Source: Spirochaetia bacterium (GTDB lineage: Bacteria; Spirochaetota; Spirochaetia; CADAEX01). From it: 55,953 nucleotides of DNA. The notes beneath the pieces were generated by a model. That model worked only from the letters and a program-made list of their open reading frames with translations, was not told the DNA's origin and searched no databases. Below are positions 1 through 55,953 of the stretch, piece by piece. The stretch lies in the NCBI GenBank assembly GCA_017642445.1, contig JAGCPA010000008.1:1-55953 (forward strand), read 5' to 3'. The number at the start of each line of letters is the position of its first letter. The first letter of the stretch is position 1. Position numbers and translations under genes: made by a program.

Positions 1-123
1 AAGAATAATATTACAGCCAGCAAAAGGCATGCCTGGCGGTGTCACGGACTTGTACGCACCACCGAGCAGGTGTACCTTATTGCTGGTTTTATAATGATTT
101 ACAAAGTTTTTGAAACTTTTTGA
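1..123 (+). pseudogene. Partial ORF tail at the window edge, possibly a DDE-transposase C-terminus
   Basis: An open frame enters at base 1 and stops at TGA 121-123, giving 40 residues rich in basic and aromatic residues. The pattern (His-Ala-Trp-Arg, His-Gly-Leu, then Thr-Glu-Gln-Val-Tyr-Leu followed by a hydrophobic stretch) loosely recalls the ends of DDE transposases, but this is a weak resemblance from a fragment. It could equally be a chance open frame. The next gene also looks like mobile-element cargo, which fits. Confidence 0.25.
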
Positions 124-140
124 GCAGAAATTGAAGCAAA

Positions 141-737
141 ATGAACATTTTTTGTGTATTAGTAGATATGAATGAGCAATTTTTTATATTTTCTGATAGT
201 GAAAGAAGGGAGAAAAGAAATGCATTGAAAGCCCTTACATCCGTGGAAGCAATGCCATTAGAGCAGGTACCTGAAATTTTTCGTAATCCCAAAGATAAGA
301 CACCTCAAATAATCAAACAAAGAAAAGAATGGATATTCTCTCACCTGCAGAACACATTTCCAGACTCACCCGTTGGGAAAATAATTATTTCAAGATCCAG
401 TATACACGATTCCTTGTTCAAAGGCTGTAATAGATTCAAAGCCGGGTTATATCCTATACTAGATAAGCTGATAGAAAGCAGTATTCTTCTTTACATCAAT
501 TTTGAAAGCGCAGACGATATTCAATTTATTTTGGGGAATAAGTATTCCAGGTCCGGAGCAAATGGATATGTCGGAATTGTGATTAGAACTGATAAAGATG
601 GGAAGAAATACTATTCACATACCATCTATCATAAAATTAGCCAGGCGGCCACAGGCGGAACTGGAAACCAGAACCTGACCCGGAATCTGCACCCGGCTGT
701 AAATAATATACTCCATGAAATTTTATCTGTCAACTAA
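141..737 (+). CDS. Protein resembling LPD3/PBECR-type modules of phage polyvalent proteins
   Basis: A 198-residue soluble protein with no signal peptide or membrane segment. Around residues 84-165 a helix containing 'SSIHDSL' and 'KLIESSILLYINFES' is followed by strands ending in 'RTDKDGKKYYSHTIYHK'. This helix-then-barnase-like-strand layout recalls the LPD3/PBECR (phage Barnase-EndoU-ColicinE5/D-RelE-like) modules of polyvalent proteins in phages and conjugative elements. The family call is from memory of the pattern and is tentative. ATG 141 and ATG 168 both lack a convincing Shine-Dalgarno sequence, so this may be the detached end of a once larger protein. It is visibly more AT-rich than the genes from 1059 onward, consistent with recent acquisition. 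Confidence 0.5.
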   Translation: MNIFCVLVDMNEQFFIFSDSERREKRNALKALTSVEAMPLEQVPEIFRNPKDKTPQIIKQRKEWIFSHLQNTFPDSPVGKIIISRSSIHDSLFKGCNRFKAGLYPILDKLIESSILLYINFESADDIQFILGNKYSRSGANGYVGIVIRTDKDGKKYYSHTIYHKISQAATGGTGNQNLTRNLHPAVNNILHEILSVN

Positions 738-739
738 AA

Positions 740-771
740 GTGTAGAAAAGGGGTATCATTCCTTGCTACAC
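740..771 (+). terminator. Hairpin directly after the 141-737 gene, weak terminator candidate
   Basis: GTGTAG (740-745) pairs with CTACAC (766-771), with further AAGG/CCTT pairing inside. It begins 3 bases after the stop codon. The sequence after it is only moderately T-rich, so intrinsic termination is uncertain. It sits at the change from AT-rich accessory DNA to the more GC-balanced host-like genes. Confidence 0.35.
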
Positions 772-811
772 CTACTGCTCTATTATTGTGAAAACAGACA
801 GAGGTTGCAGT

Positions 812-991
812 ATGGCAAGCAGATATGAAGGGTTAATAGGTTACGAATGGAAAGGATCACCGGAGCGGATCAGGATGCCTCTGGAGCAGCGGGCAAAGAT
901 ATTTGCCCCTTTTGCAGCTCTCAAGGGTTATTCTGAGCTGATAAAAAAGACCGAGGAAGAGGTCAGGCAGAGGTATGAGGGACAAAAATGA
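812..991 (+). CDS. YolD-like small protein linked to a Y-family polymerase
   Basis: A 59-residue protein. The motif 'RIRMPLEQRAKIFAPFAALKGY' (shown here as its two halves, RIRMP and RAKIFAPFAALKGY) matches the signature of YolD-like proteins of clostridia (R-M-S...RAAQFAPFAAL-x-GY). Those proteins are normally encoded beside a UmuC/DinB-type polymerase and are thought to be its accessory factor. Here the polymerase is 1.1 kb downstream on the same strand. I chose ATG 812 because AGAGG lies 7 bases before it; a GTG at 788 is also in frame but has no ribosome-binding site. The extreme C-terminus is charged and probably helical. Confidence 0.7.
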   Translation: MASRYEGLIGYEWKGSPERIRMPLEQRAKIFAPFAALKGYSELIKKTEEEVRQRYEGQK

Positions 992-1058
992 AAAAATGTG
1001 ATAGAATAAAATAAGGAAATAGAAGCGAAAGAATATCACCCAATCTTTTTATGATAAT

Positions 1059-1784
1059 ATGGCATCCCAATATGATAAGCTCTTCCTCGACTGGCACTCT
1101 ACAACAAGAGAACAGGCCATTATACTGGACAATATCTTCAGGGCGCATGGCTTTGACAAAACAGCAGGCATCCTGGACTGTGCATGCGGAATCGGGACAC
1201 AGGCGATAGGACTGGCAGCACTTGGATACCATGTCACAGCCTCAGATATCAGCGACGGAGAACTGGTAGAGGCAAAAGAGCGGGCCAGGAAGAATGGCGT
1301 TGAGATCCGGTTTGAGCATGCAGACTTCTGCACATTATCAGAAACATTCTCCGACCAGTTTGACATTGTCATTGCAATGGACAACGCTCTGCCTCACATG
1401 CTTTCAGGCGATGCCCTGGAGACAGCGGTCAGAAGCATTATCGGACAGATCAGACCAGGAGGCCTATTTGTTGCCAGCATCCGGGATTACGATTCTCTTC
1501 TAAAGAGCAGACCGCCCTATTCCCCACCATACATCCATAAGACTGCCAAGGGGCAGCGTCTCTCGTTCCAGACCTGGATCTGGAATGATGATCATTATCG
1601 GCTGACACAGTATATCATCGAGGATGAGGAGAAACTGAGCATCAGCAAGTTCGACTGTGAATACAGGGCTGTCCGCCGAGAAGAGCTGACAAAGCTGCTC
1701 AAGGATGCAGGTTGCAGTGAGGTCTCCTGGAAATTCCCTGAGGAGACTCAGTTCTACCAGCCTATTGTTGTGGCAAGAAAGTGA
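1059..1784 (+). CDS. Class I SAM-dependent methyltransferase
   Basis: A 241-residue Rossmann-fold methyltransferase. SAM-binding motif I is 'ILDCACGIGTQAIGLA', followed by 'VTASDIS' (acidic end of strand 2) and 'DIVIAMDNALPHM' (motif IV region). The C-terminal half is a small antiparallel domain. The family resembles glycine/sarcosine or small-molecule methyltransferases; the substrate cannot be read from sequence. An oddity is that the open frame upstream of ATG 1059 still encodes 'ITQSFYDN', which looks like the conserved N-terminus of this family, yet no ATG, GTG or TTG lies between it and the upstream stop at 1020. It sits 3 bases before the next gene, so it is probably in one operon with the YolD-like and polymerase genes. 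Confidence 0.8.
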   Translation: MASQYDKLFLDWHSTTREQAIILDNIFRAHGFDKTAGILDCACGIGTQAIGLAALGYHVTASDISDGELVEAKERARKNGVEIRFEHADFCTLSETFSDQFDIVIAMDNALPHMLSGDALETAVRSIIGQIRPGGLFVASIRDYDSLLKSRPPYSPPYIHKTAKGQRLSFQTWIWNDDHYRLTQYIIEDEEKLSISKFDCEYRAVRREELTKLLKDAGCSEVSWKFPEETQFYQPIVVARK

Positions 1785-1787
1785 CAG

Positions 1788-2111
1788 ATGATAGATTTCA
1801 AGGACAGCAATTTCAGACGCTACTTCCGCTGGGCACTGACCCTGATGATACTCCCCCTTGGAGTATTCTACTTCATCTATCCCCCTGTGATGGCATGGAG
1901 CCAGGAGCATATTCTGCAGCCCTTCTACTTCTATCTCTTTGACAAAGGCTACGATATCTCGTTCGTCATAAATATGCGTATTCTGGTCAAAGGGTTTATC
2001 TTCACTGTGCTTCTGGCAGTATGCTGGTTTCCCTCAACCTTGCTCATGCGCTACCTCTACTATCGCATCGTGGAGCACAAGCGCCACCCCGGCATCTTCG
2101 ACGAGAAATAA
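1788..2111 (+). CDS. Small membrane protein of unknown function
   Basis: A 107-residue protein with two predicted membrane segments at about residues 13-35 and 64-87, and a charged C-terminal tail rich in Arg, His and Lys. I do not recognise the family. It starts 3 bases after the methyltransferase stop and ends 3 bases before the polymerase start, so it is almost certainly cotranscribed with them. A link to DNA damage tolerance is suggested only by this position. Confidence 0.7.
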   Translation: MIDFKDSNFRRYFRWALTLMILPLGVFYFIYPPVMAWSQEHILQPFYFYLFDKGYDISFVINMRILVKGFIFTVLLAVCWFPSTLLMRYLYYRIVEHKRHPGIFDEK

Positions 2112-2114
2112 CAT

Positions 2115-3434
2115 ATGGAGCATGTCTACTTCGCAATAGACCTCAAATCCTTCTATGCATCGGTGGAATGTGTGGAGCGTGGGCTGGATCCTCTGACCAC
2201 GAATCTGGTGGTGGCTGACGTATCGAGAACCGAGAAGACTATCTGCCTGGCCGTGACCCCATCTCTGAAGGCCCAGGGGCTAAAGGGGCGGTGCAGGCTA
2301 TTCGAGGTGGTGCAGAAAGCAAGGGAGATTGAGGCCCTGACCGGCAGGAAGCTGGAATACATAACTGCAGTGCCCCGTATGGCCCTGTATATGGAGTACT
2401 CTGCCCGCATCTACGGCATCTACTTAAAATACTTCAGCCCCGACGACATCCATGTCTACAGCATAGACGAGGTTTTCATAGATGCCACTCCCTATATGGC
2501 CCTGTATAAAACAGATGCCCATACCCTGCTCCGCACCGTGATAAAAAGTGTCCTGTCCGAGACTGGAATAACAGCCACAGCCGGGATTGCCCCGAACCTT
2601 TATCTTTGCAAGGTTGCCATGGACATAGTGGCAAAACATTCGCCCCCAGACAGGAACGGCGTGCGGATAGCAGAGCTTACTGTGGAGAGCTACCGTAAAA
2701 CCCTGTGGAATCACCGTCCCATAACCGACTTCTGGCGCATAAGCCATGGTACAGCGGCCCGTCTTGAGCATCATGGGATGCGCACCATGGGTGACATCGC
2801 CGTCAGATCGCTGCAGAACGAGGCTCTGCTCTACAAACTCTTCGGCATAGATGCAGAGATCCTTATAGATCATGCCTGGGGTCTTGAGAACTGCACCATA
2901 GCCCACATAAAGAACTACAGGAGCACATCGCGCAGCCTCTGCTCGGGCCAGGTGCTGCACCACCCCTACCCTGTGGACAAAGCCCGTCTGGTGGTGCGGG
3001 AGATGGCAGAAGACCTGGCACAGGACCTGGTGGCAAAGAACCTGGCATCAGAGCAGTTCTCCCTCTATATTTTATATGACAAGAGCAGCACACCTGTTCC
3101 TATGGCAGACCATGGCCTGGTACATCTGGGAAGCCACACCGCATCGCTGCACAGGATAACCCGCGGAATCCTGGATATATTTGACCGGATTGCAGATCCT
3201 GCCCTGCTGATACGGCGGATAAATGTGTCGGCAGACACTGTGATAAATCAGAAGGATGAGCAGGCAGACCTATTTACTGACATGGCAGCCCAAAGAAAGG
3301 AAAGGTCGCTGCAGAACGCCATGCTGAGCATACAGAGCAGGTTCGGAAAGAATGCAATTCTAAAGGCAGATGATTATACAGAAGAGGCCACCGCCAGGGA
3401 TCGGAACGAGCAGATAGGAGGCCACCGGGCATGA
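2115..3434 (+). CDS. Y-family (UmuC/DinB-type) translesion DNA polymerase
   Basis: A 439-residue error-prone polymerase that would copy past damaged bases. The N-terminal palm has the first catalytic acid in 'FAIDLKSFYASVE' and the acidic pair in 'VYSIDEVFIDATPY'. The little-finger region follows at about 240-370. Residues 383-387 read QADLF, a good match to the beta-clamp binding motif (Q-x-x-L-F). It resembles the UmuC-like polymerases of Firmicutes that pair with YolD-like proteins, and such a protein is encoded at 812. No LexA-type SOS box was recognised upstream. The start overlaps nothing and is 3 bases after the preceding stop, suggesting translational coupling. Confidence 0.9.
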   Translation: MEHVYFAIDLKSFYASVECVERGLDPLTTNLVVADVSRTEKTICLAVTPSLKAQGLKGRCRLFEVVQKAREIEALTGRKLEYITAVPRMALYMEYSARIYGIYLKYFSPDDIHVYSIDEVFIDATPYMALYKTDAHTLLRTVIKSVLSETGITATAGIAPNLYLCKVAMDIVAKHSPPDRNGVRIAELTVESYRKTLWNHRPITDFWRISHGTAARLEHHGMRTMGDIAVRSLQNEALLYKLFGIDAEILIDHAWGLENCTIAHIKNYRSTSRSLCSGQVLHHPYPVDKARLVVREMAEDLAQDLVAKNLASEQFSLYILYDKSSTPVPMADHGLVHLGSHTASLHRITRGILDIFDRIADPALLIRRINVSADTVINQKDEQADLFTDMAAQRKERSLQNAMLSIQSRFGKNAILKADDYTEEATARDRNEQIGGHRA

Positions 3435-3458
3435 CAGAATATTATAGAAATTTTTTAT

Positions 3459-3487
3459 TTGCGTATCAGCTTATCTTATGATATATT
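3459..3487 (+). promoter_or_regulatory. Promoter of the KimA-like gene, leaderless arrangement
   Basis: TTGCGT (3459-3464), a 17-base spacer and TATATT (3482-3487). The start codon at 3494 begins 7 bases after the -10 box, so transcription should begin at or next to the ATG. There is no Shine-Dalgarno sequence. Confidence 0.5.
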
Positions 3488-3493
3488 AAAAAA

Positions 3494-5332
3494 ATGATAA
3501 AAAAACTTAAGCATCTGCTGATCGGAACCCCGCTTGCCGATTCCGAATTGGGAAACGAGAAATTCAATATTTTCTGGGGAATTCCAGTCTTTGCCAGCGA
3601 TGCCATATCATCTGTAAGCTATGCCGGAGAGGAAATCCTGCTGGTACTGATTCCTGTGCTGGGCATGCTTTCTTACCAATTCTTCCTGCCTATTGTTGCT
3701 GCAATCATAGGGCTCCTTGTCATCCTTATCTTCTGCTACCGCCAGACTATCGCAGCCTACCCACAGGGAGGAGGCGCCTATATTGTTGCCCATGAAAACC
3801 TGGGGCAGACCCCTGGCCTGGTCGCAGGAGGGGCTCTTATCATCGGCTATGTGCTGACAGTTGCTGTAAGTGCCTGTGCAGGTGCTGCCGCAATAACATC
3901 AGCTTTCCCGCAGCTGCTTAAATACAAAGCGCTCCTGGCTTTTGCAATCATATCTCTTCTGACATGGGGAAACCTGCGGGGCCTCAGGGAGTCTTCCGTC
4001 ATGTTCGGAGTCCCCACATATATCTTTATCCTGACAATGATCACACTGATTGTCACAGGTCTGATAAAATATGCCCTGGGTCTGTACACCCCTGAGCAGC
4101 AGGTTGTGGCAGTGCAGCAGGCAGAAGACACTTTAATGTTTGTCATGCTGAGGGCCTTTGCATCAGGCTGTACCGCGCTGACCGGTGTCGAGGCAGTCTC
4201 CAACGGTGTTCCCAACTTCAAGGAACCGACTGTCAAGAATGCAAAGACTGTCCTCTATGCCATGGCCGGCTTTGTGGCTTTAGTGTTCTTTGGAGTAAGC
4301 GCTCTTATAAACCTGTATCAGATTCAGCCTAACAGCGAGGCCACCGCAGTCAGCCAGCTGGCCGGCGCAGTTTTCGGACGTGGCAGCGCTATGTTCTTTG
4401 TAGTCCAGATCATGACAGTTATCATTCTTGCCCTGGCTGCCAACACAGCTTATGCAGGCATGCCGCTCCTGACCGCCCTCATGGCAAAAGACGGCTTCCT
4501 CCCCCGCAGGCTGGTTACACGGGGAGCACGGCTCAACTTCTCAAACGGTATCCTGTTCCTGTTTGCATCCTCTTCTATTCTGGTATTTGCATTCAACGGG
4601 GATCAGCATCTTCTGCTCCCGCTCTATGCAAGCGGCGTGTTCATCTCGTTCCTCCTCAACCAGTACGGAATGGTGGTCCACTGGATCAGGGAAAAAGGCA
4701 ATGGCTGGAAGATAAAGGCTATAATCAACGGCTTCGGAACTGTTGTGACAGGCATCACCCTGGTGGTGATTGTAATTGTGAAGTTCCTAAGCGGCGCATG
4801 GGTCACACTGATCTGCATAATCGCTCTTGTATATATGATGAGGAAGATCAGGAAGCATTATGTGACTGTTGCTGAAGACTTAAGAATTGAATCCACGCAG
4901 AAAGCGAAAGAAGTCATACGGAACGTAGCTTCCGGAAAGGTTATCCTTCCTATACAGTCCCTGAACCGTTCTTTCCTCAAGACCTTGAACTGCGCCCTGG
5001 GCTGCGGCTTTACCGAGGTTGAGATCTATCATATATCTGACAATAAGGAACGGGCAGAAGCCTTGAAAGCCTCCATCGGGGAGCTTGGACTCAATGCTGT
5101 CTTCCACTACGATATAACTCCTTACAGAAATATGAACGAGGTTCTGCTTAAGCATGTGGAGGAAGAGGCAGATAAACTTGGCCCCAACCGCAGCCTGGTA
5201 ATAATGATGGGCATGCTGGTTGTGACAAAACAGCTTGAGAAACCGCTGCACAACCAGACCACACAGCGGCTGATGAAAGAGCTTGAGACCTATCAGAATG
5301 TCTCTGTATTTACAGTCCCCTATCTGATTTAA
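3494..5332 (+). CDS. KimA-like APC-superfamily transporter (probable K+ importer)
   Basis: A 612-residue inner-membrane transporter with about 12 membrane segments up to roughly residue 455 and a soluble C-terminal domain of about 150 residues. The N-terminus 'LIGTPLADSELGNEK', followed by 'FASDAISSVSYAGEEILL', closely follows the pattern of Bacillus KimA (YdaO), a KUP-family proton/potassium symporter of nearly equal length. Potassium as substrate is inferred from this resemblance; an amino-acid permease is the alternative. Its stop is one base from the stop of the convergent His-rich gene. The upstream region is too short for a c-di-AMP (ydaO) riboswitch, unlike in Bacillus. Confidence 0.75.
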   Translation: MIKKLKHLLIGTPLADSELGNEKFNIFWGIPVFASDAISSVSYAGEEILLVLIPVLGMLSYQFFLPIVAAIIGLLVILIFCYRQTIAAYPQGGGAYIVAHENLGQTPGLVAGGALIIGYVLTVAVSACAGAAAITSAFPQLLKYKALLAFAIISLLTWGNLRGLRESSVMFGVPTYIFILTMITLIVTGLIKYALGLYTPEQQVVAVQQAEDTLMFVMLRAFASGCTALTGVEAVSNGVPNFKEPTVKNAKTVLYAMAGFVALVFFGVSALINLYQIQPNSEATAVSQLAGAVFGRGSAMFFVVQIMTVIILALAANTAYAGMPLLTALMAKDGFLPRRLVTRGARLNFSNGILFLFASSSILVFAFNGDQHLLLPLYASGVFISFLLNQYGMVVHWIREKGNGWKIKAIINGFGTVVTGITLVVIVIVKFLSGAWVTLICIIALVYMMRKIRKHYVTVAEDLRIESTQKAKEVIRNVASGKVILPIQSLNRSFLKTLNCALGCGFTEVEIYHISDNKERAEALKASIGELGLNAVFHYDITPYRNMNEVLLKHVEEEADKLGPNRSLVIMMGMLVVTKQLEKPLHNQTTQRLMKELETYQNVSVFTVPYLI

Positions 5333-5333
5333 T

Positions 5334-5675
5334 TTACTTAGTCTGCTGAGGCTCCGCAGGAGTCTTAGGCTGCGGTGTCACAGGCTTCTGGTCGCCAGGC
5401 TTAAAACCAGGCTTCTTATCCCAAGGCTTGAAGCCAGGCATCATATGCTTTGGCGGAAAGTGGCCGAACTTGTAGGGATGACACTTGAAGTGATGATGAC
5501 CGAAGGCTGGAGCAGCTGCCTGTGCAGAAGCTGCACTTACAATCGGATAATGATGTCCATGATCATGGCCGCTGTGCATTGCCATAGGGATAAGGATGCA
5601 CATCTGCACCACCAGAAGGACAAGAATCACAATAGCGATTGTGAATATTGCGAATAAAAGTTTGTTGTTTTCCAT
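5334..5675 (-). CDS. Small membrane-anchored His/Pro-rich protein
   Basis: A 113-residue protein with one N-terminal membrane helix (about residues 6-28) followed by a low-complexity outward-facing tail. The tail holds clusters such as 'HSGHDHGHHYP' and 'GHHHFKCHP', then Pro/Lys/Gln-rich repeats of the type PGFKP. Histidine clusters like these commonly bind Ni, Zn or Cu, but no function is established here. I chose ATG 5675 because AGAGGTG lies 6 bases upstream; a GTG at 5684 is part of that ribosome-binding site. The family is not recognised. Confidence 0.7.
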   Translation of the reverse strand: MENNKLLFAIFTIAIVILVLLVVQMCILIPMAMHSGHDHGHHYPIVSAASAQAAAPAFGHHHFKCHPYKFGHFPPKHMMPGFKPWDKKPGFKPGDQKPVTPQPKTPAEPQQTK

Positions 5676-5764
5676 AAATTTCACCTCTTTCAGTTTTTTT
5701 TAATTTACACACTTAAAACCGGAAGAGGACATAAATTGTTTATGAAAAAACAATGAAAGTTTTG

Positions 5765-6877
5765 TTATTTTTCCCAGGGGAAGATATACTGAGTCAGCTT
5801 AAGCTCATCACGGATGGCAGAGATCTCCTTCTGGACAGGCTCGGTGATAGGAACACCCTTGTCCTTCCGCTCAAGCCACACCTTCCACTCCTTCTCTCCT
5901 GCGGTGAAGATGTGCTCTGCACCTGGTGCCTTTGTGGAGTTACGGACCTTGCGGATAATCTCTCCCGCCTTCTTCCGTGCCAGCTCCTCGCCCAGGAAGT
6001 GGCCTGTATCAATAGCGATGAAGAAGTGTCCCAGATGGTATGGGCCCGGCTTTCCGACAGGATCTTTGCCTACAAGCATCTCGCCATAAGCGCCATCCTG
6101 CAGGATTGCAGAAAGAAGCTCGACAACCATGGCATAGCCATAGCCCTTGTAGCCGCCAAGCGCCTCCCCTGCACCGCCCAACGGAAGGAGCGCCGCATCT
6201 CCCTTGCGGATCATCTTGAGGGCCTTGTCGGGGTCGCCTTCGTATTCCTGGCCGTCGTGGGTGATGACAGTCCCCTGATGCACCGGCTCTCCGGTGCGGA
6301 TATAGTACTCAATCTTGCCGTTCTGTGTGATTGATGTGGCACAGTCAAGGATAAAGTCGAAATCCTCGTCGGTAGGAATGCCGATAGTAAGAGGGTTTGT
6401 GCCGAACATGCCGTCCACACCCCAGGTAGGTGCAACCGACGGGCGGGCGTTGGTTCCTGTAAGCCCTATACAGCCCTGCTTTGTTGCCTGGGTGGCATAG
6501 TAGCCTGCGATTCCGTAGTGGCAGGAGTTGCGGACTACAGTCATTCCCATTCCATACTTCTTAGCCTTGTCTATAGCCAGCTGCATGGCCTTGTATCCGA
6601 TGACCTGCCCCATGCCGTCGTGACCGTCGATGACAGCTGTGGTCTCGGTCTCCTTAAGTATCTCAAAGTTGGTGACAGGATTCTGGATGCCTGCCTTTAT
6701 ACGGTCCAAATAGATAGGCTTGAAGCGGTTGCAGCCATGGCTCTCTATGCCCCGGCGGTCCGATTCCAGAAGGACATCGGTACAGATCTTGGCATCCTCC
6801 TCAGGCACGCCATAACCTTTGAATGCATCGGTAACAAAAGAAGTGATAAGATCCCATGGACAAACAACTCTGCTCAT
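5765..6877 (-). CDS. Malate/L-lactate dehydrogenase family oxidoreductase (Ldh_2)
   Basis: A 370-residue cytoplasmic NAD(P)-dependent 2-hydroxyacid dehydrogenase of the Ldh_2 family (malate, lactate, ureidoglycolate and 2,3-diketogulonate dehydrogenases). Visible family features are 'SHGCNRF' near the N-terminus, 'DGHDGMGQVIGYKAM', 'VRNSCHYGIAGYYA' with the conserved His, 'GTNPLTIGIP' and 'GGYKGYGYAMVVELLSAIL'. The exact substrate is not decidable. I chose ATG 6877 because GGAGG lies 5 bases upstream; the longer frame from 6895 lacks such a site. It stands alone between oppositely oriented or separately promoted genes. Confidence 0.88.
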   Translation of the reverse strand: MSRVVCPWDLITSFVTDAFKGYGVPEEDAKICTDVLLESDRRGIESHGCNRFKPIYLDRIKAGIQNPVTNFEILKETETTAVIDGHDGMGQVIGYKAMQLAIDKAKKYGMGMTVVRNSCHYGIAGYYATQATKQGCIGLTGTNARPSVAPTWGVDGMFGTNPLTIGIPTDEDFDFILDCATSITQNGKIEYYIRTGEPVHQGTVITHDGQEYEGDPDKALKMIRKGDAALLPLGGAGEALGGYKGYGYAMVVELLSAILQDGAYGEMLVGKDPVGKPGPYHLGHFFIAIDTGHFLGEELARKKAGEIIRKVRNSTKAPGAEHIFTAGEKEWKVWLERKDKGVPITEPVQKEISAIRDELKLTQYIFPWEK

Positions 6878-6915
6878 ACAAGCCTCCGCAATCATAATAT
6901 ACTATAAATTTATCG

Positions 6916-6945
6916 TTGACAACTTTTCTTTCAAAATACTATATT
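6916..6945 (+). promoter_or_regulatory. Promoter of the RiPP-like precursor gene
   Basis: TTGACA (6916-6921), 18-base spacer, TATATT (6940-6945). Transcription would start near 6952, placing AAAGGATGG and the ATG at 6967 in a very short leader. This is one of the best consensus promoters in the window. Confidence 0.65.
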
Positions 6946-6966
6946 GAAAAAAAGGATGGAAAAAAA

Positions 6967-7209
6967 ATGTCTGACAATAAAAAGAAAATTGCCATGGAAA
7001 TGCTTGAGAAAGCAGCAAAATGCAAGAGTGCCGAGGAACTGATCGCTCTTGCAAAGACAGAAGGTATCCAGATCACAAAGGCAGAGGCCGAGGCTTATCT
7101 GGCCGAGCTTGCCGATGCAGAGATGAAACCTGAGCTGCTTGAGAAAATAGCAGGGGGCTTCCATTGTGGTTCATACTGCCTGGAGCTTGAAGGCGAATCC
7201 CACTACTGA
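6967..7209 (+). CDS. Double-glycine leader peptide, Nif11-like RiPP/secreted-peptide precursor candidate
   Basis: An 80-residue protein. Residues 1-64 form a helical, acidic leader in which 'SAEELIALAKTEGIQITKAEAEAYLAEL' (read as SAEELIALAK, TEGIQITKAE, AEAYLAEL) resembles Nif11-type leaders. The leader ends 'ELLEKIAGG', the classic double-Gly cleavage site used by C39-peptidase ABC exporters. The 16-residue core is FHCGSYCLELEGESHY, with two Cys and one Ser available for modification. Start ATG 6967 has AAAGG upstream. No modifying enzyme, C39 transporter or immunity gene is in the window; the neighbours are a dehydrogenase and PBP1A. The alternative is an unmodified secreted signal peptide. 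Confidence 0.72.
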   Translation: MSDNKKKIAMEMLEKAAKCKSAEELIALAKTEGIQITKAEAEAYLAELADAEMKPELLEKIAGGFHCGSYCLELEGESHY

Positions 7210-7219
7210 TCCTCCGGTA

Positions 7220-7246
7220 TTGATTATTACTTATATATTTTATAAA
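7220..7246 (+). promoter_or_regulatory. Possible promoter giving leaderless PBP1A mRNA
   Basis: TTGATT (7220-7225), a short 15-base spacer, TATAAA (7241-7246). The ATG at 7255 begins 9 bases after the -10 box and has no Shine-Dalgarno sequence. Readthrough from the upstream peptide gene is also possible. Confidence 0.35.
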
Positions 7247-7254
7247 TTATTTAT

Positions 7255-9645
7255 ATGGGATTCTCTAAAGCCAGCAAATTCTTCATTATATTCTTCATAA
7301 TCTGCATAGCTATAGGATGCGGCATTGTAGGCTTTGGTTTCGGCACCTTATATGCTGCGAACCGCCATGTGACAGAAGCTGATATGCTCAAGGAATTCCA
7401 GCCTTCCCTTCCATCTACACTCCTGGATATCCACGGCGATGTCATAACCGAGTTCTTTGCTGAGCAGAAACGGGATATAATCCCTGTTGATGAGCTTCCA
7501 AAGGAGCTTATCTACGCCATCATCACAAGGGAGGACAAGAACTTCTTCCAGCACCGGGGTTTCAGCTTCAAGGGAACGGTCCGGGCTGCCCTGAACATAG
7601 CGCTCAATCAGTATGTATCAGGTGGAAGCACAATAACCCAGCAGGTGGCAGGAGCCAACTATGCAGACCGCTCCCTCAAGACTATAAAAAGAAAGCTTAT
7701 AGAGCTCTGGTGGGCCTTCCAGATGGAGAAGAACCTGACCAAGAACGAGATTCTGGAGATGTACCTGAACGAGTCCTACTTCGGCCACACCACATATGGC
7801 GTGGAGGCGGCATCCCAGTTCTATTTCAAGCATTCGGCACGCAATATAAGCATTGCAGAGTCTGCCATCCTGGTGATCCAGCTGGCAAACCCGGCACGCT
7901 ATTCTCCTATAAAGCATCCTAACAGAGCCAAGGTGCTGCAGCGCGAGGTCCTGGACCAGATTGTACGCTCCAACTACGCAACTCAGGAGGCTACAGACCT
8001 CTCCTTCGAACAGTACTGGAACGATATCTACGACCCGCTCCGCTCCACCAGCGAGAACGCATACCTGGTCAAGAACGACAAGGCTCCATACTTCAGCGAA
8101 TATATAAGACAGGAACTTGAGGATATGCTGTTCGGCAAGATGGATTATCTGCGGGACGGCCTTATCATTCACTCCACCCTGGACTTAAGCTACCAGAAGA
8201 CTGCAGATAAGTATATGCAGGATGGTATATACAACTTCAATAAAAAATATCAGGAGAGCAGCGGAAACCGCACCAGCTATGTCGATAATGAGTTCGGCCC
8301 TATTGTGGAAGCCCTCTCCCTCCTCTACAATATCGATTCTATAAGAGCAACAGGTGTCAAGCAGCGCAAGTATTCAAACCGTATTTTCCAGGAGGAGATA
8401 ACCCCTATTCTGGAGACTGTGTCGCTTCTTTTCGACTCTGAGCCTATCAACTTCATATCCAAGCTTTCTTATTCAAAAGGACAGGCCAAGCTGACCAAGA
8501 CCACTATAGAGGGTGCACTGATAATCCTGGAGAACGAGACCGGCCATATAAAGGCTATGGTTGGCGGAAGCGGCTTTGAGGTAAAGAAGTTCAACCGTGC
8601 TGTGCAGGCAAAGGTAATGCCTGGATCATCCTTCAAGCCTCTCTACTACTCAGCTGCAATCTCCAAGGGAATCATAACTCCTGCGACCATGCTCCTGGAT
8701 AAGCCTATGGCATTTATAAACGATGACGGCTCGCCATATACACCGCTTAACTTCCTGGGTGAATGGCAGGGAACTGCCACTGTGCGGGAGGCTCTCTCCA
8801 ACTCTATGAACGTTCCATCCATCGAGGTTCTGGAGATGGTAGGCTTCGATGCGGCAATAAACCGTGCAGCCAAGCTTTTAGGCATAAACGATCCGGCACA
8901 GATTGCCAAGACATTCCCTAAGAAATATCCTCTTGGTCTGGGTATCATAGGTATAGCCCCTATCCAGATGGCAAGGGCCTTTGCCACATTTGCAAACCAG
9001 GGCAAGGAGGTGGTTCCTATCGGAATCCGCTTTATAGAGGACCGGAACGGCAAGATTCTGTTCGAGCCTGAGAAAGACCTGCGGATTGAGCAGAGAGAGG
9101 CCGGCGACAAGCGTCAGATTCTCTCTCCACAGGCTGCATATATTATGGTAGACCTTTTGAAGAGCACAGTTGAGACCGGAACCCTGGCCAACAGAAGGCG
9201 GGCTGTAGGCGGCTTCCCTATGCCGTTCGCAGGAAAGACCGGAACAACTCAGAACTGGTCCGATGCATGGACTGTGGGCTTCTCCCCTTATATAACAACT
9301 GCTGTATGGTTCGGCTTTGATATGCCGGGCAACTCACTTGGTCTGAACCAGACCGGAGCTACTGCCGCAGGGCCTGTATGGGCAAATGTGATGAAAGATA
9401 TCCACCTGGCCAATTCCCAGAAGATGCCTCCTGCCGACTTCCCACGTCCTGCAGGAATAACCGAGGTCACTGTCTGCAGCAAGTCGGGTATGATTCCTAC
9501 TGCCGACTGCACCGATGGCCAGAGGAAGGAGATTTTTATTTCCGGCACAGAGCCAAAGTCGTTCTGCACCCTCCACAAGTTTGAGAAACAGCGGAATAAC
9601 GAGCTTCTCCAGAGACTTCAGGAGAATCTTTTCGACAGCTTATGA
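7255..9645 (+). CDS. Class A penicillin-binding protein 1A
   Basis: A 796-residue bifunctional peptidoglycan synthase. One N-terminal membrane helix (about residues 8-35) anchors it to the inner membrane. The GT51 glycosyltransferase domain has 'REDKNFFQHRGF' (catalytic Glu93), 'GGSTITQQVA' and 'KNEILEMYLN'. The transpeptidase domain has SSFK (Ser458, Lys461), SMN in 'ALSNSMNVPS' and KTG at 661-663. A spacer or OB-like region lies between the two domains. Both activities look intact. No ribosome-binding site precedes the only plausible start. The extended C-terminal tail after KTG includes a short Cys-containing segment of unknown role. Confidence 0.96.
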   Translation: MGFSKASKFFIIFFIICIAIGCGIVGFGFGTLYAANRHVTEADMLKEFQPSLPSTLLDIHGDVITEFFAEQKRDIIPVDELPKELIYAIITREDKNFFQHRGFSFKGTVRAALNIALNQYVSGGSTITQQVAGANYADRSLKTIKRKLIELWWAFQMEKNLTKNEILEMYLNESYFGHTTYGVEAASQFYFKHSARNISIAESAILVIQLANPARYSPIKHPNRAKVLQREVLDQIVRSNYATQEATDLSFEQYWNDIYDPLRSTSENAYLVKNDKAPYFSEYIRQELEDMLFGKMDYLRDGLIIHSTLDLSYQKTADKYMQDGIYNFNKKYQESSGNRTSYVDNEFGPIVEALSLLYNIDSIRATGVKQRKYSNRIFQEEITPILETVSLLFDSEPINFISKLSYSKGQAKLTKTTIEGALIILENETGHIKAMVGGSGFEVKKFNRAVQAKVMPGSSFKPLYYSAAISKGIITPATMLLDKPMAFINDDGSPYTPLNFLGEWQGTATVREALSNSMNVPSIEVLEMVGFDAAINRAAKLLGINDPAQIAKTFPKKYPLGLGIIGIAPIQMARAFATFANQGKEVVPIGIRFIEDRNGKILFEPEKDLRIEQREAGDKRQILSPQAAYIMVDLLKSTVETGTLANRRRAVGGFPMPFAGKTGTTQNWSDAWTVGFSPYITTAVWFGFDMPGNSLGLNQTGATAAGPVWANVMKDIHLANSQKMPPADFPRPAGITEVTVCSKSGMIPTADCTDGQRKEIFISGTEPKSFCTLHKFEKQRNNELLQRLQENLFDSL

Positions 9646-9653
9646 TTTTTTAG

Positions 9654-9683
9654 TTGGCAAATCAGCTTCCCCACTGATATAAT
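9654..9683 (+). promoter_or_regulatory. Promoter of the ParB-domain gene
   Basis: TTGGCA (9654-9659), 18-base spacer, TATAAT (9678-9683), immediately after PBP1A. The transcript would carry AAAGGAG before the GTG at 9702. Confidence 0.6.
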
Positions 9684-9701
9684 AAGAGAAAGGAGTATGC
9701 C

Positions 9702-10157
9702 GTGCAGGTCAATATCAAAGATATAATCGTCAAAAAAAGAGCCCGGAAAGATGAAGGCGACCTTACAACGCTGATGGAAAGCCTTGATAAGATCGGCCAG
9801 CTTAATCCTATCATCCTGAACTCAAAGATGGAGCTTATTGCCGGCTACCGCAGGCTTACTGCAGCCAAGAAACTGGGCTGGACCAAGATAAGCGCCACCA
9901 TAATCGAAATAAACGACAAAGCCGACATGCTTGCCATAGAGATTGACGAGAATGTCCAGCGCCTGGCCTTTGATGATGCCGACCTGGCAGAGGCCTATAA
10001 GAAGCTTCAGAAGCTGCGCAGGAAGAATATATTTGTCAGAATCTGGCTTAAGATAAAAGCTTTCTTCAAGAAGATTTTCTGCAGGAAGAAAAAAGAGGTA
10101 AAGACTGAGGTCAGTCAGGAAGTAACTGCAGTGGAAGAGAAGAAGGAGCAGGCTTAG
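9702..10157 (+). CDS. Short ParB/Sulfiredoxin-fold domain protein
   Basis: A 151-residue protein. Residues 1-95 form a ParB N-terminal (CTPase-fold) domain: 'VKKRARKDEGDLTTLMESL', 'GQLNPIIL' and 'ELIAGYRRLTAAKKLGW' (the box-II-like motif), then 'IEIDENVQR'. It lacks the ParB helix-turn-helix and dimerisation domains. In their place residues 104-127 are very basic and aromatic ('IFVRIWLKIKAFFKKIFC'), likely an amphipathic, membrane-binding helix, and the tail is acidic. It is therefore unlikely to be the chromosome-segregating ParB. The GTG start has AAAGGAG upstream. Its end overlaps the convergent LysM gene by 4 bases. Confidence 0.8.
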   Translation: MQVNIKDIIVKKRARKDEGDLTTLMESLDKIGQLNPIILNSKMELIAGYRRLTAAKKLGWTKISATIIEINDKADMLAIEIDENVQRLAFDDADLAEAYKKLQKLRRKNIFVRIWLKIKAFFKKIFCRKKKEVKTEVSQEVTAVEEKKEQA

Positions 10158-10990
10158 GTTCTCGGAGCCTTGCGCTCATCTACAGGATTGCCATCCTTCC
10201 ATACACAGAAATAGACGATAGATTTACCTGTCTCCATATTTGCAAGAGGAATTCCCAGCTCTGTCCCAGGGCTCACCTTGTCCCCGATATTGACCATGGT
10301 ATCCTCGTTTCCACCATAGATATAGATATAACCGCTGTTGTTCTCGACCAGGATCACATTCCCCATTCCGCGGTACTGACCTACATACTTAACTGTTCCT
10401 GTTGATACAGAATGAACTACTGCATTCTTGTCTGCAGATATCATTGTTCCCTTGAGCTTGCCTGTAAGAGGCTCTCTCGGCCCTTCTGCAGGCCAGAAGT
10501 ATGGGGCTTTCTCGTTGACAGGAGCAGCTGGTTTCTGAGCAGTGTTTGCAGGCTTGGTTGCCGGGGTTGCTGCTGGTTTTGGAGCAGGCTTCTGCGCTGT
10601 ATTTGCAGCCGGCTTGATATTGTTGTTGGATGTGCTTCCGCCCGGTATTGTCAGTATTTTTCCAACATAGAGTTTATCGGTGTCCTTGATATTGTTTGTG
10701 CTCTTGAGCGCTGCTACAGTAGTACCATATTTTTTTGCGATTCCGGTAAGGGTGTCGCCCTTCTGCACTGTGTATTTAGTTGTCTTAGGAGGAATTATGA
10801 GCTTGGTTCCCACATTGACTTTGTTAGGGTTCTTTATGTTGTTCGCCTTGATGATATCGGAAACAGAAACCCCGTATTTCTGGGCCACTGTAGAGAGGTT
10901 ATCCCCTTTCTTCATTGTATAAGTAGTTGCAGCCATAGCAAAAGCTGAGACAAATATCAATATAAATACAAATAAAAGTTTCTTACTCAT
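10154..10990 (-). CDS. LysM-LysM-M23 (degenerate LytM) envelope protein
   Basis: A 278-residue exported protein. The signal peptide (residues 1-20) ends 'SAFAMAA'. Two LysM domains follow ('YTMKKGDNLSTVAQKYGVS' and 'YTVQKGDTLTGIAKKYGTT'), which bind peptidoglycan. Then comes an Ala/Pro/Lys-rich linker (about 118-160) and an M23/LytM-like domain. The zinc ligands of active M23 enzymes (HxxxD and HxH) are not visible: the final strand reads 'IVYFCVWKDGNPVD', with no His. It is more likely a non-catalytic LytM protein of the EnvC/NlpD type that activates an amidase. AAAGGTG precedes the ATG. Confidence 0.85.
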   Translation of the reverse strand: MSKKLLFVFILIFVSAFAMAATTYTMKKGDNLSTVAQKYGVSVSDIIKANNIKNPNKVNVGTKLIIPPKTTKYTVQKGDTLTGIAKKYGTTVAALKSTNNIKDTDKLYVGKILTIPGGSTSNNNIKPAANTAQKPAPKPAATPATKPANTAQKPAAPVNEKAPYFWPAEGPREPLTGKLKGTMISADKNAVVHSVSTGTVKYVGQYRGMGNVILVENNSGYIYIYGGNEDTMVNIGDKVSPGTELGIPLANMETGKSIVYFCVWKDGNPVDERKAPRT

Positions 10991-11047
10991 ATAGAGACAC
11001 CTTTACTTTTATATCGGCTGTATGGCAAAAACCTTTAGCCTATGGAT

Positions 11048-11076
11048 TTGACAGATAGCCTAGTATGAGATAGTAT
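11048..11076 (+). promoter_or_regulatory. glpX promoter
   Basis: TTGACA (11048-11053), 17-base spacer, TAGTAT (11071-11076). The leader of about 30 bases holds GAGGGG ahead of ATG 11114. A second TATAAT-like box lies at 11088-11093. Confidence 0.65.
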
Positions 11077-11113
11077 TATGTATATCATATAATTAATAAG
11101 AGGGGATTTTTAT

Positions 11114-12115
11114 ATGGAAAAGATGAACAGAGAATTCTCCATGGAAATAGCCAGAATTACAGAGTATGCTGCTATTGCCAGTGCCAGATGGTGGGGAAAA
11201 GGCGATAAAATAGCTGCAGATGGGGCTGCAACAGAGGCTATGCGGGCAATGTTTGACTCTGTAAGTATCGCAGGAACCGTAGTTATCGGCGAAGGCGAGA
11301 TGGACGAGGCACCAATGCTCTACATCGGCGAGAAAGTTGGTAAATGGGACGAAGGCGACTTTGCTGTTGATATTGCAGTAGACCCGCTGGAGGGAACCAA
11401 CCTGGTTGCAAAGGGTATGCCTGGTGCAATAACTACCCTGGCAATGGCTCCAAGCGGAACCCTTCTGAACGCTCCTGATATGTATATGGATAAGATAGCA
11501 GCTGGTCCAAAGTGCAAGGGAAAGATCTTCCTTGACGCATCTGTGACCGACAACCTGAAGGCTGCTGCCAAGGCTCTGGACAAGAGCGTAGGCGATATTA
11601 CAGTTGTAGTACTTGACCGGCCACGGCACAAGGCAATTATCGATGAGATCAGAGCCTGCGGTGCCAGAATCAAGCTTATTACAGACGGCGATGTGGCTCC
11701 TGCAGTTTCCTGCGGATTCCCAGAAAGCGGTATCGATATGATGATCGGCACCGGCGGAGCACCGGAAGGTGTTCTGGCAGCAGCCGCACTCAAGGCAATA
11801 GGCGGCGAGTTCCAGGGACGGCTTCACCCTATGAAGGATGGCGAGCTTGAGAGAGCTGCAAAGATGGCTGGAAAAGATCCGCTCCGTCTGCTTACAATTG
11901 ACGATCTGGTTCAGACACAGGATGTTATGTTCGCTGCAACCGGCGTAACCGACGGCGAGCTCTTGAACGGTGTCCGCTTCTACGGCAACAACGAGGCCTC
12001 AACAAAGACAATCATACTGCGTGGATCCTCCGGAACAGTGCGGTTCATCGAGTCAAGACACCACCTGGACCGCAAGGGCGAGAAGACCTGGAAGCTCTTT
12101 GCTCCGATTGCATGA
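11114..12115 (+). CDS. glpX: Class II fructose-1,6-bisphosphatase
   Basis: A 333-residue cytoplasmic phosphatase that removes the 1-phosphate of fructose 1,6-bisphosphate in gluconeogenesis. The GlpX signature is clear: 'VVIGEGEMDEAPMLYIGEKVG' (seen as VVIGEGEMDE and APMLYIGEKVG), 'VDIAVDPLEGTNLVAKG', and 'GTGGAPEGVLAAAALKAIGG'. These supply the metal-binding acidic residues and the substrate loop. Length is typical. It has its own promoter and a GAGGGG ribosome-binding site, and is followed after 9 bases by dCMP deaminase on the same strand. Confidence 0.95.
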   Translation: MEKMNREFSMEIARITEYAAIASARWWGKGDKIAADGAATEAMRAMFDSVSIAGTVVIGEGEMDEAPMLYIGEKVGKWDEGDFAVDIAVDPLEGTNLVAKGMPGAITTLAMAPSGTLLNAPDMYMDKIAAGPKCKGKIFLDASVTDNLKAAAKALDKSVGDITVVVLDRPRHKAIIDEIRACGARIKLITDGDVAPAVSCGFPESGIDMMIGTGGAPEGVLAAAALKAIGGEFQGRLHPMKDGELERAAKMAGKDPLRLLTIDDLVQTQDVMFAATGVTDGELLNGVRFYGNNEASTKTIILRGSSGTVRFIESRHHLDRKGEKTWKLFAPIA

Positions 12116-12124
12116 GGTTTAGAT

Positions 12125-12607
12125 ATGAGTGACAACAGGCCTTCCTGGGACGATTATTTTCTTGAAGTGATGGATGCAATATCCAAACGGGCAACCTGCG
12201 ACAGAGGCAAAAGCGGCTGTGTTATAGCCAAGGACAACCAGATCCTGGTTACCGGCTATGTCGGAAGCCCTGCTGGCCTGCCCCACTGCGACGAGGTGGG
12301 ACACCAGATGAAGAAGATGATACACGAGGATGGCCATATCACTCAGCACTGTGTGCGGACAGTACATGCAGAGCAGAATGCGATATGCCAGGCTGCAAAG
12401 CGGGGTATCTCCATAGAGGGAGGTACCCTGTACTGCCGTATGACCCCCTGCCGCACCTGCACCATGCTTATCATAAACTGCGGTATTAAGCGTGTGGTAT
12501 GCCAGCAGCGCTATCATGTGGCCGAGGAATCTGAGGCAATGCTCAAGATGGCAAATATAAAGCTGGAATACAAAAGTACAGAGACTGTACAGTATAAGAA
12601 TCAGTAA
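12125..12607 (+). CDS. dCMP deaminase (ComEB-like)
   Basis: A 160-residue zinc-dependent deaminase converting dCMP to dUMP for dTTP synthesis. The zinc site is 'TVHAEQNAI' (His ligand plus catalytic Glu) and 'MTPCRTCTMLIINCGI' (two Cys ligands). 'GYVGSPAGLPHCDE' is characteristic of the dCMP deaminase subgroup rather than tRNA or guanine deaminases. GAGG lies 7 bases before the ATG. Probably cotranscribed with glpX. It ends 9 bases from the convergent lepA stop. Confidence 0.93.
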   Translation: MSDNRPSWDDYFLEVMDAISKRATCDRGKSGCVIAKDNQILVTGYVGSPAGLPHCDEVGHQMKKMIHEDGHITQHCVRTVHAEQNAICQAAKRGISIEGGTLYCRMTPCRTCTMLIINCGIKRVVCQQRYHVAEESEAMLKMANIKLEYKSTETVQYKNQ

Positions 12608-12616
12608 TTTTAAAGA

Positions 12617-14422
12617 TTAATCGTTCTCTTCTGTCTTAAGCACAGCCAGGAATGCGCTCTGCGGCAGCTCCACATTGCCTACCACCTTCATGCGCTTCTT
12701 TCCCTCTTTCTGTTTCTCAAGAAGCTTACGCTTACGGGAGATATCGCCGCCGTAGCACTTGGCTGTGACATCCTTGCGGTATGCGCTTATGGTCTCGCGG
12801 GCTATGATTGTGCTTCCAATGGCACCCTGGATAGGAATCTTGAACTGGTGCCGCGGGATCTCGTCGCACAGCTTCCTGCATACATGACGTGCCTTATCTA
12901 CTGCGCTGTCCTTGAATACAAGCATGGAGAGGGCATCCACAGGGCTGCCGTTGACCAGGATATCAAGCTTAACAAGGTTTGTAGGTTTGAATCCCTGGAT
13001 CTCGTAGTCGAAGGAGGCATAGCCGCGGCTTATTGATTTAAGCCTGTCATAGAAATCGAAAAGAACCTCTGCAAGAGGCATATCATAGATAACCTCCACC
13101 CTCTTCTGATCCAGATAGTTCATGGAGGTCTGCACTCCCCTTTTTTCCATGCACAGTGTCATGATAGGCCCCAGATATTCGGACGGAGTTATAATTGATG
13201 CCGCAATATAAGGTTCCTCGCAGTAGTCGATGCTGACAGGGTCTGGGAAATCCATAGGGTTGTTTATCTTGAGCATCTCGCCGCTCTTAAGGTAGACATT
13301 GTACATTACAGAAGGCGATGTGAATACGATGGAAAGGTCAAACTCCCGCTCTATGCGCTCCTGGATCACCTCCAGATGGAGAAGTCCTAAGAAACCGCAC
13401 CTGAAGCCGAAGCCCAGGGCAGATGATGAGTCTTTCTCGTAGATAAGAGATGCATCGTTAAGCTTAAGCTTCTCGATGGCAGCAAGGAGCTCCTCATAGT
13501 CGTTTGAGTCCACCGGATAGATGGATGAGAATACTACAGGCTTTACTTCCTTGAAGCCCTCCAGCGGGTCAGAAGCAGGGTCATCAGCCAGTGTTATGGT
13601 ATCGCCGATATGAACATCGGAGATATTCTTGATTCCTGCGTTTATGTAGCCTACATCCCCTTCATTGAGGCCGTCGTTCTTTTCAAGGTTTATCTTGAAA
13701 AGGCCTGTCTCCTCAACGCGGTAGGTTCCGCCCGAGATCATGAACTTGATGGTCTGGCCAGCCTTTATCATGCCGGAGAAGACGCGGATATTCACTATTA
13801 CTCCCCGGTATGGGTCGTAGTGGGAATCGAATATAAGAGCCCGGAGCTTGTCGTCCTTGGCCGGCGGCGGAGATGGAATATACTGGATTATAGCCTCGAA
13901 AAGCTCATCAACCCCCTGCCCTGTCTTGGCCGAAACCATAACAGCCATGTCTGAGTCAAGTCCCAGGTCATGGTCGATCTGGTACTTAACCCCTTCTATA
14001 TCTGCGCTGGGCAGGTCTATCTTGTTGATTACAGGGATAATCTCCAGGTTGTGGTCTATAGCCATGTACATGTTGGCCAGAGTCTGAGCCTCTACACCCT
14101 GTGTCGCATCTATAAGGAGCAGCGCCCCTTCGCAGGAAGAGATGGCACGGGAAACCTCGTAGGAGAAGTCCACATGACCTGGGGTGTCAACCAGGTTGAG
14201 CACATACTCCTGGCCATCCTTGGCTGTGTATCTTAAGGTTACAGCCTGGGATTTGATGGTTATTCCCCGCTCCCGCTCTATATCCATGTTATCAAGGATC
14301 TGATTCATTGAGGTGCGGCTGTCCACCAGGGCAGCCTTCTCTATAAAGCGGTCTGCCAGTGTGGATTTACCGTGGTCGATATGGGCTATAATGCAAAAGT
14401 TCCGTATCCGCTTTGTATCCAT
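12617..14422 (-). CDS. lepA: Elongation factor 4 (LepA) GTPase
   Basis: A 601-residue translational GTPase that acts on stalled or initiating ribosomes. The G1 motif is 'AHIDHGKST', G3 'DTPGHVDF' and G4 'NKIDLP'. The LepA-specific C-terminal domain follows ('[19 protein letters not shown]', read as AKCYGGDIS and [10 protein letters not shown]). Length is typical. ATG 14422 lies 9 bases after the upstream gene's stop. No Shine-Dalgarno sequence is visible and a TATAAT overlaps the upstream stop codon, so it is either translationally coupled or has its own leaderless transcript. It is the last gene of the long minus-strand block. Confidence 0.97.
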
Positions 14423-14431
14423 ACGCAATAA

Positions 14432-16225
14432 TTATATCAGATTGTTGTCATCTAGGTAAGCTGTCAGCTGGAGACCTGTCTCCATAAAGCCGGCCTTTTT
14501 CTTCTTGACATAGATCTGCATAGCCACATAGCGCAGCCTGCTGTCGTATCTCCAGCCCCTGAGCGAGAAAGGATCGTTGGCAGAGAGGTCTGCCTCGTAG
14601 GCAGCAAGCCCCTGATATACCTTCTTGATCACATATCCCTCTTTGAACACATAGTTTCCGGTGCTCTCCACCTGCATACCGAACAGAGGAAGCATGATAT
14701 TCTTCTTGCTGTCCTTGCGTAGCGCAATATCGAGGGCCTTGCGCGGCCGCTTCTTGGTGGCTATGAAGCTGGTCTGGCTCTTGCCGTTCCGCTCCCATCC
14801 AATGCAGAGCAGAGTGTCAGGAGAAAGGGTGTTGAGAATCTTATGCACCTGGGTTATAGTCTTTACTTCAATGCCATTGATAGTCTTTATGATATCGCCG
14901 TTCTGGAGCCCTGCCACACATCCGCTCTCGCCGGGAATAGCATAAAGGACCTCCAGGGTGTCATTTCTCTCGTACATGGAAAGGCCGAGCCAGGAATGGA
15001 CTACCTGACCGCCGTCATACATGCCGGAGACAAGATCCATAACCCAGTGGGATGGAATGGCAAAGTTTATATTCTGGAACCGTGGGATTCCGGCAAATAC
15101 TACACCGATTACCTCATTCTTGTCGTTGATGAGCGGACCGCCTGAGTTTCCCGGGTTCACAGGGACATCCACCTGGAGCACGTCGCCCAACGGGAGGAAC
15201 CGCCTCTGACCTGCAGAGACAATACCTGCTGTTATTGTGTTCTCAAGACCTCCTGGGGAACCAATGGCATAGATACGGTCGCCCGGGTTATAGCTGTTGT
15301 CCAGGCTGAAGTTGAAGATATATTCAGGGTCTATCTCTGTCTTTAGAAGTGCAATATCAAAGATAGGATCCCATGCCACAACCTTGGCAGGAACGCGGGA
15401 GCCCACTGCATCGGGAAGCCTGATAAAGAGGCGCGAGAAGCCCTCATATTCTGGGTTGACCTCGCTCTCGATGACATGATAGTTGGTGATTAAATAGCCA
15501 CGCTTGTCGATGAAGAAACCGCTTCCGATAGAACGGTCAGGCACACCTACTCCGTACTGGAGCTTGGTTCCCTTGTTGACCCAGATGGTGACAGTTCCTT
15601 TCATCATCTCGGCCGGAGAGGAAAGTTTCTCCAGAACGCCGATATACTCTTTCTTCTTGTCGCAGTCGCCCATGATGGCAGCAATAAGCTTGAGCATGTA
15701 GCGGTTGTTCTGGCTCACCGAAAGGTCGCCATACTTCACCAGAAGCTCCTGAGTCGGCTTTACGAAATTGAGATATTTATAGAATTTATAGAGTGCAGAG
15801 ATATAATTCTCTTTCTCATAGTCATTCTCTGCAGCCTGTAGATAAAGCTGTGTGATGTCAGGGTCGCCTATAAGTGATGTCTTCTCTATGGCCAGAAGGG
15901 AGAAATAGATGGAGATAGCCTTATCGTATTTCTTCTCCTCAATCGCCTTGTTATAGTCTGAGACAATCCGCTCATAGATAGTCTGGCGGCAACTCTCCAC
16001 AATTCCTTCGGAGCGTGCCTTGTCATAAATCTTATCTTTTGAATTGTCTATATAAAGAATCTCCTGAAGTGCGGCGAATGGGGCATCTTTCTCAAGATGC
16101 TTCTCGACAGTTCCTGCCACATCAGGATCCCTCTGGTAGACATAGTTCTCGTTCTTATCCTTAGATTTGCATCCAGCTAAGAGAAGTGCGGCTAAAATAA
16201 GTGAGAATAAAGTTCTTCTGATCAT
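14432..16225 (-). CDS. DegP/HtrA-like serine protease lipoprotein with PDZ domain
   Basis: A 597-residue envelope protease. The signal ends in the lipobox 'LLAGC' (lipidated Cys19). Residues 20-205 are helical and TPR-like, an N-terminal addition not found in standard DegP. The trypsin-like domain follows with His250 ('ITNYHVIES'), Asp290 ('DPIFDIALLKTE') and Ser361 ('NPGNSGGPL'), then a PDZ domain (about 425-490) and a further C-terminal region. All three catalytic residues are present. It overlaps the ftsH stop by 4 bases and is followed by lepA. Likely a quality-control protease in the periplasm. Confidence 0.93.
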   Translation of the reverse strand: MIRRTLFSLILAALLLAGCKSKDKNENYVYQRDPDVAGTVEKHLEKDAPFAALQEILYIDNSKDKIYDKARSEGIVESCRQTIYERIVSDYNKAIEEKKYDKAISIYFSLLAIEKTSLIGDPDITQLYLQAAENDYEKENYISALYKFYKYLNFVKPTQELLVKYGDLSVSQNNRYMLKLIAAIMGDCDKKKEYIGVLEKLSSPAEMMKGTVTIWVNKGTKLQYGVGVPDRSIGSGFFIDKRGYLITNYHVIESEVNPEYEGFSRLFIRLPDAVGSRVPAKVVAWDPIFDIALLKTEIDPEYIFNFSLDNSYNPGDRIYAIGSPGGLENTITAGIVSAGQRRFLPLGDVLQVDVPVNPGNSGGPLINDKNEVIGVVFAGIPRFQNINFAIPSHWVMDLVSGMYDGGQVVHSWLGLSMYERNDTLEVLYAIPGESGCVAGLQNGDIIKTINGIEVKTITQVHKILNTLSPDTLLCIGWERNGKSQTSFIATKKRPRKALDIALRKDSKKNIMLPLFGMQVESTGNYVFKEGYVIKKVYQGLAAYEADLSANDPFSLRGWRYDSRLRYVAMQIYVKKKKAGFMETGLQLTAYLDDNNLI

Positions 16226-18213
16226 GCTTTTGCCGGTTCTTCCTCTTTCTTAGGGAGATGGAGAAGCTCTCTGATCTCTGCGTCATCCAGAGTCTCTTTC
16301 TCGACCAGGGTGTCGGCAAGAAGCTCAAGCTTATCTCTGTTCTCCTTAAGGATTTCCTGTGCATCCTGGAAGCAGTCGTCGATAATGTGCTTAACCTCGT
16401 TGTCTATAGCCTGGGCAGTAGCCTCGGAATAATCTTTGCGCTGGGCAATCTCCCTTCCGATGAAGATAGGCTCATCCTCCTGACCGAAGGCAACAGGACC
16501 AAGGATATCGCTCATACCCCACTCGCATACCATCTTGCGGGCCAGCTGTGCTGCCTGCTGAAGGTCGTTCTGTGTTCCTGTAGTAGTCCATCCATATATC
16601 ATCTGCTCTGCTATATAACCGCCAAGACAGATCTTGATACGGTCCTTGAGCCACATCTTGTTCCTTGAGTAGCTGTCTTTCTCAGGGAGCGACATAGCCA
16701 TACCCAGAGCCCTGCCCCGAGGTATGATTGTAACCTTGTGGAGTGGATCGGAGTATTTGAGGAAATAATGGAGAAGCGCATGTCCTGCCTCGTGGAATGC
16801 AGTTGCCTTCTTGTCATCGTCTGTTATAACCTTGGACTTCCGGGCAACACCCATCATAACTTTATCACGGGCCTCCTCGAAGTCCTCCATAGTAACTTTC
16901 TTCTTATTCTTGCGTGCGGCAAACAAAGCTGCCTCGTTCACCATATTGGCAATCTCGGCACCGGATGAGCCTGGGGTTGCCCGGGCCAACTTCTCCATAT
17001 CCACCTCGCCGTCCACTGGAATCTTTGAGGCATGAAGCCGGAAAATAGCTTCCCTCTCTTTTACATCAGGCATATCCACCACAACCTGCCGGTCGAAGCG
17101 GCCAGGACGCAGCAGAGCCGGATCCAGGACATCTGGGCGGTTGGTCGCAGCCAGGATAATAACGCCATCCTTTGAATCAAAGCCGTCCATCTCCACCAGC
17201 ATCTGGTTGAGGGTCTGCTCCCGCTCGTCATGTCCACCGCCGTAGCCAGCACCTCTGGTGCGTCCCACAGCATCAAGCTCGTCTATAAATATGATACAAG
17301 GTGCATTCTTGCGCCCCTGCTCGAAAAGGTCTCTGACACGGCTGGCACCCACACCTACGAACATCTCCACAAAGTCAGATCCTGACATGTGGAAGTATGG
17401 AACTCCTGCCTCGCCTGCAATAGCTTTGGCCAGAAGAGTCTTTCCAGTTCCAGGCATACCTACAAGGAGAACTCCCTTTGGAATCTTGGCTCCGATATCT
17501 GTGAATTTCTTTGGGTTCTTAAGGAAGTCCACAACCTCCTCAAGCTCGTACTTGGCCTCGTCCTGCCCCGCAACATCGGCAAACATAACTTTCTTGCCGT
17601 TGGAGTCGTACCGCTTGGCCCTGCTCTTTCCAAAGCCCATAGCCTTGTTGCCGCCGCTCATGTTGCGGAACATGAACCATATGAATGTAAGGCCGATAAG
17701 CCATGGAACAATATCCACCAGAAGCCTGTAGGTAGTCATGTTCTTGACATCGCCGGTAATCTTTACGCCGCTGTTCTCAAGACGCTCCAGAAGCTTGTCG
17801 TCGAAGTAAGGGATACGGGTCTTGAATGCAGTATGCTGGCCCGAGACATTGGTCAGGTAACCTTGGATCTCTTCGTTGTCCACTATTCTTACGCTCTCTA
17901 CCGATTTGTTCTCCAGATAGTTGAGGAATGTGGAGTATGATATCTCCTCCATTGCTGTCTCGCCGCTGTTGAAGACAAACATGAAGAGGAACATGATTAT
18001 GAGTGATGTGAGGATAAAGAATGCAAACCGGTTGTTGAATCCCAGCTTGAGCGGACCCTGTCCTCCGCGGAAGATGAACATAGGACCTTCGTCCTGCTGG
18101 TTCTGATCCCCTTCCTGGACCGGTTCCTTCTCCTTCCCCTGTTCCGGCTCTCTGCCGATCTCAGGTTTTTTATCTTCAGCTTTATCTTTTTCTTCGTTTT
18201 CGTTGTCTGACAT
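16222..18213 (-). CDS. ftsH: ATP-dependent zinc metalloprotease FtsH
   Basis: A 663-residue inner-membrane AAA+ protease. Membrane helices are at about 62-82 and 164-184, enclosing a periplasmic domain. Walker A is GMPGTGKT (252-259), Walker B '[11 protein letters not shown]' (307-317), the second region of homology lies near 355-375, and the zinc motif is HEAGH (474-478). The cytoplasmic N-terminal stretch of about 55 charged residues (mostly Glu, Lys, Asp and Gln) is longer than in E. coli FtsH. It starts directly after the tilS stop, with AGGA upstream, in the rplY-pth-tilS-ftsH cluster. Confidence 0.97.
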
Positions 18214-19572
18214 TCAATCCTGCCTTGCCTTTAAAATATACACTTCCCTGTCTTCTCCCGATTTATCCTCCAGCCTGATAAGGTCTGAAACACGGTTTCT
18301 GTAACCATACAGACCACCCCAGACTGCAATTACGCCTCTGCTGTCACAGATTATCGGAACAGCACTGCGCATCTCGACAGGAACCTGCCACTCGGAAAAA
18401 ATCTTCTTAAGCTTTTTCCTTATTCCTCCGGAGATGATATAATCGCCATTTTTCCAGCTGCGGAAAAAAAGCTCTCCCTGGACTCCGTCAACAGGAATCC
18501 AGATATCATCTTTCTTACATAAAGATACCAAAGATTTTTCAACAGAAAAACCCCTATTATTATATATTTTATTATTTTCTTTGTCCGGGTACCATTCCAG
18601 GCTGTCTCCATGCCGTCTTATCTTGAATCCATAACCCTTGAGAAGCAGGGCACCGCCGCGCACCGATTTCTTGTCCAGGACAGTCCTGACAAAACGGTAT
18701 GGGAGCTCACGGTTCTCCCCTTTCGCAAACAGGTCGAAGCAGCTGTAGACCGCCTCTATCTTGATAACATCCGGACAGGCCATAAAGTTACTGTAAGAGG
18801 TGGAGAATATGCCATTGCCAAGATCCTGCCACACAACCAACTTGGCGGTCTGCTCCTTGATGAAGCTGTAGGTCATGGAAGCCTTGTCTGAGAAGTCGAG
18901 AAGAGTTTTTGTACAGCTTGGGAATATCTCCCTGATCTGAGGAAGCAGAAGGTTTCGGACACGGTTGCGGAGATAATCGGTCCCCAGGTTTGTGGTGTCC
19001 AGGGAATAGCCTGTCCTGCACTGCTCCACATAATCCAGGATGACACTCTTTGGGCAGCTGGAAAGAGGTCTTATGATATATTCCCGCTGATCCGGGATTC
19101 CCATCATTCCCCCGATGCCGCTTCCTTTAAAAAAGCGCATGACAAGGGTCTCTACAGTGTCGTCCAGGTTGTGGGCCAGAGCCAGATGATCGCAGCCATA
19201 CTTTTTCATGGTCTGCTCAAAGAATTCATAGCGTGCCTTCCGGGCAGCCCCCTCCTCGCCTATCTCGGCAGAGAGCTCCTCGATACGGCCCGAGTCGGTG
19301 CCGATCTCCAGCGGAAGTTTATACTGGTCTACAATCTTACGGATAAAGGAAAGCTCCTTGGAAAGCTCATCCTGCGGGCGGAGCATGTGGTTATAGTAGG
19401 CAAGGATAATCTCTATGTTAAGCTGCTCCTTAAGCTCGTCCAGAAGGAGCATAAGGCACATGGAATCGGGACCGCCAGAGAAGCCGAGGAGAATTTTCCT
19501 TGCATCAGGAATCTGGCTGAAGTAATCAATCACCTGGTCTTTGAGAAATGTTTTTGATTGCATTGATCTCAT
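18214..19572 (-). CDS. tilS: tRNA(Ile)-lysidine synthetase
   Basis: A 452-residue cytoplasmic enzyme that modifies the CAU anticodon of tRNA-Ile2 to lysidine so that it reads AUA. The PP-loop is 'LLGFSGGPDSMCL'. 'LALAHNLDDTVETLVMRFFKGSG' (seen as HNLDDTVETLVMRF) is the second family motif, and the C-terminal TilS domain follows. Two ATGs (19572 and 19563) are possible; AGGTGA sits just before the first. It overlaps the 3' end of pth by 47 bases. Confidence 0.95.
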   Translation of the reverse strand: MRSMQSKTFLKDQVIDYFSQIPDARKILLGFSGGPDSMCLMLLLDELKEQLNIEIILAYYNHMLRPQDELSKELSFIRKIVDQYKLPLEIGTDSGRIEELSAEIGEEGAARKARYEFFEQTMKKYGCDHLALAHNLDDTVETLVMRFFKGSGIGGMMGIPDQREYIIRPLSSCPKSVILDYVEQCRTGYSLDTTNLGTDYLRNRVRNLLLPQIREIFPSCTKTLLDFSDKASMTYSFIKEQTAKLVVWQDLGNGIFSTSYSNFMACPDVIKIEAVYSCFDLFAKGENRELPYRFVRTVLDKKSVRGGALLLKGYGFKIRRHGDSLEWYPDKENNKIYNNRGFSVEKSLVSLCKKDDIWIPVDGVQGELFFRSWKNGDYIISGGIRKKLKKIFSEWQVPVEMRSAVPIICDSRGVIAVWGGLYGYRNRVSDLIRLEDKSGEDREVYILKARQD

Positions 19573-20116
19573 TTGTCACCTGTTCCACGGTCTTATGGGT
19601 CAGGGAAAGGATGCTGTCGCCCGCTTTCTCCACCGCCTTTGCGATATTATCCCTGTCTATCTTATCAGGCACTCCCAGCACATAGTTCGACACATCGCCG
19701 GAATATGGGGGCCGGCCTATACCGATATACATTCTGAGGAAATCATTTGCCGGAGCAAATGTCATAATAGATTTAAGCCCGTTGTGACCAGCATCGCCGC
19801 CGCCCCGCTTTATGCGCAGGACCCCAGGAAAGAGATCCATGTTGTCGCATACCACAATTATATCTTTTGTAGTGCAGTCAGCAGCTTTCAGAACATCCCG
19901 GATTACATTTCCGGATGCATTCATAAAAGTAAGGGGCTTTACCAGGAAAATCTCTTTCCCCTTGAAAACCCCTTTTCCATATATATATTTTTTGAAGAAT
20001 TTCTTCTGAAGTTCTATGCCGGTCTTTTCTCCCAGGTAATCCACCACCATGAAGCCACAGTTGTGTCTTGTAGCAGCATATTCATCCCCAGGATTTCCCA
20101 GTCCCAGAACAACCAT
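19526..20116 (-). CDS. pth: Peptidyl-tRNA hydrolase
   Basis: A 196-residue enzyme that releases peptides from drop-off peptidyl-tRNA. Family motifs: 'GLGNPGDEYAATRHNCGF' (catalytic His in TRHN), 'KPLTFMNASG', 'CDNMDLFPGVLRIKRGG' and 'GGDAGHNGLKS'. Length is typical. It begins 3 bases after rplY, the usual rplY-pth pairing, and overlaps tilS. Confidence 0.96.
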   Translation of the reverse strand: MVVLGLGNPGDEYAATRHNCGFMVVDYLGEKTGIELQKKFFKKYIYGKGVFKGKEIFLVKPLTFMNASGNVIRDVLKAADCTTKDIIVVCDNMDLFPGVLRIKRGGGDAGHNGLKSIMTFAPANDFLRMYIGIGRPPYSGDVSNYVLGVPDKIDRDNIAKAVEKAGDSILSLTHKTVEQVTNEINAIKNISQRPGD

Positions 20117-20119
20117 ATA

Positions 20120-20764
20120 TTATTTCTTTTCTGCGTCAGCTGCTGCATCCTCTGCTGGGGCTGCTTCTGCTGCTGCTTCCTCACTTTCTGCAGGAGCTGC
20201 AACCGGCTCTTCCTTGACATGGGTAACATGGCAGATAATCTCATCCTGATCAAGCAGAAGCTTTACATCTGGGTTTGCAGGAATATCTTTTACATACAGA
20301 GCCTGGTTCATATCCAGTCCAGATACATCGATTGCAATCTTCTCAGGAATGTTTCTAGGAAGACACTCAACCTCGATGTTGTGAACAATCTGCTCAAGAA
20401 CTCCACCAGCCTTGACACCTACAGGAACGCCCTCCAGGTAAACAGGAATACTGGTCTTAAGCAGAACGCCTCTTGTGATCTCGAAGAAGTCGATGTGCTG
20501 CATCTTTCCGGTAAGGATATCGTCCTGATAATCCTTGATAAGAACCTCGCACTGCTCCTCGCCGTTAAGCATAAGAGAGATGATCAAGCTCTCAGGTGCT
20601 CTATGATATTTCTTCTCAAATTCTCTGTCATCAATTGCTACATAACGCTGCTCTTTGCCACCATATACAACTGCAGGAATCTTTCCTTCCTTTCTGAGCT
20701 TATAGTTTGCTCTCTTGCCGAACTCTGTCCGTAAAGTGATGTCAAGAGTGTTTTTGTCTGCCAT
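20120..20764 (-). CDS. rplY: 50S ribosomal protein L25/general stress protein Ctc
   Basis: A 214-residue 5S rRNA-binding protein of the long (Ctc/TL5) form. The N-terminal L25 domain has 'RTEFGKRANYKLRKEGKIPAVVYGG' (seen as KLRKEGKIPAVVYGG). The C-terminal beta domain runs to about 185, and the end is a low-complexity Ala/Glu-rich tail. ATG 20764 has GAGGAG 6 bases upstream. The open frame continues upstream through the tRNA gene, but that part is not coding. It follows tRNA-Gln and starts the rplY-pth-tilS-ftsH cluster. Confidence 0.95.
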   Translation of the reverse strand: MADKNTLDITLRTEFGKRANYKLRKEGKIPAVVYGGKEQRYVAIDDREFEKKYHRAPESLIISLMLNGEEQCEVLIKDYQDDILTGKMQHIDFFEITRGVLLKTSIPVYLEGVPVGVKAGGVLEQIVHNIEVECLPRNIPEKIAIDVSGLDMNQALYVKDIPANPDVKLLLDQDEIICHVTHVKEEPVAAPAESEEAAAEAAPAEDAAADAEKK

Positions 20765-20790
20765 ATTCTTCTCCTCTACAAAATGCAATA

Positions 20791-20862
20791 CTGGGATGGC
20801 AGGATTCGAACCTGCGATTGACGGAACCAAAACCCGTTGGCTTACCACTGGCCTACATCCCA
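20791..20862 (-). tRNA. tRNA-Gln (anticodon TTG)
   Basis: A full cloverleaf on the minus strand: acceptor arm TGGGATG/CATCCCA, D-stem GGC/GCC, anticodon stem ACGGG/TCCGT with loop TTTTGGT (anticodon TTG reading CAA), and T-arm GCAGG-TTCGAAT-CCTGC. The discriminator base is G, as expected for tRNA-Gln. CCA is not encoded. It lies between spoVG and rplY, directly after a good promoter, and probably heads the rplY transcript. Confidence 0.95.
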
Positions 20863-20879
20863 TCCATCCTTATTAGATT

Positions 20880-20908
20880 ATTATATAAAATACACAAAAA
20901 AAAGACAA
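20880..20908 (-). promoter_or_regulatory. Promoter of tRNA-Gln-rplY operon
   Basis: On the minus strand TTGTCT (20903-20908), 17-base spacer, TATAAT (20880-20885). The predicted start near 20873 is about 11 bases before the tRNA 5' end. Confidence 0.65.
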
Positions 20909-20954
20909 TATACTTAAAAACTAAATAAGAGGCATTAAACTGTCTGGTCTTGGA

Positions 20955-21239
20955 TTAAACTTCTTCTGGTCCTATTTCTTCTAGGGTGTCAGCTTTTTCG
21001 TAGGCTTCCAGGATTTTTTCCTGCATTTTTGCTCTGAACTCAGGAGAGATTGGATGTGCCACATCCCTGTATTCACCGGTCTGAGTCTTACGGCTTGGCA
21101 TAGCGATGAATGCACCATCTTTTCCGTCGATGATCTTCAGGTTGTGAACCACAAAACAATCATCGAAAGTTACGTTTACATACGCTTTGAGCTTGCCTTC
21201 TGCGGTGGCCTTCCGAATCTTGATATCAGTGATTTCCAT
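20955..21239 (-). CDS. spoVG: SpoVG-family RNA/DNA-binding regulator
   Basis: A 94-residue protein: '[11 protein letters not shown]', '[20 protein letters not shown]', '[21 protein letters not shown]'. This matches SpoVG almost throughout. In Borrelia and Listeria SpoVG is a site-specific nucleic-acid-binding regulator (established for those organisms, inferred here). AGGGGG lies 9 bases before the start, inside the loop of a small hairpin (21241-21263). Position between rsfS and tRNA-Gln/rplY follows the spirochete order. Confidence 0.95.
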
Positions 21240-21240
21240 A

Positions 21241-21263
21241 ATACAAAACCCCCTATTTTGTAT
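21241..21263 (-). promoter_or_regulatory. Hairpin presenting the spoVG ribosome-binding site in its loop
   Basis: ATACAAAA and TTTTGTAT (21256-21263 and 21241-21248 read on the minus strand) form a perfect 8-bp stem. The 7-base loop TAGGGGG contains the Shine-Dalgarno sequence. The stem ends 1 base before the spoVG ATG. A binding protein could control translation here. Confidence 0.5.
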
Positions 21264-21306
21264 CTAAACTGAAGCAGGGGTTTTCCCGCTCTAAAAAAAT
21301 TTTATC

Positions 21307-21325
21307 ATACATTTTCAAAATGTAT
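21307..21325. repeat. Perfect 19-bp palindrome upstream of spoVG
   Basis: ATACATTTT, a central base, then AAAATGTAT: 9-base perfect arms. It lies in the 153-base gap between rsfS and spoVG, about 70 bases before the spoVG start, near a weak TTGTTA/TATACA promoter-like pair on the minus strand. It could be an operator; it is AT-rich, so chance is not excluded. Confidence 0.4.
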
Positions 21326-21392
21326 AGAAAAATTTTCAAAAATAACAAAATATTATTTTTTTTGGAGGCTTTATACTGAGTTTTTGAATTGA

Positions 21393-21743
21393 TTAAAATT
21401 CGATTTTCTGGCCGTTGAACCAGAGCTTCTCAAGGTTGTAGAACTCCCTTGCCTCCTCATTCATCAGATGGATTACAAAGAAGCCGCAGTCCAGGAGGAC
21501 CCACCTGTCGTCATCAGCTTTTTTATGGTGGTGCTGGAGCACAAGATTCTCTTCTTCAATCAGCTGATAGAGCTGGCTTAAGAGACCCCGCATATGTCCG
21601 GAACTTGTGACAGTGGAGATGATGAAATAATCGGTCCAGCTGTTGAGTTCCGAGATGTTGAGAACTACAGTATCCTGTCCATTATGTTCATCAATGAATG
21701 AAGCAATCTTCTTCACAGTTTTTTCATTTGCATTGTCTGCCAT
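21393..21743 (-). CDS. rsfS: Ribosomal silencing factor RsfS
   Basis: A 116-residue protein that binds L14 and blocks subunit joining when nutrients are short. Visible family pattern: 'DTVVLNISELNSWTDYFIISTVTSSGHMRGL' (seen as DYFIISTVTSSGHMRGL) and 'WVLLDCGFFVIHLMNEEAREFYNLEKLW' (seen as DCGFFVIHLMNEEAREFY). ATG 21743 has AAGGA 5 bases upstream. It overlaps the 3' end of the LCP gene by 20 bases. Confidence 0.94.
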   Translation of the reverse strand: MADNANEKTVKKIASFIDEHNGQDTVVLNISELNSWTDYFIISTVTSSGHMRGLLSQLYQLIEEENLVLQHHHKKADDDRWVLLDCGFFVIHLMNEEAREFYNLEKLWFNGQKIEF

Positions 21744-22887
21744 CAAAGTCCTTCCCTAAAATAATTTTTATAGTTCCTTCGGTCCCGTTTTCTGTCGATA
21801 TATGCCTGCACTTTATGACACCTGCAACCCTCTCCAGAATCGAGATGTCGTTTTTATGGCCTATGATGAAGGTCTCCTCCACATCTCCGGAATCGGCATT
21901 GCCCACTGATGTCACATTATATCCGTAGCTCCGGTATGTCATGGAAGTACGGTTTGCCAGACCTCCTACAGAGGTTCCGTTCAGTATCTCGATATTGATG
22001 TTGCTTCCCTCGATCGCATTTGTATTACCAAGGGCTTCCACAATCTGCTTAAGCCCTTCCCTCAGGAGGTTTCCGTTGTAGTGAGGGAACAGCATGACCT
22101 TGTCATCAACTATCTTCTTATCTCCAAGAACCCGGTGGAAAATCATCCTGTGACAGTCGGCCTGAGCAACAGCTTCCAAGAAAGATTTAAGGTCCAGCTG
22201 TGTCATGTCTGTATCCATGTTCTTATACAGGAAAGGGAATACCTCTTTCTTGATCAGATGATCCTTCTGTGCCCCCAGGGCGCTTACAAATGTCTGGATA
22301 AGCTTCTGTCTGCTGGTTGAAAGATCTGAATCGGCAGAATTGAGCTCCTCGTCAATGATATATTCCACAACCTTGTCGCCGTCCAGCCTATGCCGGCCGC
22401 CAGGAAGCAGCACTGTGTCGGACAGGGTCTCGTGACGAAGCACAGGGGTGCCGATCACAAAATCAAGGCCGCCTAAAAGGTCGACACAGTTCTTGAACTC
22501 ATCAAGCTCAAAGTCAAAATAGAATGGGATTGAAAGGCCTGACTCAGCCTCTATTTTCTTTATATATTGGTCGGGTTTTCCCTTCTTATACAGCACATCA
22601 ATACGGTCCACACGGGAGAGGGATTTTATAAGGGAACCATAGTTCACGGGGATGTCTATAACAGCAGTCCTATGGGTCTTGGGATGGTAGATGAACACCT
22701 CGGAGAAAAGAACACTCTTACGGTCTGTTATGTTGAAGATAAAGGCGATGCTCTTTCCCTCGGAGATCTTTTTCTGAACATTGTCCTCCCTTACGCTCAG
22801 GGAGATGAATACGACAGTGGCCAGGATAACCAGGAGTATGATGAGAAGTATGATGTTGCTTGGTGTAAAGATTTTCTTATTCCGCAT
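21724..22887 (-). CDS. LytR-CpsA-Psr (LCP) family protein with LytR_C domain
   Basis: A 387-residue membrane-anchored protein. One N-terminal membrane helix (about 9-31) is followed by an LCP domain and a C-terminal LytR_C domain ('NINIEILNGTSVGGLANRTS'). LCP enzymes transfer glycopolymers to the cell wall in Gram-positives; in spirochetes the substrate is unknown. Some arginines expected in active LCP sites are present ('TSRQKLIQTFV'), but activity cannot be confirmed. ATG 22887 has AGGAG 7 bases upstream; a longer frame from 22947 has no such support. It overlaps yqeK and rsfS. Confidence 0.85.
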   Translation of the reverse strand: MRNKKIFTPSNIILLIILLVILATVVFISLSVREDNVQKKISEGKSIAFIFNITDRKSVLFSEVFIYHPKTHRTAVIDIPVNYGSLIKSLSRVDRIDVLYKKGKPDQYIKKIEAESGLSIPFYFDFELDEFKNCVDLLGGLDFVIGTPVLRHETLSDTVLLPGGRHRLDGDKVVEYIIDEELNSADSDLSTSRQKLIQTFVSALGAQKDHLIKKEVFPFLYKNMDTDMTQLDLKSFLEAVAQADCHRMIFHRVLGDKKIVDDKVMLFPHYNGNLLREGLKQIVEALGNTNAIEGSNINIEILNGTSVGGLANRTSMTYRSYGYNVTSVGNADSGDVEETFIIGHKNDISILERVAGVIKCRHISTENGTEGTIKIILGKDFDGRQCK

Positions 22888-23467
22888 GCTCAAGCTCCTG
22901 CTTAAGTTCCAGCGCTTCCGGGGCCACGCTCTTTCCCTTTGATGCAAGGTGGTTCAAGGTTCCCATAAGAACTGCATAGACCTTGCCGTTCAGGTCCAGC
23001 CCCTCCAGGCCGGATATAAATTCTGGTGTTATATGCTTGCGCTTCGGCTCGATATAATCGGCCACAAACAGTATCTTTGCAAGGGTCTTCATGCCTGCAT
23101 TGCCGGTGGTGTGGGAAGAGAGGGCATCAAGCACCTCCTGATCCAGGATGCCGAATTCATTCTTAAGAACCATAGCCCCTGCCCTGCCGTGGAGCAGCAC
23201 TGGAGACTCAAGGTCAATCTCCCTGACAGGATTTCCATCTTTGGCAGCCCATTCCACAAGCTCTTCCTTGGAATATTCCCGGGCTATGTCATGGGCGAGG
23301 CCTGTGAAGAAGGCACGCTTCTGGTCATAGCCGAACATGGCGGCAAGGGTTCTGCAGGTTTCGGCTGTGGAGACAGAATGCTCATAACGCATGGGAGAAA
23401 GATGGCTTTTCAGGTAGCTGTCCATCTCTGCAATAAAGGCATCACTTGTAAAATCTGCGCTGTTCAA
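22877..23467 (-). CDS. yqeK: HD-domain hydrolase YqeK (probable Ap4A hydrolase)
   Basis: A 196-residue HD-domain protein: 'RYEHSVSTAETC' and 'FFTGLAHDIAREYS' carry the metal ligands (H and HD), with 'HGRAGAMVL' and 'LSSHTTGNAGM' following. YqeK enzymes cleave diadenosine tetraphosphate to ADP (established for the family). The start is TTG 23467, with GGAG 4 bases upstream. It overlaps the end of nadD and the start of the LCP gene, in the conserved nadD-yqeK-LCP-rsfS order. Confidence 0.9.
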   Translation of the reverse strand: MNSADFTSDAFIAEMDSYLKSHLSPMRYEHSVSTAETCRTLAAMFGYDQKRAFFTGLAHDIAREYSKEELVEWAAKDGNPVREIDLESPVLLHGRAGAMVLKNEFGILDQEVLDALSSHTTGNAGMKTLAKILFVADYIEPKRKHITPEFISGLEGLDLNGKVYAVLMGTLNHLASKGKSVAPEALELKQELEHAE

Positions 23468-24011
23468 TTATCTCCCTCACTTTCTCCGGAACCAGGTATT
23501 TGATAGGATACCCATTTTTAACCCGCTCACGTATCTCTGTAGAAGATATCGGCAGCATTTTGTTTTTTATGTAGAAATCCGGATATTTTGACTCTATGCA
23601 TTCCTCTTCATTACGGTGCACAACTATAAGGTCAACCAGCTTCTTTATCTCGTCCGGCTTCTTCCATGTCCCGAAGCCTGGAAGGAGGTCATCCCCTATT
23701 ATAAAGCCCGGTTTCCCGGTTATATCGTAGTGCTCAAGAATGTAGTGGATAGTGTCTATGCTGTAGGTTATCCCGCCCCTCTTTATGTCGCATTCCTCCA
23801 CAATACAGCCCGGGATGTCATCCACTGCCGCATGGAGCATCTCAAGCCGCTCCTGAGGGGTGATCATGGTGTGGTTCTCCTTGTGGGATGCTATGTTGGC
23901 CGGAACCAGGATGGCACGTTCGTAGCCCAGCTGGCACATAACTTCCTGGACTATGAAAAGATGTCCTGTATGGACCGGGTTGAAGCTGCCGCCGAAAATA
24001 AAGGTTCTCAT
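23442..24011 (-). CDS. nadD: Nicotinate-nucleotide adenylyltransferase
   Basis: A 189-residue enzyme of NAD synthesis that joins nicotinate mononucleotide to AMP. The nucleotidyltransferase motif 'IFGGSFNPVHTGHLFI' is at the N-terminus (HxGH present) and 'PISSTEIRERVKNG' (the ISSTxxR motif) near the C-terminus. It overlaps the obg stop by 4 bases, with AGGA just upstream. Confidence 0.95.
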   Translation of the reverse strand: MRTFIFGGSFNPVHTGHLFIVQEVMCQLGYERAILVPANIASHKENHTMITPQERLEMLHAAVDDIPGCIVEECDIKRGGITYSIDTIHYILEHYDITGKPGFIIGDDLLPGFGTWKKPDEIKKLVDLIVVHRNEEECIESKYPDFYIKNKMLPISSTEIRERVKNGYPIKYLVPEKVREIIEQRRFYK

Positions 24012-24997
24012 TCTTCCTGCAGCACCAGCCTTGAGAAAATATCTTTTATCTTATCCATTCCGAGGCCGGAGAATACAGATATTCCGTGGATCTCCTCGTC
24101 CTGGTATTTCTCTATAAGCTTTGCAAGAGCCTCATCGCTCCCCTCTGTATCCATCTTGGTTGCAAGAATCACCCGCCTGCGTTCGGCCAGCTCCGGAGAA
24201 AATGCCTTAAGCTCGCCTAAAAGGATCTCGAAGGAATCCAGGTAGTTCTCCTGGGAGACATCGATCAGAAAAAGAAGGCCGCGAGTACGGGCTATGTGCT
24301 TGAGGAACCTGATTCCAAGCCCTGCCCCATGGGATGCCCCCTCTATGATTCCCGGAATGTCGGCAAGGACAATGTCCTGGTCGTCCAGGGCATAGACACC
24401 GAGGTTTGGGATCTTGGTTGTGAACGGGTAGCTGCCCACCCTTGGATTTGCGTTTGTGAGCCGTCCCAACAGTGTCGATTTGCCTGCGTTGGGGAACCCT
24501 ACAAAGCCGATATCTGCGATTATATTGATCTCTATGATTATCTTGCGGCTCTGCCCAGGAAGACCAGGCTGGGCGAACCGTGGAGTCTGGTGCCGGGATG
24601 TGGCGAAGTTCATGTTGCCAAGGCCACCCTTGCCCCCTTTAAGGAAAACCCAGTCAGACTCATCCTGGGCAAAATCATGGAGCACCTCGCCGGTATCAAA
24701 GTCCTTGATAAGAGCACCGGGCGGGAGCAGAATTACAGCATCCTCGCCATCGGCACCGTGCTTCTTGCGCCCCTCTCCGGGCCGTCCGTTGCCGGCATTT
24801 ATAATCCGCTTGAATCTGAGATGTGCTAATGTCCTAAGATTTCTTTTGATCTGGAATACGACATCACCGCCCTTTCCGCCGTCGCCGCCATCGGGACCGC
24901 CCTTGGGAATATACTTTTCCCGCCTTAAAGAAACACAACCGGCTCCGCCTTTACCGGAGCCGACTTCTAGTGATGTCTCGTCTACAAAACCACGCAC
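24008..24997 (-). CDS. obg: Obg/CgtA GTPase
   Basis: A 329-residue ribosome-assembly GTPase. The glycine-rich Obg domain ('SGKGGAGCVSLRREKYIPKGGPDGGDGG', seen as GKGGAGCVSLRREKYIPKGG) is followed by the G domain with 'GFPNAGKST', 'DIPGIIEGA' and 'ATKMD'. It lacks the C-terminal OCT domain of Bacillus Obg. The start is GTG 24997, with no visible Shine-Dalgarno sequence although a TATACT lies just upstream. It follows rpmA, the usual rplU-rpmA-obg order. Confidence 0.96.
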   Translation of the reverse strand: MRGFVDETSLEVGSGKGGAGCVSLRREKYIPKGGPDGGDGGKGGDVVFQIKRNLRTLAHLRFKRIINAGNGRPGEGRKKHGADGEDAVILLPPGALIKDFDTGEVLHDFAQDESDWVFLKGGKGGLGNMNFATSRHQTPRFAQPGLPGQSRKIIIEINIIADIGFVGFPNAGKSTLLGRLTNANPRVGSYPFTTKIPNLGVYALDDQDIVLADIPGIIEGASHGAGLGIRFLKHIARTRGLLFLIDVSQENYLDSFEILLGELKAFSPELAERRRVILATKMDTEGSDEALAKLIEKYQDEEIHGISVFSGLGMDKIKDIFSRLVLQEE

Positions 24998-25013
24998 AAC
25001 AGTATAATAAAAA

Positions 25014-25277
25014 TTATTCTGCTATTTCTGCTTTTTCGATACTGATGAATTTTCTGCCCTGTCTCTGATGGAATTTAACAGTTCCAGTCTCTTTGGCAAA
25101 AATAGTATGGTCTTTTCCAAGGCCAGCGTTCTCGCCAGGATGGAATTCAGTACCTTTCTGTCTTACAATGATGGAACCTGCAGAAACAAGCTCGCCACCA
25201 AATCTCTTGACGCCAAGTCTCTGTGCATTTGAGTCTCTTCCGTTTCTTGAGCTTCCGCCACCTTTCTTATGTGCCAT
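25014..25277 (-). CDS. rpmA: 50S ribosomal protein L27
   Basis: An 87-residue protein beginning '[20 protein letters not shown]', whose N-terminus reaches the peptidyl-transferase centre. There is no Firmicutes-type N-terminal extension needing cleavage, which agrees with the absence of a Prp protease gene between rplU and rpmA (gap only 6 bases). Confidence 0.97.
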
Positions 25278-25283
25278 ATCCTA

Positions 25284-25598
25284 TTACCCCTCGATAATGT
25301 CTGTTACTTTTACGATTGTATACTGAGCTCTGTGACCTCTGGTCCGCTTGTAATTCTTTCTTCTCTTGTACTTCATTACAACGACCTTTGTGTCCTTGAT
25401 CTGATCCTCTACAGTTCCGGTAACCTTTGCTCCTGCAATATAAGGAGTTCCAATCTTCTGGGTTCCGTCGCCGCTGATGAGCATGATGGAGTCAAAATCA
25501 AGAGATGCGCCTTTCTCAGCGTCAATCTTGTCCATTCTGAGAAGCGCTCCTTTCTCAGCCTTGTACTGTCTGCCTTTCATATCAATAAGAGCGTACAT
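25284..25598 (-). CDS. rplU: 50S ribosomal protein L21
   Basis: A 104-residue ribosomal protein: 'MYALIDMKGRQYKAEKG' at the start, 'KVVVMKYKRRKNYKRTRGHRA' (seen as KYKRRKNYKRTRGHR) near the C-terminus. First gene of the rplU-rpmA-obg-nadD-yqeK-LCP-rsfS run, with a good promoter upstream. AGGT lies about 7 bases before the ATG. Confidence 0.97.
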   Translation of the reverse strand: MYALIDMKGRQYKAEKGALLRMDKIDAEKGASLDFDSIMLISGDGTQKIGTPYIAGAKVTGTVEDQIKDTKVVVMKYKRRKNYKRTRGHRAQYTIVKVTDIIEG

Positions 25599-25634
25599 TT
25601 TTCTTACCTACTAATAATAAAATTTCGTTCTATA

Positions 25635-25664
25635 TTTATAGAATAAAACCTTGCATAAGGTCAA
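25635..25664 (-). promoter_or_regulatory. rplU operon promoter
   Basis: On the minus strand TTGACC (25659-25664), 18-base spacer, TATAAA (25635-25640). The leader to rplU would be about 30 bases. It lies just past the purU stop codon. Confidence 0.65.
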
Positions 25665-25678
25665 GTGGGTATTTTCAC

Positions 25679-26524
25679 TTACTCTATAATAAATGTCCTG
25701 CCGCTGTAGAAGAAGATGCTGTGGGAGAGATAGCGCCGTACCGATTCATACAGGACACGCCGCTCCACATCCTTGCCCATCCGGGTGAACTCCTCCACCG
25801 AACAGGTGTCTGCAACACGGATTACATCCTGGAAGATTATAGGACCCTGATCCAGGTCTGCTGTGGCGAAATGGCCGGTGGCGCCGATGATCTTGACACC
25901 TTTCTGCCATGCCTGATGATAAGGCTTTGCCCCTTTGAATGCAGGGAGGAACCCGTGGTGGATATTTATGACCCTGTTGTTCCAGCGGCTGCAGAAATCG
26001 GCGCTCAGCACCTGCATGTACCGGGCCAGCACAACCATCTCTATGTTGTACTGTCTCAAGATCTCCTCCAGATCTTTCTCGTACTCCTCCTTCCCCTTGG
26101 CTGTATCCACCTGGAAGAAAGGGATATGGAAAGAGGTGGCTATATGGGCCAGATCTGAATGGTTGGAGATAATCACAGGAATCTCGCAGTCCAGCTCGCC
26201 GTCGGCATGCTTTAATAGAAGCTCGTAGAGGCAGTGGCTGGTCTTGGAGACCAGAATTGCAACCCTTTTCTTGATGCTGCGGTTGAAGATATGCCATTTC
26301 ATGGAGAAGTGCTCCCCCACCTTGCCGAACTCTTTATGGAAGTCAGATTCGGAGAAGCCCTCCTGTGCCACAAAGACTATACGGCAGAAGAACATGCCGA
26401 TATCGGTGGCAGTATGCTGAGCCAGGTTGAGGATATTGCCTTTGTTAGAGGCTATGCAGTTGGTTATGGCGGCTATGATTCCGCTCTGGTCTGGACATGT
26501 AACAGTAAGAATATAAGAGTTCAT
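25679..26524 (-). CDS. purU: Formyltetrahydrofolate deformylase
   Basis: A 281-residue enzyme that hydrolyses 10-formyl-THF to formate and THF, feeding formate to PurT-type purine synthesis or balancing one-carbon pools. An N-terminal ACT domain ('VTCPDQSGIIAAITNCIA') is followed by a formyltransferase-fold domain with 'RYMQVLSADFCSRW', 'INIHHGFLPAFKGAKPYHQA' (catalytic Asn and His) and 'GATGHFATADLDQGPII' (catalytic Asp). The ATG lacks a ribosome-binding site, and TATAGT ends 7 bases before it, over the end of the upstream gene. Confidence 0.95.
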   Translation of the reverse strand: MNSYILTVTCPDQSGIIAAITNCIASNKGNILNLAQHTATDIGMFFCRIVFVAQEGFSESDFHKEFGKVGEHFSMKWHIFNRSIKKRVAILVSKTSHCLYELLLKHADGELDCEIPVIISNHSDLAHIATSFHIPFFQVDTAKGKEEYEKDLEEILRQYNIEMVVLARYMQVLSADFCSRWNNRVINIHHGFLPAFKGAKPYHQAWQKGVKIIGATGHFATADLDQGPIIFQDVIRVADTCSVEEFTRMGKDVERRVLYESVRRYLSHSIFFYSGRTFIIE

Positions 26525-26538
26525 GGCTTAACTATATA

Positions 26539-27648
26539 TTAAAAACGCAAGGTTATTCCAGTACCCAGCAGGAATCCGCCGTAGTTTGGATACTCGTTGT
26601 CGTGGTCGGCAAGCCATTTGGTATATCCGGTCTCGAGTCCGATCTTTATCCAGTCAATAGGGGTTAACTCTGCCAGAATCTTGATGCTGCCGCCTGTGTA
26701 GCGCCAGTCGCTGTCCGCATAGCCCCGCCCAAGATAAATCAGGCTTGAGAGGTCCAGATATCCAAGATGCCACATGGTCTTGAGTCCGCCGTAGATGTTC
26801 CAGCAGTTGTCATCAAGGCCAGAGATATGCTCGGTGCCGACAAGGAACCGGAATGAACGGAAGAACCGGAAATACTCAAGGTAGAGGCCGAAACAGTTCA
26901 GGTCATCACCGAAAATCCTGTCGTAGTAGAAGTTGGCACCGAAGCCAAGCATCTTGACCCGGTCCACGCTGTCGCCGGCAATTATCTGGTCCTTCAGGTG
27001 GATGGGCTGGGTAAAGGTGATGTCATCTTTGACTTTCACGGCATAGAGCTTTCCTATATCCCGTCCGTTCCGCTTGGAATAGACATGGAACTCATCCCCT
27101 TTCGCAATCTTGTCCTTCTTTCCGCAGGAGAGGACATATTCGCCGGAAATTATGCTGGATACTGTGAATGGAGCCGGATGGGCCGAAATTGAACCTGCTA
27201 TGTCAGAGACATGGATGGCCGCATTCCTGAAGCATTTATCCAGAGCCTCTTCATCTGAAGTTCCGTTTCCTACTGTGCTGAAAGTGTGAACAACAGGCTC
27301 CGCCCCCTCCTGGCATATTGTGTACTGGAAGTAGGCTGTGAAGAATACAGTGCCTATGCTCTCGGTCTTCTCCACTTTCTCCACTTTCTTAAAGACCAGG
27401 GCTTCCCCTTCTCCGATTGGATAATCAGCTATGTTGTCTGAAGTATATGGGGCAAACCTGCAGGAGAAACCATCTCCCATAAACGGGCGGTCCATCTCCA
27501 CAAAGGAACGGTATTCTGATATCTGGTATGTGCGGGCCGAATCTGGCAGAGGAAACTCCACAATCGCAACAGGAATCACATCTTCCTGGGCATAGAGAAT
27601 ACTTGGGAGTATGATAAGTATGGCCAGAAGAAGGAAAAGTTTTCTCAC
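26539..27648 (-). CDS. Exported, probably outer-membrane protein of unknown function
   Basis: A 369-residue protein. The signal peptide is '[20 protein letters not shown]' with likely cleavage after Ala. The middle (about 180-235) has a beta-rich module ('SGEYVLSCGKKDKIAKGDEF', 'QIIAGD') faintly like the C-terminal domain of FlgT-type proteins. The last about 130 residues have alternating aromatic strands and the chain ends '...GTGITLRF', with a terminal Phe, as in outer-membrane barrels. I chose GTG 27648, which overlaps the pepT stop (GTGA) and has AGGGAT upstream; a longer frame from 27720 would lie inside pepT. The family is not recognised. Confidence 0.72.
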   Translation of the reverse strand: MRKLFLLLAILIILPSILYAQEDVIPVAIVEFPLPDSARTYQISEYRSFVEMDRPFMGDGFSCRFAPYTSDNIADYPIGEGEALVFKKVEKVEKTESIGTVFFTAYFQYTICQEGAEPVVHTFSTVGNGTSDEEALDKCFRNAAIHVSDIAGSISAHPAPFTVSSIISGEYVLSCGKKDKIAKGDEFHVYSKRNGRDIGKLYAVKVKDDITFTQPIHLKDQIIAGDSVDRVKMLGFGANFYYDRIFGDDLNCFGLYLEYFRFFRSFRFLVGTEHISGLDDNCWNIYGGLKTMWHLGYLDLSSLIYLGRGYADSDWRYTGGSIKILAELTPIDWIKIGLETGYTKWLADHDNEYPNYGGFLLGTGITLRF

Positions 27649-28883
27649 TGTTTTATCCCTGTGCAAACTAGATTTATTATAACCTGAACAGAGCGCTCCA
27701 TTGCCGGTACTGCTGCCCACTCAAGCCTGCCGTGGAAGTTCTGGCCGCCGGTGAAGATATTGGGACATGGATGCCCCAGCTCGCTCAGCCTTGAGCCGTC
27801 GGTGCCGCCGCGGATAAGCTTATGGACAGGCTTTATGCCGGTCTTCTCCACCGCCTGTTCAAGGTAAGAGAGACATTTTTTATCGTGGTCCACATATTCC
27901 TTCATGTTGGAATAGCTGTGGGCAATCTCAAGCTCAACAGATGCCGCAGGCCAGCTTTTCTTAAGGGTTTCAGCAGCCTGCTCCACCATCTTTATACGCC
28001 GCTCCATCCCTGCAGCATCAAAGTCACGAAGGATCAGAGAGACCTGGCACTCCTCGATAGTGCCTGTTATGCCTACCGGGCAGAAGAAGCCTTCCCTCCC
28101 CTCTGTTGTCTCCGGCATCTCGCTCTTTGGGAACATGGAAAGGAATTCTGACCCCAGAAGAGTGGCGTTCACAAGCTTTCCCTTGCCGGAGCCCGGATGG
28201 ATGGATACCCCTTTTATTTTCAGCTTTGCGCTGTAGGCGTTGAAACATTCCGACTCAATGCACCCTTCGGTATCACCGTCAACAGTGTAAAGACAGTGGG
28301 CTTTGATCTTATCCATCGGGAAATGATCGGTTCCCTGTCCTATCTCCTCGTCCGGTGTTATGAAAATCTCCATGGAGTTGCGCCTGATCTCCGGGTGGGA
28401 CAGGAAGTAAGAGGCTGCGGTGACAATCTCTGCTATACCAGCTTTGTCGTCTGCTCCAAGCAGCGTGGTCCCGTCCGAAGTTATTATTGTCTTTCCCTTG
28501 TACTGGGAAAGGAGCGGATATTCTGAAGGCGAAAGAACAAGGTCTTTTGCCAGCTTTATAGGCTTGCCATCATATTTTTTATGGATCAAAGGCTTTACAT
28601 TTTTGCCGCTCACCTCGGGGGATGTGTCGGCGTGGGAGATGAATCCGAAAACTTTCTTTCTGGGTACATTGCCAGGGATAAAAGCCCTTAAGTAGCCGTT
28701 CTCATCCACTGAAACCTCTTTGACTCCAAGAGCCTCAAGCTCCTCTGCAACCAGGTTTATCAGGGTCAGCTGGCCGGCAGTGGTGGGACATCTATCCTTA
28801 ACATTCTCATCCGATGTGGTCTCTATCTGGACATAGCGGCAGAACCGTTCCACCAGTTCTTTCTGGATCTTCTTATCTGCCAT
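27645..28883 (-). CDS. pepT: Peptidase T (tripeptide aminopeptidase)
   Basis: A 412-residue cytoplasmic zinc M20 peptidase that removes N-terminal residues from tripeptides. Metal-site motifs are '[11 protein letters not shown]' (first His/Asp), '[12 protein letters not shown]' (bridging Asp), '[13 protein letters not shown]' (catalytic Glu pair), 'DGDTEG' and the late His in '[12 protein letters not shown]'. '[11 protein letters not shown]' is also typical. Length matches the family. It overlaps the J-domain gene by 11 bases and the exported protein by 4, so the three are likely one operon. Confidence 0.95.
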
Positions 28884-29427
28884 CTTTCTTTCCTGTCCTG
28901 CCCATCATGTCGTAGAAGCCCTTGATGATGTAACGGATTCCAAAGAAAAGCACTGCAAAGCTGAGCACTATTCCCATGAAGCCAAGGCGTCCGGTAAACC
29001 GGGCCAGAAGCACAGCCGCAATAAAGATGCATACACCGCGGGCAACTGCATTCCATCCCTCCACAGGAACCTTCTCCTTAGGCTTGGGATTTGCGTAAAA
29101 AGAATGGCGCTGGAAACGGTGGGCATTGAAGAAATAGTTGAAAGCCCCTATAAAATCGGCGGCTGTATAGTTTTCGTACGGATTGCGCCATGAGCTGTCA
29201 TACCCTTCCACCCTGCTTCGGAACATCTGTCCGTCATACTCTGCCTTCTGCTCTGCATCGCTCAGGACAGCATAGGCGCTGCTGATCTTCTTGAAACGGT
29301 ATTCCGCTTCCGGATCGCCGGGATTGAAGTCTGGATGATACCGCATGGCCAGGTCATGATAGGCCCTCTTTATCTCGTCTAAAGTGGCGGTGCGGTTAAC
29401 TCCAAGAATTTTGTACAGATCTTCCAT
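28873..29427 (-). CDS. Membrane-anchored J-domain protein
   Basis: A 184-residue protein. Residues 1-68 are a J domain ('[21 protein letters not shown]', seen as [17 protein letters not shown]) with the essential HPD in 'RYHPDFN', so it should stimulate a DnaK-type chaperone. There is no Gly/Phe region or zinc finger. Two hydrophobic segments at about 127-165 anchor it to the membrane, with a short basic tail. This is not the main DnaJ. ATG 29427 has AGGAAG 7 bases upstream; a longer frame from 29538 has no support. Confidence 0.85.
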
Positions 29428-29524
29428 AGCACATCTTCCTATATTAAAGATACCACATTCTGGAGCGAAAATATAGACGATTATCCCTTTTTTATTGTAA
29501 AATGATCTGGGAATGGAGAAAAAG

Positions 29525-30829
29525 ATGGCAAAAATCAACTATAGAATCTGGGAAAAACTAACTGAGAAACAGAAGGAGAAGATCTTTTCCAGGAGCGAGA
29601 TCAATATAAATGAGATCCGTGAGACTGTAGAGAAAATTATTGCACATGTAAAGAGATATAAGGATAAAGCGCTTAGGGAATATGCCCTCAAGTTTGACAA
29701 GGCAGACCTCTCAAATCTGCCCATGAAAGTGCAGAAGAAGGAGTTTGACCAGGCTGAGAGAAGCCTCAGCCCGGAGCTTAAGAAAGCACTTGAGTTCTGC
29801 ATAGAGAATGTTCGGAAGTTCCATGTGGCAAACAAGCCTGCAGAAGGAAAGATGGTCTCAATCCGGGCGGGCCTGAAAGCTTACGAGAAGATGACACCCA
29901 TTGAATCGGTGGGACTTTATATTCCAAGGGGCCGCGGAAGCTTCCCCTCCATGCTCTATATGCTGGGAGTACCGGCTGTAGAGGCAGGGGTAAAGCGGGT
30001 ATGCGTAGTGACCCCTCCAAACCCGGACGGCACTGTGGATGCGGCATGCCTCTACGCTGCCAGGCTGTGCGGTATAACTGAGGTTTACCGCACAGGGGGC
30101 GCCCAGGCAGTGGCCGCCCTGGCCTACGGGACAGAGAGCATCAAGCCTGTGGTCAAGGTCGTAGGCCCTGGCAGCAAGTTTGTCTCAGCTGCAAAGCGCA
30201 TCCTCTACGGCAAGATTGATGTAGGCCTCCCAGCCGGCCCATCTGAATCCATTCTGTTGGCAGACGAGAGCGCAGATCCATACCTTGCAGCCCTTGATCT
30301 GATGGTAGAGGCAGAGCACGGCTCAGACTCCTCCGCCCTCCTTATAACTCCATCCAAGGCTACAGCCGACGGAGTCCTCAAGCACCTTAAGAAGATGATT
30401 CCACAGATTCCAGAGCCGCGCCGCACCTTCCTAAGCGACGTGATGTCGGGCTACGGCGGCATCATCCTTACCAAGAACATGGATGAGGCATGTGAGATAG
30501 TGAACAACTTTGCTCCGGAGCACCTTGAGATTATGACCAAGGATCCTGCTGCCACTGCAGACAAGATTGTGAATGCAGGCGAGATTCTCCTGGGCAGCTG
30601 TACACCGTTCTCTGCCGCCAACTACTCCATAGGGCCGAACGCAGTGCTTCCGACAGGTGGCACAGCAAAGACCTTCTCTGCTGTCTCTATCCGGGACTTC
30701 GTAAAGTACACCTCGGTCATCCAGGCAGACAAGAAAGGGTACAAGAGCGTGGAGCCACATGTCATCTCACTTGCAGACTATGAAGGATTCATCACCCATG
30801 GTAATGCATTCAAGCAGCGACGCTTTTAA
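29525..30829 (+). CDS. Histidinol dehydrogenase family enzyme (HisD-like)
   Basis: A 434-residue NAD-dependent dehydrogenase of the HisD fold. Family blocks are '[20 protein letters not shown]', '[17 protein letters not shown]', '[14 protein letters not shown]', '[14 protein letters not shown]', 'FAPEHLEIM' (catalytic Glu-His) and 'GFITHGNAF' (metal-binding His). The usual QAEH zinc ligand reads EAEH, so Gln is replaced by Glu. No other histidine gene is nearby; it is followed by folC. It may be true HisD or a HisD-like enzyme acting on another alcohol such as a sulfonated diol. ATG 29525 has GGAG upstream, in preference to ATG 29513. Confidence 0.82.
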
Positions 30830-32144
30830 GTATATTGAAAGCTTTGCTAACATAGAGCGGAACCCAGACTGCTCCAGAACCGAATACAAGCTGGAGCGGA
30901 TGGCCTATATGCTTGAGGCCTGCGGCCACCCGGAGCTCTCCTTCAAGGCAGTGCATATAGCAGGGAGCAAGGGAAAAGGCTCCACAGCCGCCATCACCGC
31001 CCGGATTCTCAAAGAGCTGGGCTATAAGACAGGAATGTTCACCTCCCCTCACCTTATCTCCTACACCGAGCGGATAACTCTGGCAGGAATCCCTTTTGAG
31101 GATGATGTCTATCTCCGGAACATACAGGTGCTGAAAGCTAAGATTGATGACAGAACTCTGACCGGGAATCTTGGTGCTCCCACCACCTTTGAGCTTCTGA
31201 CACTGCTTGCTTTTCTTATCTTCAAGGAGCAGAAATGCCAGTGGGCAGTGCTGGAGACTGGCCTGGGCGGACGGCTCGATGCCACCAACCTGGTGGTGCC
31301 TGAGGTTTCCATAATAACCCCGATAGAGCTTGAGCACTGCGACATTCTGGGGAACACCCTTGAGAAGATTGCTTTTGAGAAGGCTGGAATAATAAAGCCG
31401 GGTGTGCCGGTTACAGTGCAGCATCAGAAGCCAGAGGCGCTGGCTGTGCTCCGCAAAAAAGCTGAGGAGCTTAAAAGCCCATTTTTCTATGCCGATGACC
31501 TTATGACTCTTTCTGAGAGGAAGATGAGGCCCGACGGCAGTTCTTTCACCTTGACTTTGAATGGGGAAAAATTCAGCGTCGAAACCAATCTGACCGGAGA
31601 CTTCCAGTGCGACAACATAGCATCATCGCTGTTGGCGCTGAGTCAGATTATGCCTGATCTGGATATGCACAAAACCCTTAATGCCCTGCAGGATGTGCCT
31701 CTTGAGGGAAGGATGGAGATCATAGGTACAGAGCCATCCATTGTGGTGGACGGCTCCCATACTGCCTACAGTATACAGCGGCTTGTCGCATCCTGTAAAG
31801 AAATATTTGGAGCAGGAGGCATACTGGTCTTCGGCAGCGTCAAGGGAAAGAACTACCAGGCTATGCTGGATCTGCTGGTTCCCTGCTTTGATGAGGTGAT
31901 CATCTCGGAGCCTCAGGGGTTCAAGGAGACTGATATCAGCGCAGTTTATGACTATGCAAAAAGTCTGTGCAGAGCCGGGCATATGCCTGAGAAACCCATC
32001 TATTTAGCACCTGATCCGGAAGAAGCCCTGAGGCTGGCTGAAGACAAAGCTGCAAAGCTGAGCGGGAAAAAGCCTGTGGTTGTCACCGGCTCCTTCTACC
32101 TGGCAGGAGCAATCAAAAAAGCGCTTAAGGATAAGAGACTATGA
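30798..32144 (+). CDS. folC: Folylpolyglutamate/dihydrofolate synthase
   Basis: A 448-residue Mur-ligase-type enzyme that adds glutamates to folates. The ATP loop is 'HIAGSKGKGSTAA', followed by 'TSPHLISYTERI' and 'LETGLGGRLDATN', with 'EGRMEII' and 'DGSHTAYSI' in the C-terminal half. Catalytic Lys and Asp positions look present. I chose ATG 30798, which has AAGGA 10 bases upstream and overlaps the end of the HisD-like gene by 32 bases; further upstream ATGs lie deeper in that gene. It overlaps the next gene by 4 bases. Confidence 0.93.
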   Translation: MVMHSSSDAFKYIESFANIERNPDCSRTEYKLERMAYMLEACGHPELSFKAVHIAGSKGKGSTAAITARILKELGYKTGMFTSPHLISYTERITLAGIPFEDDVYLRNIQVLKAKIDDRTLTGNLGAPTTFELLTLLAFLIFKEQKCQWAVLETGLGGRLDATNLVVPEVSIITPIELEHCDILGNTLEKIAFEKAGIIKPGVPVTVQHQKPEALAVLRKKAEELKSPFFYADDLMTLSERKMRPDGSSFTLTLNGEKFSVETNLTGDFQCDNIASSLLALSQIMPDLDMHKTLNALQDVPLEGRMEIIGTEPSIVVDGSHTAYSIQRLVASCKEIFGAGGILVFGSVKGKNYQAMLDLLVPCFDEVIISEPQGFKETDISAVYDYAKSLCRAGHMPEKPIYLAPDPEEALRLAEDKAAKLSGKKPVVVTGSFYLAGAIKKALKDKRL

Positions 32145-33541
32145 GCCTGAATGCATCTGAAATAAACCTGATCATAGAAGAGCTGGATGTCGAGGGCTCC
32201 TATATCCAGAAGATAATACAGCCCGACTTCCACACCCTTATCTTCGCAGTCTATTCACCGAGGGATCACTTCAACCTGCTTATCTCCATGAAGCCTGGCA
32301 CATCTCGGCTCCATAGGCATGAAGGGAGGATCAGAAAGGCAGAGAAGCTCCAGCGGTTCTCCCAGTTCCTCAGAAGCCGCATAATGGGAGGCAGGATCAC
32401 TTCCCTCTCGCAGCCGGGCAACGACAGAATCATAAGGATGGAGATTAAGAAAGGGGACGAGCACACTGTCCTGTGGATACGTCTCTGGGGCGGCAACTCC
32501 AACATCATTGCCACAGATCCCGACAACATAATACTGGACAGCTACTACCGCCGTCCGGCCAAGGGAGAGACATCCGGTGCCAGGCTGGTCTACAGGACAA
32601 AGGAGCAGGACCTCTCGAAGTTCCCTGTGCGTGAGCATCCACAGGATATAAGCTTCAACCGCTACATAGATAAGATTTATACAGATCTTGAGAATCGGGA
32701 GCTCAAGGAGCAGCTGCACCAGCAGATAGATGCCCTGACCACCCGCACCCTGACCAAACTGGAGTGCAGGCTTGCAAATGCAAAGTCACTGGTGGACAAA
32801 TACGAGAACTTTGAGCAGTACAAGCAGTATGGCGAGCTTATACTGGCGAACTCAGGGAGCATACAGCGTGGCACCTCCTTCCTGGAGACAGCCAACTACT
32901 ACAGCGAGAACGAGACTATCCAGATACCGCTGGATCCAAAGCTCTCTGCAAGCGAGAACAGCGAGAAGTATTTCCACCGTTACAAGAAAGCGAAGAATGG
33001 CCTTGCACTCCTTAAGGATGAGGCCCAGAACCTCAGTGCCAAGATTGCAGACATCAATGCCACACGGGATGCCCTCCTTGCAGAAGAGGATATCGACACA
33101 CTTGAGGAGTGGTATGCAAAGGAGAAGCAGCACCAGAGCAAGGTTGTCACCAAGGATATCCCCGGCCTCCAGTTCACATCAGGGCAGTTCCTGCTCTATG
33201 TGGGGCGCACAGCCAAGGAAAACGATGCCCTCCTCCGCCGCCATGTGCGTGGAAGCGACTGGTGGCTCCATGCCCGGGACTATGCAGGTGGCTATGTGTT
33301 CATAAAGGTGGAGAAAGGTAAATCTGTGCCTTTGGATACACTCTTGGATGCAGGAAACCTGGCGGTGCACTTCAGCAAGGGAAAGAACAGCCAGAAGGCT
33401 GATGTCTACTATACCCAAGTAAAATATTTAAGGCGTGCCAAGGACGGCCCGCTGGGACTTGTGATCCCCACCCAAGAAAAAAACCTGGCTGTGACCAAAG
33501 ATCAAGCCAGGCTTAAACGCTTGTTGGGCGAAGTAGATTAA
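32141..33541 (+). CDS. RqcH-like NFACT-domain protein
   Basis: A 466-residue protein of the NFACT/FbpA family. The N-terminal NFACT-N-like region (1-180) is followed by a helical coiled-coil section (about 195-340) and the NFACT-R domain with 'RRHVRGSDWWLHARDYAGGYVFIK' (seen as GSDWWLHARDYAGGYVFIK) and 'AVHFSKGKNS'. Bacterial RqcH recruits tRNA-Ala to stalled 50S subunits and adds C-terminal alanine tails; that role is inferred here. It is shorter than Bacillus RqcH (about 570). It overlaps folC by 4 bases and abuts the convergent regulator gene. Confidence 0.9.
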   Translation: MSLNASEINLIIEELDVEGSYIQKIIQPDFHTLIFAVYSPRDHFNLLISMKPGTSRLHRHEGRIRKAEKLQRFSQFLRSRIMGGRITSLSQPGNDRIIRMEIKKGDEHTVLWIRLWGGNSNIIATDPDNIILDSYYRRPAKGETSGARLVYRTKEQDLSKFPVREHPQDISFNRYIDKIYTDLENRELKEQLHQQIDALTTRTLTKLECRLANAKSLVDKYENFEQYKQYGELILANSGSIQRGTSFLETANYYSENETIQIPLDPKLSASENSEKYFHRYKKAKNGLALLKDEAQNLSAKIADINATRDALLAEEDIDTLEEWYAKEKQHQSKVVTKDIPGLQFTSGQFLLYVGRTAKENDALLRRHVRGSDWWLHARDYAGGYVFIKVEKGKSVPLDTLLDAGNLAVHFSKGKNSQKADVYYTQVKYLRRAKDGPLGLVIPTQEKNLAVTKDQARLKRLLGEVD

Positions 33542-34324
33542 TTACTTAACCAGAACTTTCTCCAGAACCTTAGGAGCCCATTCAAATTTTGTCATGAAAC
33601 CCTCAGGAATCTTGGATATATCTCTGTTACCTTTGTCAAGCCACTGGTATAGGTCGCAGTCAAACACATCAGTGTTGGCCAGATGACCATGCTTGGTGGA
33701 AATAAGAAGGTCTGGAATAGCATCGTAGGCCAGGGCATCCTTAAGCCGCTTGATAGCGTTGTAGTAAACCTTCATATTCACGTTGTTGTACTCTCTGCCT
33801 TCCCACAGGACGCTGTAAATCTCCTCGTTAGGAACTTCCTTTCCTCTCATGATGACACAGTATGCCAGAATCTCCTTTGCCTTTCCTGTCACAGAGGTAG
33901 GCTTACCGTTCTTAAGTATCTCGAAGTCGCCGAAAGTCCTGATGAAAAGCTCCTTCTGCTGACGTCTTACCAGAAGTCTCATCCTGTCCATCATCATCTC
34001 AAGAGTCTCGTGCTTGTATGGCTTAAGAATATAGTAATCTGCTCCAATCTGGTTGGAATCCTTGATATAATCTCCATAGGCAGAGATAATGACCAGAAGG
34101 ATATCAGGTCTTATGGCCCTAAGCTCCTTAGCCAGCTGGATTCCTGACATAGTTGGCATCTCAATATCTAAAAATGCAATCTCCACAGAGTTTTTCTTAA
34201 CAAACTCAACCGCATCCTCAGGACTCTCAAACGTCTCCAAGACCTGCAGGTCCTCGATCCCACTGCTGAGTCTCATGAAGCTCTTAAGCATCATCGGCTC
34301 ATCATCTACAACAATTGCTCTCAT
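33542..34324 (-). CDS. Response regulator with SARP/OmpR-type DNA-binding domain
   Basis: A 260-residue regulator. The receiver domain (1-120) has 'VVDDEP', the phosphoacceptor Asp53 in 'AFLDIEMPTMSG', and Lys in 'ILKPYKHETLE'. The output domain starts 'FIRTFGDFEILKNGKP' and contains 'LWEGREYNNVNMKVYYNAIKRLKDAL' (seen as NMKVYYNAIKRLKDAL), which is the winged helix plus start of a BTAD-like segment seen in SARP regulators. GGGAGGA precedes ATG 34324. It lies 20 bases after the sensor kinase, its probable partner. Its target genes are unknown. Confidence 0.9.
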   Translation of the reverse strand: MRAIVVDDEPMMLKSFMRLSSGIEDLQVLETFESPEDAVEFVKKNSVEIAFLDIEMPTMSGIQLAKELRAIRPDILLVIISAYGDYIKDSNQIGADYYILKPYKHETLEMMMDRMRLLVRRQQKELFIRTFGDFEILKNGKPTSVTGKAKEILAYCVIMRGKEVPNEEIYSVLWEGREYNNVNMKVYYNAIKRLKDALAYDAIPDLLISTKHGHLANTDVFDCDLYQWLDKGNRDISKIPEGFMTKFEWAPKVLEKVLVK

Positions 34325-34344
34325 ATATTCCTCCCTCAATAATA

Positions 34345-37149
34345 TTATCTGTTGGCCGGGAATGTGATTGTTATCTTCGACCCGACCCCTATTGTGCTCT
34401 GTACATCAACCTTTGCCTTCAGCATCTTCTCGAACCGGAAGACAAGGTTCTGCATACCTGTGGAATCCCGCTTGCCGCTGGCGATCTCGGCCTTGACCTG
34501 CTCATAGTCAAATCCTACGCCGTCATCTTCAACCTGGACCACAATATTTCCTTTTTCATCACCATAGCTGCGGACAGTCACAGTACCGCCTGCCTTGCCG
34601 CGCCTGTAGATACCGTGGCGTATTGAGTTCTCCACAAGAGGCTGGATACCCAGCGGAACAATCTTGAAATCATTCTTCTGAATATCATAGACCATCTTGA
34701 GTCTGTCGCCGAACCGCATCTTCTCTATATTCACATAGGCGTTGATATTGGCCAGCTCCTGTTCAAACGGTATAAGGTCGCTGCTGGACATTGCCCTTAT
34801 GCAGGCCCGAAGGTGTGTGGTGAAGTCATATACAAGGTCTGATGCATACTGCGGGTCGTCCAGGATGATCTCTCGGATGGAACCCAGCGCATTATAAAGG
34901 AAATGAGGCTGCATCTGGCTCATGGAATTCTTAAACCTGGCCTCCTTGAGGGCCTCCTGCAGCTCCTCCACCTTCTTGTTCTTCTCGTTCATCTCGGTTA
35001 TATCGTAGGCTACAAACAGAGCCATGATGTCACCTGTGCTGGTGTTGCGGTTGACAAAGAATACGACACGGAGCAGCCTGTCATCATTTTCTGCAAGCTT
35101 GACATAACACTTCAGCTCCACATAAGGCATGCCGGAGTTGAAGGCAGAGATAAGGTAGGATGAATTACAGAGATTCATGAAATCATTCTTGGCAGAAAGG
35201 ATTCTGTTATCAACGCACCAATCCAGGAATCTGCTGTAGTTGTATGGCTTTTCCAGAGGTATCTCCACCTCTTTCGGGACAGTGGAATTCACAGCGCTGA
35301 AACAGTCATCCAAGATATCCTTTGAAAGGTTTATGTTTCCATAGAGTATACAGCTTGATGTTATGGCATTGCGGTAAGATCTCTCCTTCTGCAGCAGTTC
35401 TGCCTCCCGGCGGAGTGAGGCATCGATATTCCGGATTCCCACATAGAGTATATTTTTGTCCTTGTCGTTCAGGATCCCCCGGAACTGGTAATAGATAGGC
35501 TGATTGTTATGTATCACCCGATAGTTGAAGATATAGTTCTTTGAGACTTTGAGAGCCTCTGTTACCTTCTCCTTCCTGACCATGGATTTAACATATTCAC
35601 GGTCATCGACATAGATATAATTATTGTAATCATAGTTATTCACATCAAAGAAGTTGTCACCCTGGGTGGAGACACCTACCTCTCCGAACTCGCCGCTTGA
35701 GTTGACTGCCCTGAATGCATTTGTTTCAAGGTTGACAATATAGAGACATTCGAAATCCTGGGCAAAGGCATTGATGACATTATCCATCTCAGCAGATCTC
35801 AGGATTGCAAGATGCTCCCTGGTGCGGTCCAGGATGGAACCGAACACATAAGATACCTTTCCTTCGTTGTCCTTGAATGGAGAGAGTACAATCCGGTGCC
35901 AGATGTTATCTCCCTTGCTTCCGACATCAAATGTATAGGCTGCACCTGAAGATTTGACTTTCTCCAGGGCTTCCATGAAAGTTTTCTCATCAAATCCGGC
36001 AAACAGTGTATCTGCCAGCTGGTGTATGGTATCGCGATTATAAATCTGGCCGCGGAGCTTTAACTCATCAGTCTCAATATTGTAATCGAAGAAATCACAG
36101 TTAAGCTTGTCCAGGAGGACAGCATTACGCTCCTGCTCGAACCTTATGCTCTCCACCCCTTGCCTTCTGCGGTAAATATTGAGGACAATGATCAATGCAA
36201 AGTAGACAAAGACAGCCCAGCTTACAAACACAAACAGGATTATGAAGAATCTTGTCTCTTTCTGCCCTATGGCATAGGCTTTGATCAAAGCCTCACGGTC
36301 CCCTGACACAATAAGATGCCAGTCGTTGACTCCGACAGAATGCTGTACAACAAGCTGTTTGTCCACATTCTTATACTGATAATGAATAATCTGATTTTCC
36401 TTGATGCTGCCGGCCAGATAATCCCAGTCAATATTCTCTTTCATGATATCAGGCAGACGGATCCCTCGGGAATAGTCGGATCCAAGATAATTCCGGGCAG
36501 CCGCATTGGTGGCAAGCACCTCCAGCTGAGAATTGACAATCATAATCCGAAGAGGCTCTTCTGAAAGATTGTGATGGAACAGATACTCCAGATTCTCCAG
36601 CTGCTTGATAGCATAGAGGACACCTTTCAGAATATAGTTCTCATAGTAAGGGATGGCATAAAAAAGATAGATGTCATGGCTGATGTATGAATCCCACCGC
36701 ATACGGAGCATCTGAGGCTTGCGGTTCTGGACAATCTCGTAGAAGAATGGCATGTCAGAGACATTTCCCCTATCCTCTCCGTTCTGGTTTATAGAGTTTC
36801 CATTAAGGTCGGCAAACCGGAGGGCTGACCATTGGTTACCCTCTATCATAGCTTTAAAAAAGTCGCTGTTGACATTGCTATTAAAACCGCCATGACCAGA
36901 AAGGTAATTCGATATAAACATAAGTGGTATAAAGTTTCTATCCATGGATCGGTTAATCATAGCAACCTGTTCAGTGGCTATGAAATCCATTTCCTCAAGA
37001 ACCTGCTTTGAGTTGTGGTTTTCGAAGATAACATCCAAAGAAACCTTAATTAAAAGGATTCCCACACATAAGAGGATCACAAAGAAAAGAAAAAAATTCT
37101 TCTGGAGATTCTGTGAAAATTTATCAAAAAGTTTAGTTGTCCTACCCAT
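34345..37149 (-). CDS. LytS/YesM-type sensor histidine kinase
   Basis: A 934-residue membrane kinase. Membrane helices at about 18-38 and 302-325 enclose an extracellular Cache-like sensor of roughly 260 residues. Two PAS-like segments follow inside the cell (about 350-460 and 470-590). The kinase region has His749 in 'MQPHFLYNALGSI' (the His_kinase/PF06580 motif) and an ATPase domain with 'LVENSIRHGI' and 'VEDDGVGFD'. Small-molecule sensing is likely from the Cache fold, but no ligand can be read. It starts from a TTTACA/TATACT promoter only 10 bases upstream, with no ribosome-binding site. Confidence 0.92.
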   Translation of the reverse strand: MGRTTKLFDKFSQNLQKNFFLFFVILLCVGILLIKVSLDVIFENHNSKQVLEEMDFIATEQVAMINRSMDRNFIPLMFISNYLSGHGGFNSNVNSDFFKAMIEGNQWSALRFADLNGNSINQNGEDRGNVSDMPFFYEIVQNRKPQMLRMRWDSYISHDIYLFYAIPYYENYILKGVLYAIKQLENLEYLFHHNLSEEPLRIMIVNSQLEVLATNAAARNYLGSDYSRGIRLPDIMKENIDWDYLAGSIKENQIIHYQYKNVDKQLVVQHSVGVNDWHLIVSGDREALIKAYAIGQKETRFFIILFVFVSWAVFVYFALIIVLNIYRRRQGVESIRFEQERNAVLLDKLNCDFFDYNIETDELKLRGQIYNRDTIHQLADTLFAGFDEKTFMEALEKVKSSGAAYTFDVGSKGDNIWHRIVLSPFKDNEGKVSYVFGSILDRTREHLAILRSAEMDNVINAFAQDFECLYIVNLETNAFRAVNSSGEFGEVGVSTQGDNFFDVNNYDYNNYIYVDDREYVKSMVRKEKVTEALKVSKNYIFNYRVIHNNQPIYYQFRGILNDKDKNILYVGIRNIDASLRREAELLQKERSYRNAITSSCILYGNINLSKDILDDCFSAVNSTVPKEVEIPLEKPYNYSRFLDWCVDNRILSAKNDFMNLCNSSYLISAFNSGMPYVELKCYVKLAENDDRLLRVVFFVNRNTSTGDIMALFVAYDITEMNEKNKKVEELQEALKEARFKNSMSQMQPHFLYNALGSIREIILDDPQYASDLVYDFTTHLRACIRAMSSSDLIPFEQELANINAYVNIEKMRFGDRLKMVYDIQKNDFKIVPLGIQPLVENSIRHGIYRRGKAGGTVTVRSYGDEKGNIVVQVEDDGVGFDYEQVKAEIASGKRDSTGMQNLVFRFEKMLKAKVDVQSTIGVGSKITITFPANR

Positions 37150-37159
37150 TTCTAAGAAC

Positions 37160-37188
37160 AGTATACCAATTTTTTAGAAAAGTGTAAA
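37160..37188 (-). promoter_or_regulatory. Sensor-kinase promoter, near-leaderless arrangement
   Basis: On the minus strand TTTACA (37183-37188), 17-base spacer, TATACT (37160-37165). The ATG at 37149 lies 10 bases after the -10 box, so the leader would be about 3-4 bases. The same hexamers and spacing occur in the divergent promoter at 37227. Confidence 0.6.
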
Positions 37189-37226
37189 GGTAGAAATTGA
37201 ATATAAACATATTATTTTACCGACTA

Positions 37227-37255
37227 TTTACACAGAATTTCATGACAGGTATACT
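37227..37255 (+). promoter_or_regulatory. Memo-family gene promoter, leaderless arrangement
   Basis: TTTACA (37227-37232), 17-base spacer, TATACT (37250-37255), then 6 bases and ATG 37262. No Shine-Dalgarno sequence fits; AGGT overlaps the -10 box. Transcription would start at or within a base or two of the ATG. Confidence 0.6.
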
Positions 37256-37261
37256 TAAGCC

Positions 37262-38053
37262 ATGAGAAAACCTATAGTAGATGGAATATTCTATCCTGCA
37301 GATAAAAAAGCCCTGGCTGACCAGGTGAAAGAACTTTTGAATGGCATTCAGACAGAGGCCGGTAAGGCGGACGCCATACTGGTGCCCCACGCCGGATATA
37401 ACTACACCGGAGCTCTTGCGGCAGCTGGGTTTAAAAGCGCCATGGGCAGGGATATACGCACTGCAGTTGTGCTTTCTCCCATAACCAGGGATGCCCAGGA
37501 TGGACTTTTCCTATGCGATTATGACGCTTTCCAGACCCCGCTGGGAGATATTAAGGTGGATCAGGAGCTCTGCAAAGAGCTTTTAGGTTATAAAGGAAGA
37601 TTTGCGGTAAACAACTTTCCTTTCCTGGAGGAACACAGCATAGAGGTGCAGCTCCCCTTCATCCAGCACCTGTGGCCAGAGTCAACCCTTGTGCCCATAC
37701 ACATGGGAAGGCAGAATTCCGGCACTGTGAAGCAGCTGACAAAGGCATTGAAAGGGGTATTTGCAGACAAGATGGAAAGCACTCTGTTTGTCATAAGTGC
37801 CAACACAAGCCCTTATCTGATGCGCTCTTTGGCCCAGGAGTATGCCGATTCTTTCCTGGCTCTGGCCACAGGAGGCGGGAGCGAGGCTATACTTGCAGAG
37901 CTGCAGAAGCGCAAGCCGTTGCCAAATGGCACAGGATGCGCCGCCGCAGTGATGGGGATGGCCGGGAATAAGCCTGCAGTTACAGTACTGGGTACTGCCG
38001 ACTCAGGCGGAGAAAAAATAGTCTGTTACGCTTCTTTGGCTATAAACTTCTAG
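37262..38053 (+). CDS. Memo-family (AmmeMemoRadiSam B-like) protein with altered metal site
   Basis: A 263-residue cytoplasmic protein. 'ILVPHAGYNYTGALAAAGFK' is the hallmark of the Memo family (human MEMO1 and bacterial AmmeMemoRadiSam protein B), and 'FPFLEEHSIEVQLPFIQHLWP' is also conserved. Two other metal-ligand sites look lost: the usual GP-x-HH reads LSPITRD, and the usual S-S-D-x-x-H reads SANTSPY. The partner genes (AMMECR1-like protein A and radical SAM protein) are absent from the window. Function is unknown. It converges with and overlaps the kinase-like gene by 14 bases. Confidence 0.85.
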   Translation: MRKPIVDGIFYPADKKALADQVKELLNGIQTEAGKADAILVPHAGYNYTGALAAAGFKSAMGRDIRTAVVLSPITRDAQDGLFLCDYDAFQTPLGDIKVDQELCKELLGYKGRFAVNNFPFLEEHSIEVQLPFIQHLWPESTLVPIHMGRQNSGTVKQLTKALKGVFADKMESTLFVISANTSPYLMRSLAQEYADSFLALATGGGSEAILAELQKRKPLPNGTGCAAAVMGMAGNKPAVTVLGTADSGGEKIVCYASLAINF

Positions 38054-38627
38054 CAATATCGCAGATAATATCCACACACTTCTCTATGCCCAATGATGAT
38101 GAGCAGAGGCACAGGTCGTAGTTCTCGGCCAGGCCGAACTCCCGCTGGGTGTAGTAGCTGCAGTATTTTTTTCTTCCCTTGTCCACATCATGGAGAAGAT
38201 TCTTAAGCTCGCTGTATGGCAGGTCGGGATAGAGATTGCTGACATAGTCCAGCCGCCATGACTCATCACCATAGATGAAGACATGGAGAGTATCGTCAAA
38301 CTCCCGGAGAATGGCATCGGCATTGCGCCCTACTATGACACAGCGCCCTTTGTTGCCGAACTGTTCTATGACCTTTTTCTGGGCCTCCATGAACCGGTCT
38401 TCCATTGTGGTGCGGTACACTCCGAAAAGACTCTGGGCAAAGCCGAATTCGTGGGGAACCTTCTCGTCCAGGTCTGAGCTCTGAGCCAGGGTCATGTTTG
38501 CCTTTACAGCAGCATGCTCAACCAGGTCATGGTCAACATAGTCAAAGCCAAGGCGGTCTGCCACCTTGCGCCCTATCTTGCCGCCGGCAGCTCCGAATTT
38601 TCTGTTTATAGTGATTATCTTTTTCAC
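38040..38627 (-). CDS. Cytidylate kinase-like protein
   Basis: A 195-residue P-loop-type nucleotide kinase-like protein. 'ITINRKFGAAGGKIGRKVAD' replaces a standard Walker A, as is usual for the cytidylate-kinase-like family; 'LGFDYVDHDLVEHAA' and 'CVIVGRNADAIL' follow. 'RKKYCSYYTQREFGLAENYDLCL' (seen as RKKYCSYYTQREFG) resembles the lid and base-binding region of these proteins. The substrate is unproven; it is not the canonical Cmk. It starts with GTG 38627 after AGGGGG, 12 bases past the ABC ATPase stop. Confidence 0.82.
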   Translation of the reverse strand: MKKIITINRKFGAAGGKIGRKVADRLGFDYVDHDLVEHAAVKANMTLAQSSDLDEKVPHEFGFAQSLFGVYRTTMEDRFMEAQKKVIEQFGNKGRCVIVGRNADAILREFDDTLHVFIYGDESWRLDYVSNLYPDLPYSELKNLLHDVDKGRKKYCSYYTQREFGLAENYDLCLCSSSLGIEKCVDIICDIARSL

Positions 38628-38639
38628 TGTTGCCCCCTG

Positions 38640-39377
38640 TTACAGAACCTTGTTCAGGAAACTGATGGTCCGCTCCTGCTTAGGATTCTTAAGAATCTGG
38701 TCAGGAGTCCCCTCCTCTATGATATAGCCGCCGTCCATGAAGACAATACGGTCTGCAACTTCCCGCGCAAAGCCCATCTCGTGGGTCACAACAACCATGG
38801 TCATGCCTGCCTTGGCAAGTTCCTTCATTACTGTGAGAACTTCGCCGACCATCTCTGGGTCCAGGGCTGATGTAGGCTCGTCGAAGAGCATTATGGAAGG
38901 ATTCATAGCCAGTGCCCTTGCAATTGCAACACGCTGTTTCTGACCACCTGAAAGCTGCTGCGGATATGCCTCGGCCTTTGACTCAAGCCCTACCCGTTTA
39001 AGAAGCCTCATTCCAGCCTCGTGAGCCTGGGATTCGGTCATCTTCTTGGTCTTGACCGGTGCCAGCATGATGTTCTTGATCACGTTCATGTTAGGGAACA
39101 GGTTGAAGTGCTGGAACACCATTCCTATGTCTTCCCGCACCTTGTTTATGTTTATATTCTTGTCGTTTATGTCGTTGCCATCCACAATTATTGTGCCGCC
39201 GTTGGAATGCTCCAGCTTGTTGAGGCACCGGAGAAATGTCGATTTGCCGCTTCCGGATGGACCGATCACAACCACAACCTCTCCTTCGTGGATATCTATA
39301 TTGATGCTCTTGAGGACTTCCAGCTTGCCGAAATACTTCTTTAGATCTTTAACATGGATTTTTACTGTATCTGTCAT
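38640..39377 (-). CDS. Polar amino-acid ABC transporter ATP-binding protein
   Basis: A 245-residue GlnQ/HisP-type ATPase: Walker A 'GPSGSGKST', signature '[15 protein letters not shown]', Walker B '[14 protein letters not shown]', switch His in 'VVTHEM'. It powers uptake by the permease and binding protein encoded upstream. GGGAGGA-type site precedes the ATG; it begins 12 bases after the permease stop. Confidence 0.96.
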
Positions 39378-39389
39378 AGCATTCCTCCC

Positions 39390-40094
39390 TTACTGGTCCC
39401 TGTGGCGCTTGCGGGGCTTGCCCTCGCTGTCCTCGATCTTGATCTTCCGCTCTATTCTCTTAGCAGCCTTGCTGAGCGATACAATGACTATCATGTACAT
39501 GACACCTACAATAGCCCATGTCTGGAGGCTTAAGAATGTGTTTCCCGCAATGGTTCTTCCCATGTTTGTAAGCTCAGGATAACCGATTACAGAGAGGATT
39601 GATGTATCCTTGAGTGTTATGATGAACTGGTTGATGATAGAAGGGATCATCACCTTGAAGGCCTGAGGCAGTATTACGCACTTCATGCTTGTGCCATAAG
39701 TAAGGCCAAGCGAGCGGCTTGCCTCCATCTGCCCTTTATCTATACTCTCGATTCCGGCGCGGAAAATTTCGGCCATATAGGCACCGCAGTTCATAGCCAG
39801 GGCTATGGTTCCGGCCTGCAGCGCAGGGAGCCTGAAGCTGGTGAAACCCATCATCTTGAATGCCTGGGGAACACCGAAATAGATAAAGAAAGCAAGTACT
39901 ATAAGAGGAACACCACGGATAGCATCTACATAGACAGTTCCGATAATATTCAGTATCCGGCTGTGGCTTACATTCATAAGGGCAAAGATAAGACCTATGA
40001 TCATGGCGAAGATAAGCGCCAGCACTGTAAGCACCAGTGTATAGCCCAGAGCCCTGAGCAGCATAGTTGAATAACTCTGTAGTATAGATATCAT
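39390..40094 (-). CDS. Polar amino-acid ABC transporter permease
   Basis: A 234-residue inner-membrane protein of the HisM/GlnP family with about five membrane helices. 'GVPLIVLAFFIYFGVPQ' and 'ESIDKGQMEASRSLGLTYGTSMK' (the EAA loop that docks on the ATPase) are visible, as is 'LPQAFKVMIPSIINQFI'. GGAG lies 8 bases before ATG 40094. A strong terminator hairpin lies just upstream, between it and the binding-protein gene. Confidence 0.95.
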   Translation of the reverse strand: MISILQSYSTMLLRALGYTLVLTVLALIFAMIIGLIFALMNVSHSRILNIIGTVYVDAIRGVPLIVLAFFIYFGVPQAFKMMGFTSFRLPALQAGTIALAMNCGAYMAEIFRAGIESIDKGQMEASRSLGLTYGTSMKCVILPQAFKVMIPSIINQFIITLKDTSILSVIGYPELTNMGRTIAGNTFLSLQTWAIVGVMYMIVIVSLSKAAKRIERKIKIEDSEGKPRKRHRDQ

Positions 40095-40113
40095 CCGCAG
40101 TACTCCTTTTAAG

Positions 40114-40153
40114 AAAAAAAAAGGCCAGAGCCCTCCGGTGGAAAGCTCTGGCT
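40114..40153 (-). terminator. Intrinsic terminator between binding-protein and permease genes
   Basis: On the minus strand GCCAGAGC (40145-40152 complement) pairs with GCTCTGGC (40124-40131), with a 13-base loop, followed by a run of nine T (40114-40122). It lies inside the operon, so it probably makes the binding protein more abundant than the permease and ATPase. Confidence 0.8.
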
Positions 40154-40167
40154 CAAATCATCAGCTA

Positions 40168-40932
40168 TTATTTAAGATATTTGTCCAGGATTGCCTGATA
40201 CTTGCCGTTAGCCTTGATATTCTTGAGGCCGGCGTTGAACATATCCAGAAGCTCCTGATTAGCCTTGTTCATGATAGCAAAGCCATAAGGTGCACCTTCG
40301 CTCTCCATTCCCTCTGGAATCCGAAGCTTAAGTCCTGCATCCTTGATGTTTGCGGCCATGATAGGTGTATCCTCTACACATGCTGCGCTGTTGCCCAGGA
40401 TAACGTCGTTGTACATTGCCGGGGAGTCGTCGAATACAGTGATCTTGTATCCATACTTGCTCTGCAGTGATTTAGCGAAGTCTGCTCCTGCTGTTCCGTT
40501 CTTAACTGCTACGTTCTTGCCCTTGAGGTCTTCGAACTTAGAGATCTTGCTGTCCTTTCCAACTACGAATGTCTGTGTTGCAAGGAAGTAACCCTCGGAG
40601 AAGATCCAGCCCTTGTCAATGCGCTCCTGCTTGATTGTAGCGCCTGCGATAAGAGCGTCTGCCTGTCCAACCTGAACAGCTGCAATACCTGCATCCCAAC
40701 CCAGAGACTGGAGATCGTACTTAAAGCCCTGGTCAGCTGCTACTGCAGCCAGGATATCTACATCAATACCTACGAACTCATTCTTTTCGTTGGTATACTC
40801 GAATGGTCTGAATACTGTGTCTGTTGCGACAATCCAAACTTTCTCTCCAGATGCCTTCTCTTTATTACCGCCCGCAAAGCAGATGCCAGCAACAAGAAGA
40901 AGAATCAGTGCAAACAATAATGTCTTTTTCAT
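40168..40932 (-). CDS. Amino-acid ABC transporter substrate-binding protein
   Basis: A 254-residue exported protein of the SBP_bac_3 family. The signal region is 'LLLVAGICFAGGNKEK'; cleavage could be after FA (SPase I) or at Cys17 as an atypical spirochete lipoprotein. Family features: 'FRPFEYTNEKNEFVGIDVDI', 'DALIAGATIKQERI' and 'GLKLRIPEG'. The ligand is a polar amino acid, not further defined. It has AGGAG before the ATG and its own promoter at 40952-40980. Confidence 0.93.
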   Translation of the reverse strand: MKKTLLFALILLLVAGICFAGGNKEKASGEKVWIVATDTVFRPFEYTNEKNEFVGIDVDILAAVAADQGFKYDLQSLGWDAGIAAVQVGQADALIAGATIKQERIDKGWIFSEGYFLATQTFVVGKDSKISKFEDLKGKNVAVKNGTAGADFAKSLQSKYGYKITVFDDSPAMYNDVILGNSAACVEDTPIMAANIKDAGLKLRIPEGMESEGAPYGFAIMNKANQELLDMFNAGLKNIKANGKYQAILDKYLK

Positions 40933-40951
40933 TTTTTTCTCCTAATATAAT

Positions 40952-40980
40952 AGGATATGCGGAAAAAGGGATTAAGTCAA
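40952..40980 (-). promoter_or_regulatory. Promoter of the amino-acid ABC transporter operon
   Basis: On the minus strand TTGACT (40975-40980), 17-base spacer, TATCCT (40952-40957). The -35 box overlaps the stop codon of the GH57-family gene. AGGAG follows before ATG 40932. Confidence 0.45.
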
Positions 40981-42683
40981 TGGCAGGAGAGCTCGAAGGA
41001 GATCTGGCAGCTCTTGCCAGGCTCAAGGTTTCCAGTCTGTCCGAAGGCGTAGATAAGGGTGGAAAGGTACTGGCTTCCTTCGTGGAAAATATTGCGGTAT
41101 GTGAAATTGCTTATCCGGTCCGATGTTATGGTGATAGTCCTGGTCTTATCCTCGAATTCGATCCCCTTCTCCAGCATCTTCGGGGTGAATATATGCTCAT
41201 CGCTTGAAAGAGTCAGGTTGAAGCTTATGACACCCCCTATGTTGATAGGCAGGCCCCCTATGTTGATAAGCTCATATTTTACAGCTGTGAGAAAGTTGAA
41301 GAACCGGTAGGTCTTTATGATCCGTATAGGGCCGGCTGCAGTCTTATGCCGGAAAGAGAGGACCAGCTTCTTGTTCTCCCTGTCGTAGTCGTCCACATCA
41401 TAGACTATGGAGGAGAAGTCCTCGAAGTTCCCCTTGGTTAGGGTCTCGATATCGCCCCGGCACTGGGAGGTGTCAAACATGCCATCCCGGAACAGTCCTG
41501 GATACGGGTTATCGGGGCAGTAGCTGGTATAGTTCCATGCTGTGGGTATATTGTCAAACTCAAAGATCATGCCGCCTGCCCTCTGGATATAGGCATTGCA
41601 GGTGTCTCCTTGATACAAATACTGTTTATAGCCCTTAAGCTTAAAATCAGACTTCACAAGGGAAGATATGAATGATTCCTGGCTCCTTGCCAGCTTCTCG
41701 GATGTTATGAAACTGCTGTAGGCCTTGCGGCTTGCGCTGCAGGTGAAGGCCGAGAAATAGCCCTGCCCCTTCCACAGCTCCTCCAGAGCGCTCTTCTTTT
41801 TATATTTATCGCCGCGGATGGAGTTGGCCAGGGTCTGGACATAGATCATCTTGGCATAGAGGTTGTCAAGCTCCTCAGACTTAAGGAGCACCTTCTTGAA
41901 GATATTCCGGCTCTGGAAATACTCCCTTTCTATCTCGGGCTCCCCTTTCAGGTACTGGGACGGAGATATAAGCTCTATAGCTTTGTTTGCGGTTATAAGC
42001 TTGAAGAATTCATCCAGCCATACCAGATCCAATGACTTGATGCTCTTGGAATCGAAGAAGAGTGAGACCACAGGGTCTTTTCCCTTTATCTGCACAAGCT
42101 TCTGGACAAAATCCTCAGGAGTCATCTCCCTCCCTTTCTCAAGCAGCTTGGCTGCCAGCGGAAATATGGTGATTATCTTTCCCTGGTCCTCGGTCATCGA
42201 GACATGGAAGTCAGGGACATGGTATCCCACCGGGAAGAACAGCGCAGACTTATCTAAGAAGACATAATCCATTCCACAGCTTTTAAGACAGCTTATAAGG
42301 GAGTTGTCCCAGCTGGTGCTGTCAATCAGACATCCCTTGGGGCGTTTCAGGAAGCGCTGCCGTATGGCGGTTGTAAGGGAATCTATCTGCCCTATCCTGT
42401 CGGTGGTCTGGAGCAGAGGCAGATAAGGCTCGTAGTATGCCCCGCCTAAAAGCTCCACCTGCCTGTTCCTCTTCATCATCTCGGAAATAAGGGTAAGAAC
42501 CTCGGGATGCTCATCTGCCAGCCACTCATACCAGAGGCCGGAGAAATAGAGCACTATGGGAACAGATGGATGTCCATAGAGAATCTGGAAGAAAGGACGA
42601 TAGAATGAATTGTATTCAGATAAGAAAGAATTGCCGGAAATCTGACTGGGCAAATTTCCGGACAATCCAACAATAAGCTTCAA
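40977..42683 (-). CDS. GH57-family protein, probably catalytically inactive
   Basis: A 568-residue protein of the GH57 amylase/4-alpha-glucanotransferase type. 'LYFSGLWYEWLADEHPE', 'QVELLGGAYYEPYLPLL' and 'DRIGQIDSL' match the N-terminal barrel. 'GMIFEFDNIPTAWNYTSY' matches the C-terminal beta domain (DUF1925/1926 type). The segment that normally carries the nucleophile Glu (W-L-x-E-R-V-W) reads 'CLIDSTSWDNSL', with no Glu. A candidate acid Asp lies in 'FFDSKSI'. It may be a glycan-binding or regulatory relative. The start is TTG 42683 with GAGG 5 bases upstream. It follows rnfB after 18 bases. Confidence 0.82.
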   Translation of the reverse strand: MKLIVGLSGNLPSQISGNSFLSEYNSFYRPFFQILYGHPSVPIVLYFSGLWYEWLADEHPEVLTLISEMMKRNRQVELLGGAYYEPYLPLLQTTDRIGQIDSLTTAIRQRFLKRPKGCLIDSTSWDNSLISCLKSCGMDYVFLDKSALFFPVGYHVPDFHVSMTEDQGKIITIFPLAAKLLEKGREMTPEDFVQKLVQIKGKDPVVSLFFDSKSIKSLDLVWLDEFFKLITANKAIELISPSQYLKGEPEIEREYFQSRNIFKKVLLKSEELDNLYAKMIYVQTLANSIRGDKYKKKSALEELWKGQGYFSAFTCSASRKAYSSFITSEKLARSQESFISSLVKSDFKLKGYKQYLYQGDTCNAYIQRAGGMIFEFDNIPTAWNYTSYCPDNPYPGLFRDGMFDTSQCRGDIETLTKGNFEDFSSIVYDVDDYDRENKKLVLSFRHKTAAGPIRIIKTYRFFNFLTAVKYELINIGGLPINIGGVISFNLTLSSDEHIFTPKMLEKGIEFEDKTRTITITSDRISNFTYRNIFHEGSQYLSTLIYAFGQTGNLEPGKSCQISFELSCH

Positions 42684-42701
42684 AAATGCCTCGTAAATAA
42701 A

Positions 42702-43514
42702 TTATTTAGAAGCCCTTAAATCAACTATACACTTGGCAGGACAGGATGCACATGCGGTATCCCGTTCTCCAGTCTTGGAGTAATCAATGGTAGCGAGGAA
42801 ATTGTCTACGACAAATCCTCCCTCAGGAGACTTCTTCTCACACATTTTACAACCAATACAGCCAACTTTGCAAGCTTTTTTTACAGCTGGACCTTTGTCG
42901 TGGCTGTTGCAGTCTACAACGTGGGATGCTGAGTAAGGAATCATCCTCATTGCCTTTGTAGGACAAACCTTGGTGCAGGCACCGCAGGAGATACATTTGT
43001 CCTTGTCAACCTGAACCAGACCTGTTCCTGTCTTGGAGATAGCTCCTGCAGGACATACCTTGATACAGCTTCCGAATCCCAGACAGCCGTATTTACATGC
43101 CTTGTAGCCCTGGAACATGGCAAAGGCCGCGTTACAGTCCTCGATACCTTTGTATTCCATTGCCTTCACAGCATTCTCGTTGTCGCCGCGGCAGTGGCAG
43201 TGTGCAACCATCTTCTCGGCGCTGAGGTCAATGGCAACTCCCATGATCTCGGCAATCTTGGCAGCAGACTTGGCAGCACCAGGAGCACATTTTGTAAGCT
43301 CTGTGACAGAGCCGTTGAAAATAGCCTCGGCATAGCCGGAGCAGCCTGCGAATCCACAGGAACCGCAGTTGTATCCAGGAAGCGCTGCCTCAAGGGCCTC
43401 AAGCTTCTCGTCCTTCTTAACAGCAAAGTGTTTGGCAGCAATGGAAAGACCTGCTCCGAAGAGGGCTCCCAGTGCTGTAACCACAATACAAGCAAAAATT
43501 ATATTCTGTACCAT
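42702..43514 (-). CDS. rnfB: Rnf complex subunit RnfB (iron-sulfur protein)
   Basis: A 270-residue subunit, membrane-anchored by an N-terminal helix. 'YNCGSCGFAGCSGYA...CAPG' is the 4Fe-4S RnfB motif. Several ferredoxin-type Cys clusters follow ('CIKVCP', 'CISCGACTKVCP', 'CIGCKMC', 'CASCPAKC'). It passes electrons between ferredoxin and the membrane subunits. Last rnf gene of the operon. Confidence 0.95.
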   Translation of the reverse strand: MVQNIIFACIVVTALGALFGAGLSIAAKHFAVKKDEKLEALEAALPGYNCGSCGFAGCSGYAEAIFNGSVTELTKCAPGAAKSAAKIAEIMGVAIDLSAEKMVAHCHCRGDNENAVKAMEYKGIEDCNAAFAMFQGYKACKYGCLGFGSCIKVCPAGAISKTGTGLVQVDKDKCISCGACTKVCPTKAMRMIPYSASHVVDCNSHDKGPAVKKACKVGCIGCKMCEKKSPEGGFVVDNFLATIDYSKTGERDTACASCPAKCIVDLRASK

Positions 43515-43527
43515 ATCTCTACCCCGC

Positions 43528-44118
43528 TCAACCTATAAGATTGTTCAACAATGCTGCGTCGAATGCCATGAATGCCAGAGCCATGAGGCTTGCTGTGATG
43601 AATGCGATAGGCACTCCCTTGAATGGCTTCGGAATATCGGTGTCTGCCAGCTTCTCGCGGATACAGGACATAAGAACGATAGCCAGAAGGAATCCAAGAC
43701 CAGCTGCCATACCGGCAACAAAGCTCTCGATTGCATTGTAATTCTTACCTACTGCGATGATTGCAATACCGAGTACTGCACAGTTTGTTGTGATAAGAGG
43801 AAGGAAGATTCCCAGTGATTTGTACAGGGAAGGTGAAACCTTGCGCACTACCATCTCTACAAACTGAACCAGAGCAGCGATAACCAGGATGAATGTGATG
43901 GTCTGGAGATAGGTAAGACCGAATGGAACCAGAAGTAAGTGCTGGATGCACCAGGTAGCCAGGGAAGCGACGCTGGTTACGAATGTAACAGCGAATCCCA
44001 TACCGATGGCAGACTCATAATCCTTGGATACTCCGATGAACGGACACATACCCAGGAACTGGTTCAGAATAAAGTTGTTAATAAAAATATAAGTAATGAT
44101 TATTGCAATAAATGTCAT
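43528..44118 (-). CDS. rnfA: Rnf complex subunit RnfA
   Basis: A 196-residue integral membrane protein with six helices, containing 'NNFILNQFLGMCPFIGVSKD' (the conserved Cys region that can hold an Fe-S centre with RnfE) and 'TTNCAVLGIA' (second conserved Cys). Paralogous to RnfE. Confidence 0.95.
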   Translation of the reverse strand: MTFIAIIITYIFINNFILNQFLGMCPFIGVSKDYESAIGMGFAVTFVTSVASLATWCIQHLLLVPFGLTYLQTITFILVIAALVQFVEMVVRKVSPSLYKSLGIFLPLITTNCAVLGIAIIAVGKNYNAIESFVAGMAAGLGFLLAIVLMSCIREKLADTDIPKPFKGVPIAFITASLMALAFMAFDAALLNNLIG

Positions 44119-44129
44119 CTTCTACCCCC

Positions 44130-44726
44130 TTATTTCCTGCCTTCCTTGTACTGGAAGAAAGCCTTGAGAAGGCCCAGCACCAGAAGAGCTCCAGCTGGGA
44201 ATGCGATAACCCGGATAGGAGCGATCGAGATGACAGGAACTGTGATCACACAGCCTGGAAGAGTGATTGTACCGGATCCCAGCACCTCTCTGATCAGGGC
44301 TATAAGAGTAAGGGCCAGTGTGAAGCCGATACCCATTCCCAGACCGTCCAGGATGGAAGGGAGAACCTTGTTCTTGTTGGCAAAAGCCTCGGCACGTCCA
44401 AGGATGATACAGTTTACTACAATCAGAGGTACGAATACACCCAGTGCGGCATAGAGTGCCGGAGCGTATGCCTCCATAACCATCTGTACAATTGTTACGA
44501 AAGATGCGATTACTACGATGTATGCCGGAATTCTGACATTGTCTGGAATGAAATTCTTGAGCAATGAGATGAAGATGTTGGAGCATACAAGTACGAAAAT
44601 TACACCTGCGCCCATACCCAGAGCATTGATAACCATTGTGGAGGTTGCCAATGTAGGACAGAGACCAAGTGCGATAACAAATATCGGGTTTTCTTTGAAA
44701 AGACCCTTGGTGAATTCCTTAATCAC
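44130..44726 (-). CDS. rnfE: Rnf complex subunit RnfE
   Basis: A 198-residue integral membrane protein related to RnfA. 'NPIFVIALGLCPTLATST' and 'PLIVVNCIILGRAEAFA' carry the conserved Cys residues. It overlaps rnfG by 4 bases, indicating translational coupling. Confidence 0.95.
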   Translation of the reverse strand: MIKEFTKGLFKENPIFVIALGLCPTLATSTMVINALGMGAGVIFVLVCSNIFISLLKNFIPDNVRIPAYIVVIASFVTIVQMVMEAYAPALYAALGVFVPLIVVNCIILGRAEAFANKNKVLPSILDGLGMGIGFTLALTLIALIREVLGSGTITLPGCVITVPVISIAPIRVIAFPAGALLVLGLLKAFFQYKEGRK

Positions 44727-45277
44727 TTCTGGCCTCCTAATTTCTTAGCAAATTCGCTTCCATACTCAAGAGCTCTGGATACACCGGTGAATGTGATGGT
44801 TGCGCCAGTCACTGCATCGGAGTCAGCTGCCTCGAGCATAGTCTTTTTTACTGGAACCGGCTTGTCTGCGCCGAAACCTTTGAACTTATTCATATATTCA
44901 GCATTCTCTGCCTTTTTTCCAAGACCTGGTGTCTCGGCATCTTCCATAAGCTTGGCATCGATGATCTCGCCGTTGGTCTTGAAGTTTCCAAGGATGATCA
45001 GGTCTCCGCCGTAGCCCATGCTCTTAAGGCTCATGATATAGTTGGTGATCTTTCCACCGTCAGTAACAGGGTAATAGTAGTTCACACCAGCTCCGTCCCC
45101 TTCGACCTTGTCTCCGATAGTACCAGCCTTGTTGATCACAGAGAGGGCATTCAGCTCAGCCTGTGCCTTTGATGCTGCGATCTGTGGAGCTGTGATTCCG
45201 TTCACCAGGGCCAGGACAAATGCTGCGACCAGACAGATGACGGCAAGCTTTACAGCGATGATAATAATATTTTTCAT
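44723..45277 (-). CDS. rnfG: Rnf complex subunit RnfG (covalent FMN)
   Basis: A 184-residue protein with an N-terminal membrane helix and an extracytoplasmic FMN-binding domain. 'DAVTGATITFTGV' contains the TGATxT site to which ApbE attaches FMN through Thr. 'DAETPGLGKKAEN' is another family motif. It overlaps rnfD by 4 bases. Confidence 0.94.
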   Translation of the reverse strand: MKNIIIIAVKLAVICLVAAFVLALVNGITAPQIAASKAQAELNALSVINKAGTIGDKVEGDGAGVNYYYPVTDGGKITNYIMSLKSMGYGGDLIILGNFKTNGEIIDAKLMEDAETPGLGKKAENAEYMNKFKGFGADKPVPVKKTMLEAADSDAVTGATITFTGVSRALEYGSEFAKKLGGQK

Positions 45278-46308
45278 TTCTTTGCCCCCTTCTTAACCGG
45301 CTCAACACCGAACACTCTGGTCTTGCTGAATCTGTCGATCAGCGGAACAGCTATGTTCATAAGTACGATAGCCAGGGAAACGCCTTCTGGGAAGGATCCG
45401 TAGAACCGGATAAGGAATGTGAGGAAACCGCATCCGATACCGAAGATAATCTGTCCCTTGGAGGAAAGAGGTGTTGTGACCATGTCGGTAGCCATGTAGA
45501 TGGCACCAAGCATAAGACCGCCGGAGAGCAGGTTGAACAGCACGTCGCCTGTAAAGAAGCTGTGTGTGAACTTAAGTCCTCCGAACACCCATGTGAAAAG
45601 TGCGAAAGTAATAAGGTAAGCACCTGGGATCTCCCATGTGATGACCTTGCGGTACAGCAGGTAGATGCCGCCCAGGATAAGGAGCAGCGCAGAAACCTCG
45701 CCGATACAGCCGGATACATTTCCAAGGAAGAGGTCAAGGTAGCCTACTTCATAGCCAGCCTGCTTCATATATTCGATAGGACCGGATACTGAACCTGAGA
45801 AGTCCATCATTCCAGTCTTTACAAATCCTAATGGAGAAGCGCCACCTACGGCATCGATGGTGGCAAAGTTGGTGCATGGTGCAGTCCACTTTGTCATATA
45901 ACCTGTCCAGGAGAAGAATACAAAGAGTCTTCCACCCAGAGCCGGGTTCATCCAGTTGCATCCCAGGCCGCCGAATGCCCATTTTACAACGAGCATAGCG
46001 AAGAGCGATGCCAGGAACGGCACAAACAGAGGAACTGCAGGCGGCATGTTATAGCCTACCAGAAGGCCGGTGAGCACTGCAGAATAGTCTGTCAGGGTAA
46101 ACTTCTTGAAAACCTTGCACATGATATATTCGCCAAGCACTGCACCGATAATTGATACAGCGATGACTATAAGAGCTTTTACTCCGAACACAAACACACC
46201 CCAGATTCCGGCAGGAATCAGCGCGATGATCACATCCAGCATGATTCTTGAGGTTGAATCGGGATGATGGAGATGCGGGGAGCTTTCAATTATAAAATTA
46301 TTGTTCAT
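45274..46308 (-). CDS. rnfD: Rnf complex subunit RnfD
   Basis: A 344-residue integral membrane protein with about ten helices, including 'SSPHLHHPDSTSRIMLDV', 'NPALGGRLFVFFSW' and 'ATDMVTTPLSSKGQII'. The FMN-attachment segment, usually S-G-A-T, reads 'DAVGGASPLGF', so the flavinylated residue would be Ser rather than Thr. ATG 46308 has GAAGGG upstream, and the longer frame from 46410 runs back into rnfC. Couples electron flow to ion pumping. Confidence 0.94.
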   Translation of the reverse strand: MNNNFIIESSPHLHHPDSTSRIMLDVIIALIPAGIWGVFVFGVKALIVIAVSIIGAVLGEYIMCKVFKKFTLTDYSAVLTGLLVGYNMPPAVPLFVPFLASLFAMLVVKWAFGGLGCNWMNPALGGRLFVFFSWTGYMTKWTAPCTNFATIDAVGGASPLGFVKTGMMDFSGSVSGPIEYMKQAGYEVGYLDLFLGNVSGCIGEVSALLLILGGIYLLYRKVITWEIPGAYLITFALFTWVFGGLKFTHSFFTGDVLFNLLSGGLMLGAIYMATDMVTTPLSSKGQIIFGIGCGFLTFLIRFYGSFPEGVSLAIVLMNIAVPLIDRFSKTRVFGVEPVKKGAKK

Positions 46309-46310
46309 TT

Positions 46311-47645
46311 TCAACCCTTCTTTGGTGGCTTTGGTGCCATTCTCTTTCCAAGTCTGAAGCCCTGGACAAGCGGAATATTTGCCGGGCAGACAAATGCACA
46401 GCAACCACACTCTTTACAATCCATCAAGTTCAGCTTAAGAGCCTCTGCATACTTTCCGGCATTGATCTTCTTGAACAGCTTTGTAGGCTGGAGTCCGATA
46501 GGACATGCCTTGAGACAGCGTCCGCACTGGAGGCAGGCTGTCCGCTGGCCTTTCTTTGCCTCTTTGGCAGAGAGAACCAGGATTCCGGATGTTCCCTTGA
46601 TTACAGGGGTATCCAGATCGCTGAATGTGAATCCCATCATAGGACCGCCCATGATCAGCTTAACTGCGTCGTCGGTGAATCCGCCGCACTGCTCAACCAG
46701 GTCGCCCACCTTGGTTCCAACTTTAACCAGGTAGTTGCCAGGATTCTTGATTCCGCCGCCTGTCACAGTCACTACTCTCTCGTACAGCGGCTTGCCGAGG
46801 GCAACAGCCTCGTATACAGCATTAACTGTTCCAACGTTGGATACAACTGCGCCGATAGCTATAGGAAGCTTTCCAGATGGAATCTCCTTGTCAATCACAG
46901 CCTTGAGAAGCTGTTTCTCGTCGCCCTGAGGATATTTGAGCTGAAGCGGTACAATCTCGATGTCGCCGCCGTTCTTAGCTGCAAACTCTGTCATCTTCTG
47001 GATTGCATCGGGCTTGTTGGCCTCGATTCCCACAAAGATCTTAGGAGCGTTGATAGCTTTTGCGATAATTCTCATACCGATGAAAAGCTGCTCTGTCTTC
47101 TCGAGCATAAGCCTGTGGTCTGCTGTCAGATAAGGCTCGCACTCTACACCGTTGATAACCAGGGCATCTACCTTGGAATCTGGCGGAATGCTGTATTTTA
47201 CGTTTACAGGGAATGTAGCTCCACCAAGACCTACAATACCAGCAGCTGCAATCTTATCTACGATCTCCTTCGGGGTAAGCTTTTCCCAGTCCGATGCCTC
47301 GAACTTGACTTCGCCCGGTTTGAAATCCTCAGCTGTCTCCACAACCACTGCCTTGGTCTTCATTCCGCTTGCCAGGTAGATATCTTTGATCTCCTTGACC
47401 ACACCTTTTACTGAACAGTAAATGTTAGCAGAAATAAAGCCGGCAGCCTTTCCGATAAGCATACCTTCGTTTACTTCGTCCCCTACTTGTACTAAACATT
47501 CAGCAGGAGCGCCGATATGCATGGACATAGGGAATATCAGAGTGCCTTTAACCTCCGCATTGCGGATGGCTATAGCATTTGACAGTTCCTTATGGCCCGC
47601 AGGATGTACACCACCTTTTGAAAAAGTTTTCATGCCGTTTACCAT
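46311..47645 (-). CDS. rnfC: Rnf complex subunit RnfC (NADH/FMN and Fe-S)
   Basis: A 444-residue peripheral subunit that reacts with NADH. 'GGVHPAGHKELSNAIAI' begins the family homology, 'IGLGGATFPVNVK' and 'ECEPYLTADHRLM' form the FMN/NADH domain, and two 4Fe-4S sites read 'CLQCGRCLKACP' and 'CKECGCCAFVCP'. First gene of rnfCDGEAB. ATG 47645 follows AGGAG closely (3-base spacer); ATG 47633 is possible. Confidence 0.95.
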   Translation of the reverse strand: MVNGMKTFSKGGVHPAGHKELSNAIAIRNAEVKGTLIFPMSMHIGAPAECLVQVGDEVNEGMLIGKAAGFISANIYCSVKGVVKEIKDIYLASGMKTKAVVVETAEDFKPGEVKFEASDWEKLTPKEIVDKIAAAGIVGLGGATFPVNVKYSIPPDSKVDALVINGVECEPYLTADHRLMLEKTEQLFIGMRIIAKAINAPKIFVGIEANKPDAIQKMTEFAAKNGGDIEIVPLQLKYPQGDEKQLLKAVIDKEIPSGKLPIAIGAVVSNVGTVNAVYEAVALGKPLYERVVTVTGGGIKNPGNYLVKVGTKVGDLVEQCGGFTDDAVKLIMGGPMMGFTFSDLDTPVIKGTSGILVLSAKEAKKGQRTACLQCGRCLKACPIGLQPTKLFKKINAGKYAEALKLNLMDCKECGCCAFVCPANIPLVQGFRLGKRMAPKPPKKG

Positions 47646-47689
47646 TTTCTCCTATTAAGAAGTATTATTAATTTGTTTAGTTTAATAAC

Positions 47690-47718
47690 ATCATATCCAC
47701 ATTTGAAGAAAAGGTAAA
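47690..47718 (-). promoter_or_regulatory. rnf operon promoter
   Basis: On the minus strand TTTACC (47713-47718), 17-base spacer, TATGAT (47690-47695). The leader to rnfC is about 38-45 bases and carries AGGAG. Confidence 0.55.
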
Positions 47719-47761
47719 CTGGGTAGCCGATTATTTTTAGCTATCCTAAAGGAAGAAAAAG

Positions 47762-47770
47762 TGATATTAT
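47762..47770 (+). promoter_or_regulatory. Extended -10 element, leaderless arrangement
   Basis: TGA-TATTAT (TGn extended -10, hexamer 47765-47770) ends 7 bases before ATG 47778. No -35 box or ribosome-binding site is evident. Short GTGA/TCAC arms flank the hexamer. Confidence 0.4.
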
Positions 47771-47777
47771 TCACTTT

Positions 47778-48389
47778 ATGAAACGAGGAAAAAACATATT
47801 CAGACCGCTGTTCTTTGCAATCTCGGTGACATGCATAGTGCTGACCATGATAGACTGCCCGCGGCATGCGGAACTATTCTCTTATTTTACCATCCAGAGC
47901 AATGTCATGTGCCTTATAGTGCTGTTCTGGAACCTGAGGAAAGAACCCCCTGCCCTGTTACGGGGACTGGCCGCTGTCTGCATAACCCTGACCTTCCTGA
48001 TATACCATTTTATGATCAGGCCGGCAGACCTGACTCTGAGCAACCTGAATAATCTGAAGAATATTGCCACATCCTTTGCCCATTATCTGGTTCCTCTCTG
48101 TTTCTGGGCAGATTATCTTCTGTTCGCTCCCAAAGGGCTTATGAGGGTCTCCTACCCCTTCAAATGGCTATGCTATCCCCTGCTTTACCTGGCATATATC
48201 ATGCTGGTCTATAAGCCTATCGGCGGCACTTTCATAATAGAGGGCCAGCTCCATAAAGTCCCCTACTTCTTCCTGGATATCGAACTTATGGGGCCGGGAG
48301 GAGTAACGGTCTGGTGCGTTGCCATAGGGGTAGGATTCATTATCTTATCTTATATGTTTTTACTTCTGGACAAGCTTCTCTCTCGTTGA
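47778..48389 (+). CDS. Pr6Pr-family membrane protein
   Basis: A 203-residue integral membrane protein with six predicted helices. 'YFTIQSNVMCLIVLFWNL' (the T-x-Q-S-N motif) and 'FAHYLVPLCFWADYLLF' (conserved H-Y-x-x-P) resemble the Pr6Pr / AIG1-FAR17a-like families. Some eukaryotic AIG1-family members are lipid hydrolases using Thr and His; that activity is not established for bacterial ones. It lies alone between divergent rnfC and the helical-repeat gene. Confidence 0.75.
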   Translation: MKRGKNIFRPLFFAISVTCIVLTMIDCPRHAELFSYFTIQSNVMCLIVLFWNLRKEPPALLRGLAAVCITLTFLIYHFMIRPADLTLSNLNNLKNIATSFAHYLVPLCFWADYLLFAPKGLMRVSYPFKWLCYPLLYLAYIMLVYKPIGGTFIIEGQLHKVPYFFLDIELMGPGGVTVWCVAIGVGFIILSYMFLLLDKLLSR

Positions 48390-48414
48390 CTATATTTTTT
48401 TAATATAATATACT
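48386..48414 (+). promoter_or_regulatory. Promoter of the helical-repeat protein-greA operon
   Basis: TTGACT (48386-48391), 17-base spacer, TATACT (48409-48414). Transcription should start near 48421, at the TTG that opens the frame, leaving almost no leader. Confidence 0.6.
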
Positions 48415-48420
48415 GGAAAG

Positions 48421-49365
48421 TTGAGAGAAGTGGAAATCACAGTGGAAAAGAGACCCGAAATTTTGCGTCAGGAAGCAGTAAACTATATCAATATAGGCGA
48501 CCTGGAGAAGGCTGAGAAGAACTTCAAGCTCCTGCGCTCTGAGGATATGTCTGACGACCGGGTGAAAACTGACCTTATGTACACAGGCTTCTGGCTTTCC
48601 AGGAAGCTCAAGTACCGGGAGATCGAGGACCACTACAAGAGAGGGATTTTCATACTCCGGCAATGGAAGGTGTTCCAGGGCTATATAAAAGACCAGGAAC
48701 GGGACGAGAAAGTATATTCTGCCATAAAAGCCAGAGTCTTCAGCCAGGCGCTGTACAGTTTCTCCAGATTTGCCAGCGAATCCAGAATCTCGGATTCAGC
48801 CACCCTGTTCCATATCGGGGTCTGCTATAAGAATATAGGCAACTATCTGGAGGCTATACGGAATCTGGAGGCGGCCAATGCCAAGAAAAACAGCGATGCT
48901 GCGGTTCTTGCCGAGCTGGCCGACTGCTACGAGATGGTGAACGAGACCAGGATGGCCAGGGTTTTCTTCCGTGAGGCTTTCTACATCGACCCGCAGAAGA
49001 TCGACCTTGAGAACCTTGAGTCCGGGATGATCCACCAGCTTGTGGATCTGGTGAGGAACATGGGATATACCGGTGCAGCCCTGAAGGAATGGATTCCCGT
49101 ATACGGAGTCCTTAAAGGAGTATTTGATATCAAGAGGGAGCTCAGGCCGCTTGAGACAGCTCAGCTGAAGCAGTCCATAGTGACTCTGGAGACAGCCCTT
49201 AATGATGGGGAGAACAACGAGCTGAACATACCAAGGCTTATAAACCGGTATTTCTGGCTCATAGATTTTTATGACATAATCGGAAATGACAGCGGCTCAA
49301 AGGAGAACACGCTGAAGAAGATACGGGATTTAAACCCTGCAGTATATGAACTTTATACAAACTAA
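48421..49365 (+). CDS. TPR-type helical-repeat protein, unknown function
   Basis: A 314-residue all-helical soluble protein with TPR-like repeats, for example 'INIGDLEKAEKNFKLL', 'FHIGVCYKNIGNYLEAIRNL' and 'AELADCYEMVNETRMARVFF'. No signal peptide or enzyme motif is seen. The start could be TTG 48421, GTG 48430 or GTG 48442; the first coincides with the predicted transcription start. Its stop overlaps the upstream ATG (49365) of the greA frame, so it may work with that protein. Confidence 0.8.
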   Translation: MREVEITVEKRPEILRQEAVNYINIGDLEKAEKNFKLLRSEDMSDDRVKTDLMYTGFWLSRKLKYREIEDHYKRGIFILRQWKVFQGYIKDQERDEKVYSAIKARVFSQALYSFSRFASESRISDSATLFHIGVCYKNIGNYLEAIRNLEAANAKKNSDAAVLAELADCYEMVNETRMARVFFREAFYIDPQKIDLENLESGMIHQLVDLVRNMGYTGAALKEWIPVYGVLKGVFDIKRELRPLETAQLKQSIVTLETALNDGENNELNIPRLINRYFWLIDFYDIIGNDSGSKENTLKKIRDLNPAVYELYTN

Positions 49366-49379
49366 TGGAGATAATTGAA

Positions 49380-52118
49380 ATGGATGCAAACATTGTTGAC
49401 AGAATAAGCCATCTTCTCAACGAGGAAAAATGGACCCGTGCTGCAATAGGCAGTTACTCTGTCTCTAACTTCGAGGAGCTGGACAGCATTATCAAAGAGA
49501 TTGCTGATGATGAGACAAAGGAAGAGGTGCTCAAGATCTGTGATGAGCATCTTGCCCATAACAAGAACAGCATCATCGGCCTTTATATATCTGGAACCAT
49601 CACCCTCTCCAGGAACCGGCTGGACGACAGCAACATGCTGCAGCTAATCTCGCTGTTCACCGATGCAGGCAAATGGAATGTGGCAGAAATGCTCTGCAAC
49701 AGGATGCTTGCCCAGGGCGACAACAAGTCTGCACTCAAGATTCTTGCCGACTGCTATAAGGAAGAGGGACAGGAAGAGAAGAAGATCGCCACATGGGAGC
49801 GGATTATACGTGTCGACCATGAAGAGACCGATATAACAAAGGCTCTGGCAGAAAAATATGAGGCTGACGGCGACACAGAGAAAGCAATCAGCTACTATAA
49901 GAAAGCAATCCTCAGATATTCCCAGAAGAAGCTTTTCACAAACATGAAGGAAATCTGGGCAAAGCTTCTGGAGATTGATCCGGACGACCTCGACTTCTTC
50001 CACTATTTCCTAAAGAAGATAAGCAGAACTATCCAGGCCGAGAAGATCGCCATGCTCATGGATGACCTGTACCGGCACTTCAAGGCTAACAAGGACTGGG
50101 ACAATGCCATCGGAATGCTTAAAGAAATCATTGCCCTCAACTTCAAGGGCGAGGAAGTTAGAAAGGAGATCATAGAGAGCTATACTGCCAAGTACGGCGA
50201 ACTGCCCCACTTCCAGAATGCGCTCAACGACTCAAACCTCTCCCAGAGTTGGAGACCTATTAATGATGCTATAAGCGACTTCGAGAAATATATCGACTTT
50301 GCAAAGGGAAACTTCGTATTCCACAACGACTGGGGAATCGGCCGTATCAAGGCAGTCAACGACGAAGTGATAACCATAGACTTCTTCAATCTGGAGACAG
50401 GAAAGACCCAGTTCGGACAGGAAATGGCTATAAAGATGGCAGTAAACACCCTCTCCATCCTGCCGAAGAATCATATCTGGGTCATCAAGTGCACCCACAA
50501 GCTGTCTGACCTTAAGAAGATGGTTCTGGATGATGTGGCCGGAACACTTAAGACTATTATCAAGAGCTTTGACAACTGTGCAGATCTCAAGCTTATAAAG
50601 AAAGAGCTTACCCAGAAGATCAAGAATGAAGGAATATTGAACGCAAAGGAATGGACAGCATGGAGCCAGGATGCAAAGAAAGAGCTCATGTCCAACCCTG
50701 AGTTCGGAAACATCCTTGACAAAAAAGGCTTCTACGAAGTGCGTGTCAAACCGATCACACAGGAGGAGAAGCTGTTCAATGTATTCAAGAACAAGGACAA
50801 CTTCTTCGACAAATATTCAGCTTACCAGGATTACCTCAAGGCAGATGCAGAGAAAAACGAGTTCTATTCCGATATGCTTGACTACTTCAGTAATATTTAC
50901 AGGACTTCTGGAAATATCGAAGAAAAAGTATGCTGCTGGCTTATTCTCGAGGATACAGACAGCAAGCCTGCCCAGTCTTTCGCAGATTTCTACAGCCAGA
51001 TTCCAGATGTTGCGGCTGCATTCAATGCTATTCCAGAACGGCAGAAAGGACTCAGGGAAAGCTTCCTCGGAAAGATCAAGGAAACTGTCCCAGACTGGCA
51101 GGATATCTTCTGCAGCCTTTTCCCTTACCATCTTGACTCTTTCATCCCTGACACTCTGATTGCAGCCGGCTGCACAGACAAGATCAAGGATGTGTTCAAG
51201 AAGATCCTGGACGGGTTCAAGACTTACAGAAAGCCGTTTGTATGGGTATGTGAGCATGAAGATGATTATCCGTTCGTAAAAGAGATCATGCCGTCACAGG
51301 AGAAAATCCTGACCGAGATGATCCTCCTTCTGGACATAACAAACCGGGATATAGCAAGCAAGAACAAGAAGAATTCTGTTGATGATATCAAGATCAGCAA
51401 GCAGATAGAGCAGTATCTGTTCCAGCCTCTGGACAAGAAGAAGAAAGACAGGAACGACTGCAGAATTGCGCCATTCATTCTGGATGCAGAACCTAAGAGC
51501 GCAAAGCAGATGCTTTTCCGGCTTGAGGGTGTGGCAGACCTTGACAACGAGATAGTCTCTTATTTCAAGAGAAAGCTCAGAGAGAAGTATCCTGACATCA
51601 CATTCGAGACAGAGCGTCCGCTTGAAGTTGTATACAACGGCGGGCTTCTGGTCACCAAAGCAGGCCTTGATAAGAAGCGGGAAGAGCTTAAGTATATCCT
51701 TGAGGTTGAGATTCCTAAGAACTCCAAGGAGATCGGCGAGGCTATTGCTCTTGGAGACTTGAGCGAGAACGCCGAGTACAAGTACGGAAAAGAGAAGCAG
51801 GCAATGCTCAATGCCGCAGCAGGAAAGCTTACCGAGGAGATCAACAGCGCACAGGTGTTTGACAAGGCTAACCTGGACCTGAAAAAAGTCTCATTCGGCA
51901 CCAGAATCACCCTGCTCAACATGGATACAAACCAGAACGTAGTTTATAACATTCTCGGACCATGGGAGTCAAATCCTGAGATGAACATAATCTCTTACCT
52001 TGCCCCTCTGGCAGATGAGCTTCTTGGAGCAGAAATAGACGAAGTGCTTAAGTTTGAGATCAACGATACATTGTACAACTTCAAGGTGCTTGCTATCGAG
52101 GCTTCTGATTTACTCTGA
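49380..52118 (+). CDS. greA: Giant GreA: helical-repeat domain fused to transcript-cleavage factor
   Basis: A 912-residue protein. Only about the last 165 residues are GreA: the coiled-coil 'GGLLVTKAGLDKKREELKYI' and 'IGEAIALGDLSENAEYKYGK', whose tip keeps the catalytic acidic residues, then the FKBP-like domain. The first about 740 residues are helical repeats ('ALKILADCYKEEGQEEKKIATW', seen as KILADCYKEEGQEEKK) plus a beta-containing CarD/Tudor-like stretch near 'FHNDWGIGRIKAVNDEVITI'. Treponemes are known to have such long GreA proteins. Transcript cleavage by RNA polymerase should be intact. ATG 49380 has GGAG 9 bases upstream. Confidence 0.93.
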   Translation: MDANIVDRISHLLNEEKWTRAAIGSYSVSNFEELDSIIKEIADDETKEEVLKICDEHLAHNKNSIIGLYISGTITLSRNRLDDSNMLQLISLFTDAGKWNVAEMLCNRMLAQGDNKSALKILADCYKEEGQEEKKIATWERIIRVDHEETDITKALAEKYEADGDTEKAISYYKKAILRYSQKKLFTNMKEIWAKLLEIDPDDLDFFHYFLKKISRTIQAEKIAMLMDDLYRHFKANKDWDNAIGMLKEIIALNFKGEEVRKEIIESYTAKYGELPHFQNALNDSNLSQSWRPINDAISDFEKYIDFAKGNFVFHNDWGIGRIKAVNDEVITIDFFNLETGKTQFGQEMAIKMAVNTLSILPKNHIWVIKCTHKLSDLKKMVLDDVAGTLKTIIKSFDNCADLKLIKKELTQKIKNEGILNAKEWTAWSQDAKKELMSNPEFGNILDKKGFYEVRVKPITQEEKLFNVFKNKDNFFDKYSAYQDYLKADAEKNEFYSDMLDYFSNIYRTSGNIEEKVCCWLILEDTDSKPAQSFADFYSQIPDVAAAFNAIPERQKGLRESFLGKIKETVPDWQDIFCSLFPYHLDSFIPDTLIAAGCTDKIKDVFKKILDGFKTYRKPFVWVCEHEDDYPFVKEIMPSQEKILTEMILLLDITNRDIASKNKKNSVDDIKISKQIEQYLFQPLDKKKKDRNDCRIAPFILDAEPKSAKQMLFRLEGVADLDNEIVSYFKRKLREKYPDITFETERPLEVVYNGGLLVTKAGLDKKREELKYILEVEIPKNSKEIGEAIALGDLSENAEYKYGKEKQAMLNAAAGKLTEEINSAQVFDKANLDLKKVSFGTRITLLNMDTNQNVVYNILGPWESNPEMNIISYLAPLADELLGAEIDEVLKFEINDTLYNFKVLAIEASDLL

Positions 52119-52128
52119 TTATTTACAG

Positions 52129-52160
52129 GTCATCCTGATTCATCTCAGGATGACTTTTTT
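52129..52160 (+). terminator. Intrinsic terminator after greA
   Basis: A perfect 10-bp stem (GTCATCCTGA at 52129-52138 with TCAGGATGAC at 52145-52154), 6-base loop, then six T. It overlaps the last codons of convergent murJ and works only on the plus strand. Confidence 0.85.
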
Positions 52161-53722
52161 CTTCTGCTGAACCACTGCATGAAAAGGGCATTCAGCCCCA
52201 GCACCTTATAAAGAGCAAGAACTACTGCCGCAAACACAGCACATACTGCAAGGAAAGCCCCCAGATACTTCAGGCTTGCCCCGTCATGCCACCAGAGGCT
52301 GCAGAAATGGAGATAGACAAGGACTGGTATCATACCCGCAGCAACAGCAATAAGTATACGGCCAAGCTCCTTCCCTATTCCAAGTATTGAGAGACTCCTT
52401 GAGTGAAGCTTGATATCGGCCAGCATCAGGCAGGTTCCCAGTGTGAATGAGATTGTATTTGCCCATGCAAGGCCTGCGACCCGCAGCGGGGTCTCCTTGA
52501 GCCAAAGGGAGAGAAGCACATCCATGGTCGCGCACAGCACTGCAAAGAAAAACGGTTTCTTATAATTATTCAGCGAATAGTAGTATCTCTGGATAAAGTT
52601 GAAAGCGCCTGTACCCAGAAGTCCCCATGCGTAGCCCTGGAGCACAAAGCCTGCCATGGCTGTGTTCTCCACTGTAAAGGAGCCCCGCTGCATTCCTATT
52701 GAGATAATGTCGTAACCAAGGAAATACATTATGACAGACGACGGGATAAGAAGCCCCATCAAAGAGACAATTCCTGTGGTCAGAGTATCTGTAAGCTGAA
52801 CCAGCTGGCCTGTGGCTCCCTCTTTGCTCATCTGGGGGAACAGCACTGTGGTTATAGAGGCAGAGAAAATACCGAAAGGCAGCTGCCAGAACACCAGGGC
52901 ATAGCTTATGGCCGAGGAGCTGCCTGTCTCCAGGCCGGAGGCAAACCGCATGGCAATCTGCTGATTAATTGCAAATATACAGGAGGTGGCCAGCACCGGG
53001 AACCAGTTGACCATTATCCTTCTGAACTTCTCATTCCTGAAATCAAAGGAAAGCCTGAAATCATATCCAAGCTTCTTGAAGAGCGGACACTGGAACAGTA
53101 TCTGCAGCACACCGCCGGAAAGAACACCCACAGCCATGGAATAGACACCCATGCTCCTGTGGAGGCACATGATGCTGAGTATTACAGCGATAGAGAAAAG
53201 AATCGGAGTCAGGGCCGGTATGGTGAAATAGTTATGCACATTGAGCACTGCAAGCAGCACCGCACTTATTGAGATAAGAAGAATGTAGCTGATGAACCAG
53301 CGGAAAAGTGATACGGCCAGCTCCTGCAGCTGAGGATCGGCAAAGTCAAGGAGAACTTTGTTCACCAGGAAATCAGAAAATATTATTGAGAGTGTACACA
53401 GAGGAATAAGCACAGCAAGCTGGAAAGCCATTATGTTGCGCACAATCTTCCGTGTCACAGAATGAGGCTCTTTATTGGCCAGGGAACCGGCAAGGACAGG
53501 GATGAAGGAAGAAGAGAGAGCTCCCTCTGCCATAAGCTTTCTCAGGTTGTTGGGGATATTGAATACTGCGTTGAGCACATCTGCCTTGCCGGAGCCTCCG
53601 AAAACTGCACCGATAAGCACAATCTTCACAAAGCCCAGAATCCTGGAAAGCATAGTGCACATCATTACAGATATTGTGCTGAGACCTCTGCGTCTTTTTT
53701 CGCTGTTAATCTCTTTCTCCAC
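52145..53722 (-). CDS. murJ: Lipid II flippase MurJ
   Basis: A 525-residue integral membrane protein with about 14 helices of the MVF family. 'MLSRILGFVKIVLIGAVFG' and 'FNIPNNLRKLMAEGALSSSFIP' (seen as RKLMAEGALSSSFIP) are classic MurJ motifs, carrying the arginines that line the cavity. It moves lipid II across the inner membrane for PBP1A-type enzymes. The start is GTG 53722, overlapping the tgt stop by 17 bases. Confidence 0.96.
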   Translation of the reverse strand: MEKEINSEKRRRGLSTISVMMCTMLSRILGFVKIVLIGAVFGGSGKADVLNAVFNIPNNLRKLMAEGALSSSFIPVLAGSLANKEPHSVTRKIVRNIMAFQLAVLIPLCTLSIIFSDFLVNKVLLDFADPQLQELAVSLFRWFISYILLISISAVLLAVLNVHNYFTIPALTPILFSIAVILSIMCLHRSMGVYSMAVGVLSGGVLQILFQCPLFKKLGYDFRLSFDFRNEKFRRIMVNWFPVLATSCIFAINQQIAMRFASGLETGSSSAISYALVFWQLPFGIFSASITTVLFPQMSKEGATGQLVQLTDTLTTGIVSLMGLLIPSSVIMYFLGYDIISIGMQRGSFTVENTAMAGFVLQGYAWGLLGTGAFNFIQRYYYSLNNYKKPFFFAVLCATMDVLLSLWLKETPLRVAGLAWANTISFTLGTCLMLADIKLHSRSLSILGIGKELGRILIAVAAGMIPVLVYLHFCSLWWHDGASLKYLGAFLAVCAVFAAVVLALYKVLGLNALFMQWFSRRKKSS

Positions 53723-54833
53723 CTGTGTACCTGCTTAAGAAGTCTTTCTTGAAAGTCTTGAAACAATCGTTGTCTATGCTCTTCTTTATATCTTCAACCA
53801 AGTCATACATAAACTGAAGGTTGTGTATAGTTGCAAGCATAGGCCCCATAATCTCGTTGGTCTTGAACATCTGCCTGAGGAATGCCCTGGTGTAATGCCG
53901 GCATGTGTAGCAGCCGCACCCTTCCTCTATCGGGGCAAAATCAGATGCAAACCGTTCCTTCTTCATGGCCAGGAGGCCGTCGTGGGTGAATACCGCACCG
54001 TTTCTGGCAATGCGGGTGGCATAGACACAGTCGAGCATATCGACGCCATCCTCGAAAGCCTCAAGTATATATTCCGGAGTTCCCACACCCATAAGGTAAT
54101 GGGGTTTGTTCTCATCCAGATATTCACAGGTATAAGCAAGGAAATCCTTGAAAACAGGAGGCTCCTCTCCTACCGAAAGCCCTCCGATAGCTATTCCTGG
54201 CAGATCCAGATCATTTATGAACTGGGCACTCTCTTTCCTCAGATTCTTGAAGAAGTTGCCCTGCACTATGCCGAACAGGTTGCCATCCCACTGGTCGTTG
54301 CAGCGGAGCCACTCTTCCTTGCACCGGGCGGCCCACCTATGGGTTATCTCCATAGCCTTGACTGCCTCTTTTTCAGTTATCCCGGGGGCTGTGCACTGAT
54401 CCAGAGCCATAAGTATGTCGCTTCTGAAACCGCACTGCAGCTGGACAGCAAGCTCGGGTGTAAGCATATGGTATGAGCCGTCAATGTGGGAACGGAAATA
54501 CATTCCCTCTTCCTTTATCTTGCGGAACGGCGCCAGAGAGAATATCTGGAAACCGCCTGAATCGGTCAGGATATTATGGGGCCAGGAGGTGAACTGGTGC
54601 AGCCCGCCCGCCTGCTTTATGACCTCTATTCCAGGCCTCAGATAGAGATGATATGTGTTTCCAAGTATAAGCCTGTAGCCCATATCTGCGACATCCTGAT
54701 GCTTTATCGCTTTTACACTGCCGTTGGTCCCCACCGGCATATAAACCGGAGTCTCTATAGTGCCATGAGGCAGGACTATGCGGGTGCGGCGGGCTTTAGA
54801 CTTTGTACTTTTCTTAAGTATAGTGAATTCCAT
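53706..54833 (-). CDS. tgt: Queuine tRNA-ribosyltransferase
   Basis: A 375-residue enzyme exchanging guanine 34 for preQ1 in GUN-anticodon tRNAs. 'ILTDSGGFQIFSLA' (first catalytic Asp), 'DILMALDQCTAP', 'GIAIGGLSVGE' and 'LDCVYATRIARNGAVFT' (nucleophile Asp) are present, with the zinc site 'GCGCYTCRHYTRAFL' plus a later His. GAGAGAA precedes the ATG. It lies between the LptF/G-like gene and murJ. Confidence 0.96.
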   Translation of the reverse strand: MEFTILKKSTKSKARRTRIVLPHGTIETPVYMPVGTNGSVKAIKHQDVADMGYRLILGNTYHLYLRPGIEVIKQAGGLHQFTSWPHNILTDSGGFQIFSLAPFRKIKEEGMYFRSHIDGSYHMLTPELAVQLQCGFRSDILMALDQCTAPGITEKEAVKAMEITHRWAARCKEEWLRCNDQWDGNLFGIVQGNFFKNLRKESAQFINDLDLPGIAIGGLSVGEEPPVFKDFLAYTCEYLDENKPHYLMGVGTPEYILEAFEDGVDMLDCVYATRIARNGAVFTHDGLLAMKKERFASDFAPIEEGCGCYTCRHYTRAFLRQMFKTNEIMGPMLATIHNLQFMYDLVEDIKKSIDNDCFKTFKKDFLSRYTGGERD

Positions 54834-54845
54834 TTCTCTCTATCT

Positions 54846-55928
54846 TTAAGTATCGGCATTTTTAAGCATTATTAGACTTAAAATTATAAAGGTGCACAGA
54901 GCACCCCATGCCCCTGCCAGCGGAGGAATGTATCCCATCTTCGCAAAAAGCATAAGCACCATCTGCAGGATATAGTAGGCTGCAGCAATCATCATACTGG
55001 AGAGAAGGCTCATAAGAAGCACGTTCTTCCTGAATTTTCCGGTGAAAGATATCGAGATAAGGGCGACAATAAGAGGGGTAAAGGTGAATGAGAACCTCTT
55101 GTAGTACTCGGTCAGCGCCTCACGGTATGGAAGTCCGGCCTTGCGGAGAGTATCTATCCAGGCTTTTGCTGTCTCCTTCTCCATCTCCTCCACATTGCGT
55201 GATATGTTCCTGAAGGAATCGGGCTGCTGGTCATAGGACTGGTCAACCAGCATCTTCTGCTGGGTCATGGCGTAGATGTTTTTCTCAGGATCCCACTTGA
55301 ACTTGACCACATTATGGAATACCCAGCAGTTATCATCTTCGCTCCACTCTGCCACATTGGCATCCAGCCGCACAGGCCAGCCCGAGCCGTCGTTCTCGGT
55401 TATGACCACATTGGAAAGCACCTGCTCTGAATCGTTATAGAAGTCGGCATGGTAGATGCGGTTATGGGCATGGTCTATTATCGTCACATTGGCATTGTTA
55501 TAATCCCGCTGATGGTTCAGGAGGTTATAGGTCAGCTCCCCTTTCTCCCGGTAGGTTCTTATCACCACCTTCTCCTCGAAATAGAAGGAACCTGTGCTGA
55601 GCAGCACTCCGATGAGGATGAATGGAAACACGAATTTATAGAGGGAGACACCGCAACCAAATATTGCGATAAGCTCATTGTTCGCATAGAAGTTTCCCAG
55701 TGTATAGGCAATGGAGAAAAGAACAGATATAGGGAGTGAGAAGACTACGCACTTAGGAAAATAGAGCATTGCCACCTGGAGAATCTGCCTCAGGGCAACC
55801 CCGTTGTTTATATAGCGCCACAGGTTGGAGAAGATATCAAGGAGCTCAAGGATAAGGACAAAGAAGAGGATGGATGAGATAAGATAGCGGAAGAAATATC
55901 CCATGGACATCTTGTAAAGCAGCTTCAT
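54846..55928 (-). CDS. LptF/LptG (YjgP/YjgQ) family permease
   Basis: A 360-residue inner-membrane protein with about six helices: four near the N-terminus up to residue 125 and the last ones at about 280-355, around a beta-jellyroll-like periplasmic domain. 'PKCVVFSLPISVLFSIAYTLGNFYANNEL' (seen as SLPISVLFSIAYTLGNFYANNEL in two parts SLPISVLFSIAY and TLGNFYANNEL) is a family hallmark. In LPS-containing bacteria these proteins extract lipid for the LptB2FG exporter; treponemes lack classic LPS, so the cargo is uncertain. LptF and LptG cannot be told apart here; the other may lie beyond the window. Confidence 0.88.
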   Translation of the reverse strand: MKLLYKMSMGYFFRYLISSILFFVLILELLDIFSNLWRYINNGVALRQILQVAMLYFPKCVVFSLPISVLFSIAYTLGNFYANNELIAIFGCGVSLYKFVFPFILIGVLLSTGSFYFEEKVVIRTYREKGELTYNLLNHQRDYNNANVTIIDHAHNRIYHADFYNDSEQVLSNVVITENDGSGWPVRLDANVAEWSEDDNCWVFHNVVKFKWDPEKNIYAMTQQKMLVDQSYDQQPDSFRNISRNVEEMEKETAKAWIDTLRKAGLPYREALTEYYKRFSFTFTPLIVALISISFTGKFRKNVLLMSLLSSMMIAAAYYILQMVLMLFAKMGYIPPLAGAWGALCTFIILSLIMLKNADT

Positions 55929-55953
55929 CGTCTCACAAACCTCACAATATAGA

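What the first reader, a model, noticed from the sequence alone, without database searches (positions are those of the whole stretch)
6967..7209. Orphan double-glycine precursor peptide with a Cys-containing 16-residue core
The sequence shows an 80-residue protein with a helical acidic leader ending IAGG and a short core (FHCGSYCLELEGESHY). Nif11-type leaders are known to guide RiPP enzymes and C39 exporters. It has its own near-consensus promoter (TTGACA-18-TATATT) and a Shine-Dalgarno sequence, yet no modification, export or immunity gene is nearby. Precursors distant from their enzymes are easily missed by cluster-based mining, so this may belong to an undescribed spirochete peptide system.
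Basis: partly seen in the sequence, partly recalled or inferred. Interest (0 to 1): 0.72.

Follow-up and report, generated by a model that had tools for sequence, protein, structure and literature searches.

The report
Orphan precursor of exported rumen peptides
A small gene in a rumen spirochaete encodes one of about 14 scattered precursors for short cysteine-bearing peptides, whose modifying enzymes and exporter lie elsewhere in the same genome; several sister peptides of this family occur unchanged in unrelated rumen bacteria.

Summary
No modification or export gene was found beside it. It is a selected gene: against its orthologue in a related yak MAG there are 11 synonymous and 1 replacement changes (core 4:0), and homology starts exactly at the -35 box. 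The 'orphan' has its machinery elsewhere in the same genome: 13 more precursors of this leader type, one radical-SAM/SPASM maturase inside a precursor array, and one NHLM cassette (B12-radical-SAM methyltransferase, HlyD, C39-peptidase ABC, second ABC, TolC). LanC and YcaO are absent. Leader, maturase and C39 exporter are absent together from one congener and three sister-genus genomes; in another congener precursor, maturase and export genes form one locus. The leader family was found in one genus among 393 spirochaete genomes, and in rumen Negativicutes, including the isolate Succiniclasticum ruminis. Eleven other cores (not this one) recur there at 82-100% identity although synonymous sites are saturated. 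Some relatives carry an intein-like Hint domain behind the core. Verdict: a real RiPP-type precursor, a new variant of the known Nif11/NHLM kind. Chemistry and activity are inferred. P0001 scores below the curated Nif11 cut-offs.

The parts
6916..6945 (+). Promoter: -35 TTGACA (6916-6921), 18-nt spacer, -10 TATATT (6940-6945)
   Evidence: 11/12 match; both hexamers and spacing conserved in G006 at the point where homology begins; same layout at other solitary-type precursors
6953..6956 (+). Weak Shine-Dalgarno AGGA, 10 nt before ATG (AAGGAG in the G006 orthologue)
   Evidence: sequence
6967..7158 (+). Leader, 64 residues, ends LLEKIAGG; C39 recognition residues M-12, L-7, I-4, A-3, G-2, G-1
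   Evidence: TIGR03798 28.6 bits (cut-off 32.3), PF07862 18.5 bits (cut-off 23.8); LahT recognition data PMC6363468
7153..7158 (+). Double-glycine cleavage site (Gly63-Gly64)
   Evidence: invariant in alignments A1 and A3
7159..7206 (+). Core peptide FHCGSYCLELEGESHY (16 aa, 2 Cys)
   Evidence: 4 synonymous / 0 non-synonymous changes vs G006; no similar core among the other precursors held
7207..7209 (+). Stop codon TGA; homology to the G006 orthologue ends here

Best explanation
The gene is a free-standing precursor of a RiPP-type exported peptide that works in trans with enzymes and an exporter encoded elsewhere in the same genome. Its leader (residues 1-64) is the shared recognition tag of about 14 precursors. 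Inferred route: the leader is bound by the radical-SAM/SPASM maturase (G000:C50) and possibly the B12-radical-SAM methyltransferase (G000:C74), which modify the Cys-bearing core, most likely by a thioether bond from one or both cysteines of HCGSYC; the C39 domain of the NHLM ABC transporter then cuts after Gly-Gly and exports the 16-residue core through HlyD and TolC. Shown here: a selected gene with its own conserved promoter, the shared leader, presence of enzymes and exporter in the genome, their joint absence where the leader is absent, and their physical linkage with other precursors of this leader type. Inferred: that this particular core is modified, the bond type, and the role outside the cell (peptide-mediated interaction in the rumen; killing or signalling cannot be told apart).
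For: Selection on leader and core. Promoter-plus-gene module present at this site in G000 and G006; the same ldh/pbp neighbours lack it in G003 and G004. 15 matches = 14 paralogues in the genome. One C39 exporter in the genome, TIGR03796 998 bits against a cut-off of 853, in an operon with TIGR03975, TIGR03794 and TIGR03797, all above cut-off, plus TolC. SPASM maturase with CNFRCPYC motif between precursors in G000:C50. Leader and C39 are absent from G001 and G007-G009, and the maturase from G007-G009, with only a weak partial match in G001. In G004:C63 MATE, B12-rSAM, HlyD, C39, ABC2, TolC, SPASM-like protein, maturase, a precursor and DUF7005 form one locus; in Succiniclasticum ruminis a precursor lies between maturase and TIGR03975, upstream of HlyD and C39. 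Recognition positions -12/-7/-4 match those shown for the C39 protease LahT on Nif11 leaders (PMC6363468).
Against: No expression or mass data. P0001 is below the curated family cut-offs. Its core resembles no other core, so no linked enzyme can be assigned to it specifically. The B12 methyltransferase is missing in G002, which keeps 34 leader matches, so it is dispensable. 19 of 170 short cores lack Cys, so Cys chemistry is not universal. All spirochaete genomes that could be named here are MAGs.
Confidence: 0.7

Rival explanations
1. The core is exported without modification: a class-II-bacteriocin-like or microcin-like linear peptide, at most with a Cys67-Cys71 disulfide formed outside the cell. 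The C39 exporter handles all leaders, but the radical-SAM enzymes act only on the cores encoded beside them.
For: The B12-rSAM is absent in G002 despite 34 leader matches; 19 of 170 short cores lack Cys; P0001 is on a different contig from both enzymes and its core is unlike the CY-type cores beside the maturase.
Against: All leaders, linked and unlinked, share the same conserved positions, and the maturase is present wherever the leaders are.
Confidence: 0.23
2. A relic: a duplicated precursor cut off from its cluster and no longer used.
For: It is solitary, and only G000 and G006 have it.
Against: 11:1 synonymous to non-synonymous changes, conserved promoter, intact GG.
Confidence: 0.04
3. 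Not a secreted-peptide precursor but a small intracellular Nif11-fold protein, for example regulatory or an adaptor.
For: Weak profile matches to Nif11 and to the arginine repressor N-terminus.
Against: Invariant A-G-G followed by cores of unrelated sequence; co-occurrence with the C39 exporter.
Confidence: 0.03

Closest known systems
Nif11-derived precursor peptides (N11P, TIGR03798) with NHLM export, Haft et al. 2010 (PMC2887384)
   Same: Long leader ending AGG, large paralogous families, short variable cores, the same export cassette TIGR03794/03796/03797
   Different: Haft et al. [quoted passage not shown] here LanC and YcaO are absent, radical-SAM enzymes take their place, hosts are a rumen spirochaete genus and Negativicutes, P0001 is sub-threshold for the model, and some relatives carry a Hint domain
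Prochlorosins (ProcA/ProcM) of marine picocyanobacteria
   Same: Nif11 leaders, many precursors served by few enzymes (up to 30 substrates in Prochlorococcus MIT9313; PMC6363468, PMC10783134)
   Different: No LanC-type cyclase domain in the genome, so no lanthionines expected; 11 cores are conserved across phyla
Nif11-leader peptides with a radical-SAM maturase (TIGR04064, Haft 2011, PMC3023750)
   Same: Nif11-type leader with a radical-SAM/SPASM enzyme as candidate maturase
   Different: The maturase scores 66.7 bits for TIGR04064 (cut-off 518.7) and is nearest to TIGR04463 (148 of 525 needed), so it is outside the named families; it is accompanied by TIGR03975 and DUF7005
LahA/LahT of Lachnospiraceae C6A11 (PMC6363468)
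   Same: Nif11 leaders with diverse cores, cut by a tolerant C39 protease at GG
   Different: Lanthipeptide cluster; precursors clustered with their enzymes

Membership tests
Nif11-like leader RiPP precursor (TIGR03798 / PF07862) | Score above the curated cut-off | tested here: not met
   P0001: 28.6 vs 32.3 bits and 18.5 vs 23.8 bits. All 20 aligned leaders match TIGR03798 at E<=0.001 and a Hint-bearing sibling exceeds both cut-offs (47.3 and 36.4 bits).
Nif11-like leader RiPP precursor (TIGR03798 / PF07862) | Double-Gly motif ending the leader, followed by a variable core | tested here: met
   A62, G63, G64 invariant in A1 and A3; 183 distinct cores
Nif11-like leader RiPP precursor (TIGR03798 / PF07862) | Paralogous expansion together with NHLM export | tested here: met
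   14 paralogues and one TIGR03794/03796/03797 set in the genome
NHLM export cassette | TIGR03794, TIGR03796 and TIGR03797 above cut-off in one operon | tested here: met
   285/156, 998/853 and 763/709 bits, G000:C74
Lanthipeptide (prochlorosin-like) | LanC-like cyclase domain in the genome | tested here: not met
   no PF05147 in 10 genomes
TOMM / thiopeptide-like | YcaO in the genome | tested here: not met
   no PF02624 in 10 genomes
Named radical-SAM/SPASM RiPP maturases (TIGR04463, CefB, PapB, TIGR04064) | Score above the curated cut-off | tested here: not met
   148/525, 131/600, 109/340 and 67/519 bits
Sactipeptide / ranthipeptide | Cys thioether cross-link in the mature core | not testable with these tools
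   needs mass spectrometry
Self-processing Hint/intein domain (sibling precursors only) | Catalytic Cys1, block-B His, C-terminal His-Asn | tested here: not met
   PF13403 above cut-off and intein fold, Cys1 invariant, but the block-B motif reads TESQ (no His) in all six aligned copies and the C-terminus reads EG

The most novel reading that the evidence does not exclude
The precursors encode a shared rumen repertoire: individual cores are conserved molecules, kept nearly unchanged across two phyla by purifying selection while their leaders drift, so they act as specific conserved effectors or signals rather than as fast-evolving arms-race toxins; a subset is fused to an intein-like Hint domain that could release the core as an activated thioester. 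P0001 would be a lineage-specific addition to this set.
Probability: 0.3. Interest if true: 0.82.

Novelty: new variant of a known kind. Interest (0 to 1): 0.6.

Why it matters
Cluster-based mining would be likely to miss this gene and most of its paralogues, because they lie away from any enzyme. The family gives a defined set of dispersed substrates for one radical-SAM/SPASM maturase outside all named families, in a genus of rumen spirochaetes known here only from MAGs, and a related system in a cultured isolate (Succiniclasticum ruminis DSM 9236) where it can be tested. Cores that are identical across phyla at saturated synonymous divergence make the open question of what large Nif11 peptide families are for directly testable. 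Hint domains inside RiPP precursors were not found described in the searched literature.

Tried and rejected
Lanthipeptide and TOMM readings: no LanC, no YcaO. Plasmid or phage carriage: no match in either collection. A core like that of P0001 elsewhere: best score 27, below the mean best score of shuffled queries, 29. Active Hint self-cleavage: not claimed, since block-B His and C-terminal HN are missing. Cross-phylum sharing as contamination: disfavoured, because the shared cores differ at most synonymous sites, leaders differ by 25-48% in protein sequence, several MAGs agree, and one carrier is an isolate. Caveat on method: one of the 20 hand-entered rows of alignment A1 (row 18) is a composite of two sequence fragments, not a real protein; searches with P0001 alone find the same spirochaete genus and the same Negativicutes genomes, so conclusions do not depend on it. 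The pairs were chosen for >=80% core identity, so the low core pN there is partly by selection; the saturated pS is not.

Full report
What is there. Window 6967-7209 encodes MSDNKKKIAMEMLEKAAKCKSAEELIALAKTEGIQITKAEAEAYLAELADAEMKPELLEKIAGG|FHCGSYCLELEGESHY. It lies between a divergent dehydrogenase-like gene (5765-6895, -) and a penicillin-binding-protein gene (7255-9645, +). A promoter-like TTGACA-18-TATATT ends 21 nt before the ATG. No RiPP enzyme or exporter was seen in the ORFs of window 1-16000, and those found in the genome lie on other contigs.

It is a working gene. The orthologue in G006 (the RGIG9769 yak omasum MAG) is 79/80 identical in protein but differs by 11 synonymous and 1 non-synonymous base changes; the core alone has 4 and 0. 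Homology between the two genomes begins at the -35 hexamer and ends at the stop codon; the adjoining flanks are unrelated, and in G003 and G004 the same two neighbours stand side by side without the precursor. So promoter plus gene behave as one module. The precursors at C75:42041, C87:55151 and C75:87139, which stand alone, and the one behind the maturase at C50:5928 have the same layout, with the -10 ending 18-20 nt before the ATG.

It has a family and machinery in the genome. P0001 matches 15 places in its own genome, 14 genes if the two contig-end pieces C95/C82, which overlap in sequence, are one. Contig C74 carries MATE, a B12-binding radical-SAM enzyme above the cut-off of TIGR03975 (RiPP C-methyltransferase), HlyD (TIGR03794), the C39-peptidase ABC exporter (TIGR03796), a second ABC (TIGR03797), a periplasmic-binding-like protein, TolC, and a 534-residue protein with a SPASM-like end but no CX3CX2C motif. 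Contig C50 carries two precursors, then a 514-residue radical-SAM/SPASM enzyme (motif CNFRCPYC), another precursor, and a DUF7005 protein with an HECAH motif. The SPASM enzyme is far below the cut-off of every named maturase; nearest are TIGR04463, CefB, Clo7bot and PapB. LanC and YcaO domains are absent.

The pieces belong together. Leader and C39 exporter are missing in G001 (same genus) and in the three sister-genus genomes, as is the maturase, apart from a weak partial match in G001; the five other congeners have leaders and maturase, and four of these have the exporter (G005, a 190-contig MAG, is the exception). In G004:C63 the export operon, maturase, a precursor and DUF7005 form one contiguous locus. 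In the isolate Succiniclasticum ruminis DSM 9236 the order is DUF7005, maturase, precursor, TIGR03975, adaptor, HlyD, C39. Of the set, TIGR03975 is dispensable: in G002 MATE is followed directly by HlyD.

Distribution. Among 393 sampled spirochaete genomes the leader occurs only in this genus, yet similar leaders (50-67% identical) abound in rumen Negativicutes: 23 matches in S. ruminis, 5 to 31 in MAGs labelled Selenomonadales, Selenomonadaceae, Acidaminococcaceae, Succiniclasticum or Schwartzia. None were found on plasmids or phages. Transfer between phyla is the simplest reading; its direction was not tested.

Cores. The held loci give 221 distinct precursors and 183 distinct cores; of 170 short cores (median 17 residues) 151 contain Cys, 114 at least two, and 105 a Cys followed by an aromatic residue. 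Eleven of 72 spirochaete cores of at least 10 residues have a counterpart in Negativicutes at 82-100% identity, four of them identical (YCLTDCIDPDCIEKGMFHP, GCYSDCKAEAWL, TCTLEGTSCWTLSN, GCYPDCPKDYCFEN), although synonymous sites are saturated (pS 0.72) and the leaders differ more (pN 0.23 against 0.045 in the cores). The pairs were picked for core similarity, so the low core pN is partly by selection; the saturated pS shows that the sharing is not recent contamination. Two of the four identical cores (TCTLEGTSCWTLSN at C46, GCYPDCPKDYCFEN at C75) are encoded in the window's own genome. The core of P0001 has no such counterpart.

How it most likely works. Leader-guided modification by radical-SAM enzymes acting in trans, then C39 cleavage after Gly-Gly and type-I export. 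Cleavage is the best-supported step: LahT, a C39 protease, recognises the last 13 leader residues, with positions -4, -7 and -12 critical (PMC6363468), and P0001 has I-4, L-7, M-12. Modification of this particular core is inferred. If it is modified, a Cys thioether is the likeliest bond, by analogy with PapB and other thioether-forming maturases among the enzyme's relatives (from general knowledge). The biological role is open.

Hint domains. Eleven precursors in G002-G006, and several in Negativicutes, continue after the core into a Hint domain (PF13403 above cut-off); none was found in the window's genome. A low-to-moderate-confidence model (mean pLDDT 65) matches the Clostridium thermocellum bacterial intein-like domain best. 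Cys1 is invariant, but the block-B His is replaced (TESQ) in all six aligned copies and the terminal His-Asn is missing, so self-cleavage must be shown, not assumed.

Compared with the known. This is the Nif11/NHLM kind of Haft et al. 2010 (PMC2887384), with radical-SAM enzymes instead of LanM or YcaO enzymes; Haft 2011 (PMC3023750) already paired Nif11 leaders with radical-SAM maturases. A survey of 8,160 rumen genomes reports many 'bacteriocin' clusters in Acidaminococcaceae and sactipeptide clusters in Selenomonas, and its main text does not mention spirochaetes (PMC8241843). New here: the host genus, the dispersed promoter-plus-gene modules, a maturase outside the named families, cores conserved across phyla, and Hint-bearing precursors. 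P0001 itself is below the curated Nif11 cut-offs, so it is not filed as a formal member.

Noticed in passing
G002:C6 (L047/L085), G003:C65, C58 and C78, G005:C104, G006:C32, G004:C130, Negativicutes L097: Precursors whose core runs into an intein-like Hint domain; many of the spirochaete copies are followed by a truncated second leader ending ELYIA or VYIA and a stop (TAG where read). Block-B His and C-terminal HN are missing.
   Followed up: partly
L039:6239-7057 (G000:C50) and L096:2286-3176 (S. ruminis): DUF7005 protein (HECAH in the spirochaete copy, a metalloenzyme-like HExxH) beside the maturase in both phyla; a possible further modification or leader-processing enzyme.
   Followed up: partly
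L037:16918-18522 (G000:C74): 534-aa protein with a SPASM-like C-terminus but no CX3CX2C motif, conserved in the export operons of congeners and near precursors in Negativicutes (41-48% identical).
   Followed up: partly
window 5765-9645: Mosaic ancestry: the dehydrogenase gene is 99% identical to G006 and 94% to G003, whereas the neighbouring PBP gene (first 200 residues) is 94.5% identical to G003 and 81% to G006, which suggests recombination around the precursor.
   Followed up: no
L045:9953-12660 (G002:C15): The B12-radical-SAM gene is missing: MATE is followed directly by HlyD although 34 leader matches remain in this genome.
   Followed up: partly
L013:2024-2239 (G000:C46): Array copy with core GCWKCLDDCGQTIVL lacks an in-frame start and first helix: a pseudogene or an assembly error.
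   Followed up: no
window 5334-5684 (-): 116-aa protein with an N-terminal hydrophobic segment and a His/Pro/Lys-rich tail (SGHDHGHHYP...GHHHFKCHP...), possibly metal-binding.
   Followed up: no
PDB 9zn4_A: A solved 'Nif11 domain-containing protein' matches the leader alignment A1 (E = 2.5e-5).
   Followed up: no
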